From IMG/VR virus record IMGVR_UViG_3300023243_000016, positions 1 to 55,985 of that record: DNA of 55,985 nt; one strand, given 5' to 3'. Source of the stretch: a virus. Position numbers and translations under genes: made by a program. How positions within the stretch are numbered: the first letter of the stretch is position 1; every line of letters begins with the position of its first letter. The notes below the pieces were generated by a model, which saw only the letters and a list, made by a program, of their open reading frames with translations, was not told the DNA's origin and did not search any database. Shown here piece after piece: positions 1 through 55,985 of this stretch.

Positions 1-1646
1 CTACGGCTGACACTACGTTTGTGTTTAGCAACCCCCCTACGACGGGTACTGCCCTCGGATTTACGTTGGGGCTAACTGGCCTGTATATTTCTGACGGCTA
101 TGACCTAGCTAATGCAGAGCCACCTGTTTATGGGAGGTTCAGTGTTGCTGCTCAAGAAACAATTCCACAAGACATATTCTTCAAACCTGATGGCTTAAAG
201 ATGTACGTTATTGGGTCCAGTGGAGACGATGTTAACGAGTATGATTTAAGCACCGCTTGGGATGTAACTTCAGCATCTTACTTACAGAACTTCAGTGTTA
301 CCGCCCAAGAATCAAGTCCAACTGGCATCTTCTTTAAGCCTGACGGCACAAAAATGTATGTTGTTGGGTCCAGTGGAGACGATGTTAACGAGTATGACCT
401 GAGTACCGCTTGGGATATAAGCACTGCGTCTTACTTGCAGAACTTCAGTGTTTCCGCCCAAGAAGCAAGTCCACAAGGCATCTTCTTTAAACCTGACGGC
501 ACAAAAATGTATGTTGTTGGGTCCAGTGGAGATGAGGTTAATGAGTATGACCTAAGCACTGCTTGGGATATCTCTTCATCTAGTTACTTACAGAACTTCA
601 GTGTTGCTGCTCAAGAAATAAATCCAACAGGCATCTTCTTCAAGCCTGACGGCCTAAAGATGTACATTATTGGGCAATCAGGAGACGATGTTAATGAGTA
701 TGATCTAAGCACAGCTTGGGATATAACTTCAGCCAGTTACTTGCAGAACTTCAGTGTTTCCGTTCAAGACACAGGTCCACAAGACATATTCTTCAAACCT
801 GATGGCACTAAGATGTACGTTATTGGGTCTACTGGAGATGCAGTCTATTCCTACACCCTAAGCACAGCTTGGGACCTAAGCACTGCCAGCTTTGACTATC
901 CTACTGAAGGGTACTTCAGTGTTGCTGCTCAAGAAGCAGCTCCACAAGGCATCTTCTTTAAACCTGACGGCACAAAGATGTATGTTATTGGGTACACTGG
1001 AGACGATGTTAACGAGTATGACCTGAGTACCGCTTGGGATGTTTCTACTGCATCTTACCTTCAGAACTTCAGTGTTGCTGCTCAAGAAACAGCTCCAACA
1101 GGCATCTTCTTTAAACCTGACGGCACAAAGATGTATGTTATTGGGTACACTGGAGACGATGTTAACGAGTATGACCTAAGCACCGCTTGGGATATCACTA
1201 CGGCCAGTTACTTACAGAACTTCAGTGTTTCCGCTGAAGAAATAACTCCACAAGGCATCTTCTTCAAACCTGATGGCACTAAGATGTACGTTATTGGGTC
1301 TACTGGAGATGATGTTAATGAGTATGATTTAAGTACAGCTTGGGATATCTCTTCATCTAGCTACTTGCAAAACTTTAGTGTTTCCGCTGAAGGCACTCCA
1401 ACCGGCATCTTTTTCAAGCCTGATGGCACAAAGATGTACGTTCTTGGGGCTGATGGAGATGCAATATGGCAATACTCCACAGGCTTTGCCGGAGATGCGA
1501 CCTTCACATACCCTGCCTCTGTCGAGTGGCCATCAGGTACACCACCTACCGCCCCTGCTGACGGTGAGACGGACCTACTAACGTTCCTCACGCAGGACGG
1601 TGGCACAACTTACTATGGACGATTGATAGGCGACAACTTCAGCTAA
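1..1646 (+). CDS. Receptor-binding fibre with beta-propeller-like repeats, 5' end missing
   Basis: The frame is open from base 3, so the true start is missing here. It lies in the copy at 54826 if the map is circular. Nine tandem repeats of about 46 residues follow one another, each with FFKPDG, KMYV, GDDVNEYDLSTAWD and SYLQNFS. The fifth repeat is a variant (GDAVYSY, ASFDYPTEGY). The repeat looks like the blades of a YVTN-type beta-propeller, so I infer a receptor-binding head. The last 45 residues (EWPSGTPPTAP ... TYYGRLIGDNFS) resemble the C-terminal ends of other marine phage fibres. A tail-fibre assembly gene follows after 13 bases. Substitutions between repeats cluster at the same few positions. 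Fibre role is likely; the propeller fold is inferred. Confidence 0.8.
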   Translation, partial: TADTTFVFSNPPTTGTALGFTLGLTGLYISDGYDLANAEPPVYGRFSVAAQETIPQDIFFKPDGLKMYVIGSSGDDVNEYDLSTAWDVTSASYLQNFSVTAQESSPTGIFFKPDGTKMYVVGSSGDDVNEYDLSTAWDISTASYLQNFSVSAQEASPQGIFFKPDGTKMYVVGSSGDEVNEYDLSTAWDISSSSYLQNFSVAAQEINPTGIFFKPDGLKMYIIGQSGDDVNEYDLSTAWDITSASYLQNFSVSVQDTGPQDIFFKPDGTKMYVIGSTGDAVYSYTLSTAWDLSTASFDYPTEGYFSVAAQEAAPQGIFFKPDGTKMYVIGYTGDDVNEYDLSTAWDVSTASYLQNFSVAAQETAPTGIFFKPDGTKMYVIGYTGDDVNEYDLSTAWDITTASYLQNFSVSAEEITPQGIFFKPDGTKMYVIGSTGDDVNEYDLSTAWDISSSSYLQNFSVSAEGTPTGIFFKPDGTKMYVLGADGDAIWQYSTGFAGDATFTYPASVEWPSGTPPTAPADGETDLLTFLTQDGGTTYYGRLIGDNFS

Positions 1647-1659
1647 ATAGGAGCTCCAA

Positions 1660-2175
1660 ATGCACGTTAAGATCACAAACGACCAGCCCGTAGAATTTCC
1701 CTACACAATCGGGCAATTTCGTCGTGACCACCCTAAGACTAGCTTTCCTCGCATCATTCCTGACACGATGCTGAAGCGCCATCTGGTGCATCCAGTGATT
1801 GAACTGTCTAAGCCAGCCTATGAGCCGTTGGTACAAAATTTAGTAATGGGTGATATGCCTCACAAAGAGGTGATCCGTCTGAAGACAGAAGAAGATGCCA
1901 CAAACCATATCACAGGCGAGGTAGACCAGTCTCAGGTAGATCAGCCTATTCACGGTAATCGCTGGTTCATTGGCTACACGGTCGTCAACAAGCCACAGGA
2001 TCAGGCGGAATCCGCAGTTCGCAACCAGCGCACTCGCCTGTTGACTGGCACAGACTGGCAAGCCCTAAGCGACAACACCATGAGCGAGGCAGTGACAACC
2101 TACCGCCAAGCCCTGCGTGACGTAACCGCACAAGAGGGCTTTCCGTATTCTGTCGTGTGGCCCACCAAACCGTAG
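1660..2175 (+). CDS. Tail-fibre assembly chaperone-like protein
   Basis: 171 residues. The C-terminal 60 residues carry the pattern of the phage tail assembly chaperone family (Phage_tail_APC): R-x-LL-x-x-TDW, then TYRQALRD, then EGFPYSVVWP. Members usually sit directly after a fibre gene, as here, and help fold or attach fibres. The first 100 residues match nothing I recognise. A GGAG stands 8 bases before the ATG. Most similar entries cover only the C-terminal half, so the N-terminal half may recognise this particular fibre. Confidence 0.75.
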   Translation: MHVKITNDQPVEFPYTIGQFRRDHPKTSFPRIIPDTMLKRHLVHPVIELSKPAYEPLVQNLVMGDMPHKEVIRLKTEEDATNHITGEVDQSQVDQPIHGNRWFIGYTVVNKPQDQAESAVRNQRTRLLTGTDWQALSDNTMSEAVTTYRQALRDVTAQEGFPYSVVWPTKP

Positions 2176-2184
2176 GAGTAGTAC

Positions 2185-2325
2185 ATGCTAGGTTTTAGCC
2201 CTCTCGCCTCTGCCGCACTTGCGGATGATGGGGCTGTTGCTGAAGTAATTTACCTTCTTAACGGCGATGACATTACTACGGACGAAGTTACCGCAATGGT
2301 ATCTACTTGGTTTGATGGTTGGTAG
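2185..2325 (+). CDS. Small hypothetical protein, 46 aa
   Basis: ATG preceded by TAGGAG; starts MLGFSPLASAALADDG and ends WFDGW. It fits exactly between the fibre assembly gene (ends 2175) and the membrane protein gene at 2327. Short proteins starting MLGF next to fibre genes are common in marine podoviruses. Function unknown. Confidence 0.65.
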   Translation: MLGFSPLASAALADDGAVAEVIYLLNGDDITTDEVTAMVSTWFDGW

Positions 2326-2326
2326 T

Positions 2327-2590
2327 ATGGAAAAGGATAGCTGGCACTTGAATAAATCAATACCCATAACTTTTGTGCTGGCTATTTTAGCTCAGACTAT
2401 GGCGCTGGTGTGGTTTGTTGCATCACTTAATAATGGAATTGCAACAAACACAAGAGACATTATACGGCACGAGTCACGAATAATTGCGCTAGAAAATACT
2501 GTACAGGCACAAGCGGTTACTATGGGACGTATTGATGAGAATATAAAGTCTATTCGGCTTATGATGGAAGAGAGTCGTAGGGAAAAATAG
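2327..2590 (+). CDS. Small membrane protein with coiled coil
   Basis: 87 residues from the ATG one base after the previous stop; a longer reading from 2267 would overlap that gene. Residues about 11-33 form one hydrophobic segment (SIPITFVLAILAQ...). Then comes a charged helical stretch of about 50 residues with IALENTVQAQAVTMGRIDENIKSI-type heptads. The layout suits an inner-membrane protein with an exposed coiled coil, such as an i-spanin or lysis accessory protein. No signature proves this. Confidence 0.65.
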   Translation: MEKDSWHLNKSIPITFVLAILAQTMALVWFVASLNNGIATNTRDIIRHESRIIALENTVQAQAVTMGRIDENIKSIRLMMEESRREK

Positions 2591-2592
2591 TA

Positions 2593-2766
2593 TTGCTATG
2601 TGTACTGGCCTTCGTTTCTTTTAATCACGCATGGACTACTAGAGGTAATACGCTATTTCAATATTGCTATTATGATTGTGGGCTTTCTAAAAACGGCGGT
2701 TGGTACGACAGAGTATATAAAGTAAGTTACACCTACGTATGCCCTATAGAGGTTAGGTTTAAATGA
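2593..2766 (+). CDS. Small exported protein, TTG start
   Basis: 57 residues if started at TTG 2593; the frame is open only from 2581 and has no ATG. The N-terminus (LLCVLAFVSFNHAW) looks like a short signal sequence, with a Cys that could also be a lipobox. The rest is Tyr- and Cys-rich (QYCYYDCG, YTYVCPIEVRF). The stop overlaps the next ATG as ATGA, which supports translational coupling and reality. With the preceding coiled-coil membrane protein it could form a spanin-like pair; this is inference from size and order. Confidence 0.55.
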   Translation: MLCVLAFVSFNHAWTTRGNTLFQYCYYDCGLSKNGGWYDRVYKVSYTYVCPIEVRFK

Positions 2767-3239
2767 TTGATCCATTTACAGCGTTTGCTGCCGCACAGAC
2801 AGCGGTATCTGCTATTAAGAAAGGTATACAATTAGGCCGTGACATTGGTGGAATTTCTAATGACCTAGCAAAGTTTGCGGGTGCTATGTCTGACATTACT
2901 TTTGCTCACAAACAATCCGAAAACCCGCCTTGGTATGCCGTATTGTTTGGTGATAGTGGACCAAACGCAATAGATATATTCGCTAAGAAAAAACAAACAG
3001 AGGCTTTACGTGCGGAAATTAAACAGTATATACAACTTGGTTACGGGCCAGAAGCTTGGGATGAACTTCTCGCTATTGAAGCAAAAGTGCGCAAGGCTCG
3101 TCAAAAAACTCTCTATCGAAAAGCAGAAATACAACGGTCAATTAGGGAGTGGACTCTGGGCATTATTGTTTTGGTATCAGGATTTGGTATCCTTAGCGTG
3201 GGGATTTATTATCTCGGCAAAAAACAAAACAAATGGTAA
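2763..3239 (+). CDS. Virion-associated protein with C-terminal membrane segment
   Basis: 158 residues. Begins MIDPFTAFAAAQTAVSAIKKG, a helical start seen in many marine phage virion proteins. It continues as an amphipathic, Lys-rich helical protein and ends with one strong membrane segment (IIVLVSGFGILSVGIYYLG, about 134-152) and a basic tail. Starts inside the preceding stop (ATGA). Role unknown; likely particle-bound or part of the ejection set because it precedes the large internal proteins. Confidence 0.65.
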   Translation: MIDPFTAFAAAQTAVSAIKKGIQLGRDIGGISNDLAKFAGAMSDITFAHKQSENPPWYAVLFGDSGPNAIDIFAKKKQTEALRAEIKQYIQLGYGPEAWDELLAIEAKVRKARQKTLYRKAEIQRSIREWTLGIIVLVSGFGILSVGIYYLGKKQNKW

Positions 3240-3246
3240 ATAGTTA

Positions 3247-3275
3247 TTGACACGTAATATACCTAATAGTATACT
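3247..3275 (+). promoter_or_regulatory. Sigma70 promoter for the internal-protein genes
   Basis: Perfect -35 TTGACA (3247-3252), 17-base spacer, and TATACT as -10 (3270-3275). It lies in the 84-base gap before the gene at 3324. No phage polymerase gene is present, so host RNA polymerase is the likely user. Confidence 0.85.
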
Positions 3276-3323
3276 TTGTCGTATGACAATAAACGATCTA
3301 GTAAGTAAGAATGGATAATCAGT

Positions 3324-6300
3324 ATGGCTAATGAAGATGTAAATACTACAGATACAGAAGAAGATGCTGTAGTAAAACCCTACACTATTAATGACGCTAT
3401 GGTAGAAAGGGCAATGGCTCCGAACCTACCTACAGGTTCTACGGTATCTCCTGTAGGTACTACTATTACACAAGATCAACTTGTAGGTACTACATTAGGT
3501 CAAGCTCCCGATGCACCTACTTCAATGGTTGCACAAGGGGGTGCTTCAACCGCAACAGCACCAACAGCAATTACTACCGCAATGGTAGATCCCCGCTTTG
3601 TCACAACTCCAGTAACCAGCGCATTAAACAGTGTTACTGCAGAAACAGGAAGTGTATCGTCGCAAGCTCAAGTACAGGCGGCACAAGGAACTATACCAGA
3701 TAGCAGTTTAGCTACGGCTATAGGTGTAGATGAAAAATACATACAGGAAGCAAAGGCTGGTACACGGGTTGTATCCCAACAAGAAATTGCTAATGCTGCG
3801 TTAGCTTTAAATATTCCTATTGCACAAGCTCAAAAGTTACTAACACCTGTAGCTACTGCAGAGGCAGCTAAATTTACAACGGGTACACCACAAGCTGAAG
3901 CGGTAACAGATTATACTGTAGGTACTGTACCTACGGTTGAAGGTGCGGTAGCACAAGAAGAGATTGCTACCGCACAAGGAGGCGACTTGCAAGCTGCTCA
4001 AGCTTCCGCTGAACAATCCTTAAAAGATATTCAAGCTAAGTTTGCTAGTGGTGAAGTTACTGCAGATCAACTGGCTACGGCTCAAACAAACTACAATAAC
4101 GTAACAACGCAAATTGCTAAACGTGCCGTAGGTGATAACGAACTTGCCGCAGTGGCTGGTATAGGTATGTCAGCAGAGCAGGCAGTTGCTTCGGTTAGCT
4201 CTTATCAATCTGCCTTAGAGTCTGCACAAAATAAAATATCTGATGGTGAAACCATTACACCTCAAGATTACTATAATCTACCTGCCGCTACTATTGCAAG
4301 TATGCAAGAAACTGCTGTTAAAAATGCAGCTACCGCATCTCTTACTCCTGAAGCAAGCGTAGCTACAAGTTCATATCAGTCTACTGTTTCTGCAACACAG
4401 GGTCATGTAGGCTCCCAAGAACTAATTGATGCAGAAGCCCAAGGTTTACAGATTGGTCAAGCAGTTGAAGCTGTTGCCGCAGTAGCTAACGAATTAAATA
4501 CTGCAGCTACCGCAGTAGCGCAACAAGGTACGTTGTCACAGTATCTTGCAGAGGCTTCTCAAGTTAACACTACAGCTAAGGCTACCGTACAAGGACAGAT
4601 GGCGCAGCTAATGGCGCAGTTTGAGAATGGTACACCTATATGGGCTTCCGGTGCTATGAGAGCCGCTAATGCAGCTATGGCATCCCGTGGTTTGGCTGGT
4701 TCTAGTATGGCTGGTGCTGCTATTGTGCAAGCTACTATGGAAGCTGCTCTGCCCATCGCATCCGCAGACGCTAAGTTTTTGTTTGACGCCAATATATCTA
4801 ATGCAAATTTTAAACAGCAAGTATCTCTTGCTAACGCTGCTGCGCAACAAAACATGGAGCTTGCTAATTTAAATAACAGGCAGCAAGTTGCTTTGTCTAA
4901 TAGCACGAATGCATTTACACTGCAGACACAAAACTTGTCTAACGAACAGTCTGTAATTCTAGCTAATGCCCAATTTAAATCTGCGGTACAACAGAAAAAC
5001 CTAGACGTAAAGACGCAGACTTCTCTAGTCAACGCAGCACGGTATGCAGAAGTAAATAATATTAACCTTAATAATACACAACAGGCATTGTTACAACGAT
5101 CTTCTGAAAACTTGCAGGTAGACATGAGTAACTTGTCTAACACACAGCAAACTTCTTTGGCTAACTTGCAGGTACAAGCTTCTATTGCGGGTCAAGAACT
5201 TACTAATGAACAACAGATGTCTGTCCTTTCTTCATCACAGACATTTGAAGCTGCGCAGTTCGACGCTACAGCAAAGCAACAAGCTTTTATGCAAGACGCA
5301 CAGTCACGTGCTGCCTTAGAAGGTAAGACACTAGATGTACGACAGCAAACTGCGTTGTTTAATGCTTCTCGTATAGCAGAAGTAAACGATATTAATCTAA
5401 ACAACGAACAACAAGTTCGACTGCAAAAGTCTGCAGAAAATTTACAAGTAGATACTACAAACGCATCTAACCGTCAACAAATAGCTCTTGCAAATGTTCA
5501 GCTTAGGGCTTCTTTGCAAGATAAAGTATTGAGTAATACACAGCAAGTAGCAGTTTTAAATGCAGAACGCTACGCAGAAGTTAATAACATTAACCTGAAC
5601 AATGAACAACAGGCGTTTGTACAGGACGCTACTATTAAGGCTGTTCAAGAGAATAAAACTTTAGATAATACGCAGCAAGCTGTGTTGTTTAATGCGGCTA
5701 GGCAAGCACAAGCTAAAGATATTATTTTAAATAACGAACAACAAGCATACATGCTACAGTCTACACAAAACTTTCAGCAAGACATAACTAACCTGTCTAA
5801 CCGTCAGCAAACATCGTTGGCAAACGCACAGCTAAATGCTAGTTTGCAAGGAAAGGTTCTTGACAACAACCAACAAACTGCTATACTTAATGCCGCACGT
5901 TACGCCGAAGTTAATAATATTAATCTAACGAATAAACAACAAGCCTTTGTACAAGAGTACTCAGCACGTACTGCATTTGAAGGTCAAGCTATATCTAATA
6001 GTCAACAAGCTTCTATCTTTAATGTATCCAGTATTCTTCAAGAAAGAAACATTGAATTAACTAACGAACAGCAAACAAGTTTGTTTAATGCGACTAGTAA
6101 AATGACTGTTGATATGACAGAACTATCTAATAGGCAACAATCTGCCGTAGCTAATCTGCAAGTGGAGGCTGCGTTACGGGGGCAAGAGTTACAGAACCAG
6201 CAACAAGTAGCTGTAATTAATGCGGAACGGTTTGCAGAAGCTTCTAACCTACAGTTCTCATCTGAGCAACAGATTATTTTATCTAATTCTCAAATGATGC

Positions 6301-7091
6301 AGACTATTGGTTTGGCTGAAATGTCCAGTGCGAATACTACGGCACTTCAGAACGCTGCGCAATTAGCTAACATGGATATAGCTAATTTAAATTCAAGGCA
6401 GCAAGCAGCCGTACAAAATGCTCAATCCTTTTTAAATATGGACATGGCTAATTTGTCTAACCGCCAACAAACAAACATGTTTAAATCTCAAGCTATGCAG
6501 CAAGCGTTACTTTCAGATCAAGCGGCAGATAATGCTGGTAAACAGTTTAACGCAAGTAGTGAAAATCAAGTCAATCAATTTATGACTAGTCTATCGTCAC
6601 AAGTATCCCAGTTTAATACAGCGCAACAAAACGCTACTAAACAGTTTAATGCAGGCGAAGTTAACGCTATGAGTAAATTTAATTCACAGATAACTGCTCA
6701 ACGTGATCAATTCAATGCAGCTAACCAACTTGTGATAGCACAAAACAATGCTAACTGGCGCAGACAAGTGGCAACAGAAGACACAGCAGCTGTTAATAGG
6801 TCCAATGAAATTAATGCAGCTAATACTTTAGCTATGTCTAATACAGCGTACGATAATTTATGGAACTACTACTCCGACACTATGGAATTTGTGTGGACTA
6901 GTGCGGAAAGTGAACGAGAGCGTACTGTTGACATTGCTATAGCAAACTTAAACAATGATGCTAGTGCACTTGCAGTTAGTAACCAGCAAGACTATCAATC
7001 ATCCTTGTCTTTTGGTAACTTAGTGGGTACACTGTTTACATCGGATTTAAGTGGTAGCTTTGCCGGGTCTATAATAGACAATATTTTTTAA
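3324..7091 (+). CDS. Giant helical internal virion protein with 22-residue repeats
   Basis: 1255 residues. Residues 1-430 are rich in Ala, Thr, Gln and Val and look flexible. From about residue 515 to 1060 the chain is built from some 25 repeats of 22 residues with the core N-x-Q-Q-x-x-L-x-N-A (for example SNRQQTSLANAQ, NNEQQAFVQDA). A 22-residue period equals two 11-residue units and suggests a very long amphipathic or right-handed coiled helix. The last 190 residues are non-repetitive. Placed after a strong promoter and before two other large proteins, it is probably an ejected core protein. No enzyme motif seen. Confidence 0.8.
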   Translation: MANEDVNTTDTEEDAVVKPYTINDAMVERAMAPNLPTGSTVSPVGTTITQDQLVGTTLGQAPDAPTSMVAQGGASTATAPTAITTAMVDPRFVTTPVTSALNSVTAETGSVSSQAQVQAAQGTIPDSSLATAIGVDEKYIQEAKAGTRVVSQQEIANAALALNIPIAQAQKLLTPVATAEAAKFTTGTPQAEAVTDYTVGTVPTVEGAVAQEEIATAQGGDLQAAQASAEQSLKDIQAKFASGEVTADQLATAQTNYNNVTTQIAKRAVGDNELAAVAGIGMSAEQAVASVSSYQSALESAQNKISDGETITPQDYYNLPAATIASMQETAVKNAATASLTPEASVATSSYQSTVSATQGHVGSQELIDAEAQGLQIGQAVEAVAAVANELNTAATAVAQQGTLSQYLAEASQVNTTAKATVQGQMAQLMAQFENGTPIWASGAMRAANAAMASRGLAGSSMAGAAIVQATMEAALPIASADAKFLFDANISNANFKQQVSLANAAAQQNMELANLNNRQQVALSNSTNAFTLQTQNLSNEQSVILANAQFKSAVQQKNLDVKTQTSLVNAARYAEVNNINLNNTQQALLQRSSENLQVDMSNLSNTQQTSLANLQVQASIAGQELTNEQQMSVLSSSQTFEAAQFDATAKQQAFMQDAQSRAALEGKTLDVRQQTALFNASRIAEVNDINLNNEQQVRLQKSAENLQVDTTNASNRQQIALANVQLRASLQDKVLSNTQQVAVLNAERYAEVNNINLNNEQQAFVQDATIKAVQENKTLDNTQQAVLFNAARQAQAKDIILNNEQQAYMLQSTQNFQQDITNLSNRQQTSLANAQLNASLQGKVLDNNQQTAILNAARYAEVNNINLTNKQQAFVQEYSARTAFEGQAISNSQQASIFNVSSILQERNIELTNEQQTSLFNATSKMTVDMTELSNRQQSAVANLQVEAALRGQELQNQQQVAVINAERFAEASNLQFSSEQQIILSNSQMMQTIGLAEMSSANTTALQNAAQLANMDIANLNSRQQAAVQNAQSFLNMDMANLSNRQQTNMFKSQAMQQALLSDQAADNAGKQFNASSENQVNQFMTSLSSQVSQFNTAQQNATKQFNAGEVNAMSKFNSQITAQRDQFNAANQLVIAQNNANWRRQVATEDTAAVNRSNEINAANTLAMSNTAYDNLWNYYSDTMEFVWTSAESERERTVDIAIANLNNDASALAVSNQQDYQSSLSFGNLVGTLFTSDLSGSFAGSIIDNIF

Positions 7092-7110
7092 ATAGAGGAA
7101 AGTTAAATAA

Positions 7111-7323
7111 ATGTTTAACGTATTTGCAAAAGCATACAAGGATATAAAGTTGCCTGAGAAGAAAGAGATTGTTTCTTCTAGCAAAACTAAAGGTTTGTTG
7201 TCACGAAATAAGGAAGTAACACCCGCTGATAGTTCATCCAGTGAACCTATGGATCGTATAGCTAACTACGTGGCAAGCATACGAGAAGATAGAATGAGGA
7301 TTAAAGATGATAGAGACACCTGA
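7111..7323 (+). CDS. Small hypothetical protein, 70 aa
   Basis: Lys/Ser-rich protein starting MFNVFAKAYKDIKLP, ending IREDRMRIKDDRDT. A GAGGAAAG stands about 10 bases before the ATG. Its end overlaps the next gene by 17 bases, so the two are probably co-translated. No family recognised. Confidence 0.6.
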   Translation: MFNVFAKAYKDIKLPEKKEIVSSSKTKGLLSRNKEVTPADSSSSEPMDRIANYVASIREDRMRIKDDRDT

Positions 7324-7822
7324 AGTATCCCTTAACCGACCTATTCCCGGCATGGGTATGACTGCAGAAGTTGGTAGCAGGCCGTGGCAACAGCCTCCGC
7401 AGTACACAACTATAGAGGAAGCTCTTGACTTTTATATCCCAAGGCTTACAGAAGAAAACTTTAACGATCAATTGCTAGACGTTATGGAGATGGGTATTCC
7501 TTTAACTACTATTGCTAGTAGCATACAACTTGCAGGCGTCATGCAAGGTAAGCACACGGTTGATGTAGGTGTTCTTATTATGCCAGTACTCATGGAGATG
7601 ATGGCTTATATTGGTGACGATGCGGATATTAGTTACGTAATAGGGGACGAAGCAGAAACTAATTCCGACAAAATCTCCAGTAGTAAAATTGCATTGGCTA
7701 TGAAGTCAATGAAAAAACGTTTACCAGAGGCGCTAGAAAATGCTGATGAACAAGAAGTTGTAGAAGTACCAGAAGAAGAAGAAGTATCTATGCCTTCTGG
7801 TCTTATGTCGAGGAGAATATAG
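7307..7822 (+). CDS. Conserved marine phage virion protein, 171 aa
   Basis: Conserved-looking core: GMTAEVGSRPWQQPPQY, then EEALDFYIPRL, then MEMGIPLTTIASSIQLAGVM. I recall this combination from unrelated marine phages (cyanophages, pelagiphages), where it is an uncharacterised virion protein. The tail is very acidic (VVEVPEEEEVSMPSG). Starts within the previous gene and abuts the next. Confidence 0.65.
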   Translation: MIETPEVSLNRPIPGMGMTAEVGSRPWQQPPQYTTIEEALDFYIPRLTEENFNDQLLDVMEMGIPLTTIASSIQLAGVMQGKHTVDVGVLIMPVLMEMMAYIGDDADISYVIGDEAETNSDKISSSKIALAMKSMKKRLPEALENADEQEVVEVPEEEEVSMPSGLMSRRI

Positions 7823-8908
7823 ATGGCGTTTAGCTTTGGAGGTTTTGCCGCAGGTGCAGCGGGTGCAGTTACCGAACGTATAAGAATAAACGAAGACAGA
7901 ACGCAAAAACGTTTAGAGGAATCACGCCGTGATGCCCGTGCTCTTAGGTTACGTAAGGGAGCCGAACGTGATGCAGAAAAGAAAGCTACGGAAGAAGCCA
8001 TAGGTTCCTTGACGTTTATGGGATACGCACCGGAAACTGCTGCGCACATTGCTAGTCAGGGCAAAACCGCTGTATCTTTAGCAGGTGATGCAGGTACACG
8101 TGCTATGCAGCGTGGCCTAGACATTAATACTATTTACAGTTTGCCTGAAGTTAATTCTAACAGTGCCGTAAATGAGACTATAGATGGTGCCGAACCCAAA
8201 GCAAGTACTGTGTTTGGTGGTTTTAACCGTGAAGAATATCAGAGGTTGTATCAAGAACCTGATGAGATTAGCAATAGCTTTGGTGCTAGGCTTGCAGTCT
8301 TATCTCAAAAACAATTAGCAACTAATGACCCGAATAAAATTGCAGGTTATGAGCGGCAAAAGGTGACGCTACTAAAAGACTTAAACGCCATGAAAGAAGC
8401 TGAAAGTATTAAAGGTGAGGATGAAAAAGGTCCAACATTTACACTAGGTACTATACAATCTAATGTTAACTCAGCAGTCAAACAACAGCTAGTAAACTTT
8501 GATTTAGGTATGGACATGGAAGGTAATATTAGGGGCAAGATTGAAGGTAAAGAAGCTCAGGTTGAGGTGGCTAGATTACGTGCCGCAGATTATCTTAATC
8601 AAACATTTACATCTTTAGAAGACCCTGTTATGACAGATGCTGTCTCTGCTTTACAGGCACAGGCAGCAACTAATTTAAATAGCTATAAAAATGCTATTTT
8701 ATCACAAGTAAAAGCAGGGCAGCTACCACTACCGAGCAATTATAAAACAGAGGTCAGTTTAGAAGCTATGATTAACAACAAAAGTAAATATAATATAGGG
8801 GACGTTATTGCTATACCGAGAGGTGCATATGTATACACACAAATTGATAATCCGGGCCTTAAAAACGACATTACAGAAGACGAAGAAGATAGGATTCCGT
8901 TTTACTAA
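7823..8908 (+). CDS. Probable internal virion protein, 361 aa
   Basis: N-terminal Gly/Ala segment (FGGFAAGAAGAV) followed by a highly charged helix rich in Arg (about residues 18-60), then a mixed globular part. Starts one base after the previous stop and shares its last base with the next ATG. No recognised domain; position among ejection-type proteins suggests a virion role. Confidence 0.6.
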   Translation: MAFSFGGFAAGAAGAVTERIRINEDRTQKRLEESRRDARALRLRKGAERDAEKKATEEAIGSLTFMGYAPETAAHIASQGKTAVSLAGDAGTRAMQRGLDINTIYSLPEVNSNSAVNETIDGAEPKASTVFGGFNREEYQRLYQEPDEISNSFGARLAVLSQKQLATNDPNKIAGYERQKVTLLKDLNAMKEAESIKGEDEKGPTFTLGTIQSNVNSAVKQQLVNFDLGMDMEGNIRGKIEGKEAQVEVARLRAADYLNQTFTSLEDPVMTDAVSALQAQAATNLNSYKNAILSQVKAGQLPLPSNYKTEVSLEAMINNKSKYNIGDVIAIPRGAYVYTQIDNPGLKNDITEDEEDRIPFY

Positions 8909-11900
8909 TGGCTGAAGCACTTTCACTTGATGACTATACAAAGTTTAGAGATTCAAACTATGCAAAGTCTAGAGATAAAGAAGATGACGAAGAAGATACA
9001 GTAGTCACTCCTTCTCTCCCAACGAAACCCTCCCGGCAAAGGGATGTGGGTGCCGTGTCATTGAGTGTTTATACAGCCCAACGAGATGGTACTAAAGCTA
9101 GTGATGTTTTAGTTGTAGAAGATGCGGAAGAACCTGACTGGCTTACTCCTGTCGCTTATGACTCAAGTGAGGTAGAGGAACAACCGGATTATGAATACGT
9201 AGAAGACAGACGGTATGAAAAAGTAGCTGAAGAAGTCAAGGATTTTGAGGATTATGTTTCTGGATTAAAAGAAGAAGAACGCATTGCCTTTGATGCTGAC
9301 ATGCGCAAAGACATGCTGGCAGGCGCTGATATGCGTAAGGCTGGTTTGGGGGAGTATCTTATATCGCAACTGCCTACTGGTGCATTGATTTGGTTAGGTA
9401 ATTCTATGCAAAAGGTTGGCGCTATGTCTACGGACGTCCTTGAAAGTACTTTTTCAGGGTTAAACGAAGCGTACCCAGAAGCCTTTGAGGTTTTAGATAG
9501 TGCTATAACAGGTAATAGGTACGGAAATACTGAAAGCCCCAAGAAACTAGCAGACTTTGTGGCAGAGGGCCTTGGCTCTGCGTTTGAATTTACAGAAACT
9601 ATTCCCGCACTAGGTAGTGTTCAACGAGTTATAAACTCAGCGGTAAATGCCGGAGTTCGTAACCCTACCAAAGTACTCGCAGGTATGGATGCTGACTTAG
9701 AGAGAGCTAACCGATACAATGTTGGTGGCGCACGTATAGCTACAAGTAGAGCTAGGGAAGAGTCCCGTAAGGCAGCAGATACTGTCGTCCAACAGAACCG
9801 TGACATTGCGGATGAACTTATTCTTGCGTTTGAGGATAAGACGGGTAAGACTATATCAAAAAAAGATGGTGATAACCTAACGTTAGACTTAGATGCAGCC
9901 CGTGAAGCAGGTAGAGAAACTGCTATAGAAGTTACAGAACGTGATGGTGCTTTGTTTGATCTCGCAATAGGCCCAGACAATATAACTTCTCCCATATTAA
10001 ACCCTGATAAATTTAATGGCATTGTTGCTATAGCTGTAGAACTTAAAAAGAAAAACCCAGAAGCGTTCAACAATAAAAAAACTATTATTGATAACCTATT
10101 TGAACTTACTGTAAACAAAGACCTTGATGGACAAGGACTGGTAGATGGCTTGAATAAGTACGGCCTATCCTTTGAAGACTATGTGTTGACAGTAGTAGGG
10201 TCAGGTTCTGACGCTGGTAAAGTATTGAATAAACTTTCTCAGATTGCTCGTACTAAACCGACATCCGTAGCAGATGATGCGGCGCAAAAGTTATTGCTGG
10301 ATCAACAAGGTACTATACGTAAGGGTGTCATGCGCATTGAGAACATTCGCCGTGGATTACTTGTATCACAGGTAGCTACGGCTGCTCGTAACCTTACATC
10401 TGGTGGCATACGTGCTCCTCTTGAGGGCTTAGCTAACGTAATGGACAGTGCTCTGTATGAGTTTAGTCAACCTATTGGTAAGGGTACGGGTGGATTCTTA
10501 GGTGCAGGTAAGAAACTAGCATCACCAGAGAACTGGAAGGACAGCTTTCGGCATATGAAATATATGTTTGATCGTCCTGATGTAGCTAAAGCGTACACTG
10601 ACTTAGTGCTAGAACAACCTCAACTAGAGTCACAGTTCAACAGGATGTTTAATAACCTAAACGAAATACAGGCACTAACAGGTCGTGGTGAAGGTGGTGC
10701 TGCAGATAAAGTACTCAGTGGTCTTGAAGACGTAACAGATTTTCTTAACGTACCTAACCGTTGGCAGGAATACCTAATACGTAGAGGTACATTCTTCGGT
10801 GAGCTTGAACGCTTAACTAGGCGTGAGTATAAGATTGATTTAATTGATGCGTTGCAAGATGGCAAGCTTAAAGACTTACTTAATGATGCAAGCTCTGTAA
10901 AACCGGAGGGTGCTAGATCATTTATTAACATCGTAGATGACTCCGTAACTAAAGCCTTAGACATTACGTACGCAAAACAACCTGACATACCTGTGTTCCG
11001 CAGCACGTCACAGTTTATAACTCGAAATGGCTTAACAGTTATCATGCCCTTCCCACGCTTTATGTTTAACAGCATGGAGCTTATGGGTCAGTACGCAGCA
11101 GGCGCATCCATACCCTTGACACGCAAGGTTACAGAGCTTGTAACGTTAGGTAAGGTAGGCAGTGGCCCATTAACAGCCAAAGACAGACAGCGTATATCAC
11201 GTAACCTTACAGGCATGGCTGCAGTAGGTGCAGCATACATGTATCGTACCAGTGATGACGCACCCGCTGAGTTCAATCAAGTTAGTGTGTCTGAAGAATC
11301 ACAAGCGGATACTATGCCACTATATCCTGTACCGCAGTACATGTACCTTGGTGAAGCAACTAAGCGTATGCAAGATGGTACGTTTAACGATTGGTTTGAT
11401 GCAAAAGAATTTGTAGAAACTTTTGCTGGTACGAACCTACGTACTGGTACAAGTAACGCTCTCTTAGAAGAGGTGTCTGCCTTTGCTGATGCTACGGACC
11501 TTACTAAAGGGGAATCTATGGGGCGTCTAGCTGGACGTACACTAGGTAACTACTTAGGTACATGGGCTGTCCCTCTTGCGCAGATAATTGAAGCGCAGCG
11601 TGTAGCTGGTGTGCGTGGTTTAACATACGCAGATGCAGCTAAAGACCCTACACTAGACTTCATGGGTACATTTAAGCGTGAGCTTATTCGTCCTATTGCA
11701 CAGCGTGGTATCCTTACTACACCAGAGGAAGAGGCTGCACTACCAGAGCGACAGTTCTTGTTTGCAGAAGGTGGTACAAAGCAACGAGGCTCTCCTATTG
11801 CTAAGTTTGGCTTGGGCCTTAACCTAAGCGATAAGGATTCAGAAGCTGGTGAGTACCTAACTAACTTAGGTTTCAAAGACTATAAGCTCGGTAGTACATC

Positions 11901-12300
11901 TAAGGTGCCAAGCATCAAACGTTTTGAGAATAAGATGCTAGGTGATTTGGTTCCTACTGTAGTAGAGGCCATGAAAGGCTTAGAGGATTATTGGCGGCGT
12001 GACTACGCTAAGCAACCCGACTCGTTTAAGGCAAAAGTAAAAGAAGAAAAGTACGTTAATACTAATATAAAACCAGAGATACAAAAACAGTTTAGTGCTA
12101 TCAAGTCTGCCATACGTGAGGGTAGCATCTCACAAGGGGACGCATACACACGGGCGATAGTACAGTACAGAAACGTAAGCCCTGAGTTACGAAAGATTGC
12201 AACCCTAGAGTTTTACAAAATGTATCCCGATAGAGAAATAAATGTTTTAAACACTGAGCATATAAACACACTCATAGCTATAGCAGAGGCTAGGAAATAA
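8908..12300 (+). CDS. Giant internal virion or ejection protein, 1130 aa
   Basis: Acidic, disordered N-terminus (residues 1-110, with DYTKFRDSNYAKSRD and a similar SVYTAQRDG), then long helical stretches and a few weakly hydrophobic segments (LISQLPTGALIWLG near 150; LTGMAAVGAAYMY near 770). I see no lysozyme or transglycosylase motif. Last gene of the plus-strand block; its stop is directly followed by a terminator. Size and place match large internal proteins of podoviruses that are injected with the DNA. Confidence 0.7.
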   Translation: MAEALSLDDYTKFRDSNYAKSRDKEDDEEDTVVTPSLPTKPSRQRDVGAVSLSVYTAQRDGTKASDVLVVEDAEEPDWLTPVAYDSSEVEEQPDYEYVEDRRYEKVAEEVKDFEDYVSGLKEEERIAFDADMRKDMLAGADMRKAGLGEYLISQLPTGALIWLGNSMQKVGAMSTDVLESTFSGLNEAYPEAFEVLDSAITGNRYGNTESPKKLADFVAEGLGSAFEFTETIPALGSVQRVINSAVNAGVRNPTKVLAGMDADLERANRYNVGGARIATSRAREESRKAADTVVQQNRDIADELILAFEDKTGKTISKKDGDNLTLDLDAAREAGRETAIEVTERDGALFDLAIGPDNITSPILNPDKFNGIVAIAVELKKKNPEAFNNKKTIIDNLFELTVNKDLDGQGLVDGLNKYGLSFEDYVLTVVGSGSDAGKVLNKLSQIARTKPTSVADDAAQKLLLDQQGTIRKGVMRIENIRRGLLVSQVATAARNLTSGGIRAPLEGLANVMDSALYEFSQPIGKGTGGFLGAGKKLASPENWKDSFRHMKYMFDRPDVAKAYTDLVLEQPQLESQFNRMFNNLNEIQALTGRGEGGAADKVLSGLEDVTDFLNVPNRWQEYLIRRGTFFGELERLTRREYKIDLIDALQDGKLKDLLNDASSVKPEGARSFINIVDDSVTKALDITYAKQPDIPVFRSTSQFITRNGLTVIMPFPRFMFNSMELMGQYAAGASIPLTRKVTELVTLGKVGSGPLTAKDRQRISRNLTGMAAVGAAYMYRTSDDAPAEFNQVSVSEESQADTMPLYPVPQYMYLGEATKRMQDGTFNDWFDAKEFVETFAGTNLRTGTSNALLEEVSAFADATDLTKGESMGRLAGRTLGNYLGTWAVPLAQIIEAQRVAGVRGLTYADAAKDPTLDFMGTFKRELIRPIAQRGILTTPEEEAALPERQFLFAEGGTKQRGSPIAKFGLGLNLSDKDSEAGEYLTNLGFKDYKLGSTSKVPSIKRFENKMLGDLVPTVVEAMKGLEDYWRRDYAKQPDSFKAKVKEEKYVNTNIKPEIQKQFSAIKSAIREGSISQGDAYTRAIVQYRNVSPELRKIATLEFYKMYPDREINVLNTEHINTLIAIAEARK

Positions 12301-12301
12301 T

Positions 12302-12333
12302 AAAAGGGGGCATCAACAGCCCCCTCTTTTTTT
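12302..12333. terminator. Two-way intrinsic terminator between convergent blocks
   Basis: A GGGGG/CCCCC stem (12306-12310 with 12320-12324, plus an A-T pair), a 9-base loop and seven T on the plus side. The minus strand reads CCCCCTTTTATT. It separates the plus-strand virion genes from the end of the minus-strand early block. Confidence 0.9.
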
Positions 12334-12355
12334 GTCTATAGTTAACTTCGTTACA

Positions 12356-12685
12356 TTATCGTGTGTCTCCGCTACCGCCTAACGTCCCTGCCTTTTGCCT
12401 GTCAGATAACTTCTTCTCATTCTGAGCAGCTATCATACCTAGTGTAAGGTTGAGGTCAGTAGCAAGTGAAGCGCAGTACCATAGTACATCACCGATCTCA
12501 CTGGCTATTTGTTCTCGCCAATCATCTGGCCTGTTATCTGGCCCGTCACGAATCAACTTCTTAACTTTGTTAGCTACCTCTCCTGCCTCACCTGATAACC
12601 CTAGTGCGGGATAAAGGATACGATGTTCTTCTGGGTATATTGCAGTCGTTGCGGCAATGCGTTGGTAGGCGTTGAAATCTGACAT
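12356..12685 (-). CDS. mazG: MazG-like nucleotide pyrophosphohydrolase
   Basis: 109 residues from the ATG preceded by AAAGGAG at 9 bases; a longer frame upstream lacks a good site and overlaps the gene at 12687. MazG core: LGLSGEAGEVANKVKK (metal-binding E-x-x-E) and ASEIGDVLWYCASLA (E-x-x-D). Such enzymes hydrolyse (d)NTPs to monophosphates. Phage versions are thought to recycle host nucleotides or touch ppGpp levels, but recent work on cyanophage enzymes favours dGTP/dCTP. It is the last gene of the early block, one base after the RMF-like gene. Confidence 0.85.
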   Translation of the reverse strand: MSDFNAYQRIAATTAIYPEEHRILYPALGLSGEAGEVANKVKKLIRDGPDNRPDDWREQIASEIGDVLWYCASLATDLNLTLGMIAAQNEKKLSDRQKAGTLGGSGDTR

Positions 12686-12686
12686 G

Positions 12687-12935
12687 CTATACTTCTCCTT
12701 TAGGAATTGCTCTGCTTCTTGCTGTAGTGGATTCATACTCTCGTACTCTTTTTCGTTGATCAAAGAAGGCTTTGTTAGAACCTCTCTCCCATTCCCGGTA
12801 CTGCATTGTGTCCTTGTTGAAAGGATTAAATTGCTTACCCCGTCGAAACGCTGAGTAACCTTGGTCAAATTGAAACCTTAATGGTGCATCATACTTGCCA
12901 AGGCCACGATTTTTTCTATTAGAATTTTTTATCAT
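12687..12935 (-). CDS. RMF/CrpP-like small basic protein
   Basis: 82 residues, rich in Arg, Lys and aromatic residues. The part GYSAFRRGKQFNPF ... YREWERGSNKAFF follows the spacing of ribosome modulation factor (G-x3-x-G, N-P, then W-x-x-G). RMF dimerises and silences bacterial ribosomes on starvation. This is a motif resemblance, not a proven match. Ends one base before mazG, hinting at joint expression. Alternative: an unrelated basic DNA- or RNA-binding protein. Confidence 0.5.
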   Translation of the reverse strand: MIKNSNRKNRGLGKYDAPLRFQFDQGYSAFRRGKQFNPFNKDTMQYREWERGSNKAFFDQRKRVREYESTTARSRAIPKGEV

Positions 12936-12945
12936 AAGAAACTCC

Positions 12946-13383
12946 TTATGCTACGTTGATTAAAGTTGCTTCGGTATAGGGTACATGATAGAACTGTTCT
13001 CCTGTGTAGATGTTAGGTCCATACGCCTCACGTAGTTTATCCTCAGTCAGAATAGAACTGTCTATACGCCAGCACTTATCCATACCTTTGCTGAAGATAT
13101 AGAATTGTAGATTACCATGCTTAGATAGCAGTTTCTTTTTACGTTCAAGTATGCGTATCTCTGACCAACTAGTGGGCCAGTCACCCGTCCACGCTGTTTT
13201 TACTTCCGCTTCACTGTAGTATGTTACTCCATCTTTCTGTGTTACAACGTCTGCGTCATACGACTCTGTGCTATCCACAAGTTCATGCCCCTCACCTGTT
13301 AGGTGAGAGATCAATGTTTGCTTAGCTACTTCGTCATACTTAGCGTAAAGATTACGTGAAAAAGGTTTTCTGTATGCGGTCAT
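12946..13383 (-). CDS. PD-(D/E)XK-like nuclease family protein
   Basis: 145 residues. Residues 44-62 read ADVV ... YSEAEVKTAW, giving a possible D45 and E60-x-K62 catalytic set. A helical N-terminus and a C-terminal strand region (FYIFSK, FYHVPY) fit a small restriction-type fold. No target-binding domain is visible. It could be a DNA repair or host DNA breakdown enzyme. Enzyme class moderate, substrate unknown. Confidence 0.5.
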   Translation of the reverse strand: MTAYRKPFSRNLYAKYDEVAKQTLISHLTGEGHELVDSTESYDADVVTQKDGVTYYSEAEVKTAWTGDWPTSWSEIRILERKKKLLSKHGNLQFYIFSKGMDKCWRIDSSILTEDKLREAYGPNIYTGEQFYHVPYTEATLINVA

Positions 13384-13386
13384 GGA

Positions 13387-13587
13387 TTACTCCGATTCTG
13401 ATGTGGTTTCTAGGGTTTTGCGTAGGCGTTCAACTAACTGCTCATTGAATGAGTGTAAGCTATTCAATTGAAAGGCCATCTGGTTCTTTACGTTAGTGCC
13501 GTAAGTAAGCTCCTGCACTAACTTGTTTTGTTCCTCTGTAAAGTCATCTGTTTCGTACTCTGTATCATCTAGGGTTAGTGTAACCAT
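13387..13587 (-). CDS. Small conserved acidic protein, 66 aa
   Basis: Starts MVTLTLDDTEYETDDFTEEQNKL and continues as a helix with QLNSLHSFNEQLVERLRKTL. I recall proteins with the same start in many marine phages (DUF6447-like), all of unknown function. Lies 3 bases before the nuclease-like gene and directly after the RNR gene. Confidence 0.65.
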   Translation of the reverse strand: MVTLTLDDTEYETDDFTEEQNKLVQELTYGTNVKNQMAFQLNSLHSFNEQLVERLRKTLETTSESE

Positions 13588-13599
13588 GTCAATTCTCCT

Positions 13600-15507
13600 T
13601 TAGGTTAAGTCTACGATCTCACAAGCGTCACCGCTACATGCTAACGTCTGCATAGCGTTGGTGTTGTCCTCTATCTCATAGTCAGATAGCTTACCCCAAT
13701 CAATCTTACTTGGCATACAGGACAGTAACATATTATAGTCCGACTTACCACACTCTTGATATGGTGCCTGCTGATATGTATGATCAGAGTGTGGCAAGAA
13801 AGACACACCTGACATCTCGTCAAAGTGTTCGTATACAAATGCACCAACTGCCATCCACTCACTGTCTAGCACAGTACATGTAATACTAGGTTTATGCTCA
13901 CACCAGTGACGTTGATACGCAAGCCATGTCTCTAGCTGCTCAATTGCGGATAGGTCATTGCGGGTGACTGACTTGTTAGGTGACTTAACAGGGAAGCTAA
14001 ACACTGTAGTAGTGTCGCCCTTCATCACACATGGTGAGTTAGGTACACCTTGATCCTTCATAAACTGTGTCAGGCTATCCTTGTTGTCACCCCTTACGGT
14101 ACGTATGTAATAGTCACTGTGTCTAGCGTGTATCCCAGAGGCACTGTCTACCAGTTGTGATACGGTGCCGGAGGGTTTGACACATGTAATAGCAGTACTA
14201 TGAGGAATGCCAAGCTTATCAGCCCAGATAGCGTTAGTAGCTACCGCAATGTGACGAAGATGTTCCAGCGTATTTTCTAGTCCCTTGTTCTTAGATGTAG
14301 TCAATGGATTGTCCATGATGCCTGTCAGTGACACACCCAACAAGCGTTCTTCCTCTGTGTTTTTTGTCCATATCTTTCGTAGGTAGGGGAAACGTGTCAT
14401 AGTAGATTGTATTGTACCTAAGATCGTAGCCAGCTTAACTTTCTCTGCTAGAGTTTCCAATGTATCGGTGGATCGTACAACACACTCGGTTAAGTTACAG
14501 AACTGATATGGGCGTAAAATTATTTCGCTGCAAGGATTTGTCCCGAACTCAAAGTTAGGATCACGTCTGCCATATTTAGCTGCCTGCTTCTTGGATGCCT
14601 CACGGTTGAAGATGCCACGCTCACCTGACTTAGACTCAACCAATGACAACCACTCACGCATGAATGTTTCCATGTCTGGCTTCTCAGTGTACGACACAGA
14701 GTTATTTGATAGCGCCCTGTGTGGTGCATTGTCCCACCACTGACCTGACTTAGCGTGACGCATACGATCATCACTAAGATTACTCAATGAAATCATAGCA
14801 CTACGGCGTACACCACCTACTACAACCACCTGACCAATGAAGCACATAAGATCGTGACACTCAAGTGACGATAGCTTACGTCCTTGTGCTGCCTTGAATG
14901 TAGATACAGCAAAGTTAAACAACTCAATCAATGGTGCAGGGCCTGACGCTCTACCGCCAAACGTTTTAAGTCGTGCACCTGCAGGACGAATCTGAGATAC
15001 ATCCCACTTAGGAATTTCACCAGCCCATAGGAGTGCAAGAACTTGACGGAACCCTTTAGCCCACCCTTCCTTACTGTCCTTAACGACAATGACAGACTCA
15101 CTCTCGAAGAGTTGAGGCACATCTGGGAGCTTACTGATGAACTGGCGCTCAACACTGAAGCCAACACCAGTACCACAGAGGAGAATGTACATAGCCTCAT
15201 CGAAGGACTTAGGGTCATCTACGGGTAGGTAGCTACAGTTGTAGCCTGCTGTGTTGTCACGGTCTAGTGCTGGTCCCGCTGTCATCATCGCTCTCATAGA
15301 TGGCATAAGGTTTAAACTGAGGATAGCGTCCTCAATATCTTTTGCAATGCCAATTGTGTCAATGTCCAGTGCTCTACGTACTACGTCATTCATGTAACGT
15401 CCTACTGTCTCAGGCCAGGACTCTCTGCGCCCTTCACTCTCAAGCCACCTAGCGTAGCGAGAGGTATGAATGAACGCTTGATAATCCGTTGGTAAATAAT
15501 TGTTCAT
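13600..15507 (-). CDS. Class II (adenosylcobalamin-dependent) ribonucleotide reductase
   Basis: 635 residues. It converts ribonucleotides to deoxyribonucleotides using coenzyme B12. The active-site box NPCSEI is at 324-329 (C326 radical site, E328), with redox partners C91 (YNCSYLP) and C337 (QFC) at the same 11-residue spacing as in Lactobacillus RTPR. A CxxxxC pair (CSGDAC) near the end recharges the site. GTGVGFS and KPSGTVSQL are also typical. No separate NrdB radical subunit is encoded nearby, consistent with class II. It supplies dNTPs with ThyX and MazG. The host must make or import B12. Confidence 0.92.
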   Translation of the reverse strand: MNNYLPTDYQAFIHTSRYARWLESEGRRESWPETVGRYMNDVVRRALDIDTIGIAKDIEDAILSLNLMPSMRAMMTAGPALDRDNTAGYNCSYLPVDDPKSFDEAMYILLCGTGVGFSVERQFISKLPDVPQLFESESVIVVKDSKEGWAKGFRQVLALLWAGEIPKWDVSQIRPAGARLKTFGGRASGPAPLIELFNFAVSTFKAAQGRKLSSLECHDLMCFIGQVVVVGGVRRSAMISLSNLSDDRMRHAKSGQWWDNAPHRALSNNSVSYTEKPDMETFMREWLSLVESKSGERGIFNREASKKQAAKYGRRDPNFEFGTNPCSEIILRPYQFCNLTECVVRSTDTLETLAEKVKLATILGTIQSTMTRFPYLRKIWTKNTEEERLLGVSLTGIMDNPLTTSKNKGLENTLEHLRHIAVATNAIWADKLGIPHSTAITCVKPSGTVSQLVDSASGIHARHSDYYIRTVRGDNKDSLTQFMKDQGVPNSPCVMKGDTTTVFSFPVKSPNKSVTRNDLSAIEQLETWLAYQRHWCEHKPSITCTVLDSEWMAVGAFVYEHFDEMSGVSFLPHSDHTYQQAPYQECGKSDYNMLLSCMPSKIDWGKLSDYEIEDNTNAMQTLACSGDACEIVDLT

Positions 15508-15514
15508 GTATATA

Positions 15515-15673
15515 CTACTCCGTTAATATCTTGATTGATTTAATTGACATACCGTCAATGTCATATATGTATTCTTGTAAGGCGTCTCGTACTTCATCGT
15601 CAAGCAATCCATCTACAGGCACTTGATACTCTGCCTCATCTATGTCAAGGGTTAGAAATACTTTAACTATCAT
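15515..15673 (-). CDS. Small conserved protein, 52 aa
   Basis: ATG at 15673 lies inside the end of the DUF3310 gene (11-base overlap). Sequence MIVKVFLTLDIDEAEYQVPV ... LQEYIYDIDGMSIKSIKI looks like a small alpha/beta protein of the kind often found beside DNA metabolism genes in marine podoviruses. Function unknown. Confidence 0.65.
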   Translation of the reverse strand: MIVKVFLTLDIDEAEYQVPVDGLLDDEVRDALQEYIYDIDGMSIKSIKILTE

Positions 15674-15887
15674 CTTGTGCCTCAATGAGTCTGTTAAGAT
15701 ACCAATGTGCTTTCTTTAAGTCCTCTACACCATTCTTATATTTGTATCGCCACAAGTACTTTAAGATGTTACCTTGTAGATAACTCTCGAAACCCTCTGG
15801 ACCTGTTGCTGCACGAATGGCGTCCACGCATTCAATGCCTGCAAAATTGTAGTGTGCAGGTGAATTAACCATGTCTTGTTCATCCAT
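15663..15887 (-). CDS. DUF3310 family protein
   Basis: 74 residues matching the DUF3310 pattern: SPAHYN, G-I-E-C-V-D, GNILKYLWRYKYKNGVEDLKKA, W-Y-L-N-R-L. These small helical proteins are widespread in phages and sometimes labelled nucleotide kinase without proof. Sits upstream of RNR in the same transcript. Confidence 0.85.
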   Translation of the reverse strand: MDEQDMVNSPAHYNFAGIECVDAIRAATGPEGFESYLQGNILKYLWRYKYKNGVEDLKKAHWYLNRLIEAQDDS

Positions 15888-15900
15888 GTTCGTGTCCTCC

Positions 15901-16239
15901 CTAGTTAAACTTAACGTTGATTACGTTATCGTCAATGGCTACAACTTTTTTTTCTGCCGTTACCTCTACCTCTTTTAGTTCTTCTTGTACCTCTGCAACT
16001 ATGTCAGCCAGTACTTGGCGCACGTCTTCGTCTTCTTCCATTGCGGGTATAGCTGCACAAACCATAGCCGTTAAGTGCATGAGTTGGAAGTGGTCATGGT
16101 CACTCATATTATTATCATCGGTAGTTACTGTACCTACCATCAACTCGCCCGTCCAATCGCCCTTCTTATCTAAGAAAGGGGATAACCTAATGATGTAGTC
16201 GTTAGGGTCGAAGTCAATATAAACTTTATCTTCTGCCAT
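15901..16239 (-). CDS. Hypothetical acidic protein, 112 aa
   Basis: N-terminal beta-like part (KVYIDFDPNDYIIRLSPFL, GELMVGTV) followed by an acidic helix (EDEDVRQVLADIVAEVQEEL). Good GGAG before the ATG. Located between endonuclease I and DUF3310. I do not recognise a family. Confidence 0.6.
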   Translation of the reverse strand: MAEDKVYIDFDPNDYIIRLSPFLDKKGDWTGELMVGTVTTDDNNMSDHDHFQLMHLTAMVCAAIPAMEEDEDVRQVLADIVAEVQEELKEVEVTAEKKVVAIDDNVINVKFN

Positions 16240-16246
16240 GTGTAAG

Positions 16247-16699
16247 TTATCTCCTCTTTACTTTTTTATATGGGCAGTGGATCAATGCAGGATGCATGTC
16301 CTTGCCCTTCTCATATAACCAATCCTCTGGAATGATCCTGTCGTAGTATTGTATACCATGTTTGTCACACCATTGTCCATAGGTACTTTTAGCACCCTTA
16401 CTTAATTTTTTCTTGCTGCTGGTAAACACAAACCTTATGTCAAGCTTAGGATGTTGAACCTTGACAGCTAAGTGTTTGCGTCTATCATCAGAAGAAAACA
16501 ATCCTTTAGTTTCAATAATGATCCCGTTACCTAACACAAAGTCTGGTGTGTAGGTGCGGTACATGAGGTCTTCCCATTCGATCTTAACCTCTTCGTATTT
16601 AAACTTTATACTGCGTTCAACGAGGTAATCTTTTGTTCGTACTTCGAGGCCACTCCTAAACCCATGCTTCATAGCGGCAGCGAATTGCTTCCCCTTCAC
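16247..16699 (-). CDS. Endonuclease I (T7 gp3-like junction resolvase)
   Basis: 150 residues, the usual length. The catalytic set of T7 endonuclease I is present with nearly the same numbering: E19 (SGLEVRTKDYL), D53 (YTPDFVL), E63 and K65 (IIETKG). It cuts branched DNA, resolving recombination junctions before packaging, and may help degrade host DNA. The ATG overlaps the stop of the Cas4-like nuclease gene (ATGA), so both are made together. Confidence 0.92.
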   Translation of the reverse strand: MKGKQFAAAMKHGFRSGLEVRTKDYLVERSIKFKYEEVKIEWEDLMYRTYTPDFVLGNGIIIETKGLFSSDDRRKHLAVKVQHPKLDIRFVFTSSKKKLSKGAKSTYGQWCDKHGIQYYDRIIPEDWLYEKGKDMHPALIHCPYKKVKRR

Positions 16700-17535
16700 T
16701 TTATGTACGCCACTATTGGCAATGTCTTAGCTTTTGATACCTTAGATGGTAGCTCCTCAATGTCGAAGCAAGAGAACCTGAAGTCACAGAACTTACAGTT
16801 GTCATTAAGCACTGTGTTACCTGATGGTACACCCCTGAATGTCTCAGGCACAGGCGCAAAGCAACGCTCAAACGTATTATCGTTCACTGTTTTTACTGTC
16901 TTCTCAAGCTTAGCTATCTGTTCGTCCATGTCAAGACCATCAGCGGGTACATACTTGATGTTACCGTTAGACTTATTGACTACCCACCAGCCACCTACCT
17001 TCTTGCCAGATGCCTTAGCGTAACCTGCCAGTTGTCCAACGTATCCGAATGGGTCACTCTTCTGTAGTGTGTCGTATGATTCAAACTTATTGCGGTATGA
17101 CCAATCGGATGCAGACTTAACGTCATCCATTGCGCCATCCACAACAATATCATATGACCCCTTGATCATAGCGTCACCTAGTTGTAGTGTTACAAAGTTG
17201 TCCTTGTCTTCATAGGGGTAGCCAGCCTCCTTAATGATCCCTTTGAATGCAGCTTCTACTATGTCACCTAGAAGCATGTTCATCACAAACGTGGTTGGTT
17301 TGGGCAACGCTTCCTCTGGCTTGTTCTTAGCAAACCAAAGCTGACAAGTAGGCTTACCAATGTTAGACATTCGTAAACGAAACTCGTCACGCCCTTTGCC
17401 CCCACCAAACTGGCGTCTTATAGCATCCATTACATCTGTACCAATCTGTGTTATTGTCTCTTCGGACATAGTTGATTTACCAGATGTAGCATCTTCAAGA
17501 TACTGATTGATCGCCAGTTCAGCAGGATGGTTCAT
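16696..17535 (-). CDS. Cas4/RecB-like exonuclease with iron-sulfur cysteines
   Basis: 279 residues. The PD-(D/E)XK core shows D129 (GSYDIVVDG), D138-x-K140 (DVKSAS) and Q168 (YVGQLAGYA). One cysteine at 64 and three at 247, 250 and 256 (CKFC ... C) repeat the 4Fe-4S layout of Cas4 and AddB. It probably degrades or processes single-stranded ends, in the place other podoviruses give to a lambda- or T7-type exonuclease. No CRISPR genes are nearby, so an immunity role is unlikely. Shares its first base with the stop of the downstream-listed SSB-like gene. Confidence 0.85.
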   Translation of the reverse strand: MNHPAELAINQYLEDATSGKSTMSEETITQIGTDVMDAIRRQFGGGKGRDEFRLRMSNIGKPTCQLWFAKNKPEEALPKPTTFVMNMLLGDIVEAAFKGIIKEAGYPYEDKDNFVTLQLGDAMIKGSYDIVVDGAMDDVKSASDWSYRNKFESYDTLQKSDPFGYVGQLAGYAKASGKKVGGWWVVNKSNGNIKYVPADGLDMDEQIAKLEKTVKTVNDNTFERCFAPVPETFRGVPSGNTVLNDNCKFCDFRFSCFDIEELPSKVSKAKTLPIVAYIK

Positions 17536-18428
17536 TAGACAAAATCCTCTAGGTCAATGTCTACGAACGCTTCTACCGTGTCAGTGTCCACGTCCTCATT
17601 CTTATGCATGTTCTCACTCCATGTATTGAGAATGTATACATTGTAGTTCTCAATCCATGCCATGAAACTAGCGAATGTTTCTTGTGACGCATTGTCCATG
17701 TCTAAGGTAGTACCCAAGTCGATGTCAGCTACAGGAATGTAGAAGCTGCTACCGTTTGGTAGTTTTACTTCCTTAGTGGTAGAAGTAATGTAGTGCTGCG
17801 GGGGTAGTCGGCGCATCTTGGTAAGCTTAGTAAACATCTCACCCATAGTCTTGAATGCGGTACGGTTATCAATCTCCCAGATGAATGGCGTAGTGTCTAC
17901 GTCAACAGGATTACCATTCTCATCTGTAGCGTTGACCATTTCTACTGTGCCGAACAATGCACGAACACGTTTGATAGACTTGATAAGGTCTTTCATTGTG
18001 TCCGGCAGTGCAGCCCAATCCTGAATGAACCCCGCAGGTTTACCGCAGTTAAAGCCACCATCGTTATCCTTCATGTCATTATTAAGATCGTTAGCCATGA
18101 CACTCTTTACGAAGCGGTTAGCTGTAGTGTCGTTACCCTTGATAAACTTCTTGTACATAAATCGTTGCAAGAAGGGGCGGATGGATACGGATTCGGCGTA
18201 CACAGTAGGCCCATCGGGAATCTCTAATTTGTATACACCCCCACCAATGACCTCTACGTTCTTCATCTTACCATTGATCTCTTGCTGACCCATGATAGGG
18301 GTGTGATGAATGCGTAGACGTGCAAGTGTACTTGACTTGTTAGTTTGCTTAGGTGCATCCGCCGCCATGCCCATTGCTTGAGCCATTGCTGCGAAGTTGT
18401 TAGTGTCGATTGTTGTAACTTGATTCAT
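17535..18428 (-). CDS. Putative single-stranded DNA-binding protein
   Basis: 297 residues. Begins with a flexible Ala/Met-rich stretch, then a mixed globular part with beta-rich segments (GGGVYKLEI, FYIPVADIDLG). It ends in an acidic tail (DVDTDTVEAFVDIDLEDFV) with aromatic residues, like the protein-docking tails of phage SSBs. Placed between the polymerase and the exonuclease. I see no canonical OB-fold signature, so the call rests on tail and position. Confidence 0.55.
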   Translation of the reverse strand: MNQVTTIDTNNFAAMAQAMGMAADAPKQTNKSSTLARLRIHHTPIMGQQEINGKMKNVEVIGGGVYKLEIPDGPTVYAESVSIRPFLQRFMYKKFIKGNDTTANRFVKSVMANDLNNDMKDNDGGFNCGKPAGFIQDWAALPDTMKDLIKSIKRVRALFGTVEMVNATDENGNPVDVDTTPFIWEIDNRTAFKTMGEMFTKLTKMRRLPPQHYITSTTKEVKLPNGSSFYIPVADIDLGTTLDMDNASQETFASFMAWIENYNVYILNTWSENMHKNEDVDTDTVEAFVDIDLEDFV

Positions 18429-18469
18429 ATGTAAGTCTCCTGTTTTTGAATAGTCGAAAGGTAGTTATA

Positions 18470-20512
18470 TCACGCTACGTCTTTTGTGTCAAGCCAGTTT
18501 GGCCCTATCTTCGCCTCTAATAATAGAGGGATGTTAAAGTCTATGTCCCATTTCTTATTGACAATGGGTATCAGCCTGTCGTTAGCTGCCTTGATTACCT
18601 GCAGTACTATGTCCTCCTCGTCTGGGTGTATGTCAATTACGATTGAGTCATGCACCGTGTTGACTACACAACTGTGTAGCTTGTTTGCTGTCAGTAGCTT
18701 ATCAATGTATATCAGAGATATAGGTACGATGTCAGCTGTTGCGAACGATTGAACAGGATAATTCTTTATCTGTGTGAAAAATGTCACACCTCCGAACCTC
18801 CGTCTTTGTACATCAGGGAATGAGAACTCACGTCCTGATGGTGTAGTGATCTTGCTGGTACTTAACGCTTCCTTTGCTAGTTCTGAATGCCACTTAGCGA
18901 TACCTGAGTACTTCTTGGTAAACTGTTGATAGTATGCAGCTTCTGCCTCTGACCTACCAAATCCACTGGCCCCATACAACGGAGCGAATGTGTGTGGCTT
19001 GGCTTCTTGACGTGACGTAGGTTGACCTGCATCTGATATAACTTTTGCTGTGTAAGCATGTACATCAAAGCCTGTAGTTACCTCGTCAATAGCAGTCATG
19101 TCTTGCGATAGGAATGCAGCGACACGAAATTCTAATTGAGCAAAGTCAGCCTCCATAATCTGACCGCCATGCCAACGGGATATGAATACCTTCTTGACAG
19201 GAAACGTACCACCACGTGGCATGTTCTGCATGTTGGGATCAGCACCCGACAAGCGGCCTGTACCAGTGCGGTGTTGCAGCAGACGAACGTGTAGCTTACC
19301 GTCAGTCTTAACGTGTGTTGCTATGCCCTCTACGAAGCTACTGAGGTACGTCTCTACGGCTGACAACCTACGTACATTCTGTAGGAATATCTCAGCTACC
19401 TTCATACCCTTGGATCGGGCAATGGCTTCAAGGAATACAAGGTTGTCTTTACCTGTACCAAAGCCATTGGCACTGATCCACTTAGAGTTAGGTGGTGTAA
19501 ACTGTAGACCTGCTATGGTACTAGAGTTAGTATAATAGAAACCGCCTCCAATACAAGTAGGACATTTATTAGTTCTAGCAAATGGTGTACCATCTTTCTT
19601 TACCTTTCTAACTTGACCACTACCAAAGCAATCCTTGCATTGATGTGCCTTCTGTTTGTATAGCCTCTCGCTGTATGCTTTAACGTTACGTCTGTATTCT
19701 GCATCGGGCATACGTTCATCAAACAAGTCTACCCACATCTTCTTATCGTGTGGCTTACGACTGTATATAATCCATGACAATTGCTCTGGGCTATTGAGGT
19801 TGATAGGTCTGTCACCCATAAGGTCACGTGCCTGTTCTTCTAATGCAATCATAAGTACGTTACGTTCTTGCTCGAACTCGTCACGTACCTCCATCAGTGC
19901 GTCCATGTCTACTTGAAAACCACGCTGATAGATACGTGCTAAGTGTATACATAATTGATTGGTCAACTGTATTGTTGGTATCAGTGACTTGCATTCCGCA
20001 TAGGATGTCTGCAAAACGTTATACAATTGTTGAGTAGCGTGTAGGTCATGGGATAGATACTCTGCCAATTCAGCATGAGGAATATCCCGTGTTGAATATC
20101 CATCTTTAAAGTACTCCTTTAATGTGTCCTGTTTCTTTGTGTCTAACTCGTACCGTTCAGCACATGCCTCAAGGGACAGTGGTTGTTTCTGTCCACGTTG
20201 TAGTACGTACTCGCCCAGCATAGTGTCGAACACTGCACCGTCATAGGTAAAGCCTGACTCCCACAACCATAGTAGGTCATGCGGTGCGTTGTGTGCTACA
20301 AGTAGATGGGCAGCGTCCAGTGCGTCTTGTACTATATGCCGCCCATCTGTGGTAGGTTGTTGCTCTGCGTGATCAAACGTTACAATTGTTTCATTCATGT
20401 GATCATCTAGCATACCTACCATAACTAATGTATTCTCTGGCTCGAATGGATCAAGGTGTAACTTACCATTTCGCTTGACTGTTGTGTTTTCTACGTCGAG
20501 GGTTAGTATCAT
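18470..20512 (-). CDS. Family A DNA polymerase with inserted DnaJ-type zinc finger
   Basis: 680 residues; replicates the phage genome. The N-terminal 3'-5' exonuclease has D6/E8 (LDVENT), D79 (HNAPHDLL) and D156 (LSHDLHAT). Residues 292-320 hold CKDCFGSG ... CPTCIGGG, a zinc-binding pair from the central DnaJ domain set between exonuclease and polymerase. Polymerase motif A has D456 (EADFAQLEFR); motif B R501, K505, F509, Y513; motif C H621-D622 (VHDSIVID). This architecture was described for SAR116 phage HMO-2011 and marks its group. No trace of an intein or frameshift. Confidence 0.95.
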   Translation of the reverse strand: MILTLDVENTTVKRNGKLHLDPFEPENTLVMVGMLDDHMNETIVTFDHAEQQPTTDGRHIVQDALDAAHLLVAHNAPHDLLWLWESGFTYDGAVFDTMLGEYVLQRGQKQPLSLEACAERYELDTKKQDTLKEYFKDGYSTRDIPHAELAEYLSHDLHATQQLYNVLQTSYAECKSLIPTIQLTNQLCIHLARIYQRGFQVDMDALMEVRDEFEQERNVLMIALEEQARDLMGDRPINLNSPEQLSWIIYSRKPHDKKMWVDLFDERMPDAEYRRNVKAYSERLYKQKAHQCKDCFGSGQVRKVKKDGTPFARTNKCPTCIGGGFYYTNSSTIAGLQFTPPNSKWISANGFGTGKDNLVFLEAIARSKGMKVAEIFLQNVRRLSAVETYLSSFVEGIATHVKTDGKLHVRLLQHRTGTGRLSGADPNMQNMPRGGTFPVKKVFISRWHGGQIMEADFAQLEFRVAAFLSQDMTAIDEVTTGFDVHAYTAKVISDAGQPTSRQEAKPHTFAPLYGASGFGRSEAEAAYYQQFTKKYSGIAKWHSELAKEALSTSKITTPSGREFSFPDVQRRRFGGVTFFTQIKNYPVQSFATADIVPISLIYIDKLLTANKLHSCVVNTVHDSIVIDIHPDEEDIVLQVIKAANDRLIPIVNKKWDIDFNIPLLLEAKIGPNWLDTKDVA

Positions 20513-20520
20513 TGTGTCTC

Positions 20521-20715
20521 CTATACTGCTATGTCATCTTGCCAGTGTGCCCAGTCATCAAATATATCAACATTATAAGCTTCGTCAAGGTCTTTCTGAA
20601 ACTTTTTATCGTTACCTGCCATAGCTATTGCATCAAGGGCTTCTTTAAATGACACATCATGTTCTTTCATGGCATCAATTAACATGCCTACACCTCTGTT
20701 GTTTTGATCCGTCAT
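20521..20715 (-). CDS. Small hypothetical acidic protein, 64 aa
   Basis: MTDQNNRGVGMLIDAMKEHD start and an acidic, Trp-containing end (DIFDDWAHWQDDIAV). ATG overlaps the previous stop (ATGA) and the stop lies 8 bases before the polymerase ATG, so it is translated with the polymerase. Function unknown. Confidence 0.6.
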   Translation of the reverse strand: MTDQNNRGVGMLIDAMKEHDVSFKEALDAIAMAGNDKKFQKDLDEAYNVDIFDDWAHWQDDIAV

Positions 20716-20882
20716 TGATCACTTCCTGACTTGTCCCACGCAGCGTCTAACCCAGCCTGAACTAAGGATACAAAACCTACATTAAAGATAGCTTTGTATG
20801 TTTCTGGGTCACACTCTAGTTTCAGCGTAGCACTACCATCTTCATGTTCATCAATTTCTGTTATTTTAATTATATCATTCAT
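20712..20882 (-). CDS. Small conserved protein, 56 aa, with HEDGSAT motif
   Basis: MNDIIKITEID, then EHEDGSATLKLECD, then a helical end with FNVGFVSLVQAGLDAAW. The HEDGSAT strand followed by a helix is shared with the 99-residue protein at 21740-22039, suggesting two copies of one fold in this genome. Overlaps its neighbours on both sides (8 and 4 bases). Confidence 0.7.
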   Translation of the reverse strand: MNDIIKITEIDEHEDGSATLKLECDPETYKAIFNVGFVSLVQAGLDAAWDKSGSDQ

Positions 20883-21030
20883 CTACTATCCCCTTGTTGT
20901 GTTTACGAAACCTTTTGTTGTAGGCTTTTTTAATCCTCTTCAACTGACCAGCTTTCCACAGGTAAAACTTACGTGCTTTAGTGAGGCCATCATATTCATC
21001 GCCACCCTTCATGGGAATACGTTTAGTCAT
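20875..21030 (-). CDS. Small basic protein, 51 aa
   Basis: MTKRIPMKGGDEYDGLTKARKFY ... RIKKAYNKRFRKHNKG; over a quarter Lys/Arg. AGGAGATG precedes the ATG. Highly basic, so likely nucleic-acid binding. I recall similar short proteins (MKGGDEYD start) next to replication genes in marine podoviruses; no known function. Confidence 0.65.
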   Translation of the reverse strand: MTKRIPMKGGDEYDGLTKARKFYLWKAGQLKRIKKAYNKRFRKHNKGIVDE

Positions 21031-21102
21031 TTATCATCTCCTATTGCTACTGGGGTGTTAGTAATAGCAAGTACTGCCCCTTAACTAATACAGTGATGTT
21101 GT

Positions 21103-21345
21103 TTACTCATCATAGTTCTCCTCAAATCCATAGAAGTTCATCACACGGGTGATTGCTATTACATCACCTGATAGCTCCTCATAGTCTTGCATTTGTGGTT
21201 CTGACAGCTTCTGCATGTTATCCAGACGTGCAATCTCTTCAAGATACATGTCCCGTGTACCCTTGAGACGTACCTTAACGACAGCATCTGCAAAGTCATA
21301 CATCGTGTCGCTACCTTCAAGCTCTTTGTAGATTTCACTCAGCAT
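21103..21345 (-). CDS. Small helical protein, 80 aa
   Basis: Acidic, helical: LSEIYKELEGSDTMYDFADAVVKVRLKG, then LEEIARLDNMQKLSEPQMQDYEELS. Overlaps the upstream Cys-rich gene by 7 bases. A 72-base gap without a gene separates it from the next gene. No family recognised. Confidence 0.55.
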   Translation of the reverse strand: MLSEIYKELEGSDTMYDFADAVVKVRLKGTRDMYLEEIARLDNMQKLSEPQMQDYEELSGDVIAITRVMNFYGFEENYDE

Positions 21346-21536
21346 CTTTTAGTTTCCCCTTTAATGTAATCCTCACAATCCCATGAGAAGTCACTCATAG
21401 CGATAGGTGCATTGTCTGGATCGTGGTCCCACCAAAGGCGAGAGCCTTCACGTTCAGCCTCACCGAAGTGGCGGGTGCAGGCTGTGTTAGTGCAGTCTGA
21501 CGCACAGAAGGTTTTATCTTTATAGCATAGTGCCAT
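21339..21536 (-). CDS. Small Cys-rich, probably zinc-binding protein
   Basis: 65 residues with CYKDKTFCASDCTNTACTRHF near the start: four cysteines spaced for a metal knuckle. More cysteines follow (DCEDYIKGETKRC), with the aromatic stretch LWWDHDPDNAPIAMSDFSWDC between. Widespread type in phages; binding partner unknown. Confidence 0.65.
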   Translation of the reverse strand: MALCYKDKTFCASDCTNTACTRHFGEAEREGSRLWWDHDPDNAPIAMSDFSWDCEDYIKGETKRC

Positions 21537-21747
21537 TTGTTTGTTCCTTTGTTTTCTTCAGTTCAGCTTGATAAGCAGCATAAGCAGCATCAGCATAAGC
21601 AGCAGCATCAGCAGCATAAGCAGCATCACGTTTAGCAGCAGCATCAGCAGCATAAGCAGCATCAGCAGCAGCATCACGTTTAGCATCAGCAGCATAAGCA
21701 GCAGCATAAGCTGCCCTTAGTTCTTCTCCTTTAGTCATGTTAGTCAT
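21520..21747 (-). CDS. Alanine-rich low-complexity helical protein
   Basis: 75 residues from the ATG preceded by GAGGAGAAACAGA. Residues 11-56 are almost only Ala, Tyr, Asp, Lys and Arg in units such as AAYAADA and AAKRDAA, coded by a degenerate GCT/TAT/GAT triplet repeat (21569-21712). The ends are ordinary (MTNMTKGEELR; YQAELKKTKEQ). It would form one long Ala-rich helix. Triplet repeats of this kind readily gain or lose units. Confidence 0.6.
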   Translation of the reverse strand: MTNMTKGEELRAAYAAAYAADAKRDAAADAAYAADAAAKRDAAYAADAAAYADAAYAAYQAELKKTKEQTNGTML

Positions 21748-22039
21748 TCTGTTTCTCCTCTGCAATCTTATTGAGCATATCAAAAGCCTCACCTACACTG
21801 ATTTCTGCTACAGCACACATCAACACTAGCCTGATACCATCTTCTACAAACATCTCTCTGGTGTCATAGCTCATGTCAAACGTGTAGGTAGCTGAACCAT
21901 CCTCATGTTCTACTACTTTCTCTACATCGAAGTAATACCCTTTGTTATTCGTTGGTTCCTTGTGTTCAGTCATCGCAGCACAACCATCACCTGACGGGTA
22001 ATCCAAAGGTTCTCTGCAGGAAGGGCATAGATCAGTCAT
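21740..22039 (-). CDS. CPxC zinc-knuckle plus HEDGSAT-domain protein
   Basis: 99 residues. Starts MTDLCPSCREPLDYPSGDGC, a possible two- or three-cysteine zinc site, then VVEHEDGSATYTFDMSYDTREM and a helix (FVEDGIRLVLMCAVAEISVGE). The second part resembles the protein at 20712. AAAGGAGAAACAGA precedes the ATG; the same 17 bases GGAGAAACAGAATGACT also start the next gene. Confidence 0.6.
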   Translation of the reverse strand: MTDLCPSCREPLDYPSGDGCAAMTEHKEPTNNKGYYFDVEKVVEHEDGSATYTFDMSYDTREMFVEDGIRLVLMCAVAEISVGEAFDMLNKIAEEKQND

Positions 22040-22066
22040 TCTGTTTCTCCTTTAATATAAATCTCA

Positions 22067-22231
22067 TTAGTCATCTTGTTCAACCGATAGGTATTGGTCT
22101 GCGTCTATAGTGTAGCTACACCCCCTCAAGAAGTACGTAAAGTATTGCAACACCTCCTGCATGTCCATGTTGTCAGCATTAAACTCTAGAGTAATTGTGC
22201 AGCCACCGGGGTCTGTGTTAGTGAACTTCAT
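22067..22231 (-). CDS. Small hypothetical protein, 54 aa
   Basis: MKFTNTDPGGCTITLEFNADNM start one base after the ThyX stop; a longer reading from 22243 or 22249 would run back into thyX without a spaced ribosome site. One alpha/beta unit with an aromatic core (EVLQYFTYFLRGCSYTI). Unknown function. Confidence 0.6.
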   Translation of the reverse strand: MKFTNTDPGGCTITLEFNADNMDMQEVLQYFTYFLRGCSYTIDADQYLSVEQDD

Positions 22232-22232
22232 A

Positions 22233-22907
22233 TCAGTAAGCATCCTCAATCAATGCTATCCACGACACAGGGAATAGCTTTTCCATTTGAAAGTATATGT
22301 CCCAAGCTACCTCTTGTGTCTCTGCCTGTGTGTCAGTGGCACACCTTAGCTTACACATATCAGCAAAGGCATCAAGGCTACCTGACCAGTACCACTCAGT
22401 CATGGTGGACTGTGGTAATACCATACGTGCTTGCTCAGGACATACACCCGCCTCAAGTAATGTTTCGTACTCATAGAGGGCGGACTTGTTAAACTCATGT
22501 GGCACTAAGTAAGGAACTTTAACTTCACCTGAACTACCTTGTTTTATATCATCAGCCCTACCACGCCATACATCAGGTGTGTAAAACTCAGGCTCATCAT
22601 CGACATACCTACGGCTGATCTCATTCCAACGCAGAAATTTATGCTTGACTAACTGTCGTGCTACAAAGCATGGAGCCTTGACATGGAAGGATGCAAAGCA
22701 GTGACCGAATGGACTATAATGGCTATGATTGGCTAGGTATTGGATTAGCTTTACGTCACGGCTTGATAGTGACTCTTCTGTCGCTTCACCTGAGTGGAAA
22801 CCTTTTGTTAAGGTAACGTACTCAGATTTCTTACCAAAGCTAACACGTGCTGCATTAACTACAGTAAGGTCAGTACCCATGTGGTCTATGTATGTTGCGT
22901 TAATCAA
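22233..22907 (-). CDS. thyX: Flavin-dependent thymidylate synthase ThyX
   Basis: 224 residues. Makes dTMP from dUMP using FAD and methylene-tetrahydrofolate. The ThyX signature is present at 88-101 as KHKFLRWNEISRRY, where the usual RHR is KHK and the first Ser of the motif is Arg. SPFGH (65-69) and RMVLPQ are also family features. The conservative Lys changes occur in other phage ThyX proteins as far as I recall. Works with the RNR upstream in supplying dNTPs. Its ATG overlaps the preceding GIY-YIG gene by 8 bases. Confidence 0.92.
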   Translation of the reverse strand: MINATYIDHMGTDLTVVNAARVSFGKKSEYVTLTKGFHSGEATEESLSSRDVKLIQYLANHSHYSPFGHCFASFHVKAPCFVARQLVKHKFLRWNEISRRYVDDEPEFYTPDVWRGRADDIKQGSSGEVKVPYLVPHEFNKSALYEYETLLEAGVCPEQARMVLPQSTMTEWYWSGSLDAFADMCKLRCATDTQAETQEVAWDIYFQMEKLFPVSWIALIEDAY

Positions 22908-23247
22908 TTGTCACCTCCTTTAGTACATCTTTTGCCTGTTGTTCGGTAAGCTTAAACCATTCACCGTTATCAACCTTGTTCCAAGGTGTGCTGGTAATCC
23001 TTGCCGCAATCAAATGTGCCTTACGCTCCGCTGCATTAACATCATCAAAGTGTACAGAGTGTACAATCCAATAGTCACGAAGTGGTGAGCTTGTCTGATA
23101 GCTACGTAGCCTGTCGTTTGCATCAATAGCCCTGCCTATCTTAACCCATTCGGGCCATGCCTTATTTGTAATTACGTAAACATACCCAGCTTGTACGTCC
23201 TCTTCTGCCATCTCAGCAAAGGCAGCTATGTCTTCGTATGAAATCAC
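22900..23247 (-). CDS. GIY-YIG (T5orf172-like) nuclease
   Basis: 115 residues. GYVYVITN (21-28) and WVKIGRA (34-40) form the GIY-YIG core, followed by DRLRSYQTSSP and AAERKAHLI, which supplies the catalytic Glu. This matches the T5orf172/MUG113 branch. Such proteins may be free homing nucleases or act in DNA repair or host DNA damage. It sits between thyX and a membrane protein with short overlaps, and interrupts no gene, so a recent homing insertion is not apparent. Confidence 0.8.
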   Translation of the reverse strand: MISYEDIAAFAEMAEEDVQAGYVYVITNKAWPEWVKIGRAIDANDRLRSYQTSSPLRDYWIVHSVHFDDVNAAERKAHLIAARITSTPWNKVDNGEWFKLTEQQAKDVLKEVTID

Positions 23248-23447
23248 TGTATTGCCTCCTCAATTTCAGATACATCTTCCTCCAATTCTGTGAAGGCGTC
23301 TGCTAATTCGTTGTGTTTGTCTATTAATTCAATCATGCCCTCCCTAAATCTTTCTATAGTTTTTTTCTGAAGGTGTTGCTCCCAAAGTAACACAGCTACT
23401 GACGCAAGTAAACCAAATTGTATTAGGTCAGCTACTTCTATTAACAT
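23244..23447 (-). CDS. Small membrane-anchored coiled-coil protein
   Basis: 67 residues: one N-terminal membrane segment (LIQFGLLASVAVLLW, about 8-22) then a coiled coil (MIELIDKHNELADAFTELEEDVSEIEEAI). Overlaps the helicase end by 7 bases and the nuclease start by 4. A membrane tether inside a replication operon could position replication or block superinfection; unproven. Confidence 0.65.
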   Translation of the reverse strand: MLIEVADLIQFGLLASVAVLLWEQHLQKKTIERFREGMIELIDKHNELADAFTELEEDVSEIEEAIQ

Positions 23448-24664
23448 ACGTACCTCGCAATCTTGTACTCAAGGTCGGTGTGTACAATACCGTGCCAACC
23501 TGACAGTTTGTTCTTGACCACGTTGATGTGACGTTGGTTGTCTTCTTCTTCCTGTCCCTCTACCGTAGGGTTCTTAGAGATCATAATCATAAGGTCAGCT
23601 TCTGCTGCCTTACCTGTACGTGATCCCTCCATCATTGCTTGGTTCAGTACAACCTTACCCTCTGCTTCCGCAGATAACTGTGACATATAGAACACAGCGC
23701 AGTCTTGTTGCTTAGCAATCTGTCGTGCATGTATAGCGTTAGCCTTCAGTGATTCATCAGGTCGTGAGAAGCCAGCCATACGTGAGAACTTGTCACCCAT
23801 GTCAAGGATAACAATGTCAGGTTTGTATGACTTGCATACTGACTCAACCCAATTCATGTCACGTCCCGTTGCGTCCTTGAACATGATGTTCGGTCTGATC
23901 TTAGCAAAGATTTCCATAGCCTTCTGCTTCTGCTTAACAATCTCGTGCTTATCCATCCCAGTTGCGGCAGTTATATACCTGTGAGCGACACGGTGGTAGC
24001 CTTCCTCGTTACATAGTACAACTACCTTAGCACCTTGCCATGCAAAGCCACCCGGCCCAGCCACCAGTGAGGCATGGAAGGATGTCTTGCCAGTGTTAGG
24101 CCGTGCACCTACCTCAATCAAGTGACCAGCGTTGATGCCTTCAACCTTACGTGTCAACGTAGGTATGTTGAATGTCCACTGTGACTCAAGGTCTGTCATT
24201 GCAATGATGGTGTCGAGGTCAATGTCTTCCCACTCAATACGTAGGTTAGGTGTAAAGTCATCGCCGTATTGCTCAAGCATCTGACGTAATGGCTCAAGGC
24301 TGGTCTTGTCACCATTTACATAGTCGAACCCAAGGTTGGCAATGTCTTCGCCTACTACCTGTTGGAACAGCTTAGACAGCACCTCCTGCGCAATGTCACT
24401 GCCCATCGGGGCTTCTTTAGTTACTTGAAGAAACAGGTGGCTGTACGCCTGTCTCTGTGCCGTAGTGAGGGTAGGGTTGTTAGCCATGAACAACGCCTCA
24501 ATCTCTGCTGGTGTTACGGTACGTTCGTAACGATCCATAGCTGAGTCGATAGACTGCTTGATCTTACGCACATCCTTACTAAACAAACGATCAGGGCAAC
24601 GTGAGCCACGATGTTCGTCATAAAATTCTTTGTCCATCAAGCTACGAATGAGTGATAGTTCCAT
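23441..24664 (-). CDS. DnaB-like replicative helicase
   Basis: 407 residues; unwinds DNA ahead of the polymerase. RecA-fold ATPase with Walker A GARPNTGKTS (186-195), Walker B DIVILD (283-288) and a DnaB-type motif around YMSQLSAEAEGK and EGSRTGKAAEADL. The 180-residue N-terminal part is helical and lacks a primase zinc finger, so primase is supplied by the neighbouring gene rather than as a T7 gp4-like fusion. Starts 3 bases after the primase gene. Confidence 0.92.
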   Translation of the reverse strand: MELSLIRSLMDKEFYDEHRGSRCPDRLFSKDVRKIKQSIDSAMDRYERTVTPAEIEALFMANNPTLTTAQRQAYSHLFLQVTKEAPMGSDIAQEVLSKLFQQVVGEDIANLGFDYVNGDKTSLEPLRQMLEQYGDDFTPNLRIEWEDIDLDTIIAMTDLESQWTFNIPTLTRKVEGINAGHLIEVGARPNTGKTSFHASLVAGPGGFAWQGAKVVVLCNEEGYHRVAHRYITAATGMDKHEIVKQKQKAMEIFAKIRPNIMFKDATGRDMNWVESVCKSYKPDIVILDMGDKFSRMAGFSRPDESLKANAIHARQIAKQQDCAVFYMSQLSAEAEGKVVLNQAMMEGSRTGKAAEADLMIMISKNPTVEGQEEEDNQRHINVVKNKLSGWHGIVHTDLEYKIARYVC

Positions 24665-24667
24665 GTG

Positions 24668-25429
24668 TTAGTCTCCTAGTGTTGAAAGGTTTGCCATGTC
24701 GGATGGCTGTCGGTATTTTAGGTCATCGTCTAGTCGTAGTACCTTGATGTTGGCAACGTGGCTACGTAATTCCTTAGCAAATTGCAGTGTCTTGGGTAAA
24801 GCATCGGGGTCTAATGCAATTATAGCTGATGAGAACTGCGACAAGTACTGTTTGTGTCCATTAGATAGGGACGTACCTAACAATGCTACCCCGACATATA
24901 AATCACTACCTACAACGGCAGCACTTATGCAGTCCTCAACAACTACAGCAGTTTTACCACGTCCGAAAGCGTATGGCAATACACTCTTACCATATCTTTT
25001 CCACTTAGGTATACGATTACCCAGTGATCTGCCCGTGGCATCTACTGTAACTCCACCGTGTACAACAGGGAACACCACACGATGTTCCTTCACGTCATAC
25101 AATAGCCCTAAGTCTTGCGCATCTAACTGCCATTGGTCACAGAAGGATGCAATCTTTTTGTAGTCTCTTACAAACCATTCAGGTCTGCTGAATGTTACAG
25201 CATGTGTCTCTTCTGCAACATGTCCTAATGACTTACGTATGTCATCAGCAGTCAGTGATGTACGTGTACCACCACCAGCAGTGCAGCTTGCTTTATAACA
25301 ATTCCATACGATGGAACCCATGTTATTTGTAACAGTAAAAGTGTTCTTAGTATTACATACAGGACAGGACATGCGTCTTGTCTCACCATTAACAAGTGAT
25401 AGATCATTTATAATACTAAGTATATTCAT
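24668..25429 (-). CDS. DNA primase (zinc finger and TOPRIM)
   Basis: 253 residues. Zinc-binding C22-x2-C25 and C44-x4-C49, then a TOPRIM domain with E165 (VVVEDCISA) and D207-x-D209 (ALDPDA). Corresponds to the primase half of T7 gp4, here a free protein upstream of the helicase. Makes RNA primers for lagging-strand synthesis. Shares one base with the recombinase stop. Confidence 0.9.
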   Translation of the reverse strand: MNILSIINDLSLVNGETRRMSCPVCNTKNTFTVTNNMGSIVWNCYKASCTAGGGTRTSLTADDIRKSLGHVAEETHAVTFSRPEWFVRDYKKIASFCDQWQLDAQDLGLLYDVKEHRVVFPVVHGGVTVDATGRSLGNRIPKWKRYGKSVLPYAFGRGKTAVVVEDCISAAVVGSDLYVGVALLGTSLSNGHKQYLSQFSSAIIALDPDALPKTLQFAKELRSHVANIKVLRLDDDLKYRQPSDMANLSTLGD

Positions 25430-26550
25430 TACATATTACTTTCTTTGTTACTCACTACGCTCGATTGTACACTGACATTTCTTTGTGTCAAGGCATTATT
25501 TGCAGAATCATATGTATGCTTCATGTATGGTTTCACAGAAGACACATGATTGTGTCCTGTCACCGACATAAGTTGCCCAATTGGCACACCTTTATCAATC
25601 ATCTGTGTCACTCCTGTCCTACGTAAGTCCATCAATCGTAGTTCCTCCGACAATGCAGCCAACCTCATTACCCTACGGCCTACCTTTGATAAGCGTTCCA
25701 TTGCGTATGGTTGATACTTACCCATAACAGGGCGTGGGTGAGGTGCTACGTAGTCTTGAAACCCAAAGTCAGTGCGTTGATTGCTAAGCATCTCACACAA
25801 CCCATCCGATATAGGTAAAGATACATCCGCCCTACGTTTACTCTGCTCAAGGCTTAGCTTCTGAGAATGTAAGTCAATGTTATCCCATGTCAGGTTACGC
25901 ATGTCACCTAATCGTTGACACCATTCGTATGCCATCTGTACTATCAAGCCTACGTTCCTGTATTCATAATCGCTGTATGCTTTATCAAGAAACCGGACAA
26001 CGTCATCATGCTGCCACACTACCTTACGTTGCGGCAATGCCTTACGTTTGATGTTGGCCCAAGGGTTTAGGGTAGCATGTTCCATCTGTATGGCGTAGTT
26101 GTACACCCTACTGGCACATGTAGCTGCATGGTTAGCGAAGCTGATGCCCCGCTTAACCCAATCTTCATATGCCTGCTTGGCAACCTTAGACGTTACACTG
26201 TCATACTTCTTACCACCCATTGTCTGGTGGAGAATGGTAAGGAAGTATCTGTAATCCACTTTAGTTGTAGTACGTAACATAATGAAATCATTAGATTGAT
26301 AGTAGTAGTTTATCAAGTCAGTCACCTTGCTGCTAGGCTTTACTTGTATAACAAGAGACTGTTCATACCGCCACGCATCTATAGCAACATTGTGTTCCTT
26401 CACAATCTTACGCACTAGCTTGAGGTCAGTGCCGTACTCTGCACGTTGCACTACACCCTCATCTACAAGAGGCTGCGGCGGATTGAAGCGGTACGAGATC
26501 ACCCCAGAGGGTGACACTCGCTCTTGTACATAGCGTGGTAGGTTAGGCAT
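25429..26550 (-). CDS. int: Tyrosine recombinase / integrase
   Basis: 373 residues. Arm- and core-binding N-terminus (VTDLINYYYQSNDF) followed by a catalytic domain with R213 (CQRLGDMRNL), K238 (QSKRRAD), R310 (MDLRRTG), H333 (GHNH) and nucleophile Y342 (KPYMKHT). The residue three before R310, normally His, is Met307. The gene is embedded between primase and a nuclease with overlaps on both sides, so it belongs to the replication operon. I find no repressor or clear attachment site. It may integrate, resolve genome multimers or be vestigial. Confidence 0.88.
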   Translation of the reverse strand: MPNLPRYVQERVSPSGVISYRFNPPQPLVDEGVVQRAEYGTDLKLVRKIVKEHNVAIDAWRYEQSLVIQVKPSSKVTDLINYYYQSNDFIMLRTTTKVDYRYFLTILHQTMGGKKYDSVTSKVAKQAYEDWVKRGISFANHAATCASRVYNYAIQMEHATLNPWANIKRKALPQRKVVWQHDDVVRFLDKAYSDYEYRNVGLIVQMAYEWCQRLGDMRNLTWDNIDLHSQKLSLEQSKRRADVSLPISDGLCEMLSNQRTDFGFQDYVAPHPRPVMGKYQPYAMERLSKVGRRVMRLAALSEELRLMDLRRTGVTQMIDKGVPIGQLMSVTGHNHVSSVKPYMKHTYDSANNALTQRNVSVQSSVVSNKESNM

Positions 26551-26878
26551 ATACTACTCCTTCAAAATCTTTTGCCAACATGTCTGTGCTAGAACTCCAA
26601 TAATATATTTTCCCTTCCCATACGGTCATGCAAATTATACCCGCAGCTATTTGGGATTCCGTTAATTTACTTTGCTTACCCTTTAGTGTGCCATCCGTGG
26701 CAATTATAGGACTTTTGCAGTCTATGCAAAGAGTTTGCATACTGTTCCTATCCACTACAACTATGTCAATTGGGCCATCAGAACCCACGTTTCTAAAAAC
26801 TTCATACCCCCCCTTAATTAAGAGGGTACAAAGTAATAGCTCCATAAGGTCTCCCTTCCTACTGAAACTGAGTTTCAC
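26543..26878 (-). CDS. PD-(D/E)XK endonuclease-like protein
   Basis: 111 residues with the small restriction-like core: E13 (GDLMELLLCTLL), D38 (GPIDIVVVD), D53-x-K55 (CIDCKSP), then a helical end. Resembles group I intron-type or Holliday-junction-type PD-(D/E)XK proteins. Overlaps the recombinase start by 8 bases, which suggests a shared role in recombination or end processing. Substrate unknown. Confidence 0.7.
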   Translation of the reverse strand: MKLSFSRKGDLMELLLCTLLIKGGYEVFRNVGSDGPIDIVVVDRNSMQTLCIDCKSPIIATDGTLKGKQSKLTESQIAAGIICMTVWEGKIYYWSSSTDMLAKDFEGVVYA

Positions 26879-27708
26879 TACGCAGCTTCCAACAAACGGA
26901 ACCTGTCATCGCTGACCCACTTGCTTACCTCTTGCTCACGTGACCACATGCTGATTGCCTGTGTGTCATTGCCTGTTGACTTGAGGTTGAACCCATTACG
27001 TTCGTCTGCATAGGTAGCATAGTTAGTCATAGCACTATATAAGGAGAACTTATTGTGACCACGAGTTGATGCTTCCGACATGTACAAACCATACATCTTC
27101 TCAGCCTTACGCTTAGACCCAAGCATGTCATCAAGCAGTGTGCTTACGTCTACATACTTGAGGCTAGTGTTAGCCCATACCTGCATCTGTTCTGCCTGTT
27201 GGTAGAAGTCAGTCCTTGCACGGTTCAATTCGTATATAAAACTTTCCATAGAAAAGTTGGCAGTGTTTTTCTTACGCACCTTATCGTGATCTCCCGTGAT
27301 CATACCATTGGTACAGAAGAAATCAATAGCACCAAAGAATACTTGGTTGCTACATGACCCATCAATACCATGCAAACTGATGATACGATTGCCAATGGAT
27401 GTCTCGAACTTATCTGTGCGGATAGTTGACGTTACGTTAGGCAGGGTGATGTCCAGCATAGCCCATGCACCATTACGTGCGGTACGAAAGCCATACTTAG
27501 CACCATCTAAGTCATTGGCAGTCAGTGTCTCAGTGGCAGTGTCAACTACACCACGAAAGAAATCACCATGCGATGCACACTGAAAAGATTTACCAACGAT
27601 ACCAAGGGGATGCCCTGTTTCTTGGTTGATGACGTACTTCTTGTCGGGCATACGTGTGTCCTCAAAGGCTACGTCAAAGTCTAAATGTTGTGGAATATCA
27701 AAAGGCAT
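26878..27708 (-). CDS. DUF932 family protein
   Basis: 276 residues. VGKSFQCASHGDFFRGVVDTA near residue 38, GYRTARNGAW-like and ISLHGIDGSCSNQVFFGAIDFFCTNGM are typical of DUF932 (phage/plasmid-like protein). The family is common on plasmids and phages near replication genes, without an established activity. First gene after an 81-base gap, so a promoter may sit upstream, though I see no clear consensus. Confidence 0.8.
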   Translation of the reverse strand: MPFDIPQHLDFDVAFEDTRMPDKKYVINQETGHPLGIVGKSFQCASHGDFFRGVVDTATETLTANDLDGAKYGFRTARNGAWAMLDITLPNVTSTIRTDKFETSIGNRIISLHGIDGSCSNQVFFGAIDFFCTNGMITGDHDKVRKKNTANFSMESFIYELNRARTDFYQQAEQMQVWANTSLKYVDVSTLLDDMLGSKRKAEKMYGLYMSEASTRGHNKFSLYSAMTNYATYADERNGFNLKSTGNDTQAISMWSREQEVSKWVSDDRFRLLEAA

Positions 27709-27789
27709 ACTGGTTCTCCTATGTTTGTATGTACGGCAACTGTGCCATAGTTGTATGGTGTATGTCTACTCTTTACTGGTAACGGTAAG

Positions 27790-28182
27790 CTATTCATAGA
27801 ATATGTGTGACCCATAGGTCACAGTCTTGTCAAGTTCTGCGCTCCAATACGGCTTAACGTATCTTGCGTGGTAGTGTGTTGATCCATTAGTTACGTCAGG
27901 TACATTACCAATTAGAACTTCATTAGCAAGCAGCACGGACTTAGCCCACGCCACCATATCTGTTGGGTCATCTGACTTACCGTCACAGTACCAGCTAAAC
28001 TGACACTTGTACCTACCCTTATTGTAGCCTTGATGCACTACTTCGCACACATCATTAGGCCACCTGTTGCTCATTACCCTGTTCAGTACCACGTGAGCTA
28101 CAGCGGCTTGCCCAACGGCAGGCTCACTACGTGCTTCATGGTATATATTAAGGGCAAGGCACATCAATGCTGCACTAATCAT
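27790..28182 (-). CDS. SleB-like cell wall hydrolase
   Basis: 130 residues of the Hydrolase_2 family. Opens with a hydrophobic MISAALMCLALNI, then YHEARSEPAVGQAAVAHVVLNRV with catalytic Glu16, NRWPNDVCEVV, and CQFSWYCDGKSD, and ends THYHA ... SHIFYE. It cleaves peptidoglycan glycan strands. The N-terminus may serve as a weak signal or anchor. It is read with the early genes, while a different lysin (M15 peptidase) sits in the late block. That suggests a role other than final lysis, or a second lysin. Confidence 0.85.
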   Translation of the reverse strand: MISAALMCLALNIYHEARSEPAVGQAAVAHVVLNRVMSNRWPNDVCEVVHQGYNKGRYKCQFSWYCDGKSDDPTDMVAWAKSVLLANEVLIGNVPDVTNGSTHYHARYVKPYWSAELDKTVTYGSHIFYE

Positions 28183-28292
28183 TTTTTATCGTCCTTCTGT
28201 GGTTTGGGAAGTGGATGGCCCGACCAATCGTCACACGGATCATCCTTTGTACCGTTACTGTACGGCAATGGGTGTTGAGTGTATGTATCCAT
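28179..28292 (-). CDS. Very small hypothetical protein, 37 aa
   Basis: MDTYTQHPLPYSNGTKDDP ... DDWSGHPLPKPQKDDKK. It starts inside the preceding gene (38-base overlap, other frame) and its stop overlaps the SleB ATG as ATGA. Exact fit between neighbours and a Pro/Asp-rich composition with one Cys support it, but the length makes it uncertain. Confidence 0.5.
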   Translation of the reverse strand: MDTYTQHPLPYSNGTKDDPCDDWSGHPLPKPQKDDKK

Positions 28293-28491
28293 AGCTTGTG
28301 TATTCCTCATGTACATACTCAGCACAGTCTATGAAATCAATACGACAACCGGGGTAGTCATGCATAGCCATGTGTATGGCAAACTCTGTCGCTGACTTCC
28401 AATCATTTACCGCAGGGTATGTACCGTCTAACTTAACAACTGACTTAACATTATTAATCTCAAGAGTTATGTCGTATGCCATTACAGCCAT
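28255..28491 (-). CDS. Hypothetical protein, 78 aa
   Basis: MAVMAYDITLEINNVKSVV start, helical middle and GCRIDFIDCAEYVHEEYTS end; one alpha/beta unit. The ATG at 28479 could also be used. No family recognised. Confidence 0.55.
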   Translation of the reverse strand: MAVMAYDITLEINNVKSVVKLDGTYPAVNDWKSATEFAIHMAMHDYPGCRIDFIDCAEYVHEEYTSYGYIHSTPIAVQ

Positions 28492-28497
28492 GTTGTG

Positions 28498-28767
28498 TTA
28501 CTCCTTTGGCTCGTAATACCATGCATTATCTGCATCAGGTAAGACCTTAGACTTCCAATGCTCTGGGTGTCCATCTTCGTCTACAACTGTACGAAAGTTA
28601 AACAACTCCCGTAAATCGGATCTTATCCGCCGCAAGTCACGCAGTGTAGAGATGTCTACGTCCAGACATTCAACTATGTTGTCTAGCGCATTGTCAAGTG
28701 TGTTGTACAAGTCAAGCATTTGTACAACTTCTTCACGGGTTAGCTCTGTTTTAAGTTTCTTATCCAT
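28498..28767 (-). CDS. Hypothetical helical protein, 89 aa
   Basis: Two helices (TREEVVQMLDLYNTLDNAL and TLRDLRRIRSDLRELFN) and a Trp-rich end (HWKSKVLPDADNAWYYEP). Good GGAG before the ATG. Function unknown. Confidence 0.6.
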   Translation of the reverse strand: MDKKLKTELTREEVVQMLDLYNTLDNALDNIVECLDVDISTLRDLRRIRSDLRELFNFRTVVDEDGHPEHWKSKVLPDADNAWYYEPKE

Positions 28768-28778
28768 GTGGTATTCTC

Positions 28779-29003
28779 CTACCCTGCAAAATGTGACAGC
28801 TTACGTGCTGCATTACGGTTACGTTCAATGTACAAGCTTACCTTACCCATGTGGTGGGCAGTCATACACTTGTTACGTTGGAAGAACTTGAGGCCACGAG
28901 ATTTGACACGCCGCTTACGCACCAATCCCTTTGTACCCAAGATGTTAAAACGAAAGCCCTTGCTGCCATCGTCTAGTGATTTGGTTGCAAAGATTACAAA
29001 CAT
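28779..29003 (-). CDS. Small basic protein, 74 aa
   Basis: Arg/Lys-rich (KGLVRKRRVKSRGLKFFQRNK, YIERNRNAARKL). Starts directly after the stop of the HTH protein gene. Likely binds nucleic acid or ribosomes by charge; no family recognised. Confidence 0.55.
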   Translation of the reverse strand: MFVIFATKSLDDGSKGFRFNILGTKGLVRKRRVKSRGLKFFQRNKCMTAHHMGKVSLYIERNRNAARKLSHFAG

Positions 29004-29345
29004 TTATGCTACCCCCTCTAGTTTTGCATCAACTTCTTTAAGCCACATTGCTAACATCTTACGCTGCTTTTGCAGCTTACCACGATCCATGTTGAGTTTA
29101 CCCTCAATTAAACCTGCCTGCTTTAGTAAAGTAACACGGTAGGAAATGCGGTGATGGTATTCATTTAAGTCCTTAGCCATGCCTTTAATAGTAGAGGTAC
29201 TCCAATTCTGCAAGATATAGTCATCCATTACAGAGTAATTGTAGGTGTACCTACAAGCCTTCTGCATGTGGAATGTGTGTTGTACATACAACTCAGGCTT
29301 CATGGATTTAACTACTGGGCGGGTTGTTGGTGTTGTGTTTGTCAT
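29004..29345 (-). CDS. Putative winged-helix DNA-binding protein
   Basis: 113 residues. The middle (DYILQNWSTSTIKGMAKDLN, then HHRISYRVTLLKQAGLI) reads as a helix-turn-helix with a following recognition helix, as in sigma-like or MarR-like small regulators. A basic helical tail follows (RGKLQKQRKMLAMWL). It is the best regulator candidate in the early block. Target unknown. Confidence 0.6.
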   Translation of the reverse strand: MTNTTPTTRPVVKSMKPELYVQHTFHMQKACRYTYNYSVMDDYILQNWSTSTIKGMAKDLNEYHHRISYRVTLLKQAGLIEGKLNMDRGKLQKQRKMLAMWLKEVDAKLEGVA

Positions 29346-29357
29346 GGTGATAGCTCC

Positions 29358-29777
29358 TTACGCTACTGTTGGGATGTTGGAAAGTGGGTTGTAATCTAGT
29401 TGTAGGTTTACATTTATGTCGTGCCAACCTGTCGGCATACATACATGGGTCTGCTTTCGTGTCAAGTCTATTAATACATCGCCTACTGACATGCTGGGAT
29501 GTTTGCAAATATCGTGGCTAGTTATAGTACCATTGCCATAGCCGTTGCCCTCATCAAAGATGGCCTCAAATGGGGTACGCAATCCATCGGTAGCATCGTG
29601 CATAAGCATTGTAGGTTCATACATCTCATGGTATATAGCATCTGACACTGCATCCTCTACTGTGTCAGTAGTAGGCATACCTAATGCAAAGTACGCTTTG
29701 GCATAGACGCCATTGGGTTTGGCATTGATGTGGTCAATGTTTACGTTGTTACGTTGGTATATCATGTAAGTAGCCAT
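29358..29777 (-). CDS. Hypothetical protein with SVGDV motif, 139 aa
   Basis: Start chosen at ATG 29777, preceded by AGAGGA; a longer frame overlaps the next gene. Contains YMIYQRNNVNI, AKAYFALGMP and SMSVGDVLIDLTRKQTHVCMPTGW. The SVGDV element near the end recalls plasmid and phage proteins of unknown role. Compact alpha/beta protein, no catalytic motif. Confidence 0.6.
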   Translation of the reverse strand: MATYMIYQRNNVNIDHINAKPNGVYAKAYFALGMPTTDTVEDAVSDAIYHEMYEPTMLMHDATDGLRTPFEAIFDEGNGYGNGTITSHDICKHPSMSVGDVLIDLTRKQTHVCMPTGWHDINVNLQLDYNPLSNIPTVA

Positions 29778-29778
29778 G

Positions 29779-29931
29779 TTATGCTGTCCTCTTGCTTTTA
29801 AAATTGGTGATGCCACGTTGCATCTTTACTTTGGTCTTACGTGCCGTATCCCTGTCACGCTTCCAATCATCTCGCTTTGGTTTAGGTCCGATGTCGGACT
29901 TAGCCTTAGTCGTTTTGAGGAAGTTTTGCAT
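29779..29931 (-). CDS. Small basic protein carrying the palindrome-encoded insert
   Basis: 50 residues: MQNFLKTTKAKSDIGPKPKR ... RDRDTARKTKVKMQRG. The AKSDIGP part is encoded by the repeated palindrome at 29884-29903. The remainder is strongly basic. Overlaps the upstream gene by 26 bases and ends 1 base before the next ATG. Confidence 0.6.
   Translation of the reverse strand: MQNFLKTTKAKSDIGPKPKRDDWKRDRDTARKTKVKMQRGITNFKSKRTA
29884..29903. repeat. Palindrome family, copy 1
   Basis: GTCCGATGTCGGAC within AGG...TTAG. Family consensus GTCCRAYRTYGGAC. Read on the minus strand it encodes AKSDIGP in the 50-residue protein. Confidence 0.85.
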
Positions 29932-30076
29932 GTTGTATTGCATTGATCTTGTCCTTACTTCTGTTACGTTTAGCCTTGCTACCCTTCTTAGGCAGCACTA
30001 CCTGTGGAGACTTGCGCTCTTGCAGCATAGCCTTAGCCACAGGATTTACAACCCCCACAGATATCTTTTTAGCCAT
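29906..30076 (-). CDS. Small basic protein, 56 aa
   Basis: MAKKISVGVVNPVAKAMLQE start, then KSPQVVLPKKGSKAKRNRSK. Start placed at 30076 with GGA 7 bases upstream, overlapping the stop of the preceding gene. The KSPQVV plus basic tail pattern is common in short phage proteins next to regulators. Unknown function. Confidence 0.6.
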   Translation of the reverse strand: MAKKISVGVVNPVAKAMLQERKSPQVVLPKKGSKAKRNRSKDKINAIQHAKLPQND

Positions 30077-30743
30077 GTTCAAATCCATATGTTACACATT
30101 CAACGTGGAACCTAGACACTACGTCACCAGTATCTAAGGCACGATTGGCACGATTGCCAGCTACATGGTGACACCAGCTGTCCCACCAAAACTCTGCACT
30201 AGTCATGTGATCCGGTGCTATAGCGTCCTTTCGTAAGTCATGGCATAGCTGTACATACTCTGCTATCTTGCGACGTATGGTATGTTCTTTAGCCTTCAAG
30301 TTAAGCTTCACGGCTCCTTCAGGTATACCAAATCTTTTGAGATTGTGGCTGTCCAAACATGCAGTGTTGAACCCAAGGCATTGTGCAAAGAATGCAGCTT
30401 TAACCATACCTAAGTTAGGTACATCGGCAAACAATCGTATGATCTCTTGGCAACCCATAGGTGTGCTATAACCGTAGGTGTCGGCAATGTGATATACTTT
30501 ACCATATAGGTAATCCTTGTTGTCCATTAGGTACTCAAAACCTTCTGATTTTTTGCCCCATAAACAGTCTGCATCTGGACCAAAGTGCTCTACCTTGACC
30601 ATGCTACCACGAACAGTGGACAGGCCAGCTTGTATTGTAAGCAGCACGAATAGGCCAGTGTTTACCAAGGCATCTGGACCACGCCATCTGACAAAGCCTT
30701 TGATTTCATTTACATCACGTTGATACATATCGTAGTTCCTCAT
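30069..30743 (-). CDS. Possible HhH-GPD-type DNA glycosylase-like protein
   Basis: 224 residues. The segment LGMVKAAFFAQCLGFNTACL-D131-S-H133 followed by LKRFG matches the helix-hairpin-helix and catalytic Asp block of endonuclease III/HhH-GPD proteins (G-x-x-K-A ... VDTHV-x-R-x-x-x-R-x-G). No FeS cysteine cluster as in Nth is visible. The 110-residue N-terminal part and the Trp/His-rich end (EFWWDSWCHHVAGNRANRAL) are unfamiliar. It could repair or edit modified DNA. The assignment is from pattern only. Confidence 0.45.
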   Translation of the reverse strand: MRNYDMYQRDVNEIKGFVRWRGPDALVNTGLFVLLTIQAGLSTVRGSMVKVEHFGPDADCLWGKKSEGFEYLMDNKDYLYGKVYHIADTYGYSTPMGCQEIIRLFADVPNLGMVKAAFFAQCLGFNTACLDSHNLKRFGIPEGAVKLNLKAKEHTIRRKIAEYVQLCHDLRKDAIAPDHMTSAEFWWDSWCHHVAGNRANRALDTGDVVSRFHVECVTYGFEHG

Positions 30744-30761
30744 AAGTTAGGGTTATAAATT

Positions 30762-30780
30762 AGGTCCGACATCGGACTAA
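30762..30780. repeat. Palindrome family, copy 2
   Basis: GTCCGACATCGGAC flanked by AG and TAA. It sits at the stop of the 63-residue gene; TAG replaces the AAG found in the other copies. Confidence 0.85.
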
Positions 30781-30968
30781 GCAAACATCTCATTCCATTC
30801 GGCAGGTGTAATACCTGTCATCAGGAACTCACGTCCATCGGCATCCAATTGTGGGAAGGCATCTTGGGCTAAGGTTCCACCTTTCCAAGCCTTTATTTGC
30901 TCAAGTGTGACATTTAACTCCATAGTATTTATGTTACCACTAATTTGCGATAAATTACAAATTAACAT
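30777..30968 (-). CDS. Small conserved protein, 63 aa
   Basis: The ATG at 30968 has GGAG at 8 bases; a second ATG at 30923 has none. Core IKAWKGGTLAQDAFPQLDADGREFLMTGITPAEWNEMF is a pattern (QDAFP, REFL-x-(S/T)-GI-(S/T)-P) recurring in short phage proteins. The stop TAG lies inside a copy of the repeated palindrome; a Lys codon there would extend it as AKSDVGPNL. Confidence 0.65.
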   Translation of the reverse strand: MLICNLSQISGNINTMELNVTLEQIKAWKGGTLAQDAFPQLDADGREFLMTGITPAEWNEMFA

Positions 30969-31001
30969 TTCGTATTCTCCATTGTTACTGTCTATACATG
31001 T

Positions 31002-31034
31002 TATATAAACACTTTCACTAAAGTATCAAGTGTT
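31002..31034 (-). promoter_or_regulatory. Minus-strand promoter overlapped by an inverted repeat
   Basis: Reading the minus strand: TTGATA (31029-31024), 16 bases, TATATA (31007-31002); an 18-base spacing gives TATAAC. The exact inverted repeat AACACTT ... AAGTGTT (31008-31014, 31028-31034) spans the promoter like an operator. It would drive the genes from 30968 leftwards. Confidence 0.55.
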
Positions 31035-31056
31035 AATATAACTGTAAGACTAGTAT

Positions 31057-31257
31057 TCATTTAGTGTCTACCCATCCACTATCTTGACGCCATTCAACTA
31101 GGTCATCTTTGTGGTCATATACTTTGTATATGGTAGGTCCGACATCGGACTTAGCTAACTTTCTAGCCTCACATAGACGTGCCTGCAATTCCTGCAAACG
31201 TGTCTGTCGAGGTGTCGGCATAGCTGTAGCTATTGTATTATGCTGAATGTATTTCAT
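31057..31257 (-). CDS. Small protein, 66 aa, with palindrome-encoded insert
   Basis: Basic helical N-terminus (PRQTRLQELQARLCEARK) followed by LAKSDVGPTIYKVYD and an acidic, Trp-rich end. AKSDVGP comes from the palindrome at 31135-31154 and IYKVYD from the adjoining CATATAC palindrome. AAAGG at 8 bases before ATG. Second gene of the early transcript. Function unknown. Confidence 0.6.
   Translation of the reverse strand: MKYIQHNTIATAMPTPRQTRLQELQARLCEARKLAKSDVGPTIYKVYDHKDDLVEWRQDSGWVDTK
31116..31154. repeat. Double palindrome, copy 3
   Basis: CATATACTTTGTATATG (31116-31132, exact 7-base arms) followed after 4 bases by GTCCGACATCGGAC. Lies inside the 66-residue gene. The same pair of palindromes recurs at 32137-32175. 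Confidence 0.85.
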
Positions 31258-31288
31258 AACAATAACCTTTCAGGTTAGTGGTAACAGC

Positions 31289-31882
31289 CTAAGCTGCTAC
31301 CTTTGTTTCTTCTGCTTCAGCTTCGCTGACTGTATCGACAGACATAAGCATCTCTGCAATGTCCAGCAGGTTGATGTCATTTGCTTTGCAAACTGCAACC
31401 AAGTGATCGAATACAAGTTGCTTGGTGACTACGATTGTTTCACCTTCGGTGTTAGGTCCGACATCGGACTTAGCTTCTGTCTCACCTTCGGTGGTTTCTA
31501 CGGGTTCAGCCTTTGGCTTAGATGCAATGGCAATCGCTTTCTGCAAAGCAGATAAAGACGTAAAGCCTTTCTTGCTTTCAGCAATGAACTTACGGCACTC
31601 TACTTCGTTTTCAACGAACCACATAGCCTCGGCTCTACGGCGTTTATCAACAGAGTTGATGCTGCAATCCTTTAGCCTTTGGCTAGAGATACGATCACCG
31701 CCTTCAGCTTTGAGTTCAACCATAAGCTTTCCAAGCTTCATATCAAATCCATCGGATTTAGTGTAAGCATCGAAACGAACCTTATCACCTTTGGTGATGG
31801 CTTTCCATTCTTTACCAATTACAGCACCAATCTCTTCGAGAGTATTGATTGCTGGTTTTGTTGTTGTTGCTGAATTTTCCAT
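31289..31882 (-). CDS. First early gene, possible regulator, 197 aa
   Basis: Residues 1-115 form a charged globular part (EEIGAVIGKEWKAITKGDKVRFDAYTK, ISSQRLKDCSINSVDKRRRAE, WFVENEVECRKFI). A linker with two TEGET units encloses AKSDVGPN, encoded by a palindrome copy. The end is a helical domain (VFDHLVAVCKANDINLLDIAEMLM) and an acidic tail. Nearest to the control region and so likely first made. Its size, linker and helical end suit a DNA-binding or host-modifying protein; no family recognised. Confidence 0.65.
   Translation of the reverse strand: MENSATTTKPAINTLEEIGAVIGKEWKAITKGDKVRFDAYTKSDGFDMKLGKLMVELKAEGGDRISSQRLKDCSINSVDKRRRAEAMWFVENEVECRKFIAESKKGFTSLSALQKAIAIASKPKAEPVETTEGETEAKSDVGPNTEGETIVVTKQLVFDHLVAVCKANDINLLDIAEMLMSVDTVSEAEAEETKVAA
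31440..31493. repeat. Palindrome copy 4, flanked by 12-base direct repeats
   Basis: AGGTCCGACATCGGACTTAG (31454-31473) inside the 197-residue gene. TCACCTTCGGTG occurs on both sides (31440-31451 and 31482-31493), as a target duplication or a short tandem duplication would leave. Confidence 0.8.
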
Positions 31883-31924
31883 CGTTTTACTTCCTTTATC
31901 TATATTCTGTTTATATGAGAGAAC

Positions 31925-31954
31925 ATATATCTCTCACAAAGAAGTGAGATATAT
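31925..31954. promoter_or_regulatory. Hairpin in the leader of the early transcript
   Basis: ATATATCTCTCAC and GTGAGATATAT pair around an AAAGAA loop with a two-base bulge. Lies 43 bases before the first early gene. A minus-strand TTGACA sits further out at 31996-31991, but I see no convincing -10 at normal spacing. Confidence 0.5.
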
Positions 31955-32136
31955 TTCTCTTTATAAACGAGTAGAATATAGTATAAGTTTTGTCAAGTCG
32001 GTTCTCATAGCGTGATCCTCGGTGCAGGTCGTTTCCCACGCCGTTGCAGTAATTATAGAGTAATTACGAAACTCGTGCGCTAAACTCATGCGAGGCTTCG
32101 GTTCGGATCATATCACGATTGGTGTGACATATTTAT

Positions 32137-32175
32137 CATATACTTTGTATATGGGTCTAAGTCCAACATTGGACC
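32137..32175. repeat. Double palindrome, copy 5, in the control region
   Basis: CATATACTTTGTATATG (32137-32153) and, 7 bases on, GTCCAACATTGGAC. Both arms of the second palindrome changed together (CGA/TCG to CAA/TTG), keeping symmetry. Non-coding here. Confidence 0.85.
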
Positions 32176-32429
32176 AAATGTTTTCACAATCTGTGACAGT
32201 ACTAACTCTGTTAGGTAGTTATATGCATCAACACTGCAACACTCACGGTTTTTGTATATCCCATGATTCACATCACTATATATAGTGGCAACTGATTGCA
32301 TAACAGTTGTCGTAGACAAGTAAGTCACTGTTTATGCTCATACTTCGTATGGTATGGTGGATAGAGGCATCAATTCTGTTCTCACCGCAGCCCTGCAAGG
32401 CATTATACATGACCACCCGCACGTTGAGA

Positions 32430-32459
32430 GGGGGCCGGGCAGGGGCCATAGGGGGTGGG
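32430..32459 (+). other. G-quadruplex-type run
   Basis: Five G tracts on the plus strand (5, 3, 4, 5 and 3 G) with spacers of 2, 2, 5 and 1 bases, inside otherwise AT-rich DNA. It satisfies the usual intramolecular quadruplex rule. Confidence 0.7.
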
Positions 32460-32621
32460 TACGTATATATACATGTACTTCTACACAGATCAGGAAAATG
32501 ATACTGTTAACCACTATACACATAGGGTGGTTTACATATACGTAGGGTGTTATTTGTGATCACATAATACGACAAACATGCAACTTCTAGCACATAATGT
32601 GTTGTACTGTACGATTAGGGG

Positions 32622-32649
32622 TTGACATGTAATACAGAATGTGTAAAAC
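32622..32649 (+). promoter_or_regulatory. Possible sigma70 promoter of the late block
   Basis: TTGACA (32622-32627), 16 bases, TAAAAC (32644-32649; 4 of 6 matches). About 200 bases before the first plus-strand gene, upstream of the paired CACGTACAGTGAT repeats. Confidence 0.45.
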
Positions 32650-32675
32650 TATATATGTTGGGTGTTGGGTAGGGT

Positions 32676-32762
32676 CACGTACAGTGATACATATACATGT
32701 ATATATACTTACTTATAATTATACTTAACTATATATACATATAAGTATACACGTACAGTGAT
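32676..32762 (+). repeat. Direct repeat pair CACGTACAGTGAT
   Basis: Exact 13-base copies at 32676-32688 and 32750-32762, 74 bases apart, each followed within 7-8 bases by TACATGTA. Candidate binding sites for an initiator or regulator flanking the AT-rich tract. Confidence 0.75.
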
Positions 32763-32846
32763 TACACTTACATGTACCAATCCGTAGACATACAATTGCC
32801 GATAGGCGAACGAATATTTGTATTAATAATAAAATAAGTATTGACA

Positions 32847-33053
32847 ATGGCAAAGAAATCAGTAAAACTATATACAGACAATGTTCTTGAAGAGTTCTAT
32901 AATCATGTAATTGATGGAAAACTTGAGAACTTACATATTCCCCATAGTGATGTATTCTACGTAAAGACTGCAGTGGAAGCCCACTACGGTACTCCATTTA
33001 CTTTAGAGCATGTAGAGTGGGCTATGCGTAAAGAAGGATGGACTGATAGCTAA
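32847..33053 (+). CDS. Small conserved protein, 68 aa
   Basis: MAKKSVKLYTDNVLEEFYNHVIDG start, then VFYVKTAVEAHYG and EHVEWAMRKEGW. First gene of the plus-strand block; a TTG six bases upstream is less likely as start. I recall near-identical short proteins at this place in marine podoviruses, function unknown. Confidence 0.75.
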   Translation: MAKKSVKLYTDNVLEEFYNHVIDGKLENLHIPHSDVFYVKTAVEAHYGTPFTLEHVEWAMRKEGWTDS

Positions 33054-33330
33054 AGACCCTAGATTAGAACGTGCAGGGGTGTCAGGTTTTAATAAACCTA
33101 AGCGTACTCCTAGTCACCCTAAGAAGTCACACGTAGTTGTGGCTAAAGAAGGTACTACCATTAAGACTATTCGCTTTGGTGAACAGGGAGCTTCCACAGC
33201 AGGTAAACCAAAAGCTGGTGAATCAAGTACAATGAAAAAGAAACGGGCATCATTCAAAGCTCGACATGGAAAGAATATAGCCCGTGGTAAGCTAAGCGCT
33301 GCGTACTGGGCAGATAAAGTTAAATGGTAA
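33046..33330 (+). CDS. DUF6321-like basic protein with unusual start
   Basis: The family pattern AKDPRLERAGVSGFNKPKRTP is in frame from 33049, before the first usual start codon (GTG 33079). The codon before GCT is ATA 33046, and AAGGA stands 7 bases upstream, so ATA is the best-placed start; CTG 33043 is an alternative. The core HPKKSHVVVAKEG ... RASFKARHGKNIARGK ... AYWADKVKW matches a family of short basic phage proteins that I know as DUF6321. Very basic; role unknown. About 94 residues. Confidence 0.7.
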   Translation: MAKDPRLERAGVSGFNKPKRTPSHPKKSHVVVAKEGTTIKTIRFGEQGASTAGKPKAGESSTMKKKRASFKARHGKNIARGKLSAAYWADKVKW

Positions 33331-33342
33331 AGGATTACTAAA

Positions 33343-33903
33343 ATGGGTGTACTATCAGCTGCAGCACGTGCCGCAATGAAAGCTAGTAAAGCAGCGGCTA
33401 AGCTAAAGAAGAACGCAGGCAAGGGCGACCTTGATGTAGATACGGTAGTTAAGGCAAGGGTAGCGAAGGCTAAGAAAGCTAAAGCTAAACCCAAAGCTAA
33501 AGACTCCGGTGATATTTCTGAAGTGGTAATGCGTAAAGATCGTAAGCCTAACACTGCAGAGAAGCAGACTAGCAAAGAACGTTTAAAAGAAGCTACAGGT
33601 TCTATTTCTGCAGGTACTACTAAAGCAGGGGCCAAGCCTTTGACAATGAGTTCGTATCGTTCTATGTCCTCTGCTAAACGTTCAGCTGCTTTGTTAAAAG
33701 CTGACATAGACTTTCGTGCAGGTAGTATTACTAAAGCTGAACGTGCGGAAATTGTTAAACGTATTCGGCAGTCAAATGCATCTGAGGTAGATAAGTCAGG
33801 TCGCCAAATGGCACAGGGTAAGTCTAACAAAAAAGCTAAGCCTGTATCACTTGCTCCCGACATGAAGTTTAGCAAAGGCGGCTACACAAAAGGTAAGAAG
33901 TAA
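33343..33903 (+). CDS. Lysine-rich basic protein, 186 aa
   Basis: Ala/Lys-rich throughout (MKASKAAAKLKKNAGKG, VAKAKKAKAKPKAK), ending FSKGGYTKGKK. The composition resembles histone-tail-like DNA-binding proteins. The middle (SISAGTTKAGAKPLTMSSYRSMSSAKR) is more ordinary. One of several basic proteins in a row. It may bind DNA or be packaged in the particle; no family recognised. Confidence 0.6.
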   Translation: MGVLSAAARAAMKASKAAAKLKKNAGKGDLDVDTVVKARVAKAKKAKAKPKAKDSGDISEVVMRKDRKPNTAEKQTSKERLKEATGSISAGTTKAGAKPLTMSSYRSMSSAKRSAALLKADIDFRAGSITKAERAEIVKRIRQSNASEVDKSGRQMAQGKSNKKAKPVSLAPDMKFSKGGYTKGKK

Positions 33904-33937
33904 TAATCTCCCCTATTACAGTAAACGCATAACGGCA

Positions 33938-33982
33938 TTGCATTATTGTCTGTAGTATGGTATAACTAAGTATGGTATAACT
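33938..33982 (+). promoter_or_regulatory. Promoter region with repeated -10 box
   Basis: AGTATGGTATAACT is repeated exactly (33954-33967 and 33969-33982), giving two TATAAC boxes. A weak -35 TTGCAT (33938-33943) lies 17 bases before the first. Directly upstream of the DUF1127 gene. Confidence 0.55.
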
Positions 33983-34013
33983 TCCTTGGCACTAATACAA
34001 GGAGATATATACC

Positions 34014-34157
34014 ATGCTAAAACGTTTACTTAAAAGTTTACAAGAAAGCCAACAACGCCGTGCAGACTATTGGCTGCTGCATAACATGACCAACAAAGAC
34101 TTACGTGATATAGGAATTACTCGTGGCGAAATCAAAAGTAAAATCTACAGTCAATGA
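34014..34157 (+). CDS. DUF1127 family small protein
   Basis: 47 residues. The C-terminal half, YWLLHNMTNKDLRDIGITRGEI, matches DUF1127 (L-x-x-M/L-x-D-x-x-L-x-D-I-G-(I/L)-x-R-x-(D/E)-I). In alphaproteobacteria these Arg-rich proteins bind RNA and adjust phosphate and carbon metabolism and stress growth. AAGGAG stands 10 bases before ATG and a dedicated promoter region lies upstream. Overlaps the next gene by 35 bases. Probably a captured host regulator; the family match is strong for the length. Confidence 0.8.
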   Translation: MLKRLLKSLQESQQRRADYWLLHNMTNKDLRDIGITRGEIKSKIYSQ

Positions 34158-34308
34158 GGCAGGAAATTATACTAAGCCTACTATGCGGAAACGTTTGTTT
34201 GAGCGGATTAAGCGTGGAACCAAGGGCGGCAGCGCAGGGCAGTGGTCTGCACGTAAGGCACAGCTACTGGCAGCAGAGTACAAAAAAGCAGGTGGGGGTT
34301 ACAAGTAA
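34123..34308 (+). CDS. Small basic protein with GGSAGQWSARKAQ motif
   Basis: 61 residues from GTG. RIKRGTKGGSAGQWSARKAQ ... AAEYKKAGGGYK is a pattern I recall from many marine phages, in proteins of unknown function. Starts inside the DUF1127 gene and ends in TAATG with the next. A later ATG (34183) would cut away part of the family region. Confidence 0.7.
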   Translation: MAKSKVKSTVNEAGNYTKPTMRKRLFERIKRGTKGGSAGQWSARKAQLLAAEYKKAGGGYK

Positions 34309-34478
34309 TGGCAGCTGGAATGAAGCACTATTTTAAAGATGGTGTAGAACATAAAGGTGCAACCCACAAAGACGCTAAGGGCAAGTTAATGTCCGGTGCA
34401 AAGCACGTAGCGTCTAGTAAGTATCTATACCACGTAAAGGAACTGTCAGCTACCGCTAAGAAGAAGGTCAAGAAGTAA
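34308..34478 (+). CDS. Small basic protein, 56 aa
   Basis: MAAGMKHYFKDGVEHKGATHKD ... KHVASSKYLYHVKELS, Lys/His-rich. Bounded on both sides by TAATG overlaps, so it is clearly part of the translated string. Short phage proteins starting GMKHYFKDG are common near terminase genes. Unknown function. Confidence 0.7.
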   Translation: MAAGMKHYFKDGVEHKGATHKDAKGKLMSGAKHVASSKYLYHVKELSATAKKKVKK

Positions 34479-34735
34479 TGGCCCTTGCTAAATCCCAAAA
34501 GAGTCTTAGTAAATGGACAAAGCAAAATTGGAGAACTAAAAGTGGTAAGCCTTCGACACAAGGTAGTAATGCTACAGGTGAACGCTATTTACCTGCTGGG
34601 GCGATCAAAGCTATGTCTAGCTCAGAGTACGCAAAAACTACGGCAAAGAAAAGAAAAGATACAGCGGCAGGTAAGCAAGTATCTAAGCAACCTAAAGCGG
34701 CGGCTAAAACTGCCAAACGTTTTAGGAGGGTCTAA
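34478..34735 (+). CDS. DUF5872-like small basic protein
   Basis: 85 residues: SQKSLSKWTKQNWRTKSGKPS, TGERYLPAGAIKAMSSSEYA, TTAKKRKDTAAGKQ. I recognise this arrangement from phage and algal-virus proteins of the DUF5872 type. Strongly basic; possible DNA or RNA contact. Function unknown. Confidence 0.7.
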   Translation: MALAKSQKSLSKWTKQNWRTKSGKPSTQGSNATGERYLPAGAIKAMSSSEYAKTTAKKRKDTAAGKQVSKQPKAAAKTAKRFRRV

Positions 34736-35055
34736 TGACATCCTTTGAAGAAGCTGACAAAGATTGTAATGGTTCTATTGAGAAGTCTGAATGGGACGCT
34801 TTACTATTAGAAGATAAACGTAGGCGATTAGAAGATGAAGATGCACACAGAGACCAAACTAGAAAGATGGCTTGGTTCGCATTATGGGGAATGCTCCTTT
34901 ATCCTTTTGGTGTGGTTGCAACGGGTGCGCTCGGCCTTGACAACGCTTCCTCAATCATCGGCAGTATGGCAAGCGTTTACTTTGTGTCAGTTGCTGGGGT
35001 CGTATCTGTTTTTATGGGCGTAACTAACCTAGCTAAGAAAGCTGTAAGCAAATGA
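34735..35055 (+). CDS. EF-hand membrane protein, holin-associated
   Basis: 106 residues. Residues 8-19 (DKDCNGSIEKSE) form a full EF-hand loop with D, D, N, G, I and E in the calcium positions. A charged linker follows, then two membrane segments (about 46-68 and 78-99). Overlaps the holin gene by 4 bases. The pairing with a holin suggests a lysis role, perhaps calcium-sensitive. Such proteins recur in marine podoviruses, but the function has not been shown as far as I know. Confidence 0.75.
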   Translation: MTSFEEADKDCNGSIEKSEWDALLLEDKRRRLEDEDAHRDQTRKMAWFALWGMLLYPFGVVATGALGLDNASSIIGSMASVYFVSVAGVVSVFMGVTNLAKKAVSK

Positions 35056-35408
35056 TTGGTCAACTCTTAGGTGCCGTAGGTAGTCTTGCCAGCACTTACC
35101 TCGACGGTAAGGTAGCAGTACAGAAAGCTAATGCAGAGATTAAAGTCAAACAAGCCACAGGTGAGATTGACTGGGACATTGAAGCTATCAAGGCTACACA
35201 GAATAGTTGGAAGGATGAATGGATAACTCTACTTTTCAGTATCCCCCTGATACTAGCCTTCTGTGGTGACTGGGGTAATCAAATAGTACAAGCAGGTTTT
35301 ACTGCACTTGAAGTAATGCCGACATGGTATCAATATAGCTTAGGTGGCATTGTAAGTGCCAGCATAGGAATGAGATCAGTAAGTAAGTTTTTCGGAGGAA
35401 GTAAGTAA
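35052..35408 (+). CDS. Holin of the gene-transfer-agent 3TM type
   Basis: 118 residues. N-terminal amphipathic helix with Gly (MIGQLLGAVGSLASTYLDGKV), a charged helix, then hydrophobic segments (ITLLFSIPLILAFC, about 59-72; YSLGGIVSASIGM, about 93-105) with WGNQIVQAGFTAL between. This follows the GTA_holin_3TM family. It would open the inner membrane for the endolysin gene two positions downstream. Confidence 0.8.
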   Translation: MIGQLLGAVGSLASTYLDGKVAVQKANAEIKVKQATGEIDWDIEAIKATQNSWKDEWITLLFSIPLILAFCGDWGNQIVQAGFTALEVMPTWYQYSLGGIVSASIGMRSVSKFFGGSK

Positions 35409-35409
35409 T

Positions 35410-35676
35410 ATGGCTATGCGACCAAAGGCACGTCCCGCAAATATGGGTAAAGTAGACGGAACACCAGCAGCTGTGACACGATTTATTACAGCTAACGGTA
35501 TTTCTGCAGCTAAAAAGAAATACAAGCCAGCTTCCATTATGGCTGCACAAAAGCTAACAAAAGATAAAGTTAAAGCACCTACAACTTCACTACGTCCAAA
35601 AGGTCGTCCACTGGTCGCTGGTAGCGTAGGTAATACGTCAAGCACTCGTGGTTTTAAGCCGTTGGGAAAAATGTAA
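35410..35676 (+). CDS. Small basic protein, 88 aa
   Basis: Pro/Lys/Ala-rich (MAMRPKARPANMGKVDGTP, SLRPKGRPLVAGSVG), no membrane segment. Lies between holin and endolysin and shares its last base with the endolysin ATG. Role unknown; position suggests lysis or packaging. Confidence 0.6.
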   Translation: MAMRPKARPANMGKVDGTPAAVTRFITANGISAAKKKYKPASIMAAQKLTKDKVKAPTTSLRPKGRPLVAGSVGNTSSTRGFKPLGKM

Positions 35677-36128
35677 TGGCATTTAATTTATCACAACGTA
35701 GCCTTGACAAGATGGAAGGCGTAGATGAAACACTTGTGTCTGTAGTTAAACGTGCCATTGAACTTACGAAGATAGACTTCGGAGTTATCTATGGTATGCG
35801 TACACAAGCGGAGCAACGTAAACTTGTAGCTGCAGGTAAGTCTCAGACTATGAAGTCTAAGCACCTTGTAGGTAGGGCAGTTGACTTGATGGCTTACGTA
35901 GAAGGTAAGGGTTGCTGGGAACTAAACGTCTATGACGATCTATGTGACGCAATGAAAGAGGCAGCTAAGGAACTTGATGTGGCAATCAAGTGGGGTGCCG
36001 CATGGTCAGAGGGTGACATTCGTACGTACGAAGGTACATCGGAAGACGCAATGATGAAATACATTGATCTTCGCCGCAGTGAAGGTCGTAGGCCCTTTAT
36101 TGATGGCCCACACTTTGAGTTGATGTAA
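35676..36128 (+). CDS. M15 family endolysin (peptidoglycan peptidase)
   Basis: 150 residues. VIYGMRTQAEQRKLVAAGKS, then SKHLVGRAVDL with zinc ligands H63 and D70, and GPHFEL with H146. This is the VanY/T5-endolysin fold, which cuts L-alanyl-D-glutamate or D-Ala peptide bonds in peptidoglycan. No signal peptide, so the holin upstream should release it. Confidence 0.92.
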   Translation: MAFNLSQRSLDKMEGVDETLVSVVKRAIELTKIDFGVIYGMRTQAEQRKLVAAGKSQTMKSKHLVGRAVDLMAYVEGKGCWELNVYDDLCDAMKEAAKELDVAIKWGAAWSEGDIRTYEGTSEDAMMKYIDLRRSEGRRPFIDGPHFELM

Positions 36129-36138
36129 AGGAAGTAAT

Positions 36139-36513
36139 ATGGCACGTGAGTTAACGGAACGTCAACAAAAGTTTTTAGCAGTCCTTATGGATGAGGCAGG
36201 TGGTGATGTTACTACCGCCAAAAAACTTGCAGGGTATTCAGAAAATACTTCTAATACAGAAATTACTAATAGCTTGAAAGAAGAAATCATTGACACAACA
36301 CATAGCTATCTAGCACGTAACGTACCTAAAGCTGCTATCGCTATGGTTAGTGCCTTGTACGATCCTACTGAGTTAGGCATTCGTGAAAAGATGGCGGCAG
36401 CTAAAGAACTACTAGACCGTACAGGCTTAGTTAAAACTGAGAAGGTACAGGTAGAATCTAAGGGTGGTGTCATGCTGATGCCAGCTAAACAAGTACAGGA
36501 AGACGATGACTAA
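36139..36513 (+). CDS. Terminase small subunit-like protein
   Basis: 124 residues. TERQQKFLAVLMDEAGGDVTTAKKLAGYSE forms a helix-turn-helix of the phage small-terminase type. A helical middle (AAIAMVSALYDPTELGIREKMAAAKELLDRTGL) follows, then a variable tail. It recognises the packaging site and brings in the large subunit. Good AAGGAAG before ATG; overlaps the next gene by 8 bases. Confidence 0.8.
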   Translation: MARELTERQQKFLAVLMDEAGGDVTTAKKLAGYSENTSNTEITNSLKEEIIDTTHSYLARNVPKAAIAMVSALYDPTELGIREKMAAAKELLDRTGLVKTEKVQVESKGGVMLMPAKQVQEDDD

Positions 36514-36937
36514 GCCATTAGGACAATGGAAACTACCACAACCGACTGACCTACAAGAAGACAACGAATGGGTTCCTATCCCACGTGTAGCTAGAACAGT
36601 TCCCTTCGGGTATCAATTAGACCCAGAAGATAGCGGAATACTCTTGCCAATTGTACACGAACTTGATATGCTTATGGAAGCTAAGAGATACTTAAAGCAG
36701 TACTCTTATCGTGAGGTAGCTAACTGGCTTACACGAAACACAGGCAGAAGTATATCTCACGTAGGATTAAAGAAACGGTTGGACAATGAGCGAAGAAGAA
36801 AAAACAAAGCTGGAAGCCTACGCAGATGGGCAGACTATGCGAAAAAGGCAATCGCCAAAGCGGAAGAAATCGAGCGCACAAGGATCGGCGCAAAAGCCCA
36901 AGGCGAGGAAGACAAGCCAAAAGCAGACGCAGCCTAA
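36506..36937 (+). CDS. Helix-turn-helix protein next to terminase
   Basis: 143 residues. The centre YSYREVANWLTRNTGRSISHVGLKKRL looks like a recombinase- or resolvase-type helix-turn-helix. A long charged helix follows (KKAIAKAEEIERTR). The last 152 bases overlap the large-terminase gene in another frame. May be a second DNA-recognition factor in packaging. Confidence 0.6.
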   Translation: MTKPLGQWKLPQPTDLQEDNEWVPIPRVARTVPFGYQLDPEDSGILLPIVHELDMLMEAKRYLKQYSYREVANWLTRNTGRSISHVGLKKRLDNERRRKNKAGSLRRWADYAKKAIAKAEEIERTRIGAKAQGEEDKPKADAA

Positions 36938-38378
36938 ACCTACTACCTTACTTGTAGAAGATTTGTCGCAGGTAGAAGAACAGCATAACATTATTTTTAA
37001 ACCTAATGCTGGGCCACAGACAGACTTCCTAGCTGCAAGTGAGCGTGAGGTCTTATACGGAGGCTCTGCAGGGGGTGGAAAGAGTTACGCTATGTTAGCT
37101 GACCCTTTACGCTTTATGGGCCACCCAGCCTTCTCAGGATTGCTCCTACGGCATACCACGGAAGAACTACGAGAACTTATCTTTAAGTCACAAGAAATGT
37201 ATCCTAAGATTTGGCCCGGTATTAAATGGTCAGAACGTAAGATGCAGTGGACTGCACCCTCTGGTGCCAGACTGTGGATGTCCTACCTAGATAAAGAAGA
37301 TGACGTACTTCGCTATCAAGGTTTAGCATTTAGCTGGATAGGCTTTGACGAACTTACGCAATGGCCTAGTCCCTTCGCTTGGAACTACATGAGATCACGT
37401 TTACGTTCTACAGCTAAAGACCTACCAGTGTACATGAGAGCGACTACTAACCCCGGAGGCAGAGGACACCATTGGGTTAAGAAAATGTTTATTGACCCTG
37501 CTGCATACGGTGTATCCTTTGACGCTACTGATATTGAAACTACTGAAGTACTTCGCTACCCTGCAGGGCATGAGAAAGCAGGGAAGGCACTATTCAAACG
37601 TAAGTTTATTCCTGCACGATTAAGAGATAATCCATACCTAGCTGAGCAAGGCGACTATGAGGCAATGCTTCTATCCTTGCCTGAGCAACAACGTAGGCAA
37701 CTACTAGACGGTGATTGGGACATTAAAGAAGGTGCAGCATTTACGGAGTTCGATAGAAACATCCACGTAGTTGAACCCTTTAAGATACCATCTAACTGGG
37801 TTAAGTTTCGGGCATGTGACTATGGATATGGAAGTAAATCTGGCGTAGTCTGGATTGCTGTATCCCCTAGTGAACAGTTAGTAGTGTATCGTGAGTTATA
37901 CGTAACAAAGGTACTTGCTGCTGACCTCGCAGACATGGTTCTTAACCTAGAAGCGGAAGACGGAAACATTAAATACGGCGTATTGGATAGCTCTCTTTGG
38001 CACAAACGTGGTGATACGGGACCGTCCCTAGCGGAGCAGATGGTACAAAGGGGTTGTCGGTGGCGTCCATCAGATCGTTCTAAAGGCTCTCGTGTAGCAG
38101 GTAAGAATGAAATACACAGGCGATTACAGGTTGATGAGTTTACAGAAGAACCTAGACTTATATTTTTTAACACCTGTACTAACATAGTTGCACAGTTACC
38201 TGCGCTACCCATAGACAAAAGAAACCCAGAGGACATAGACACTACCTCAGAAGACCACTTGTACGATGCGCTAAGGTATGGTATTATGTCAAGACCACGA
38301 TTTAGTATATGGGACTACGATCCCAACAGTGGACCATCAAATACTATGAGAGTAGCAGATGCTACTTTTGGATATTAA
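36786..38378 (+). CDS. terL: Terminase large subunit
   Basis: 530 residues; packages DNA by ATP hydrolysis and cuts it. Basic N-terminal extension of about 50 residues, then Walker A GGSAGGGKS (92-100), Walker B WIGFDE (184-189), motif III ATTNPGG (219-225). The nuclease domain has D345 (ACDYGYG), D401 (GVLDSS) and D494 (DHLYDALRYG). Starts inside the preceding gene with a weak ribosome site, probably coupled to it; ATG 36837 is an alternative start within the basic tail. Confidence 0.95.
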   Translation: MSEEEKTKLEAYADGQTMRKRQSPKRKKSSAQGSAQKPKARKTSQKQTQPKPTTLLVEDLSQVEEQHNIIFKPNAGPQTDFLAASEREVLYGGSAGGGKSYAMLADPLRFMGHPAFSGLLLRHTTEELRELIFKSQEMYPKIWPGIKWSERKMQWTAPSGARLWMSYLDKEDDVLRYQGLAFSWIGFDELTQWPSPFAWNYMRSRLRSTAKDLPVYMRATTNPGGRGHHWVKKMFIDPAAYGVSFDATDIETTEVLRYPAGHEKAGKALFKRKFIPARLRDNPYLAEQGDYEAMLLSLPEQQRRQLLDGDWDIKEGAAFTEFDRNIHVVEPFKIPSNWVKFRACDYGYGSKSGVVWIAVSPSEQLVVYRELYVTKVLAADLADMVLNLEAEDGNIKYGVLDSSLWHKRGDTGPSLAEQMVQRGCRWRPSDRSKGSRVAGKNEIHRRLQVDEFTEEPRLIFFNTCTNIVAQLPALPIDKRNPEDIDTTSEDHLYDALRYGIMSRPRFSIWDYDPNSGPSNTMRVADATFGY

Positions 38379-38388
38379 GGAAGCATAA

Positions 38389-40518
38389 ATGGAAGAAGAT
38401 ACTGAAGGCTTTATTGAAGATGATTCAATTGTATTAGAAGATAGTGAAGACTCTTCTATTGACGATGCCAATACTTCTAAAATTATTCCATTCATTATGG
38501 AAAAGTATAATCGTGCAGATGATTATCGTCAGCAGGATGAGTTGCGCTGGCTACGTGCGTATCGTAACTACAGGGGTTTGTACGGTCCCGATGTACAATT
38601 TACAGAGGCAGAAAAGTCTCGTGTATTTATTAAGGTAACAAAAACTAAAACTCTAGCTGCCTACGGGCAAATTGTTGACGTGTTATTTGCGGGTCAAAAG
38701 TTTCCCCTTACAGTTGACCCTACTGAACTGCCAGAAGGCGTAGTTGCAGATGTACACTTTGACCCTAAAGAACCGGATCAGCTTCGTACTTCTGAACTAA
38801 ATGCCAGCGTTAGCCCTTACGGATTTGCTGGTGACGGTAAAGATTTACCTGCAGGCGCTACCGCTAAAACATTGTTAGATAGTATAGGGCCACTTAAAGA
38901 TAAGATTAGCGAAATTGATAATGTTCGTGTAGGTGTAGGTAAAACTCCTACTGCAGTTACTTTTAGTCCTGCAATGATCGCCGCTAAGATGATGCAAAAG
39001 AAAATCCACGACCAACTAGAAGAGTCTAGCGCAAGTAAACATTTACGTAGTACGGCCTTTGAAATGGCCCTGTTTGGTACAGGTGTTATGAAAGGCCCCT
39101 TCGCAGTAGATAAAGAGTATCCTAACTGGGGTGAAGACGGTGAGTATTCACCTATTATGAAAACAATTCCACAAGTATCCCATGTATCCGTGTGGAACTT
39201 TTATCCTGACCCAGACGCAAATAACATGGATGAAGCACAGTTTGTAATTGAACGTCACAAGATGTCTCGTACACAGTTGCGTGGATTAAAGCGTAGGCCA
39301 CACTTTCGCCGTAACGTAATTGATGAAGCAGTCCAACTTGGTGAAAACTATAATAAAGAATCTTGGGAAGACGATCTTTCTGATTACGCACCAGAACACG
39401 GCGTAGAACGGTTTGAGGTACTGGAGTATTGGGGCATGGTAGATGTCGAGATGCTTATGGATCAAGGCGTAGACATTCCTGAAGAGCTAGAAAACGTAGA
39501 TGAGTTGCAAGCTAATGTATGGATTTGCAATGGTAAACTTCTTCGTATGGTTCTTAATCCGTTTAAACCTGCAAATATTCCTTACATGGCGGTGCCTTAT
39601 GAGCTTAATCCTTATAGTTTTTTTGGCGTAGGCATTGCGGAAAACATGGACGATACACAAACTTTGATGAATGGTTTTATGCGTATGGCAGTAGATAACG
39701 CCGTACTGTCTGGTAACTTACTTATTGAGGTAGACGAAACTAATCTAGTACCGGGACAAGACTTGTCTGTGTATCCCGGTAAAGTGTTTAGGCGTCAAGG
39801 TGGTGCGCCGGGACAAAGTATCTTTGGTACTAAGTTTCCTAACGTAGCCCAAGAAAACTTACAGTTGTTTGACAAGGCACGTGTACTTGCAGATGAAAGC
39901 ACAGGCTTCCCTTCTTTTGCGCATGGTCAGACAGGCGTATCTGGCGTAGGACGTACCGCTTCTGGCATATCTATGCTTATGGGAGCAGCCCAAGGCGGAG
40001 TAAAGAACGTAATTAAAAATATTGATGACTACTTGCTTCGCCCACTAGGTGAAGGTTTGTTTAGATTTAATATGCAGTTTGATTATGATCCTGCCATTAA
40101 GGGTGACTTGGAAGTTAAAGCACGTGGTACAGAAAGCTTAATGGCTAATGAAGTACGTAGTCAAAGATTAATGCAGTTTATGCAAATATCTTCTAGTCCA
40201 GCACTTGCACCTTTTGCAAAATTCCAGTATATTATACGAGAGATTGCAAAGTCTCTTGAACTAGACCCAGATAAAGTTACCAACAATATGGACGAAGCAG
40301 CTATTCAAGCTGAGCTTATGAAGGGCTTTCAACAACCAGCTGCAGATGGAAGTCAGGGACCAATGGACCCTACAGGCGCAGGTGGTGGTAATATAGGTAC
40401 GGGCCAAGTTCCAGTGCCTAATGAACAAGGATTTAGTGGAAATGCACAAGGACAAGGAGCACCTGAGCAAGCTCAAGGCAATGGTCAACAACCCCCAGCA
40501 ATGGGACCAGTTCAGTAG
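38389..40518 (+). CDS. Portal protein
   Basis: 709 residues. Follows terL by 10 bases. The core FGVGIAENMDDTQTLMNGFMRM-AVDN is the conserved portal wing motif of this type of podovirus; FPSFAHGQTG, RTASGISMLMGAA and NIDDYLLRPLGEGLF also fit. The acidic N-terminus and Gln/Gly-rich end are disordered. Forms the twelve-part ring through which DNA passes. Confidence 0.88.
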   Translation: MEEDTEGFIEDDSIVLEDSEDSSIDDANTSKIIPFIMEKYNRADDYRQQDELRWLRAYRNYRGLYGPDVQFTEAEKSRVFIKVTKTKTLAAYGQIVDVLFAGQKFPLTVDPTELPEGVVADVHFDPKEPDQLRTSELNASVSPYGFAGDGKDLPAGATAKTLLDSIGPLKDKISEIDNVRVGVGKTPTAVTFSPAMIAAKMMQKKIHDQLEESSASKHLRSTAFEMALFGTGVMKGPFAVDKEYPNWGEDGEYSPIMKTIPQVSHVSVWNFYPDPDANNMDEAQFVIERHKMSRTQLRGLKRRPHFRRNVIDEAVQLGENYNKESWEDDLSDYAPEHGVERFEVLEYWGMVDVEMLMDQGVDIPEELENVDELQANVWICNGKLLRMVLNPFKPANIPYMAVPYELNPYSFFGVGIAENMDDTQTLMNGFMRMAVDNAVLSGNLLIEVDETNLVPGQDLSVYPGKVFRRQGGAPGQSIFGTKFPNVAQENLQLFDKARVLADESTGFPSFAHGQTGVSGVGRTASGISMLMGAAQGGVKNVIKNIDDYLLRPLGEGLFRFNMQFDYDPAIKGDLEVKARGTESLMANEVRSQRLMQFMQISSSPALAPFAKFQYIIREIAKSLELDPDKVTNNMDEAAIQAELMKGFQQPAADGSQGPMDPTGAGGGNIGTGQVPVPNEQGFSGNAQGQGAPEQAQGNGQQPPAMGPVQ

Positions 40519-40660
40519 TTATATTGATACATTGATAGCGCAACAGCATCGTACTATGGAACAGTCTGACAATGACAAGATTATGTATAGGTCACAAGGT
40601 GCTATATACACATTGCGTAGGCTAAAGCTACTTAGAGATGAAGTATTAAAAAATGGCTGA
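40421..40660 (+). CDS. Small helical protein overlapping the portal end
   Basis: 79 residues starting inside the portal gene (98-base overlap, other frame). KLKAMVNNPQQWDQFSSYIDTLI ... YRSQGAIYTLRRLKLLRDEVL has a strong coding character. I recall the same short protein (NNP..W..F..Y, YRSQGAI-x-LRRLK) after portal genes of other marine phages. Ends 8 bases inside the next gene. Role unknown, perhaps head-assembly related. Confidence 0.75.
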   Translation: MNKDLVEMHKDKEHLSKLKAMVNNPQQWDQFSSYIDTLIAQQHRTMEQSDNDKIMYRSQGAIYTLRRLKLLRDEVLKNG

Positions 40661-43600
40661 AGAAAAAGTAAGTCAAGGTTTAAAATTTAACAGAGGTGGA
40701 ACCCCAATGCGGAAACAAATGAAACTTTTTAACGATGGTGGTCTTAAAGAAGAGGGTGGCATGGTAGACAAAGAGTCTGGTAATAAAGTTCCTGTAGGCG
40801 GTACACGTAAAGGTGTTCGTGATGACATACCCGCTATGGTCAGCGAAGGTGAGTTTGTATTTCCCGAAGATGTAGTTAGGTATATTGGTTTAGATAAACT
40901 TATGCAGATGCGACAGAAAGCTAAGGCAGGACTTCAAAATATGGATGACATGGGGCAAATGGGCAATAGTGAAGAAGCTACTGTTCCAGATGACGCACCA
41001 TTAAGTCTCCCTGTTGGCATGGCGGAAGGTGGGGTAGTACAAAATGCGGCACCTCGTTCTTTAGTTGGGGGTGTTGCTCAAACTGCTGCGCCTCGTCAAC
41101 TAACTACTACAACCCCTACTGCAAAAAGATCAGCCGTTAGTTTTAAAGAATTTATGGGTAAAGGGTACGTAGAGTTTAAAGAATATCGTAACTCAGCAGG
41201 CACTTCTTTGTTAATACCTTTTGTGGGCGGCTCTCCCGCATATCCTATTCCATCAGGCTATACAGAATATACACCGACCTCTGACGAAAGTGGTTCTACA
41301 GGCGGAGCATCGCAGGGTACTACCGCTATAGCTACGGAAGTAGGTAACGCTATAAACGCCGCAACGGGCAACGACAAAGACGATAACAATTTTACTGTGC
41401 CAAAGTCTCAATTTCAAAAATCTGGTGGCTGGGATATGGATACGACAGGCTCCGACGGTAAAGATTTACAGCTTTGGATTGACGAAGCGACTAAATTTTT
41501 TGATGGTACGTCTTCTGTAGTCTCTGGCGTTGCTTCTGTTTTTGGATTAGGTGTTCCTGTATACTTACTAAATAAAAGTCAACGGAACCGTGTGATAGAA
41601 GACTTAGACGAAAAAATTGCACAGGCTAAAAAAACTTCTATGCCGGGACAGGTTGCAGCGTTACAAAAAATTAAAGATTCACTAAATGAAGAATCAAAAA
41701 AATCTATTTTAAGTAAAGTAGTAGATGGCATTACCGGAACTATAGGCGACCTGTTTGGTGCAGACGAGGAAGAAAAGAAAAAAGCAGTAACAGAGGTAGT
41801 TAAAATTGAAAACGAAACTTTTAATTTTGGCGATGTAGAAGGTCAGTATAGTAAATCTCCTTCCTTATCTACAGACCTACCGGGTGAGCTTAGTGAACCC
41901 GAATTTACAAGTACAGCTAACATGCCAGCAGCCACTGCAAAAGACGAAGAAAAATTTAAAGATGAATTTGATGCATTTACACGTAAGTACAGTACAGCAC
42001 TAGCCGATGTAGAAAAGAACCTAATACCAAGAGATGTACTAGAGTACATTTTAAAGGATGCTTCGGTGAGGCTGGGTAAAGATGCGGCTCGTGAAATACA
42101 ATCTAATAGTATGACTACACTTTACAACACAGATTACGCAAACAATACTGTTGCCAATTTATTTGGCCCTAACTTTGGTCGGCCTAAGTTATCTACAGAA
42201 GAACAAATAGCTAAACGTGCCAGTATAACACCTTCCGGTGGCGTACCTTTTTCTGCGTCAACCGCTGATCCTCGTTTATTAGAGGCGGCAGGTTATCCAG
42301 TACAAACGAAAGAAGAACAAACACCTTCCTTTACGCCCAGCACACCAAGCTACGATATGTTTGGTAAACCGTACGCTAATGCTACTGTACGTAAGTATGC
42401 AGACGATGCTTTAGCAGATAGCTCAGCTTTTGCAAATACTGTTACCGAAGTAAATAATCTAGTTAAAGGGTATGATTTTAAAACGGACCTTGGGCCACTT
42501 CCCGGTGTTGATCCTAACTTTACACTAGAGTCAACGCAGCAGTTTACGCCTAAAATGACTACTGAAGTACCTAAATTTGATGTACCATCATCCCCACGTA
42601 ATTATACAGATACCGCATACAACTATGGTACACAGATGGATACTACTCTATTTCCTGCAACCGTACAAGACCAAACACAACAAGCTTTTGCGGGAAGCAC
42701 GTACGATACCGTGCCTGCGTATTCGACTAAGCAACCACCCGCACCTGTTGCTGGGGCACCTGTCGCACCTACCTTTCCTGTAGACCCACGTCTTTCTATC
42801 TCTAGTACAGGTCTTCCTGCTGCTACAGCACAAACATTTAACCAAACCTTTGCAACAAATCGTGCAGCAGGTGCTAAAGAGTTTAGCTATGACAGAGATG
42901 GCGATGGTAAAACAGAAAGATACACTACTGATCTTGCTAAACCAGCTGAAGCGGCTAAAGCAGGTTCTAATAGTCTATACCAAACTGCAGCAAATTTGTT
43001 TACCCCCGGTGATGATAAAGAATATGTAGGTGGTGAGATTGTTACTACCGGAAGTAGTAAATCTAAAACAAAGACTACTCCCGCTGCAAGTAAAAACGTT
43101 GCCACTGCAAATGTTATTAATAAGACAAGTGCTCCTATAGCTAAAGCCAATCAGGATAGATTTGGAGATGCTGGTGCAGGTAATGTGTGGGCGGTACAAC
43201 CGGGAACTAATGCAGTCACTAAAGTAAAAGCTGCAAAAGTTGTAGGCTCACGTAGTAAAGAAGCTGTACAGGCAGACATCAATAAAGAAATAGCAAATGG
43301 CTGGACGCCAAGAGCTAACGAACTTGTAAAAGAACGTGCCGCTGCTCAACCTGCACCTACACCAGTTGCAAGCAGCAGTAATAAGGACAGCGGAAACGAT
43401 GGTGGCAACGAAGATAAAATTGTATGTACCGAAATGTATCGCCAAACCCAACTGGTAGATTGGCAACGGTCTATAAAGATTTGGGACATATATCAAAAAA
43501 GGCACTTGACACCCCTACATCAAATAGGTTATCATTGGTTATTCAAACCTTACGTTAAAGGTATGAAGAATAGTTCTATACTAACTAAGTTAGGTGCAGC

Positions 43601-43745
43601 TTTAGCCAAACATAGAACACAACACCTTCGTCATGTACTTACTAAAGGTAAAGCTAAAGATGATATTTTAGGTAATATCTGGTGCAAGATTGTACACCCA
43701 TTAGTATACGTTGCGGGTGTCATTAAAGAAAAGATAGGTAAATAG
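40653..43745 (+). CDS. Large virion structural protein, 1030 aa
   Basis: N-terminal block RGGTPMRKQMKLFNDGG, then DDIPAMVSEGEFVFPEDVVRYIG and LMQMRQKAKAGLQNMDDMGQMGN, which recur in marine phage virion proteins. A long Pro/Thr/Ala-rich, low-order middle contains one calcium-loop-like DRDGDGKTERYT (about residue 750). The last 110 residues (CTEMYRQTQLVDWQRSIKIW ... HLTPLHQIGYHWLFKPYVKGM) form a separate conserved domain with aromatic and basic residues. Lies between portal and scaffold. Confidence 0.75.
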   Translation: MAEEKVSQGLKFNRGGTPMRKQMKLFNDGGLKEEGGMVDKESGNKVPVGGTRKGVRDDIPAMVSEGEFVFPEDVVRYIGLDKLMQMRQKAKAGLQNMDDMGQMGNSEEATVPDDAPLSLPVGMAEGGVVQNAAPRSLVGGVAQTAAPRQLTTTTPTAKRSAVSFKEFMGKGYVEFKEYRNSAGTSLLIPFVGGSPAYPIPSGYTEYTPTSDESGSTGGASQGTTAIATEVGNAINAATGNDKDDNNFTVPKSQFQKSGGWDMDTTGSDGKDLQLWIDEATKFFDGTSSVVSGVASVFGLGVPVYLLNKSQRNRVIEDLDEKIAQAKKTSMPGQVAALQKIKDSLNEESKKSILSKVVDGITGTIGDLFGADEEEKKKAVTEVVKIENETFNFGDVEGQYSKSPSLSTDLPGELSEPEFTSTANMPAATAKDEEKFKDEFDAFTRKYSTALADVEKNLIPRDVLEYILKDASVRLGKDAAREIQSNSMTTLYNTDYANNTVANLFGPNFGRPKLSTEEQIAKRASITPSGGVPFSASTADPRLLEAAGYPVQTKEEQTPSFTPSTPSYDMFGKPYANATVRKYADDALADSSAFANTVTEVNNLVKGYDFKTDLGPLPGVDPNFTLESTQQFTPKMTTEVPKFDVPSSPRNYTDTAYNYGTQMDTTLFPATVQDQTQQAFAGSTYDTVPAYSTKQPPAPVAGAPVAPTFPVDPRLSISSTGLPAATAQTFNQTFATNRAAGAKEFSYDRDGDGKTERYTTDLAKPAEAAKAGSNSLYQTAANLFTPGDDKEYVGGEIVTTGSSKSKTKTTPAASKNVATANVINKTSAPIAKANQDRFGDAGAGNVWAVQPGTNAVTKVKAAKVVGSRSKEAVQADINKEIANGWTPRANELVKERAAAQPAPTPVASSSNKDSGNDGGNEDKIVCTEMYRQTQLVDWQRSIKIWDIYQKRHLTPLHQIGYHWLFKPYVKGMKNSSILTKLGAALAKHRTQHLRHVLTKGKAKDDILGNIWCKIVHPLVYVAGVIKEKIGK

Positions 43746-43746
43746 C

Positions 43747-43956
43747 ATGGAAGAAGAAACATATACATTTGGAGAGTACTTCAATGAAGTCCAAGGCCGT
43801 GCTGCTGAACTATCAGATGAAGAAAAATCTACATTAAGTTCCTTGCAAACATCTCCTCAAGGTGCTATACTAGCAAAAGTATTAGGTCCAGACTTGACAA
43901 TGCTTAGTTCAATGCTTACACCTACACCCAAGCGTGGCTTAGCGGCACGTAGATAA
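43747..43956 (+). CDS. Small helical protein, 69 aa
   Basis: TFGEYFNEVQGRAAELSDEEKSTLSSLQTSPQG, then LAKVLGPDL and a basic end (KRGLAARR). One base after the previous stop. Similar short proteins stand at this place in related phages; likely virion assembly. A 75-base gap follows before the scaffold gene. Confidence 0.65.
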   Translation: MEEETYTFGEYFNEVQGRAAELSDEEKSTLSSLQTSPQGAILAKVLGPDLTMLSSMLTPTPKRGLAARR

Positions 43957-44031
43957 TCCGCTATATTTGACTGGCTACCCATCCCCCTGACAACACACTA
44001 GGCTACGGCGGCCCCAGTAAGAGAGAATAAA

Positions 44032-44889
44032 ATGAACGATACTATTATGGCAGAAGAAATGCAAGCCCCTACTAAGGTAGCCTTTGCAAATCGTAAATAC
44101 TCTAATGAAGACAAACGTAAAATAGAAGAAGAAGAACTAAAAAAACTTATTGCGGAACAAAGTGGCGAAGCTCCTGAACAGGAAGATGAACCAGTAAACG
44201 CAGAAGATAAAAGCTTTAAGAAACGTTATGGCGATCTTCGCCGCCACATGCAAGAAAAAGAAAAAGATTGGGACGATAAGTTTAAACTTATACAACGTCA
44301 ATTAGAGCAATCTACTAAAGAAGAAATTAAACTTCCTAAATCCGATGAAGACATTGACGCTTGGGCAAAGCAATATCCTGACGTAGCGGCTATTGTAGAA
44401 ACTATTGCTATTAAAAAGGCACGGGAACAATCTGCGGGTTTTGAAGAACGGGTAAAAGAAATTGATGAGATGAGAGCTAGTGCCGCACGTGAAAAAGCTG
44501 AGTCGGAATTGCTGTCTGCGCATCCAGATTTTGGTGATATACGTGACAGTGACGAGTTTCACAATTGGGTTGATGAACAACCTAAGTGGGTACAAGACGC
44601 TCTGTATGAAAATGATAGTGATTCCCGTTCTGCTGCACGTGCAATTGATTTGTACAAAGCGGATATGGGTATTAAAACAAAGAAAAGTGCAAGCCCCAAA
44701 GACGCTGCACGTTCTGTAAATAGTCGTAATAATCGTAGTGTTCCTGACACAAGCAACTCCTCTGGTACTTTTAAAGAGTCTCAAGTAAATAAAATGTCAC
44801 CGCAACAATACGAAAAAGCTTCCGATGCTATTATGGAATCTATTCGTACGGGTAAATTTATTTACGATATGTCTGGTAATGCTAGATAA
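44032..44889 (+). CDS. Capsid scaffolding protein
   Basis: 285 residues, highly charged and helical (SFKKRYGDLRRHMQEKEKDWDDKFKLI is a coiled coil; DEDIDAWAKQYPDVAAIVETIA is a conserved scaffold element). Unstructured Ser/Asn-rich linker near 235-250, then a short helical end (MSPQQYEKASDAIMESIRTG) that would bind capsid protein. Directly before the capsid gene. No protease domain seen. Confidence 0.8.
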   Translation: MNDTIMAEEMQAPTKVAFANRKYSNEDKRKIEEEELKKLIAEQSGEAPEQEDEPVNAEDKSFKKRYGDLRRHMQEKEKDWDDKFKLIQRQLEQSTKEEIKLPKSDEDIDAWAKQYPDVAAIVETIAIKKAREQSAGFEERVKEIDEMRASAAREKAESELLSAHPDFGDIRDSDEFHNWVDEQPKWVQDALYENDSDSRSAARAIDLYKADMGIKTKKSASPKDAARSVNSRNNRSVPDTSNSSGTFKESQVNKMSPQQYEKASDAIMESIRTGKFIYDMSGNAR

Positions 44890-44894
44890 ACCTA

Positions 44895-44922
44895 TTGACA
44901 TATAATTTATTTATGTTATAAC
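44895..44922 (+). promoter_or_regulatory. Capsid gene promoter
   Basis: TTGACA (44895-44900), 16 bases, TATAAC (44917-44922) with a TGT just before it (extended -10). Its 254-base leader separates scaffold and capsid genes, so capsid can be made in excess. Confidence 0.8.
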
Positions 44923-44937
44923 TATATGTACAATGTA

Positions 44938-44972
44938 GTAGTGTGGCCCCTACATAGGACTACCCACACTAC
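44938..44972 (+). other. Hairpin in the capsid mRNA leader
   Basis: GTAGTGTGG (44938-44946) pairs exactly with CCACACTAC (44964-44972) over a 17-base loop. Close to the expected 5' end of the capsid transcript, where such stems often protect mRNA. No T run follows, so it is not a terminator. Confidence 0.6.
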
Positions 44973-45143
44973 AACTAACTAAACTTCCCGCAAACAACAA
45001 TAACGCTTTCGGACAACCTAATGTCTCATGGCCCGTTATACTAGAAGGTAGGCCAACTTTCTTGTTAACGCACCCTAGTAGTAATTAGCCTCTGTATAAG
45101 TCATTAGTCGTTTGCATCTGTATCTAATGCTAGGAGAATTAAT

Positions 45144-46202
45144 ATGGCATTCGGAACCGCTGCTGGTTATGGCAATTTACCAAACGGTAATTTCTCACCA
45201 GTCATTTATAGCAAACAGGTGCAACTTGCATTCCGCAAAGCATCTATCTGTGAAGCTATTACTAACTCTGATTATTTTGGCGAAATCGCCAATATGGGTG
45301 ACTCAGTTAAAATTATTAAAGAACCTGAGATCACTGTTCAACCTTACCTACGTGGTACAACTATTACACCACAAGACTTGGACGATGAAGATTTCTCATT
45401 GACAATCGACAAAGCTAACTATTTTGCTTTCAAGGTTGACGACATTGAGGAAGCGCACAGTCACGTCAACTTCCAAAGCCTTGCTTCGGATCGTGCTGCG
45501 TATCGTTTGTCTGACCAGTTTGACCAAGACGTACTTGGTTATCTGACAGGCTTCAAACAGTCTGCAACCCACGGTACACCTGACACCGTTAACACAACCA
45601 CTAACGGTACTGTTGCGGTTTCTACTGCAGGTACTGACGAATTGTTGTCTTCAATGAAAATTGATGCAGCGTCATTTGGTGGTACTGCAACGCAAGCTCT
45701 TGCTCTTGCAGCACGTACTGGTGGAGCTACAGACGCTACACCTGCCGCTGGTGATACTTTTCCATTGACAGTTATTGCACGTATGTCTCGTCTTCTTGAC
45801 CAGCAAAACGTCGATACACAAGGTCGTTGGTTGGTAGTTGATCCCGTATTCATGGAACTTTTGAAAGACGAAGATTCTCGTCTGTTCAATGCTGACTTCG
45901 GTGGTTCTGGTCTCCAGAATGGTCAAATCGGTATGAACATCCACGGTTTCCGTGTATACCAGTCTAACAACTTGCCATCGGTTGGTGATGGTCCGTCCTT
46001 TACAGGTACGAACTCTTCTACTAACTACGGTATGATTGTTGCGGGACATGATTCATCTGTTGCAACTGCTGAGCAGATCAACAAAACTGAAACATATCGT
46101 GACCCAGACAGCTTCTCGGACATTGTTCGTGGAATGCATTTGTATGGTCGGAAAATTCTTCGGCCTGAAGCCTTGGTTAACGCCAAGTACCATTTAGCAT
46201 AA
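45144..46202 (+). CDS. Major capsid protein
   Basis: 352 residues. GNFSPVIYSKQVQLAFRKASICEAIT, GDSVKIIKEPEITVQPY, LTIDKANYFAFKVDDIEEAHSHVN, LSDQFDQDVLGYLTG and GRWLVVDPVFMELLKDE follow the P22/T7-like coat-protein layout of HK97-fold proteins. Own promoter and AGGAGAATTAAT before ATG, as suits the most abundant virion protein. Codons such as GGT, GCT and CGT dominate. Confidence 0.9.
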   Translation: MAFGTAAGYGNLPNGNFSPVIYSKQVQLAFRKASICEAITNSDYFGEIANMGDSVKIIKEPEITVQPYLRGTTITPQDLDDEDFSLTIDKANYFAFKVDDIEEAHSHVNFQSLASDRAAYRLSDQFDQDVLGYLTGFKQSATHGTPDTVNTTTNGTVAVSTAGTDELLSSMKIDAASFGGTATQALALAARTGGATDATPAAGDTFPLTVIARMSRLLDQQNVDTQGRWLVVDPVFMELLKDEDSRLFNADFGGSGLQNGQIGMNIHGFRVYQSNNLPSVGDGPSFTGTNSSTNYGMIVAGHDSSVATAEQINKTETYRDPDSFSDIVRGMHLYGRKILRPEALVNAKYHLA

Positions 46203-46215
46203 GGGAGAATAGAAA

Positions 46216-46695
46216 ATGGCTACTATTTCAACACTATTGTTACCTGCTCACGGTAGTTCACAACGTGGACGTGCACCGTACATGGTACAAAAAACTATTG
46301 TTCTTTCGGATCAGGCTATTGACTGTTCCGCTGGTGACGTAGTTCAATGCTTAACTATTCCTGCTAACACTCGTGTACTACACGCAGGTGTTTGTGTTGT
46401 TGCGTCTGCAACAATGAATACAGGAACAGACGCAACTGTTACACTTGGTGCAGCAGATGCAGATGAGTTTGTTGCAGCGTTTGACATTGACGGTGCGGCT
46501 GATGGTGCGTACGCTCCTTCTGCTACACCTGCGGCTGACGTTACACTTGCTGCTGCAGATACGTTGGACCTTACCTTTGCAGGTTCCGGTGCAACATTCT
46601 CAGCTGGTAAACTTCGTGTTTACGCTGTAATGATGGACGTTAGTGACCAACGTGACGCCGCTCCTGCGGAAGTAGATCGTGACGCACTTGCGTAA
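46216..46695 (+). CDS. Probable head decoration protein, 159 aa
   Basis: Ala/Thr/Val-rich beta protein (VVQCLTIPANTRVLHAGVCVVA, DATVTLGAADADEF). Co-transcribed with capsid and closed by a terminator, the usual place of an outer head or accessory protein. No family motif; DUF-type beta sandwich likely. Confidence 0.6.
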   Translation: MATISTLLLPAHGSSQRGRAPYMVQKTIVLSDQAIDCSAGDVVQCLTIPANTRVLHAGVCVVASATMNTGTDATVTLGAADADEFVAAFDIDGAADGAYAPSATPAADVTLAAADTLDLTFAGSGATFSAGKLRVYAVMMDVSDQRDAAPAEVDRDALA

Positions 46696-46705
46696 ATAAA
46701 TATTT

Positions 46706-46735
46706 AGTGGGGCTGTTTCGATGGCCCCACTTTAC
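46706..46735 (+). terminator. Terminator after the capsid genes
   Basis: Exact 8-base stem AGTGGGGC / GCCCCACT with a 10-base loop and a short TTT. Weak T run, so partial read-through into the tail genes is likely. Confidence 0.75.
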
Positions 46736-46752
46736 AGTATAAGGAATACGAA

Positions 46753-46965
46753 ATGCCTAAAATTAAAAAGTATGCTTTGGGTGGTGTAACAACTCCCGAA
46801 CAAGAAGATAGTCGTTATCGCCCTTCCGCTAATCGTGCGCCGCAAGGTATGTTATCCTCTAGGGGTACTACATCCGCTATGGGTTTGTACGATGGTGGCG
46901 TAGTAACTAAAAAGAACTATTGTAATCCCGTAAAAATTACAGACAACCGTAAAAATAAAAAGTAG
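46753..46965 (+). CDS. Small basic protein, 70 aa
   Basis: MPKIKKYALGGVTTPEQED, GMLSSRGTTSAMGLYDGGVV, ending in a basic tail. The KYALGG and LYDGG pieces resemble the N-terminus of the 1030-residue virion protein (KLFNDGG). Ends immediately before the next ATG. Confidence 0.6.
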   Translation: MPKIKKYALGGVTTPEQEDSRYRPSANRAPQGMLSSRGTTSAMGLYDGGVVTKKNYCNPVKITDNRKNKK

Positions 46966-47352
46966 ATGGCTGGAGTTAACTTCAGGACAGCTAGTAAGTT
47001 TGCTAGTATTGTAGGTAACTCTGCCAGTACTTCTGGTGATCCCAGTAACGCTACGTTATTATTTACTTGTCCTGAAAGCCACGAAGCTGAAATAGTATTT
47101 CTTATGGTAGCTAATGAAGCAACCTCTACAGCAAAAATTGGCATCCAAGTATATCACGCAGAGGATACTACATACCACTTTCTTGTAGCAGAAGAAGCTA
47201 TAGCAGGAAATAACCACAGGCAGTTTATTGGTGGCGGTCCACTGTTCTTACATGCAGGCGACAAGGTATTACTATTTAGGCACGGTGGGTCAGATGAGTT
47301 TGATGCTACACTTTCTGCTAGACTGTACTTCACCCCCGCTAAAAGGCTATAA
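46966..47352 (+). CDS. Virion protein, 128 aa
   Basis: Beta-rich (EIVFLMVANEATSTAKIGIQVYH, GGGPLFLHAGDKVLLFRHGG). Located between head and tail-tube genes, where head completion or fibre-base proteins lie. It resembles short phage proteins with an HAGDK loop. No certain function. Confidence 0.6.
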   Translation: MAGVNFRTASKFASIVGNSASTSGDPSNATLLFTCPESHEAEIVFLMVANEATSTAKIGIQVYHAEDTTYHFLVAEEAIAGNNHRQFIGGGPLFLHAGDKVLLFRHGGSDEFDATLSARLYFTPAKRL

Positions 47353-47354
47353 CA

Positions 47355-48071
47355 ATGAGTACATTTCTTAATTTAACAAATGAACTGCTGCGTCGATTAA
47401 ACGAAGTTCAAATTGATCAATCTGATTTTAGTGCCGTTAAGAATGTTCAGGCACTGGCGAAAGACGCTATAAACTCTGCTATTCGTGAGGCACTTCAGGA
47501 TGCACAGGAGTGGCCCTTTACTCTTATAACCTATGAGCACACTCTTTCTGCTGGTACTAATACTTATTTATTTCCTGCTGACTATTCAAAGGCAGATTGG
47601 GATACGTTTTACATTAAACAACTTTCCTCTAAAAACAACACACCACAAAAATTAGAATTAATTACATACGATCAATACATTTCTAACTTTAGATCAGCAG
47701 AAGACACGGGTGGTACAGGGGCTAGAGATACGCCTCAGTACGTGTACATGACACAGGATACAAAGTTTGGGGTTAGTCCAGTTTCGGATGCAGCTTACGT
47801 AGTTGAGTACCGTTACTGGAAATACCCTGCAGACCTTGTTTTACATGACGATGAGGCTATTATTCCTGATAGGTTTAAGCATGTAGTTATTGATGGTGCT
47901 ATGATGTACATGATGTTGTTCCGGTCTAATGAGCAAAGTGCTTCTTTGCATAGTCAGAAGTTTGAAGACGGTATTAAAATGATGCGCAGACTTCTTGTTG
48001 ACCAACCTGTAAATGTACGATCTACAGTTATGTATAGGTCTTCCTATAATTTAATATCAGATAAAATATAA
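47355..48071 (+). CDS. Head-tail adaptor (tail tubular protein A-like)
   Basis: 238 residues. MSTFLNLTNELLRRLNEVQI and AKDAINSAIREALQDAQEWPF, then FPADYSKADWDTFYI and YVVEYRYWKYPADL, follow the T7 gp11/P22 gp4-type adaptor layout with an N-terminal helical bundle. Links portal and nozzle. Confidence 0.85.
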   Translation: MSTFLNLTNELLRRLNEVQIDQSDFSAVKNVQALAKDAINSAIREALQDAQEWPFTLITYEHTLSAGTNTYLFPADYSKADWDTFYIKQLSSKNNTPQKLELITYDQYISNFRSAEDTGGTGARDTPQYVYMTQDTKFGVSPVSDAAYVVEYRYWKYPADLVLHDDEAIIPDRFKHVVIDGAMMYMMLFRSNEQSASLHSQKFEDGIKMMRRLLVDQPVNVRSTVMYRSSYNLISDKI

Positions 48072-48073
48072 AC

Positions 48074-49858
48074 ATGGCGGATAATCTACAAACTTTTGTT
48101 TCTGTATGTGCTGGGGGGCTAGTAACTAACGTAGACCCTTTGACGCAGAGCAATTCTTTGTCTGGTAGCGCAATACGTTTAATTAACATGGAGCCTTCTC
48201 TTGAGGGTGGATATAGACGTATAACAGGTTACGCAAATTCTTATGGTACACTTCCCGGTACAGAAAAAGTACTAGGTCTTGCCGTAAATGGCGAAATAAA
48301 TCAGGGCATACTGGGGTGTAGAAAGCCCTCTTCTGGAACTAACTACTTACATTGGTACAATCATTACTACGATGTAGCTCTTGGATCAGGTGAGGGAACG
48401 GCCTTTAGTGTAAGTGAGTCTCTTACTGCGGTAGTTAGCTCAGGAGATAGTACTGCAACAGCAGTGACTGGCACTGTTATATCTAAAACCTCAAACGCTA
48501 TTGTAGTAGACTTTGGTAAGTTACCCAGTTCTGTATTTGCTACAAGCAATATTATTACAGGAGTTACCTCTGCAGCAACAGGTACAGTAGCAAGCACACC
48601 TACTGTAAAAGGTTGGCAGGCTGTAACGTCAGCTGGTAGTCCTACAATGACAGGTGTTGACGTTGTACGGTTTGAAAGATACAACTGGACGGAAGAAGTA
48701 CTACTCCTTACAGATGGAATTAATCCTGCCGCTAAGTATAATGGAACTAACTATGTGCAGATTACCCACGCTAACGCACCTAACAACCCTAAGTTTGCTA
48801 GTGCCTTTGCAAATCATCTTTGGTTAGCGGGTGATCCTGACGAACCTTTTAATATATACTTTTCTTCACCTAACTCTGATATAGACTTTGATCCCGGTAA
48901 TGGTGCTGGCGTTATTAACATTGGTTTTACCGTAACCCAATTAAAATCTTTTCGTAACCAACTTTATGTATTTGGTCAAAACCAGATTAAAAGAATTGTT
49001 GGAGATAACTATTCTAACTTTAGCGTAGAAAATGTTACTAATGACTTGGGTTGCGTAGCGCCTGATACTGTGGTAGAATTTGGTGGTGACATTATCTTTC
49101 TTGGACCAGATGGTATTCGCCCCATTTCAGGTACTTCTAGGATTGGTGACGTTGAACTTGAAACAGTATCTCGTGAAATTCAAAAAACCTTTGAAAACTA
49201 TACAGCCAACGAAGACGTAACAAAACTAAAAGCTTTGGTTATACGCCGTAAGTCTCAGTTCCGTTTATTCTTTGAAGCTAATACTTCTCTATCCCTCCTA
49301 GCAGCTATTCGTAAAAGTTCTTCTGCACAATCTACTTTTGAGTATAGTCAACTTGTAGGCATTGAAGCAACTTCCGTAGCTAGTGGTTATATAGGCCAGT
49401 TTGAATTTGTACTACATGGGAACAGTTCAGGTAAAGTATTCAAGCAAGAAGAGGGTAATTCTTTTGGTGGTGATGATGTACTAAGCGTATACCAAACACC
49501 GTTTTATTTTATGGGCGACCCAGAACTACGTAAGATATTTTATAGAGTTAAAACTTTTCTAAAGTCAGAAGGTGAAGCTACTATAGCTGTAGGCATTGAG
49601 TATAACTTTGGCGACTCTGAAATTGCTACACCTTCAAACTTTGATTTAACTACAGCGGGGGCCGCATCTTTCTTTGACGCAAGTTCTACACTGTACGATG
49701 AAACAGATATTTACGATGGAAACCCTACACCAATCCGTGTTACTAATATAAGTGGTTCAGGCGATTCTATTTCAATAGCGTACGTTACAAACGGTACAAG
49801 TCCTAGTCATACAATACAAGCAATTTCTATTTTGTATGGACTAGGTGACAGGAGATAA
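48074..49858 (+). CDS. Tail nozzle protein (tubular protein B-like)
   Basis: 594 residues, beta-rich. GGLVTNVDPL start, EPSLEGGYRRITGY, VDFGKLPSS, LWLAGDPDEPFNIYFSSPNSD, LKSFRNQLYVFGQNQIKRIVGDN and GCVAPDTVVEFGGDIIFLGPDGIRPI match the propeller-like body of podovirus nozzle proteins. Starts 2 bases after the adaptor gene. Confidence 0.82.
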   Translation: MADNLQTFVSVCAGGLVTNVDPLTQSNSLSGSAIRLINMEPSLEGGYRRITGYANSYGTLPGTEKVLGLAVNGEINQGILGCRKPSSGTNYLHWYNHYYDVALGSGEGTAFSVSESLTAVVSSGDSTATAVTGTVISKTSNAIVVDFGKLPSSVFATSNIITGVTSAATGTVASTPTVKGWQAVTSAGSPTMTGVDVVRFERYNWTEEVLLLTDGINPAAKYNGTNYVQITHANAPNNPKFASAFANHLWLAGDPDEPFNIYFSSPNSDIDFDPGNGAGVINIGFTVTQLKSFRNQLYVFGQNQIKRIVGDNYSNFSVENVTNDLGCVAPDTVVEFGGDIIFLGPDGIRPISGTSRIGDVELETVSREIQKTFENYTANEDVTKLKALVIRRKSQFRLFFEANTSLSLLAAIRKSSSAQSTFEYSQLVGIEATSVASGYIGQFEFVLHGNSSGKVFKQEEGNSFGGDDVLSVYQTPFYFMGDPELRKIFYRVKTFLKSEGEATIAVGIEYNFGDSEIATPSNFDLTTAGAASFFDASSTLYDETDIYDGNPTPIRVTNISGSGDSISIAYVTNGTSPSHTIQAISILYGLGDRR

Positions 49859-49861
49859 AAA

Positions 49862-52800
49862 GTGGCAGGATATACAAGACAATCTTCAGCAGATATTATT
49901 GCAACAGCTGTTGTACGTGCTAACCCGCTGAACGTAGAGTACAATGCATTGAGAGATGCATTTAATTCTAGTAGTGGACACAAGCATGATGGTACAGCAG
50001 CAGAAGGTGCCTATGTACCACTAATTGCTGACGCAGACGCACTTAATAAAGTTGCTATTAACACAGCTAACAATCGTGTTGGTGTATTTGTTGAAGTGTC
50101 TAGTGCTGCCGTAGAACAAATACGTATTCAAGATGGTGCCATTGTACCAGTTACTAACAATGATATTGATCTTGGCACAAGCTCCCTAGAGTTTAAAGAT
50201 TTGTATATTGATGGTACTGCACACATAGATACGCTTGATGTAGATGCAAATGCTGGTATTATAGGAAACTTGACGGTTAGTGGTAACACTATTCTTGGTG
50301 ATGCCGCAAATGATACTGTTACGATTACTGCTGACGTTGCTTCCCCCCTAATACCTTCCGCTGATGATACACATGACTTAGGTGCTGTAGGTTCTGAGTG
50401 GCGTAACCTATACGTAGATGGTACTGCTAACATAGACGCCCTTGTAGCTGACACTGCAGACATTAATGGTGGTACTGTTGATGGTGCTGTCATTGGTGGA
50501 GCTAGTGCTGCTGCTGGTACATTCACTTCTTTGAATGCTTCGGGCACAGCTACACTAGCTACAGTAGATATTAATGCGGGTAACATTGACGGTACTGTTA
50601 TTGGTGCTGGTTCTGCAGCTGCTATTACAGGTACTACAATTACAGGTACATCGCTTGTAGGTGCAGTAACAGGCGATGTTACAGGTAATGCAGACACTGC
50701 TACTGCACTAGAAACAGCAAGAACTATTGGCGGTGTATCATTCAATGGTACAGCTAATATTAACTTGCCGGGTGTTAATACTGCAGGTAATCAAGACACA
50801 TCCGGTACTGCAGCAGATGCAACGGTACTTGAAACTGCTCGAACAATCGGTGGTGTTTCCTTTGATGGTAGTGCCAATATTAATCTTCCCGGTGTTAATG
50901 CTGCGGGTAATCAGAGTACTTCAGGTAATGCCGCTAGTGCAACTATACTAGAGACAGCTAGAACTATTGCTGGAAACTCTTTTAACGGTAGTGCTAATAT
51001 CACTATCGCTGCTACTGACTTATCTGATACAGACCAAAGTCTAGCCACAGGTGATAATGTTACGTTTGCTTCTGTCACAGGTAATCTAACAGGTAACGTA
51101 ACATCTACAGGTGCTAACTCTTTTGGTTCAGTCACAGTTTCAGGTGCAGCAACCTTAAATGGCAACACCATAATTGGTAATGCTGCTACCGATACTGTTA
51201 CAGTTACTGCAGATGTCGCATCTAATCTTATACCTAGTGCAGATAGCTCGTATAGTCTTGGTGATAGCTCTAACTATTGGTCGCATGGATACATTGATGC
51301 TATTACTACTACAGGAAATGTAATAGTCGGTGGTGACTTAACTGTCAATGGTACAACCACTACAGTAGCTACAACTAACATGACTGTATCGGATGCCCTA
51401 ATTGAATTGGGTACAGGTACTACAGGTACTCCCGCTAATGATGCAGGTATTGTCATTGAACGTGGCGATGCAGCTAATGCCTTCATGGGCTATGACGAAA
51501 GTGCTGATAAGTTTACAGTAGGTACGGGTACATTCACAGGTGCCTCCACAGGCAACCTGAGCATCACTACAGGCACACTTGTAGCTAATGTCGAGGGTAA
51601 CGTCACAGGTAATGTAACAGGCTCCTCAGGATCAACAACAGGTAACGCAGCTACAGCTACAGCATTAGCAACAGCCCGTACTATTGGTGGCGTTAGCTTT
51701 GATGGTACAGCTAATATAAACCTTCCCGGTGTTAATGCATCAGGTACACAGGATACATCTGGCAATGCAGACACCGCTACAGCACTAGCGACTGCACGTA
51801 CTATCGCTGGTCAATCGTTTGACGGTACAGGTAATATCTCTATCGCTCCTACCGATCTTACTGGTGTAAACTCTACTGCCACTGAATTAAATATCATGGA
51901 CGGTGATACGTCAGCTTCCGCTACTACTCTTGCAGATGCGGACAGAGTTGTAGTTAATGATGCTGGCACTATGAAACAGGTAGCACTGACAGACTTTGAG
52001 ACATACTTTGAGGGTGCATTAGATACACTCAGTAATGTAACAACTGTGGGTGCTCTTAATAGCGGTAGTATTACAAGTGGCTTTGGCGATATTAATAATG
52101 GCTCAAGTGCTATCACTACAACAGGTACAGTAACATACGGTAACTTGTCCGATGGTACTATTACTATTACAGGCTTCGTAGATGAAGATAACATGGCATC
52201 TAATAGTGCTACACTTATACCTACACAACAATCTGTAGAGGCTCGTATTCAGGCTGTAAGTGCTACAGCTAATAACGTAACTGGTCTTAATGCTACAGGT
52301 ACAGAGCTAAACACTGTAGCTGACTTTTCTGCTGTAAGTGTAGATACAAGCACAGCAATAGCTAGTAACGATGCCCTATTAGTATTTGACAACGGTAACG
52401 AAATAGGTTATCGTGACGTAGACTTACTTGATACGTACTTCTCAGCTACAACTAAAACACTTACCAATAAAACAATAACAAGTCCTATCCTAACAGGTAT
52501 GCACCTTAACGACTCAGGGTTTACTGTTGAGGGTTCCAGTGCAGACGGTAATGAAACTACTGTAGCATTTACTAACCCTACCGCTGCTCGTACTATTACA
52601 TTTACGGATGCAAGTGGTACTGTTGCTTTTACATCCGATATAAACGTAACCAACGTAACTGCTGCTGGGGCATTAATGGATAGTGAGGTTACTAACCTTG
52701 CCCAAGTAAAAGCATTCAGCTCTGCTGACTACGCTACAGCTGCACAGGGTACACTTGCAACAAATGCATTACCTAAAGCTGGTGGTGTGTTAACGGGTGC

Positions 52801-54508
52801 TGTCACAACTAACTCCACATTTGATGGTGTAGATATAGCTGTTAGAGATGGTATTTTAACCACCACTACAACTACAGCTAATGCTGCCTTGCCAAAAGCT
52901 GGTGGAACAATGACTGGCAATATAGTAATGCCAGCATTAGGTACTGTAGATGGTAGAGACCTATCAGTAGATGGGGCCAAGCTAGACCTTATTGAGGCTT
53001 CGGCAGACGTTACAGACGCAACAAACGTAACTGCTGCTGGGGCATTAATGGATAGTGAGGTTACTAACCTTGCCCAAGTAAAAGCATTCAGCTCTGCTGA
53101 CTACGCCACAGCTGCACAGGGTACTACAGCAGATAATGCCCTCCCTAAAGCTGGTGGAGCTTTAACGGGTGCAGTGACAACCAACTCAACGTTTGATGGA
53201 CGTGACGTTGCTACTGATGGTGCAAAGCTAGACACAATAGCAACAAGTGCAAATAACTACGTCCACCCAAACCACACAGGTGAAGTAACATCTACTGCTG
53301 ATGGTGCTACAGTTATTACAGATAACGTGGTGGACGAGGCCAATCTTAAAGTTTCTAACACTCCTACTAATGGTTATTTCCTTTCAGCACAGTCAGGTAA
53401 TACTGGCGGTTTAACTTGGGCGGAAGCTGCAAGTGGTGCTGATCTTTACGCTGAAAACCCAAGCAGCCCTACTGCACCTTCTGCTACTGGGGCTAATGCT
53501 GTGGCTATTGGGAGTGGTTCTAATGCTGGGGGTACAAATGCTGTAGCTCTTGGTGTTGGCAGTGCCGCCGGTGATGGTGCTTTCTGTGCAATCAACGGTG
53601 GTGGTAATACCTCTTATGGGGCTGTTGGCAATAGATCAATCGCTATGGGTGAAGCGGCTCGTGCGCAAGGCCAAGACAGTGTTGCTATTGGTGAGAACAG
53701 TTTAGCTTCTTTAGCAGATAGTTTTGCTATTGGTTACAATACAGACGCTACCGCTATACGTGCGGCCGCTTTTGGATATAACGCACAGGCCAATGGCTCA
53801 AACGCTACGGCCCTTACAAACTCCTACGCATCCGGCACAGACTCCTTCGCAGCAGCTATAGCCAACAACACCTCAAGCTATGGCGCTACTGGGGCTAACT
53901 CTATTGCTATTGGGGAGTTAGCTAAGGCAAGTGGGCAAAAGTCTTTTTCTTTTGGATACTCTACTCAAGCTACAGGAACTTATAGCTACTCTTTGGGAAG
54001 ACAAGCGCAGGCAACGCAAGAGGGTTCTGTAGCAATAGGCTCTTTTGCAAAGTCTGCTATTATCGGCAAAGTGGCAGTCGGCGGGTATAGCCCAAACAAC
54101 ATAGGTGACAGTCAGGCTGGCATTGTAAATCTTTATGCGGACACCGCTAGCGCCACGCCAGAAGCCCTGACCACCAACAACAGCACAGCTTCTACAGACA
54201 ACCAAGTCATCCTTCCCGACAACTCTGCCTTTGCCTTCCATGGTACCATCGTAGCCCGTCAACAAGCATCCGGCGGAACAGCTTGCGCAGCATGGAAAGT
54301 CGAAGGTCTCATCCGCAGGGAAGCTAACGCTGGCACTACAGTGTTAGTCAACAGCGCCATAACCATCCTAGACAATACACCTGCTTGGGGCATGACCCTC
54401 TCGGCAGACACAACAAACGGTGGCCTTAAGATCGAGGTCACAGGTGAAGCGGCAACAAACATTCGTTGGGTCGCTACGATCAATACATCTGAAGTAACTT
54501 ACGCCTAA
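49862..54508 (+). CDS. Main tail fibre with YadA-like head repeats
   Basis: 1548 residues from GTG, 3 bases after the nozzle gene. Residues 1-120 (IIATAVVRANPLNVEYNALRDAF, GHKHDGT) are likely the tail anchor. Residues 120-690 are repeated beta units with (F/S)DGTANINLPGVN and ETARTIGG. Two near-identical 34-residue units lie at 930-964 and 1054-1088. Residues 1210-1405 are trimeric-autotransporter head repeats (NAVAIGSGS, SVAIGENS, NSIAIGELA). The end (PEALTTNNSTAS ... IVARQQASGG ... GMTLSADTTNGGLKI) is a conserved fibre tip. Trimeric side fibre for host recognition. Confidence 0.85.
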   Translation: MAGYTRQSSADIIATAVVRANPLNVEYNALRDAFNSSSGHKHDGTAAEGAYVPLIADADALNKVAINTANNRVGVFVEVSSAAVEQIRIQDGAIVPVTNNDIDLGTSSLEFKDLYIDGTAHIDTLDVDANAGIIGNLTVSGNTILGDAANDTVTITADVASPLIPSADDTHDLGAVGSEWRNLYVDGTANIDALVADTADINGGTVDGAVIGGASAAAGTFTSLNASGTATLATVDINAGNIDGTVIGAGSAAAITGTTITGTSLVGAVTGDVTGNADTATALETARTIGGVSFNGTANINLPGVNTAGNQDTSGTAADATVLETARTIGGVSFDGSANINLPGVNAAGNQSTSGNAASATILETARTIAGNSFNGSANITIAATDLSDTDQSLATGDNVTFASVTGNLTGNVTSTGANSFGSVTVSGAATLNGNTIIGNAATDTVTVTADVASNLIPSADSSYSLGDSSNYWSHGYIDAITTTGNVIVGGDLTVNGTTTTVATTNMTVSDALIELGTGTTGTPANDAGIVIERGDAANAFMGYDESADKFTVGTGTFTGASTGNLSITTGTLVANVEGNVTGNVTGSSGSTTGNAATATALATARTIGGVSFDGTANINLPGVNASGTQDTSGNADTATALATARTIAGQSFDGTGNISIAPTDLTGVNSTATELNIMDGDTSASATTLADADRVVVNDAGTMKQVALTDFETYFEGALDTLSNVTTVGALNSGSITSGFGDINNGSSAITTTGTVTYGNLSDGTITITGFVDEDNMASNSATLIPTQQSVEARIQAVSATANNVTGLNATGTELNTVADFSAVSVDTSTAIASNDALLVFDNGNEIGYRDVDLLDTYFSATTKTLTNKTITSPILTGMHLNDSGFTVEGSSADGNETTVAFTNPTAARTITFTDASGTVAFTSDINVTNVTAAGALMDSEVTNLAQVKAFSSADYATAAQGTLATNALPKAGGVLTGAVTTNSTFDGVDIAVRDGILTTTTTTANAALPKAGGTMTGNIVMPALGTVDGRDLSVDGAKLDLIEASADVTDATNVTAAGALMDSEVTNLAQVKAFSSADYATAAQGTTADNALPKAGGALTGAVTTNSTFDGRDVATDGAKLDTIATSANNYVHPNHTGEVTSTADGATVITDNVVDEANLKVSNTPTNGYFLSAQSGNTGGLTWAEAASGADLYAENPSSPTAPSATGANAVAIGSGSNAGGTNAVALGVGSAAGDGAFCAINGGGNTSYGAVGNRSIAMGEAARAQGQDSVAIGENSLASLADSFAIGYNTDATAIRAAAFGYNAQANGSNATALTNSYASGTDSFAAAIANNTSSYGATGANSIAIGELAKASGQKSFSFGYSTQATGTYSYSLGRQAQATQEGSVAIGSFAKSAIIGKVAVGGYSPNNIGDSQAGIVNLYADTASATPEALTTNNSTASTDNQVILPDNSAFAFHGTIVARQQASGGTACAAWKVEGLIRREANAGTTVLVNSAITILDNTPAWGMTLSADTTNGGLKIEVTGEAATNIRWVATINTSEVTYA
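52652..52752 (+). repeat. 101-base repeat in the fibre gene, copy 1
   Basis: Differs from 53024-53124 at one base (GCT/GCC). It encodes NVTAAGALMDSEVTNL and following residues. Such low divergence next to older repeats implies recent duplication or conversion. Confidence 0.9.
53024..53124 (+). repeat. 101-base repeat in the fibre gene, copy 2
   Basis: Second copy, 372 bases after the first and in the same frame. Confidence 0.9.
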
Positions 54509-54519
54509 AGGAGATACCA

Positions 54520-54825
54520 ATGGCTATTCAAAATACAATCTTAGAAAGCGCCAGCCAGTACGGTATCGCTTTCAACAACGCTTACTACCGCATTGCTACA
54601 GCGGCTATCAGTCGTCAACGTGGGGATGACCCCAAGTTCACAGTAATGATTGACCTGTCAGCATATGCGACAGCTACACCAACTGATGATACTCGTGAGG
54701 TAGACTTCAAACGCTACAACGCAAACCTGACAGACATCGAAGCTGCAACAGGTACTACGTTCCTAGACAAGTGCTATGCTTGGGTCATGGCTCAGGACGA
54801 TATGAACGGTTCGGAGGCTGTATAA
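54520..54825 (+). CDS. Virion or fibre-accessory protein, 101 aa
   Basis: ASQYGIAFNNAYYRIATAAISRQ, then FTVMIDLSAYATATP, then a helical end. AAGGAGATACC precedes ATG. It stands between two fibre genes and its stop is followed at once by the ATG of the repeat fibre, so the pair is probably co-translated. Perhaps a fibre joint; no family known. Confidence 0.65.
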   Translation: MAIQNTILESASQYGIAFNNAYYRIATAAISRQRGDDPKFTVMIDLSAYATATPTDDTREVDFKRYNANLTDIEAATGTTFLDKCYAWVMAQDDMNGSEAV

Positions 54826-55985
54826 ATGTCAGTAACCATCGACTACACAAAGGGTTTCTTTGAGCCATCGCCCGTTGCTGAGAAGGTGGGAACGATCACA
54901 GGCACAACTCTTGACCTCACGTCTGGTAACGTGTTTAGCTACACCCCTACGGCTGAAACTACGTTTGTGTTTAGCAACCCCCCTACGACGGGTACTGCCC
55001 TCGGATTTACGTTGGGGCTAACTGGCGCTGATGTGTCCGCTTCGTATGACATAGCTAATGCAGAGCCCCCTGTTTATGGGTACTTCAGTGTTGCTGCTCA
55101 AGAAACAGCTCCAACCGGCGTCTTCTTCAAACCTGATGGCTTAAAGATGTATGTTATTGGGTATCTTGGAGACGATGTTAACGAGTATGACCTAAGCACG
55201 GCTTGGGATATAAGCACTGCGTCTTACTTGCAGAACTTCAGTATTGCTGCTCAAGAAACAATTCCAAGAGGCATCTTCTTTAAACCTGACGGCACAAAGA
55301 TGTACGTTCTTGGGCAAACAGGAGACGATGTTAACGAGTATGACCTAAGCACGGCTTGGGATATAAGCACTGCGTCTTACCTTCAGAACTTCAGTGTTTC
55401 CGCTGAAGAAGCAACTCCACAAGGCATCTTCTTCAAGCCAGATGGCACTAAGATGTACGTTGTTGGGTCCATTGGAGACGACGTAAATGAGTATGACCTA
55501 AGCACGGCTTGGGATGTCACTACGGCTAGTTACCTTCAGAACTTCAGTATTGCTGCTCAAGAAACAAGTCCAACAGGCATCTTCTTTAAACCTGACGGCA
55601 CAAAGATGTACGTTCTTGGGCAAACAGGAGACGATGTTAACGAGTATGACCTAAGCACAGCTTGGGATATAACTTCAGCCAGTTACTTGCGGAACTTCAG
55701 TATTGCTGCTCAAGAAACAAGTCCACAAGGTGTCTTCTTCAAACCCGATGGCCTAAAGATGTATGTCGTGGCGGAAACAGGTGATGCAGTCTATTCCTAC
55801 ACCCTAAGCACAGCTTGGGACGTAAGCGCTGCCAGCTTTGATTTTCCCACTGAAGGGTACTTCAGTGTTGCTGCTCAAGAAACAGCTCCAACCGGCGTCT
55901 TCTTCAAGCCAGATGGCACAAAGATGTATGTTATTGGGTTCACAGGAGACGATGTTAACGAGTATGACCTAAGCACGGCTTGGGA
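54826..55985 (+). CDS. Receptor-binding repeat fibre, 3' end cut by the window
   Basis: ATG directly after the previous stop; 386 codons to the window edge with no stop. A 40-residue anchor (MSVTIDYTKGFFEPSPVAEK, TGTTLDLTSGN) precedes TPTAETTFVFSNPP. Then come five full repeats and part of a sixth, with FFKPDG, KMYV and DDVNEYDLSTAWD. The fifth repeat has the same variant form (GDAVYSY, ASFDFPTEGY) as in the gene at the window start. Bases 54947-55985 align gap-free with 1-1039. Confidence 0.85.
   Translation, partial: MSVTIDYTKGFFEPSPVAEKVGTITGTTLDLTSGNVFSYTPTAETTFVFSNPPTTGTALGFTLGLTGADVSASYDIANAEPPVYGYFSVAAQETAPTGVFFKPDGLKMYVIGYLGDDVNEYDLSTAWDISTASYLQNFSIAAQETIPRGIFFKPDGTKMYVLGQTGDDVNEYDLSTAWDISTASYLQNFSVSAEEATPQGIFFKPDGTKMYVVGSIGDDVNEYDLSTAWDVTTASYLQNFSIAAQETSPTGIFFKPDGTKMYVLGQTGDDVNEYDLSTAWDITSASYLRNFSIAAQETSPQGVFFKPDGLKMYVVAETGDAVYSYTLSTAWDVSAASFDFPTEGYFSVAAQETAPTGVFFKPDGTKMYVIGFTGDDVNEYDLSTAW

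Follow-up and report, generated by a model that had tools for sequence, protein, structure and literature searches.

What is a 1255-residue protein with a long array of 22-residue repeats doing in a short-tailed phage? The protein is encoded by a single open frame on the plus strand (3324..7091) of the 55,985-nucleotide IMG/VR record IMGVR_UViG_3300023243_000016 (the window), whose source is an HMO-2011-type podovirus. A preliminary description had taken it for an internal virion protein. The lengths of its homologs supply a new result, a register lock, by which the stretch from an anchor proline, P477, to the C-terminal region is fixed modulo 11.

Repeat architecture and length of the rod

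Residues 1–414 (3324..4565), delimited by composition, form an A/T/V/Q-rich N-terminal region of variable length. Alignments place a conserved domain at approximately residues 415–486 (4566..4781), which ends in ..ALPIA..DA and contains P477. The array of 22-mers begins just after this domain, and residues 494–1065 (4803..6518) comprise 26 units in the repeat analysis. Each 22-mer consists of two 11-residue hendecads (52 altogether), and five 22-mers make up a 110-residue super-repeat. The 11-residue pattern ([QKR][FY]N...) continues past the 22-mers as single hendecads through residues 1066–1175 (6519..6848), where six Phe residues occur at an exact period of 11 from residue 1075. Alignments also mark residues 1176–1215 (6849..6968) as conserved, with the motifs LWxxxxD and ENExxR. 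The hydropathy of the protein in a 19-residue window reaches a maximum of 1.23, with no value above 1.4. The C-termini of some relatives are Gly-rich and hydrophobic.

The identity autocorrelation over residues 481–1080 is highest at lag 110 (0.42), followed by peaks at 66, 44, 22, 88 and 132, whereas the values from 500 shuffles went no higher than 0.15 at any lag. The motif N-x-[QEKR]-Q occurs 25 times in the protein, and Gln occupies position 5 in 92% of the 26 in-register units and position 6 in 92%. The preliminary description, which had called for repeat detection, counted about 25 repeats of 22 residues over some 545 residues with an N-x-Q-Q core. This is borne out by 26 units over 572 residues and a lag-22 peak far above the shuffles, but the description was incomplete, having missed the hendecads, the super-repeat, the extension to ~1175 and the preceding domain.

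The rod units are old, because TRF found no DNA-level tandem repeats and identity at third codon positions is only 0.32–0.38 from unit to unit; the TRF result also rules out a recent tandem array of DNA. The rod is under strong purifying selection, with dN/dS of 0.065 and 0.039 against two relatives of 85% amino acid identity, values that are rough since dS exceeds 1. The shuffles, this selection and the retention of the register in out-of-sample sequences rule out a chance or low-complexity artefact.

Homologs of 460 to 1531 residues were found in 27 of 50,697 phage records and on many IMG/VR contigs, and the profile of the 415–486 domain matched 71 of the 76 distinct sequences of the first set. 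Across these proteins rod length varies only by whole units. In 71 of 71 homologs (five of the 76, each missing one domain, were left out) the distance from P477 to the start of the C-terminal domain equals 1 modulo 11. The same holds for 65 of 65 sequences added later, for which 27 of 92 candidates were left out (11 without the N domain, two without the C domain, nine identical to the first set and five duplicates). With the Trp of WR[RK] as the second anchor, the distance from P477 equals 8 modulo 11 for 62 of 62 sequences of the first set and 48 of 49 of the later set, with L216 as the sole exception. Rod lengths of 12 (L079), 34 (L026) and 144 (L017) reflect truncation of the gene by the end of its contig and still follow the modulo-11 rule, as does L025, whose rod measures 144 by the C-terminal domain anchor and 342 by the other anchor. 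The N-terminal region lengths of homologs are scattered modulo 11.

The rod lengths form the ladders 122-232-342-452-562 and 298-408-518, with 110-residue steps in two divergent clades, and sister pairs differ by one 5-unit block. The 298/408/518 clade has a strong lag at 55 residues, which corresponds to an odd number of hendecads. A tree of 62 tips required 15 Fitch changes; it is based on two short concatenated domains and midpoint rooted, with support values unchecked.

Helical character of the rod

The rods of 130 homologs contain a single Pro among 44,110 residues, compared with 6.95% in the N-terminal parts of the same proteins (130 of 136 sequences were counted, those with a measured rod below 50 being omitted), and none occurs at any of the 22 positions among 277 distinct units. 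Gly is almost confined to position 20 and S/T/N/D occupy position 2, as at helix ends. The hydrophobic periodicity of the 22-mer part is weak at 3.67 (4.0–6.5) compared with 22–33 at 2.75, 2.2 and 7.33, and in an 11/3 wheel, which hints at an amide face turned to one side, 392 to 1791 of 2000 position permutations reached the observed segregation of residue classes; a one-sided amphipathic coiled coil is unsupported by either measure. Two AlphaFold models have low overall confidence (pLDDT 63 and 50). The first breaks the 22-mers into ~16-residue helices, with pLDDT of 70–84 at residues ~606–686, and the second has the same pattern at low confidence.

The register lock, the 110-residue ladders, the scarcity of Pro and a rod dN/dS of about 0.05 argue for helices locked in an 11-residue (three-turn) phase, and a rod of the window protein would be ~100 nm long if unbroken. 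The earlier interpretation is partly supported. On its choice between a continuous helix and a solenoid, the register lock and the near-absence of Pro favor unbroken helices, whereas the low-confidence AlphaFold models and the capping-like residues favor a break every 22 residues.

Gene neighborhood and database searches

The rod gene is the first of a conserved block that encodes, in order, the repeat protein, in some loci a protein of ~70 residues, and proteins of ~171, 360–930 and 800–1776 residues. The block sits after the tail and lysis genes and ends before reverse-strand nucleotide genes. In the window the companions, all on the plus strand, are a 70-residue ORF (7111..7323), matched in 33 of 87 loci; an acidic 171-residue protein (net charge -18; 7307..7822), matched in 78 of 87; a 361-residue protein with the N-terminus MAFSFGGFAAGAAGAV (7823..8908), matched by sequence in 20 of 87 and keeping its position in annotated relatives; and, last in the block, a 1130-residue protein (8908..12300), matched by sequence in 41 of 87, many loci being cut short. 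Tail-fibre genes lie upstream of the rod gene and in most annotated relatives are separated from it by lysis or hypothetical genes.

The assignment as an internal virion protein draws on gene order as its one line of support; sequence searches of Pfam, PHROG and the PDB returned no relative that names the protein, apart from S74 in a few members, and literature searches turned up neither proteomics nor imaging of the virion. Pfam detects Peptidase_S74 in 2 of 36 aligned members and again in L032, and it was recognized by eye in L031; the window protein lacks it. Matches to the PHROG 'DNA ejection protein' families 4287 and 6121 run through S74 only and are gone after its removal, and this link was rejected. 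Comparison with epsilon15 gp11–gp17 by hhalign gave no match (best pair g1130–gp17, 2.9% probability), a weak result because the positive control, tube A versus gp11, failed too. Fold searches used the weak models; the PDB search gave nothing at E≤0.001, and the BFVD search gave four matches at that threshold, two unnamed and two with uninformative names, whose identities of 22–37% suggest that they are homologs, although with such models this says little. No prophage relatives were found among the genome contigs.

A putative ejection rod and its alternatives

The gene for a proline-free rod of 11-residue units thus opens a conserved block of late genes that look structural. The best explanation, with about an even chance of being right, is that HMO-2011-type short-tailed phages use this rod as a DNA-conducting pilot (ejection) protein; the register lock, the scarcity of Pro, the ladders, the low dN/dS, the gene order and a likeness to phiX174 protein H count in its favor. 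Several copies would be carried in the virion and, upon infection, leave ahead of the DNA. Their long helices, side by side in 11-residue (three-turn) phase and touching through the 11-residue pattern, would form a tube or bundle rich in Asn and Gln, which would lead the double-stranded genome across the cell envelope. An indel other than a multiple of 11 would break the phase between one stretch of the rod and the remainder, which would explain the absence of such indels. From the 110-residue step a longer repeat in the assembled rods is suggested, for example an axial stagger of ~16.5 nm. The companions, the portal or tail, or a membrane may be bound by the two ends, the conserved domain that precedes the rod and the C-terminal region. 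Against a pilot rod count the lack of a match to known ejection proteins in Pfam, PHROG and PDB sequence searches and, weakly, by hhalign; the absence of a hydrophobic segment; the weak AlphaFold models with their short helices; the residues typical of helix ends at positions 2 and 20; the weak 3.67 period; and the wheel permutations. A capsid of ~60 nm would also be too small for a straight helix of 100 nm. The channel across the envelope proposed earlier would be plausible by analogy with known systems.

The preliminary description knew of no characterized phage ejection protein built in this way, but pilot protein H of phiX174 is a counterexample: the accessible text of PMC7354561 describes a virion-carried, hendecad/heptad, amide-lined α-helical tube that spans the cell wall and conducts DNA. 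The likeness lies in pattern and composition: the tube stretch (residues 151–271; PDB accession numbers 4jpp and 4jpn) likewise contains helical hendecads and is free of Pro, and its 19.0% Q and 6.6% N compare with 16.8% Q and 13.6% N for the rods across homologs. H differs in that its tube has 121 residues, is 17 nm long, contains three hendecads followed by heptads and belongs to a single-stranded DNA phage; the accessible text reports no unit ladder for it, whereas the rod protein is far longer and laddered. Siphophage tape measures (TP901-1; the set of Belcaid et al.) share the period of 11, the Phe/Trp markers (here in the C-terminal hendecads) and whole-unit length changes, and their deletion mutants indicate that helical phase matters, according to the accessible parts of PMC5099701 and PMC3271669. 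They differ in serving long-tailed phages, whereas the present group is short-tailed, with unmarked 22-mers, a 110-residue super-unit and other gene neighbors. Podovirus ejection proteins (T7 gp14/15/16, P22 gp7/20/16, epsilon15 gp13-17 and PhiM1 EP3/OEP/TEP) also belong to short-tailed phages and include small, middle and very large proteins in a block after the tail genes. In the accessible part of PMC8954989 their extreme sequence divergence is described as usual, and T7 gp14-like first proteins have 181–240 residues versus 460 to 1531 here. They differ also in having no detectable sequence or fold match to the rod protein, and no SLT domain was found in this genome. A tentative, rather doubtful elaboration is a molecular ruler, in which hendecad helices would be bundled into a DNA conduit graded in 110-residue (~16.5 nm) steps, up to ~100 nm in the window phage. 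Such a ruler would join an amide-lined tube like that of phiX174 H to a unit logic like that of tape measures.

An external fibre or whisker, oligomeric and α-helical like fibritin or a helical tail fibre and aiding adsorption, seems unlikely. A ~100 nm rod would be easier to accommodate outside the particle than within it, genes for tail fibres are located upstream, and S74, an intramolecular chaperone domain usual in trimeric fibres, ends some members. Most members lack S74, however, and the PHROG matches of those that bear it vanish once it is cut off; the gene opens the final block of large proteins, apart from the fibre genes in most annotated relatives, and its conserved C-terminal half and variable N-terminus are the reverse of the usual receptor-binding fibre. 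Considerably less probable is a true tape measure, in which the rod would set the length of a tail extension or ejection tube in assembly with the 171- and 70-residue neighbors as coating chaperones. Whole-unit length changes like those in the accessible parts of PMC3271669 and PMC5099701 would fit, as would the period-11 aromatic markers, including the six Phe of the window protein: Phe/Trp runs of at least six occur in 44 of 136 members, 2 of 136 reach the seven or more of the published pattern for tape measures, and runs of at least five occur in 0 of 331 control ORFs. The marker is nevertheless missing from the 22-mer part, the group is short-tailed in the accessible parts of PMC9038755 and PMC6918029, no tail-tube family or major tail-tube gene was found among the window ORFs searched, no profile matched tape-measure families, and the BFVD matches to tape measures have E of 0.037 or worse and rank behind the homologs.

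An α-solenoid, compact or extended, with each 22 residues forming a short helix and tight turn and the whole acting as a scaffold in the head or at the portal, is about as improbable as the external fibre. It would accommodate the ~16-residue helices and short breaks modeled in most units, the cap-like residues at positions 2 and 20 and the weak 3.67 periodicity. Pro is favored in the first turn of helices, yet the 277 units contain none. Loop indels are absent, all length changes being multiples of 11; unit numbers are odd and even, which disfavors an antiparallel hairpin array, and the strong 55-residue lag in one clade also argues against a solenoid.

The register lock and the ladder predict that deletions of 11n residues, above all of 110, would be tolerated and others would not. 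If the ejected tube of the putative pilot protein were imaged, length steps of ~16.5 nm between strains would be expected. PMC9038755 describes HMO-2011-type phages as one of the most abundant marine virus groups, and the accessible parts of the literature hold no description of how they move DNA into the cell. Should these predictions be borne out, the ejection proteins of short-tailed phages would be linked with the phiX174 tube and the tape measures as one kind of helical engineering.

The phage and the gene family

The window, a virus record of 55,985 bases, encodes a portal protein with 79-82% identity to the portals of HMO-2011, CRP-1 and CRP-345, together with a terminase, a major head protein, an SU10-type adaptor, DNA polymerase A, a DnaB-type helicase and a class II ribonucleotide reductase. 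Judged from this gene set, the portal identity and a tyrosine integrase (25429-26550 (-)), the phage is an HMO-2011-type podovirus, and because of the integrase it may be temperate. The GTG-start ORF at 21-1646 (+) encodes a β-propeller-like protein of 541 aa with about nine near-identical blades of 45-50 residues (FKPDGTKMYVIG..), Pfam matches to SMP-30/lactonase and a C-terminus resembling a tail fibre; a tail assembly chaperone comes next, and a relative is annotated as a WD40 repeat protein. The ORF at 49862-54508 (+) encodes a tail fibre of 1548 aa that has YadA head repeats. The 1030 aa protein encoded at 40653-43745 (+), between the portal and the major head protein, has no Pfam match and a single weak PHROG tape-measure match (2e-7, residues 49-251).

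Relatives of the 1255 aa rod protein (ORF 3324-7091 (+)) were found by tblastn in 27 of 50,697 phage records. None carries a function name; all are labelled "hypothetical protein" except one without a feature there and one (MW202701.1) called "huntingtin", evidently from its Q-rich composition. The hosts are Roseobacter, Pelagibacter, SAR116, Rhizobium, Sinorhizobium, Vibrio, Aeromonas and Pseudoalteromonas. IMG/VR yielded 79 loci and later another 5, 60 and 24; four contigs from other metagenomes (L011-L014) show 100% best-segment identity to the window protein.

From N- to C-terminus, members comprise a variable N-terminus, a conserved domain ending in ALPIA, the repeat rod and a conserved C-terminal region, and complete members having the conserved domain span 460 to 1531 aa. 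Some carry C-terminal extras, either an S74 domain or a different added segment, as in HMO-2011. The Peptidase_S74 chaperone domain terminates L029, L031 and L032, a small clade of rod length 232. The other addition, ..CWVAREVYG....RW..FR.WM...AP.WLY..Y.KHG.., is not recognized by Pfam and is common to loci L003 (HMO-2011), L033, L034, L035, L037, L038 and L049. The companion proteins encoded after the rod protein were detected in 78 (171 aa), 41 (1130 aa), 33 (70 aa) and 20 (361 aa) of 87 loci, counts that reflect both the many loci stopping short of these genes and the fast divergence of the companions.

Repeat architecture and length register

The 22-residue period claimed in the preliminary description is real, and that observation is confirmed and extended here. 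The autocorrelation is strongest at lags 22, 44, 66, 88, 110 and 132, with lag 110 highest (0.42; shuffles reached at most 0.15). Residues 494 to 1065 hold 26 units, each of two hendecads; the first has the consensus L-[SND]-N-x-Q-Q-x-A-L-x-N and the second A-Q-x-x-A-x-L-x-x-x-N. From residue 1066 to ~1175 the hendecads are single and of the [QK]FN... type.

Rod length was taken as the distance between P477, a conserved proline in the domain preceding the rod, and the residue where the C-terminal domain profile begins. In the first set this distance ranges from 12 to 562 residues and equals 1 modulo 11 in 71/71 sequences; it also does so in 65/65 relatives fetched later with other members as queries and measured with the first-set profiles. 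With the W of WR[RK] as a second anchor, the distance is 8 modulo 11 in 62/62 and 48/49 sequences. The N-terminal parts of the same proteins follow no modulo-11 rule. Constancy modulo 22 holds for 58/71 and 60/65 lengths, the remainder being shifted by 11. The lengths form a ladder with steps of 110 (122, 232, 342, 452, 562), and a divergent clade has its own (298, 408, 518). One five-unit block separates the sister pairs window versus L015 or L018, L020/L028, L064/L060 and L185/L064. In the divergent clade, lags 110 and 55 are strongest at lengths 408 or 518, so hendecads grouped by five are the working unit there.

Proposed helical phase and constraint

Duplication of units alone would give lengths in unit multiples, yet would not prevent other indels. 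No rod indel off the 11-residue register occurs among 136 sequences with widely diverged units, which points to constraint beyond unit duplication. Proline occurs once in 44,110 rod residues (130 sequences); the N-terminal parts of those proteins contain 3,433 in 49,376. Rough dN/dS values for the window rod against two relatives (85% amino acid identity, dS > 1) are 0.065 and 0.039, indicating strong selection. A helix obliged to hold 11/3 phase along its length is the proposed explanation for the register, the near absence of proline and the selection.

On an 11/3 wheel, the hydrophobic positions a and i lie on one side and g opposite, charge concentrates at d, h and k, and b and f hold neutral amides. 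The pattern suggests a two-faced helix but is not significant under permutation of positions. An AlphaFold model (36 sequences; mean pLDDT 63, pTM 0.28) has long helices at 461-555, 694-731, 782-841 and 1046-1239, but renders most 22-mers as ~16-residue helices with short breaks; a second model, on L042, a homolog locus, has a pLDDT of 50. Among 277 distinct 22-mers, chosen by a motif that itself constrains positions 1-3, 5 and 6, 99% have S/T/N/D at position 2, and the unfiltered window units agree (96%); Gly occupies position 20 in 22% and other positions in at most 1.4%. In the 22-mer part, hydrophobicity has its peaks at periods of 7.33, 2.75 and 2.2 residues; 3.67 is not among them. The breaks, the residues at positions 2 and 20 and the missing 3.67 peak count against an unbroken helix. 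For the 22-mer part we lean modestly towards an unbroken or nearly unbroken one. If unbroken, residues 494-1175 would be ~100 nm long at the textbook helix rise of 0.15 nm per residue.

Gene order and working analogues

No family library names the rod protein, a PDB sequence search gave no relatives, and a fold search with its models was uninformative. Among open-licence PubMed Central texts, as far as accessible, none was found to describe the protein, the repeats or the ladder of lengths; the accessible parts of HMO-2011-type phage papers deal only broadly with capsid, portal, packaging and lysis genes (PMC9038755, PMC6918029). The earlier interpretation as an internal virion protein is partly supported, with gene order as its basis, as it is for our own reading, and the mechanism is something we infer. 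By its conserved first place in the block, the rod protein would correspond to the T7 gp14-like protein. The latter is described as the size-constant member of its set (PMC8954989, in part), whereas the rod protein is the most size-variable.

Tape-measure proteins, with 11-residue units and Phe/Trp markers, are the second analogue (PMC3271669; PMC5099701). In TP901-1, plaque formation survived only some within-repeat deletion sizes (3, 7, 10 residues), and the authors emphasise helical periodicity. The published pattern has seven markers, whereas the window protein has six Phe with period 11 from residue 1075; runs of six or more occur in 44/136 members and of seven in 2/136.

The nearest working analogue is the phiX174 pilot protein H. 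Residues 151-271 of H are described as a decameric α-helical tube of hendecads and heptads, 170 Å long, which spans the cell wall; N, Q and R make up most of its lumen lining (PMC7354561). In the fetched record, Q accounts for 19% and N for 6.6% of this stretch, and proline is absent. The tube resembles the rods in its hendecads, its richness in Gln/Asn and its lack of proline, which is nearly complete in the rods.

Follow-up and report, generated by a model that had tools for sequence, protein, structure and literature searches.

Phages diversify their receptor specificity by fibre swapping, point mutation or retroelements. In fibres of the BPP-1 Mtd type the retroelement route confines variable codons to a stable scaffold, and that scaffold changes phage tropism (PMC6199706). 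In marine phages, metaviromic islands are a related case, where phages that share a habitat and are nearly identical elsewhere differ in a host-recognition gene; the searched text of these reports speaks of fibre-domain replacement or under-recruitment and describes no repeat-propeller mechanism (PMC3909814). β-Propellers themselves are known as receptor-binding parts of phages, e.g. from the Staphylococcus phage phi11 and others cited with it. The phi11 receptor-binding protein contains a five-bladed propeller with diverged blades and forms a homotrimer with tower domains, and the passages that describe it report no hypervariable repeats (PMC4901313).

Outside the phage world, the HET-D and HET-E proteins of Podospora anserina (HNWD family) carry WD40 propellers whose near-identical blades evolve in concert. 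Diversifying selection acts on a few codons per blade at one face, those of the d-a loop and b-c turn, and exchange of blades occurs both between genes and between alleles (PMC1805685, PMC2873952).

Here we describe a phage tail-fibre locus with hypervariable propeller blades. The window, i.e. the whole stretch of DNA analysed, is the IMG/VR record IMGVR_UViG_3300023243_000016 with 55,985 bases. In our reading, to which we assign a probability of roughly 0.8, it represents a complete genome of an HMO-2011-type podovirus, opened during assembly inside a single tail-fibre gene that is polymorphic in the population, the fibre ending in two predicted five-bladed propellers with a face diversified by selection and recombination.

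Results

The record is collinear with the Roseobacter phage CRP-345, amounts to about 54.9 kb plus the overlap of its ends and encodes the portal, terminase, DNA polymerase and integrase typical of HMO-2011-type podoviruses. Its portal protein is 79-82% identical to those of HMO-2011, CRP-1 and CRP-345, with 82% for the Roseobacter phage CRP-345 and 79% for HMO-2011. The circular gene order of the record is that of complete CRP-345, also across the junction, and both record ends fall into a single gap between the homologues of CRP-345 gp50 (tail fibre) and gp45. If the overlap of the two ends is subtracted, 54,946 bases are left, and relatives have 53-56 kb. The collinearity, the single gap and the relative-like size thus point to a whole genome opened inside one gene and, judged from gene content and order, the record is a complete map of an HMO-2011-type podovirus genome, opened within one fibre gene. 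In nature this map would be circular or terminally redundant. A tyrosine integrase (PF00589) is encoded at 25429-26550, so the phage may be temperate.

The fibre locus spans the record ends, and all its genes lie on the plus strand. A 1548-residue fibre with YadA-head repeats (49862-54508; PF05658, E=1.6e-16) is followed by a 101-residue gene without family match (54520-54825), which is syntenic in several relatives and directly precedes the fibre gene under study. The 5' part of this gene, which we term allele B, covers 54826-55985 (386 residues, open at the record end) and encodes an N-terminal anchor and linker, blades 1-5 and the start of blade 6; structure models place its first five-bladed propeller at 55081-55857. 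The 3' part, allele A, is found at 3-1646 (547 residues, open at the 5' side) and encodes blades 1-5, modelled as the first five-bladed propeller at 135-911, blades 6-9 from position 912, and a C-terminal tail. A tail-fibre assembly chaperone (Phage_tail_APC, 1660-2175; PF16778, E=1.9e-16; phrog_4912, tail fiber assembly) follows directly.

The fibre gene is single-copy, i.e. a search of the record with it matches only the two ends. Its C-terminus matches the tail fiber protein family phrog_9017 (E=7.5e-7), and its location in the tail gene module, immediately before the chaperone, is that of a chaperone-assisted tail fibre; by sequence and location the protein would be present on the virion and bind to host cells. 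The best Pfam match of the repeat protein is SGL (SMP-30). Matches to LPD24, PFO_beta_C, HA1 and others were put down to noise from the repeats, as none of the single stretches passes. In relatives, the VGTITGTTLDL linker and the propellers stay the same behind four or more distinct N-terminal anchors (contigs L007, L015, L025 and L095), an instance of anchor swapping.

The two ends, 1-1039 and 54947-55985, hold different alleles of the same gene region. They align in frame and without a gap at an offset of 54946, and both contain a variant fifth repeat, as the sequence-only reading had stated. Of the 1039 bases 898 are identical (86.4%), and the fifth repeat is longer, with 55 residues ending in SFD[YF]PTEG. 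The match takes in the non-repeat N-terminal part before base 135 and is thus not merely a matter of repeats lining up; out-of-register comparisons of the blades give lower identities, mostly 77-80%. Among the 345 shared codons 106 differ, 59 of them with a change of amino acid. In the blades, codons 9, 10, 12, 28 and 29 of the 51-codon unit account for 19 of 52 amino-acid differences and codons 44-46 for another 8. The sites picked out from the letters beforehand hold in part; the four residues after FS, also listed, turned out to be no hotspot except at codon 5.

Allele B and the flanks can be followed into near-identical relatives. Over the stretches tested, 33000-48000 and 48826-55985, contig L007 and the window are 100% identical, and L007 holds a complete allele B with 640 residues and ten blades. 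On the other side of the junction, 1647-9000 of the window is 99.99% identical to L088 and 99.5% identical to L089, a contig that matches all of 1647-21000, and the first 6.8 kb from 1647 are 99.7% identical to L087. Among L087, L088 and L089, the fibres show no more than about 85% identity, whereas the downstream flanks share 99.2-99.7%. Taken together, flanks of 6.8-7.7 kb with 99.2-99.99% identity stand against fibres with about 85%, and the locus has, at sequence level, the pattern of a hypervariable host-recognition gene of the metaviromic-island type. Other relatives have different upstream genes and a different N-terminal anchor at the fibre locus.

Identical alleles recur in separate assemblies (L016, L018, L019 and L101; L012 and L013; L015 and L144), which argues against random chimeras. 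Moreover, L016 and L088 agree in the fibre (99.9%) and in the flank upstream of it (99.9%), whereas downstream they share only 89.6%; alleles thus move between backgrounds.

AlphaFold2 predicts four strands per blade through both sets of five, with pLDDT mostly above 85 in the blades. A half-length model comprising one propeller, of moderate confidence (pLDDT 71.9), again has four strands per blade and finds 3qqz (Z 21.2, 227 of 243 residues, rmsd 2.8) and 3nol (Z 19.2) as its best matches; 3NOL is also the best structural match of the phi11 receptor-binding protein (PMC4901313). The structure search with the whole protein returned mostly tandem WD40 proteins and left five plus five versus ten blades unsettled; the half-length model and the blade counts decided for five plus five. 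The fibre gene product is thus predicted to end in two tandem five-bladed β-propellers.

Blades were counted with a profile built from these fibre genes. In almost every complete phage gene it detects 5, 10 or 15 blades, with a spacing of 51 residues and a longer spacer after the fifth, and the cultured phages fit this scheme, with 5 blades in protein 51 of ICBM2, 15 in CRP-9 gp42 and 15 plus one negligible match in CRP-13 gp43. Related blades, mostly grouped in fives, are also encoded in cellular genomes (L157-L203; Patescibacteria, archaea, Pelagibacteraceae and Bacteroidota), and in surface proteins of Patescibacteria, archaea and Pelagibacteraceae inserts of up to about 230 residues separate the fives. 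Exceptions are allele A with 9 blades, L095 with 11, L151 with 3, and L041 and L062 with 8 detected (five plus three). To judge from the sequences, blade number shifts by whole blades or whole propellers.

In the model, strands occupy blade positions of about 11-16, 22-27, 32-38 and 47 to 3 of the next blade, so codons 9-12 map to the D-A loop and codons 28-29 to the B-C turn. By topology, these two groups are predicted to share one face of the propeller, with codons 44-46 in the C-D loop on the other face.

Selection on blade codons was assessed by a pairwise count over 15 distinct alleles, which uses no likelihood model and ignores phylogeny, as recombination removes a usable tree. By this count pN/pS is 1.92 at codons 9, 10, 12, 28 and 29 (bootstrap 1.71-2.18) and 0.16 at the remaining codons. 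In the FFKPDG core, whose comparison with the variable sites had been suggested as a check, pN/pS is about 0.01. The diversification postulated from the two ends hence holds; the varied face would be the receptor-binding one. Codons 44-46, proposed along with the others, are variable, yet not positively selected by this count (0.50). The window pair alone gives pN 0.41 and pS 0.27 at the five codons and pN 0.05 and pS 0.31 for the remainder. These five codons also rank highest in amino-acid entropy, in the near as well as in the distant set, with a Spearman coefficient of 0.82 between the sets across all sites.

In the near clade, silent sites next to variable codons (codons 7-10, 25-27 and 41) are nearly invariant and other silent sites are saturated. 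A DNA-level signal at these sites was considered and dropped, since they are free in distant relatives; their invariance is read as recent shared ancestry.

Blades have nearly forgotten their position in the gene, as their identity is 82.2% at the same position in different alleles, 82.2% at different positions of one allele, and 81.3% at different positions of different alleles, i.e. nearly equal regardless of position. In distant relatives, blades are 71.6% identical within a gene and 64-65% between genes, again without an effect of position, which is concerted evolution. Mutual information between codons falls to near zero (background) beyond about five codons. A cassette of 15 nucleotides, codons 44-48, is strongly linked internally and at most weakly elsewhere, and is linked neither to codons 9-12 nor to codons 28-29. 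Linkage that fades within about five codons points to intragenic recombination. Recurrent mutation can also lower linkage, but alone it would not keep multi-base patches intact while unlinking them from each other.

Discussion

The phage blades resemble those of HET-D and HET-E in that they evolve in concert and show positive selection at codons of the d-a and b-c loops, i.e. they follow an HNWD-like mode of evolution. They are not members of the HNWD family of WD40 allorecognition proteins, as WD40-type models stay below their cut-offs and NACHT is absent; HET-D and HET-E are fungal NOD-like receptors with WD40 blades in propellers of seven to eight, whereas the phage protein is a fibre with 51-residue blades of the SMP-30/YVTN type in units of five. 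The same blade is found in the cultured phages ICBM2 (Lentibacter phage) and CRP-9 and CRP-13 (Roseobacter phages), where the genes are annotated as hypothetical and the blades are more diverged; the ICBM2 gene is flanked by tail assembly chaperone genes. A limited literature search turned up no phage fibre reported to vary in this way.

We suggest the following scheme. The assembly would have opened inside the polymorphic fibre gene, leaving a different allele at each end of the record. At five codons per blade, predicted to lie in the D-A and B-C loops of the same propeller face, amino acids change faster than silent sites, and scaffold codons are under strong purifying selection. Recombination between blades and between alleles may then spread the variants, so that blades become nearly interchangeable and few-codon patches assort independently, as the lost positional identity and the short linkage suggest. 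A variable cell-surface receptor, e.g. a glycan, is the most likely target of the varied face, and a near-clonal phage population would thereby hold many binding specificities. The variation probably changes which bacteria the phage can grip. Whether the locus amounts to a repertoire system we consider an even bet. In such a system, few-codon patches would recombine between blades and alleles and so diversify the receptor-binding face of the tandem five-bladed propellers without a dedicated mutator, and a near-clonal population would gain a combinatorial set of variable surface residues, up to about 50 in each fibre.

One reservation concerns allele A and is compatible with this scheme: the odds are about equal that this allele is in part an assembly artefact, either a collapsed blade or a chimera of alleles. 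Where its relatives have ten blades, allele A, with blades 6-9 in 912-1646, has only nine, the last of them one codon short, against the rule of 5, 10 or 15. A 78-bp sequence occurs in it twice without mismatch, at 947 and at 1100 and thus one blade apart, and could have made the assembly collapse a blade, and two exact allele-specific patterns found no second copy of it in other viral contigs. On the other hand, gain and loss of blades is seen elsewhere. The eleventh blade of L095 (gene from 4862) is a near-duplicate of blade 1, i.e. a fresh copy, and L097 and L117 (gene from 6848) carry an identical five-blade allele.

The second explanation offered by the sequence-only reading besides population alleles at an assembly end, namely tandem paralogues, would place allele B and allele A side by side in one genome, with the middle between them missing. 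Such arrangements exist, as the propeller genes of some distant relatives stand in pairs or triplets (L050, L055, L086 and L108) and in L014 a second propeller gene starts after the chaperone. In near relatives with an intact locus, however, there is one fibre gene with the chaperone directly after it, in several cases also with the 101-residue gene before it. In L007, allele B closes with the C-terminal tail usual for these genes, the start of the same chaperone comes next, and the CRP-345 gene order is complete without extra genes. With the gene being single-copy in the record, we regard paralogues as improbable; the evidence supports population alleles.

Less probable still is that a diversity-generating retroelement hypermutates the variable codons. 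Codon 10 resembles NNT, with T as the third base in 94% of near-clade blades, in the style of retroelement variable regions, but this bias is absent in distant relatives. Unlike in the BPP-1 Mtd type (PMC6199706), the substitutions are not adenine-specific: adenines in adjacent CAA, GAA and ACA codons are unmutated, and codon 9 also changes at bases other than adenine. An RVT_1 search of the window and 11 related records found no reverse transcriptase while positive controls responded, which argues against such an element.

Finally, the ends could be an exact terminal redundancy of one genome with sequencing or assembly errors, as the group-typical size after subtraction of the overlap would allow, but this can be practically dismissed given 141 differences in 1039 bases that are structured by codon and blade position, the exact reproduction of allele B in L007 and the linear IMG/VR class with no end repeat found. 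In this respect the ends are, as had been noted from the letters, unlike a terminal repeat. The accompanying objection to a simple circle, that joining end to start breaks the frame, is true of abutting ends; the ends overlap, however, and merging them by overlap keeps the frame, so the argument is moot.

An assembly opened within a polymorphic fibre gene thus remains our preferred explanation. The fibre locus is one, its flanks are near-identical among relatives, its alleles are divergent and its blades come in fives. This is also a warning that a genome may be complete and still be classed as linear, when its assembly has stopped in two alleles of one such gene. By a rough estimate, contigs break in the fibre gene no more often than expected by chance. 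For the diversification of phage receptor specificity, the data point to a further route, i.e. repeat-propeller blades that evolve in concert while a handful of codons in each, all on one face, diversify, much like those of fungal self/non-self receptors. If true, this would explain why abundant aquatic phages can remain near-clonal and yet vary in how they grip their hosts, and the question is testable because the cultured relatives CRP-9, CRP-13 and ICBM2 carry the same kind of gene.

The neighbouring YadA-head fibre at 49862-54508 is also mosaic, with 94% DNA identity to L013 over 51761-52624 and about 60% amino-acid identity elsewhere.
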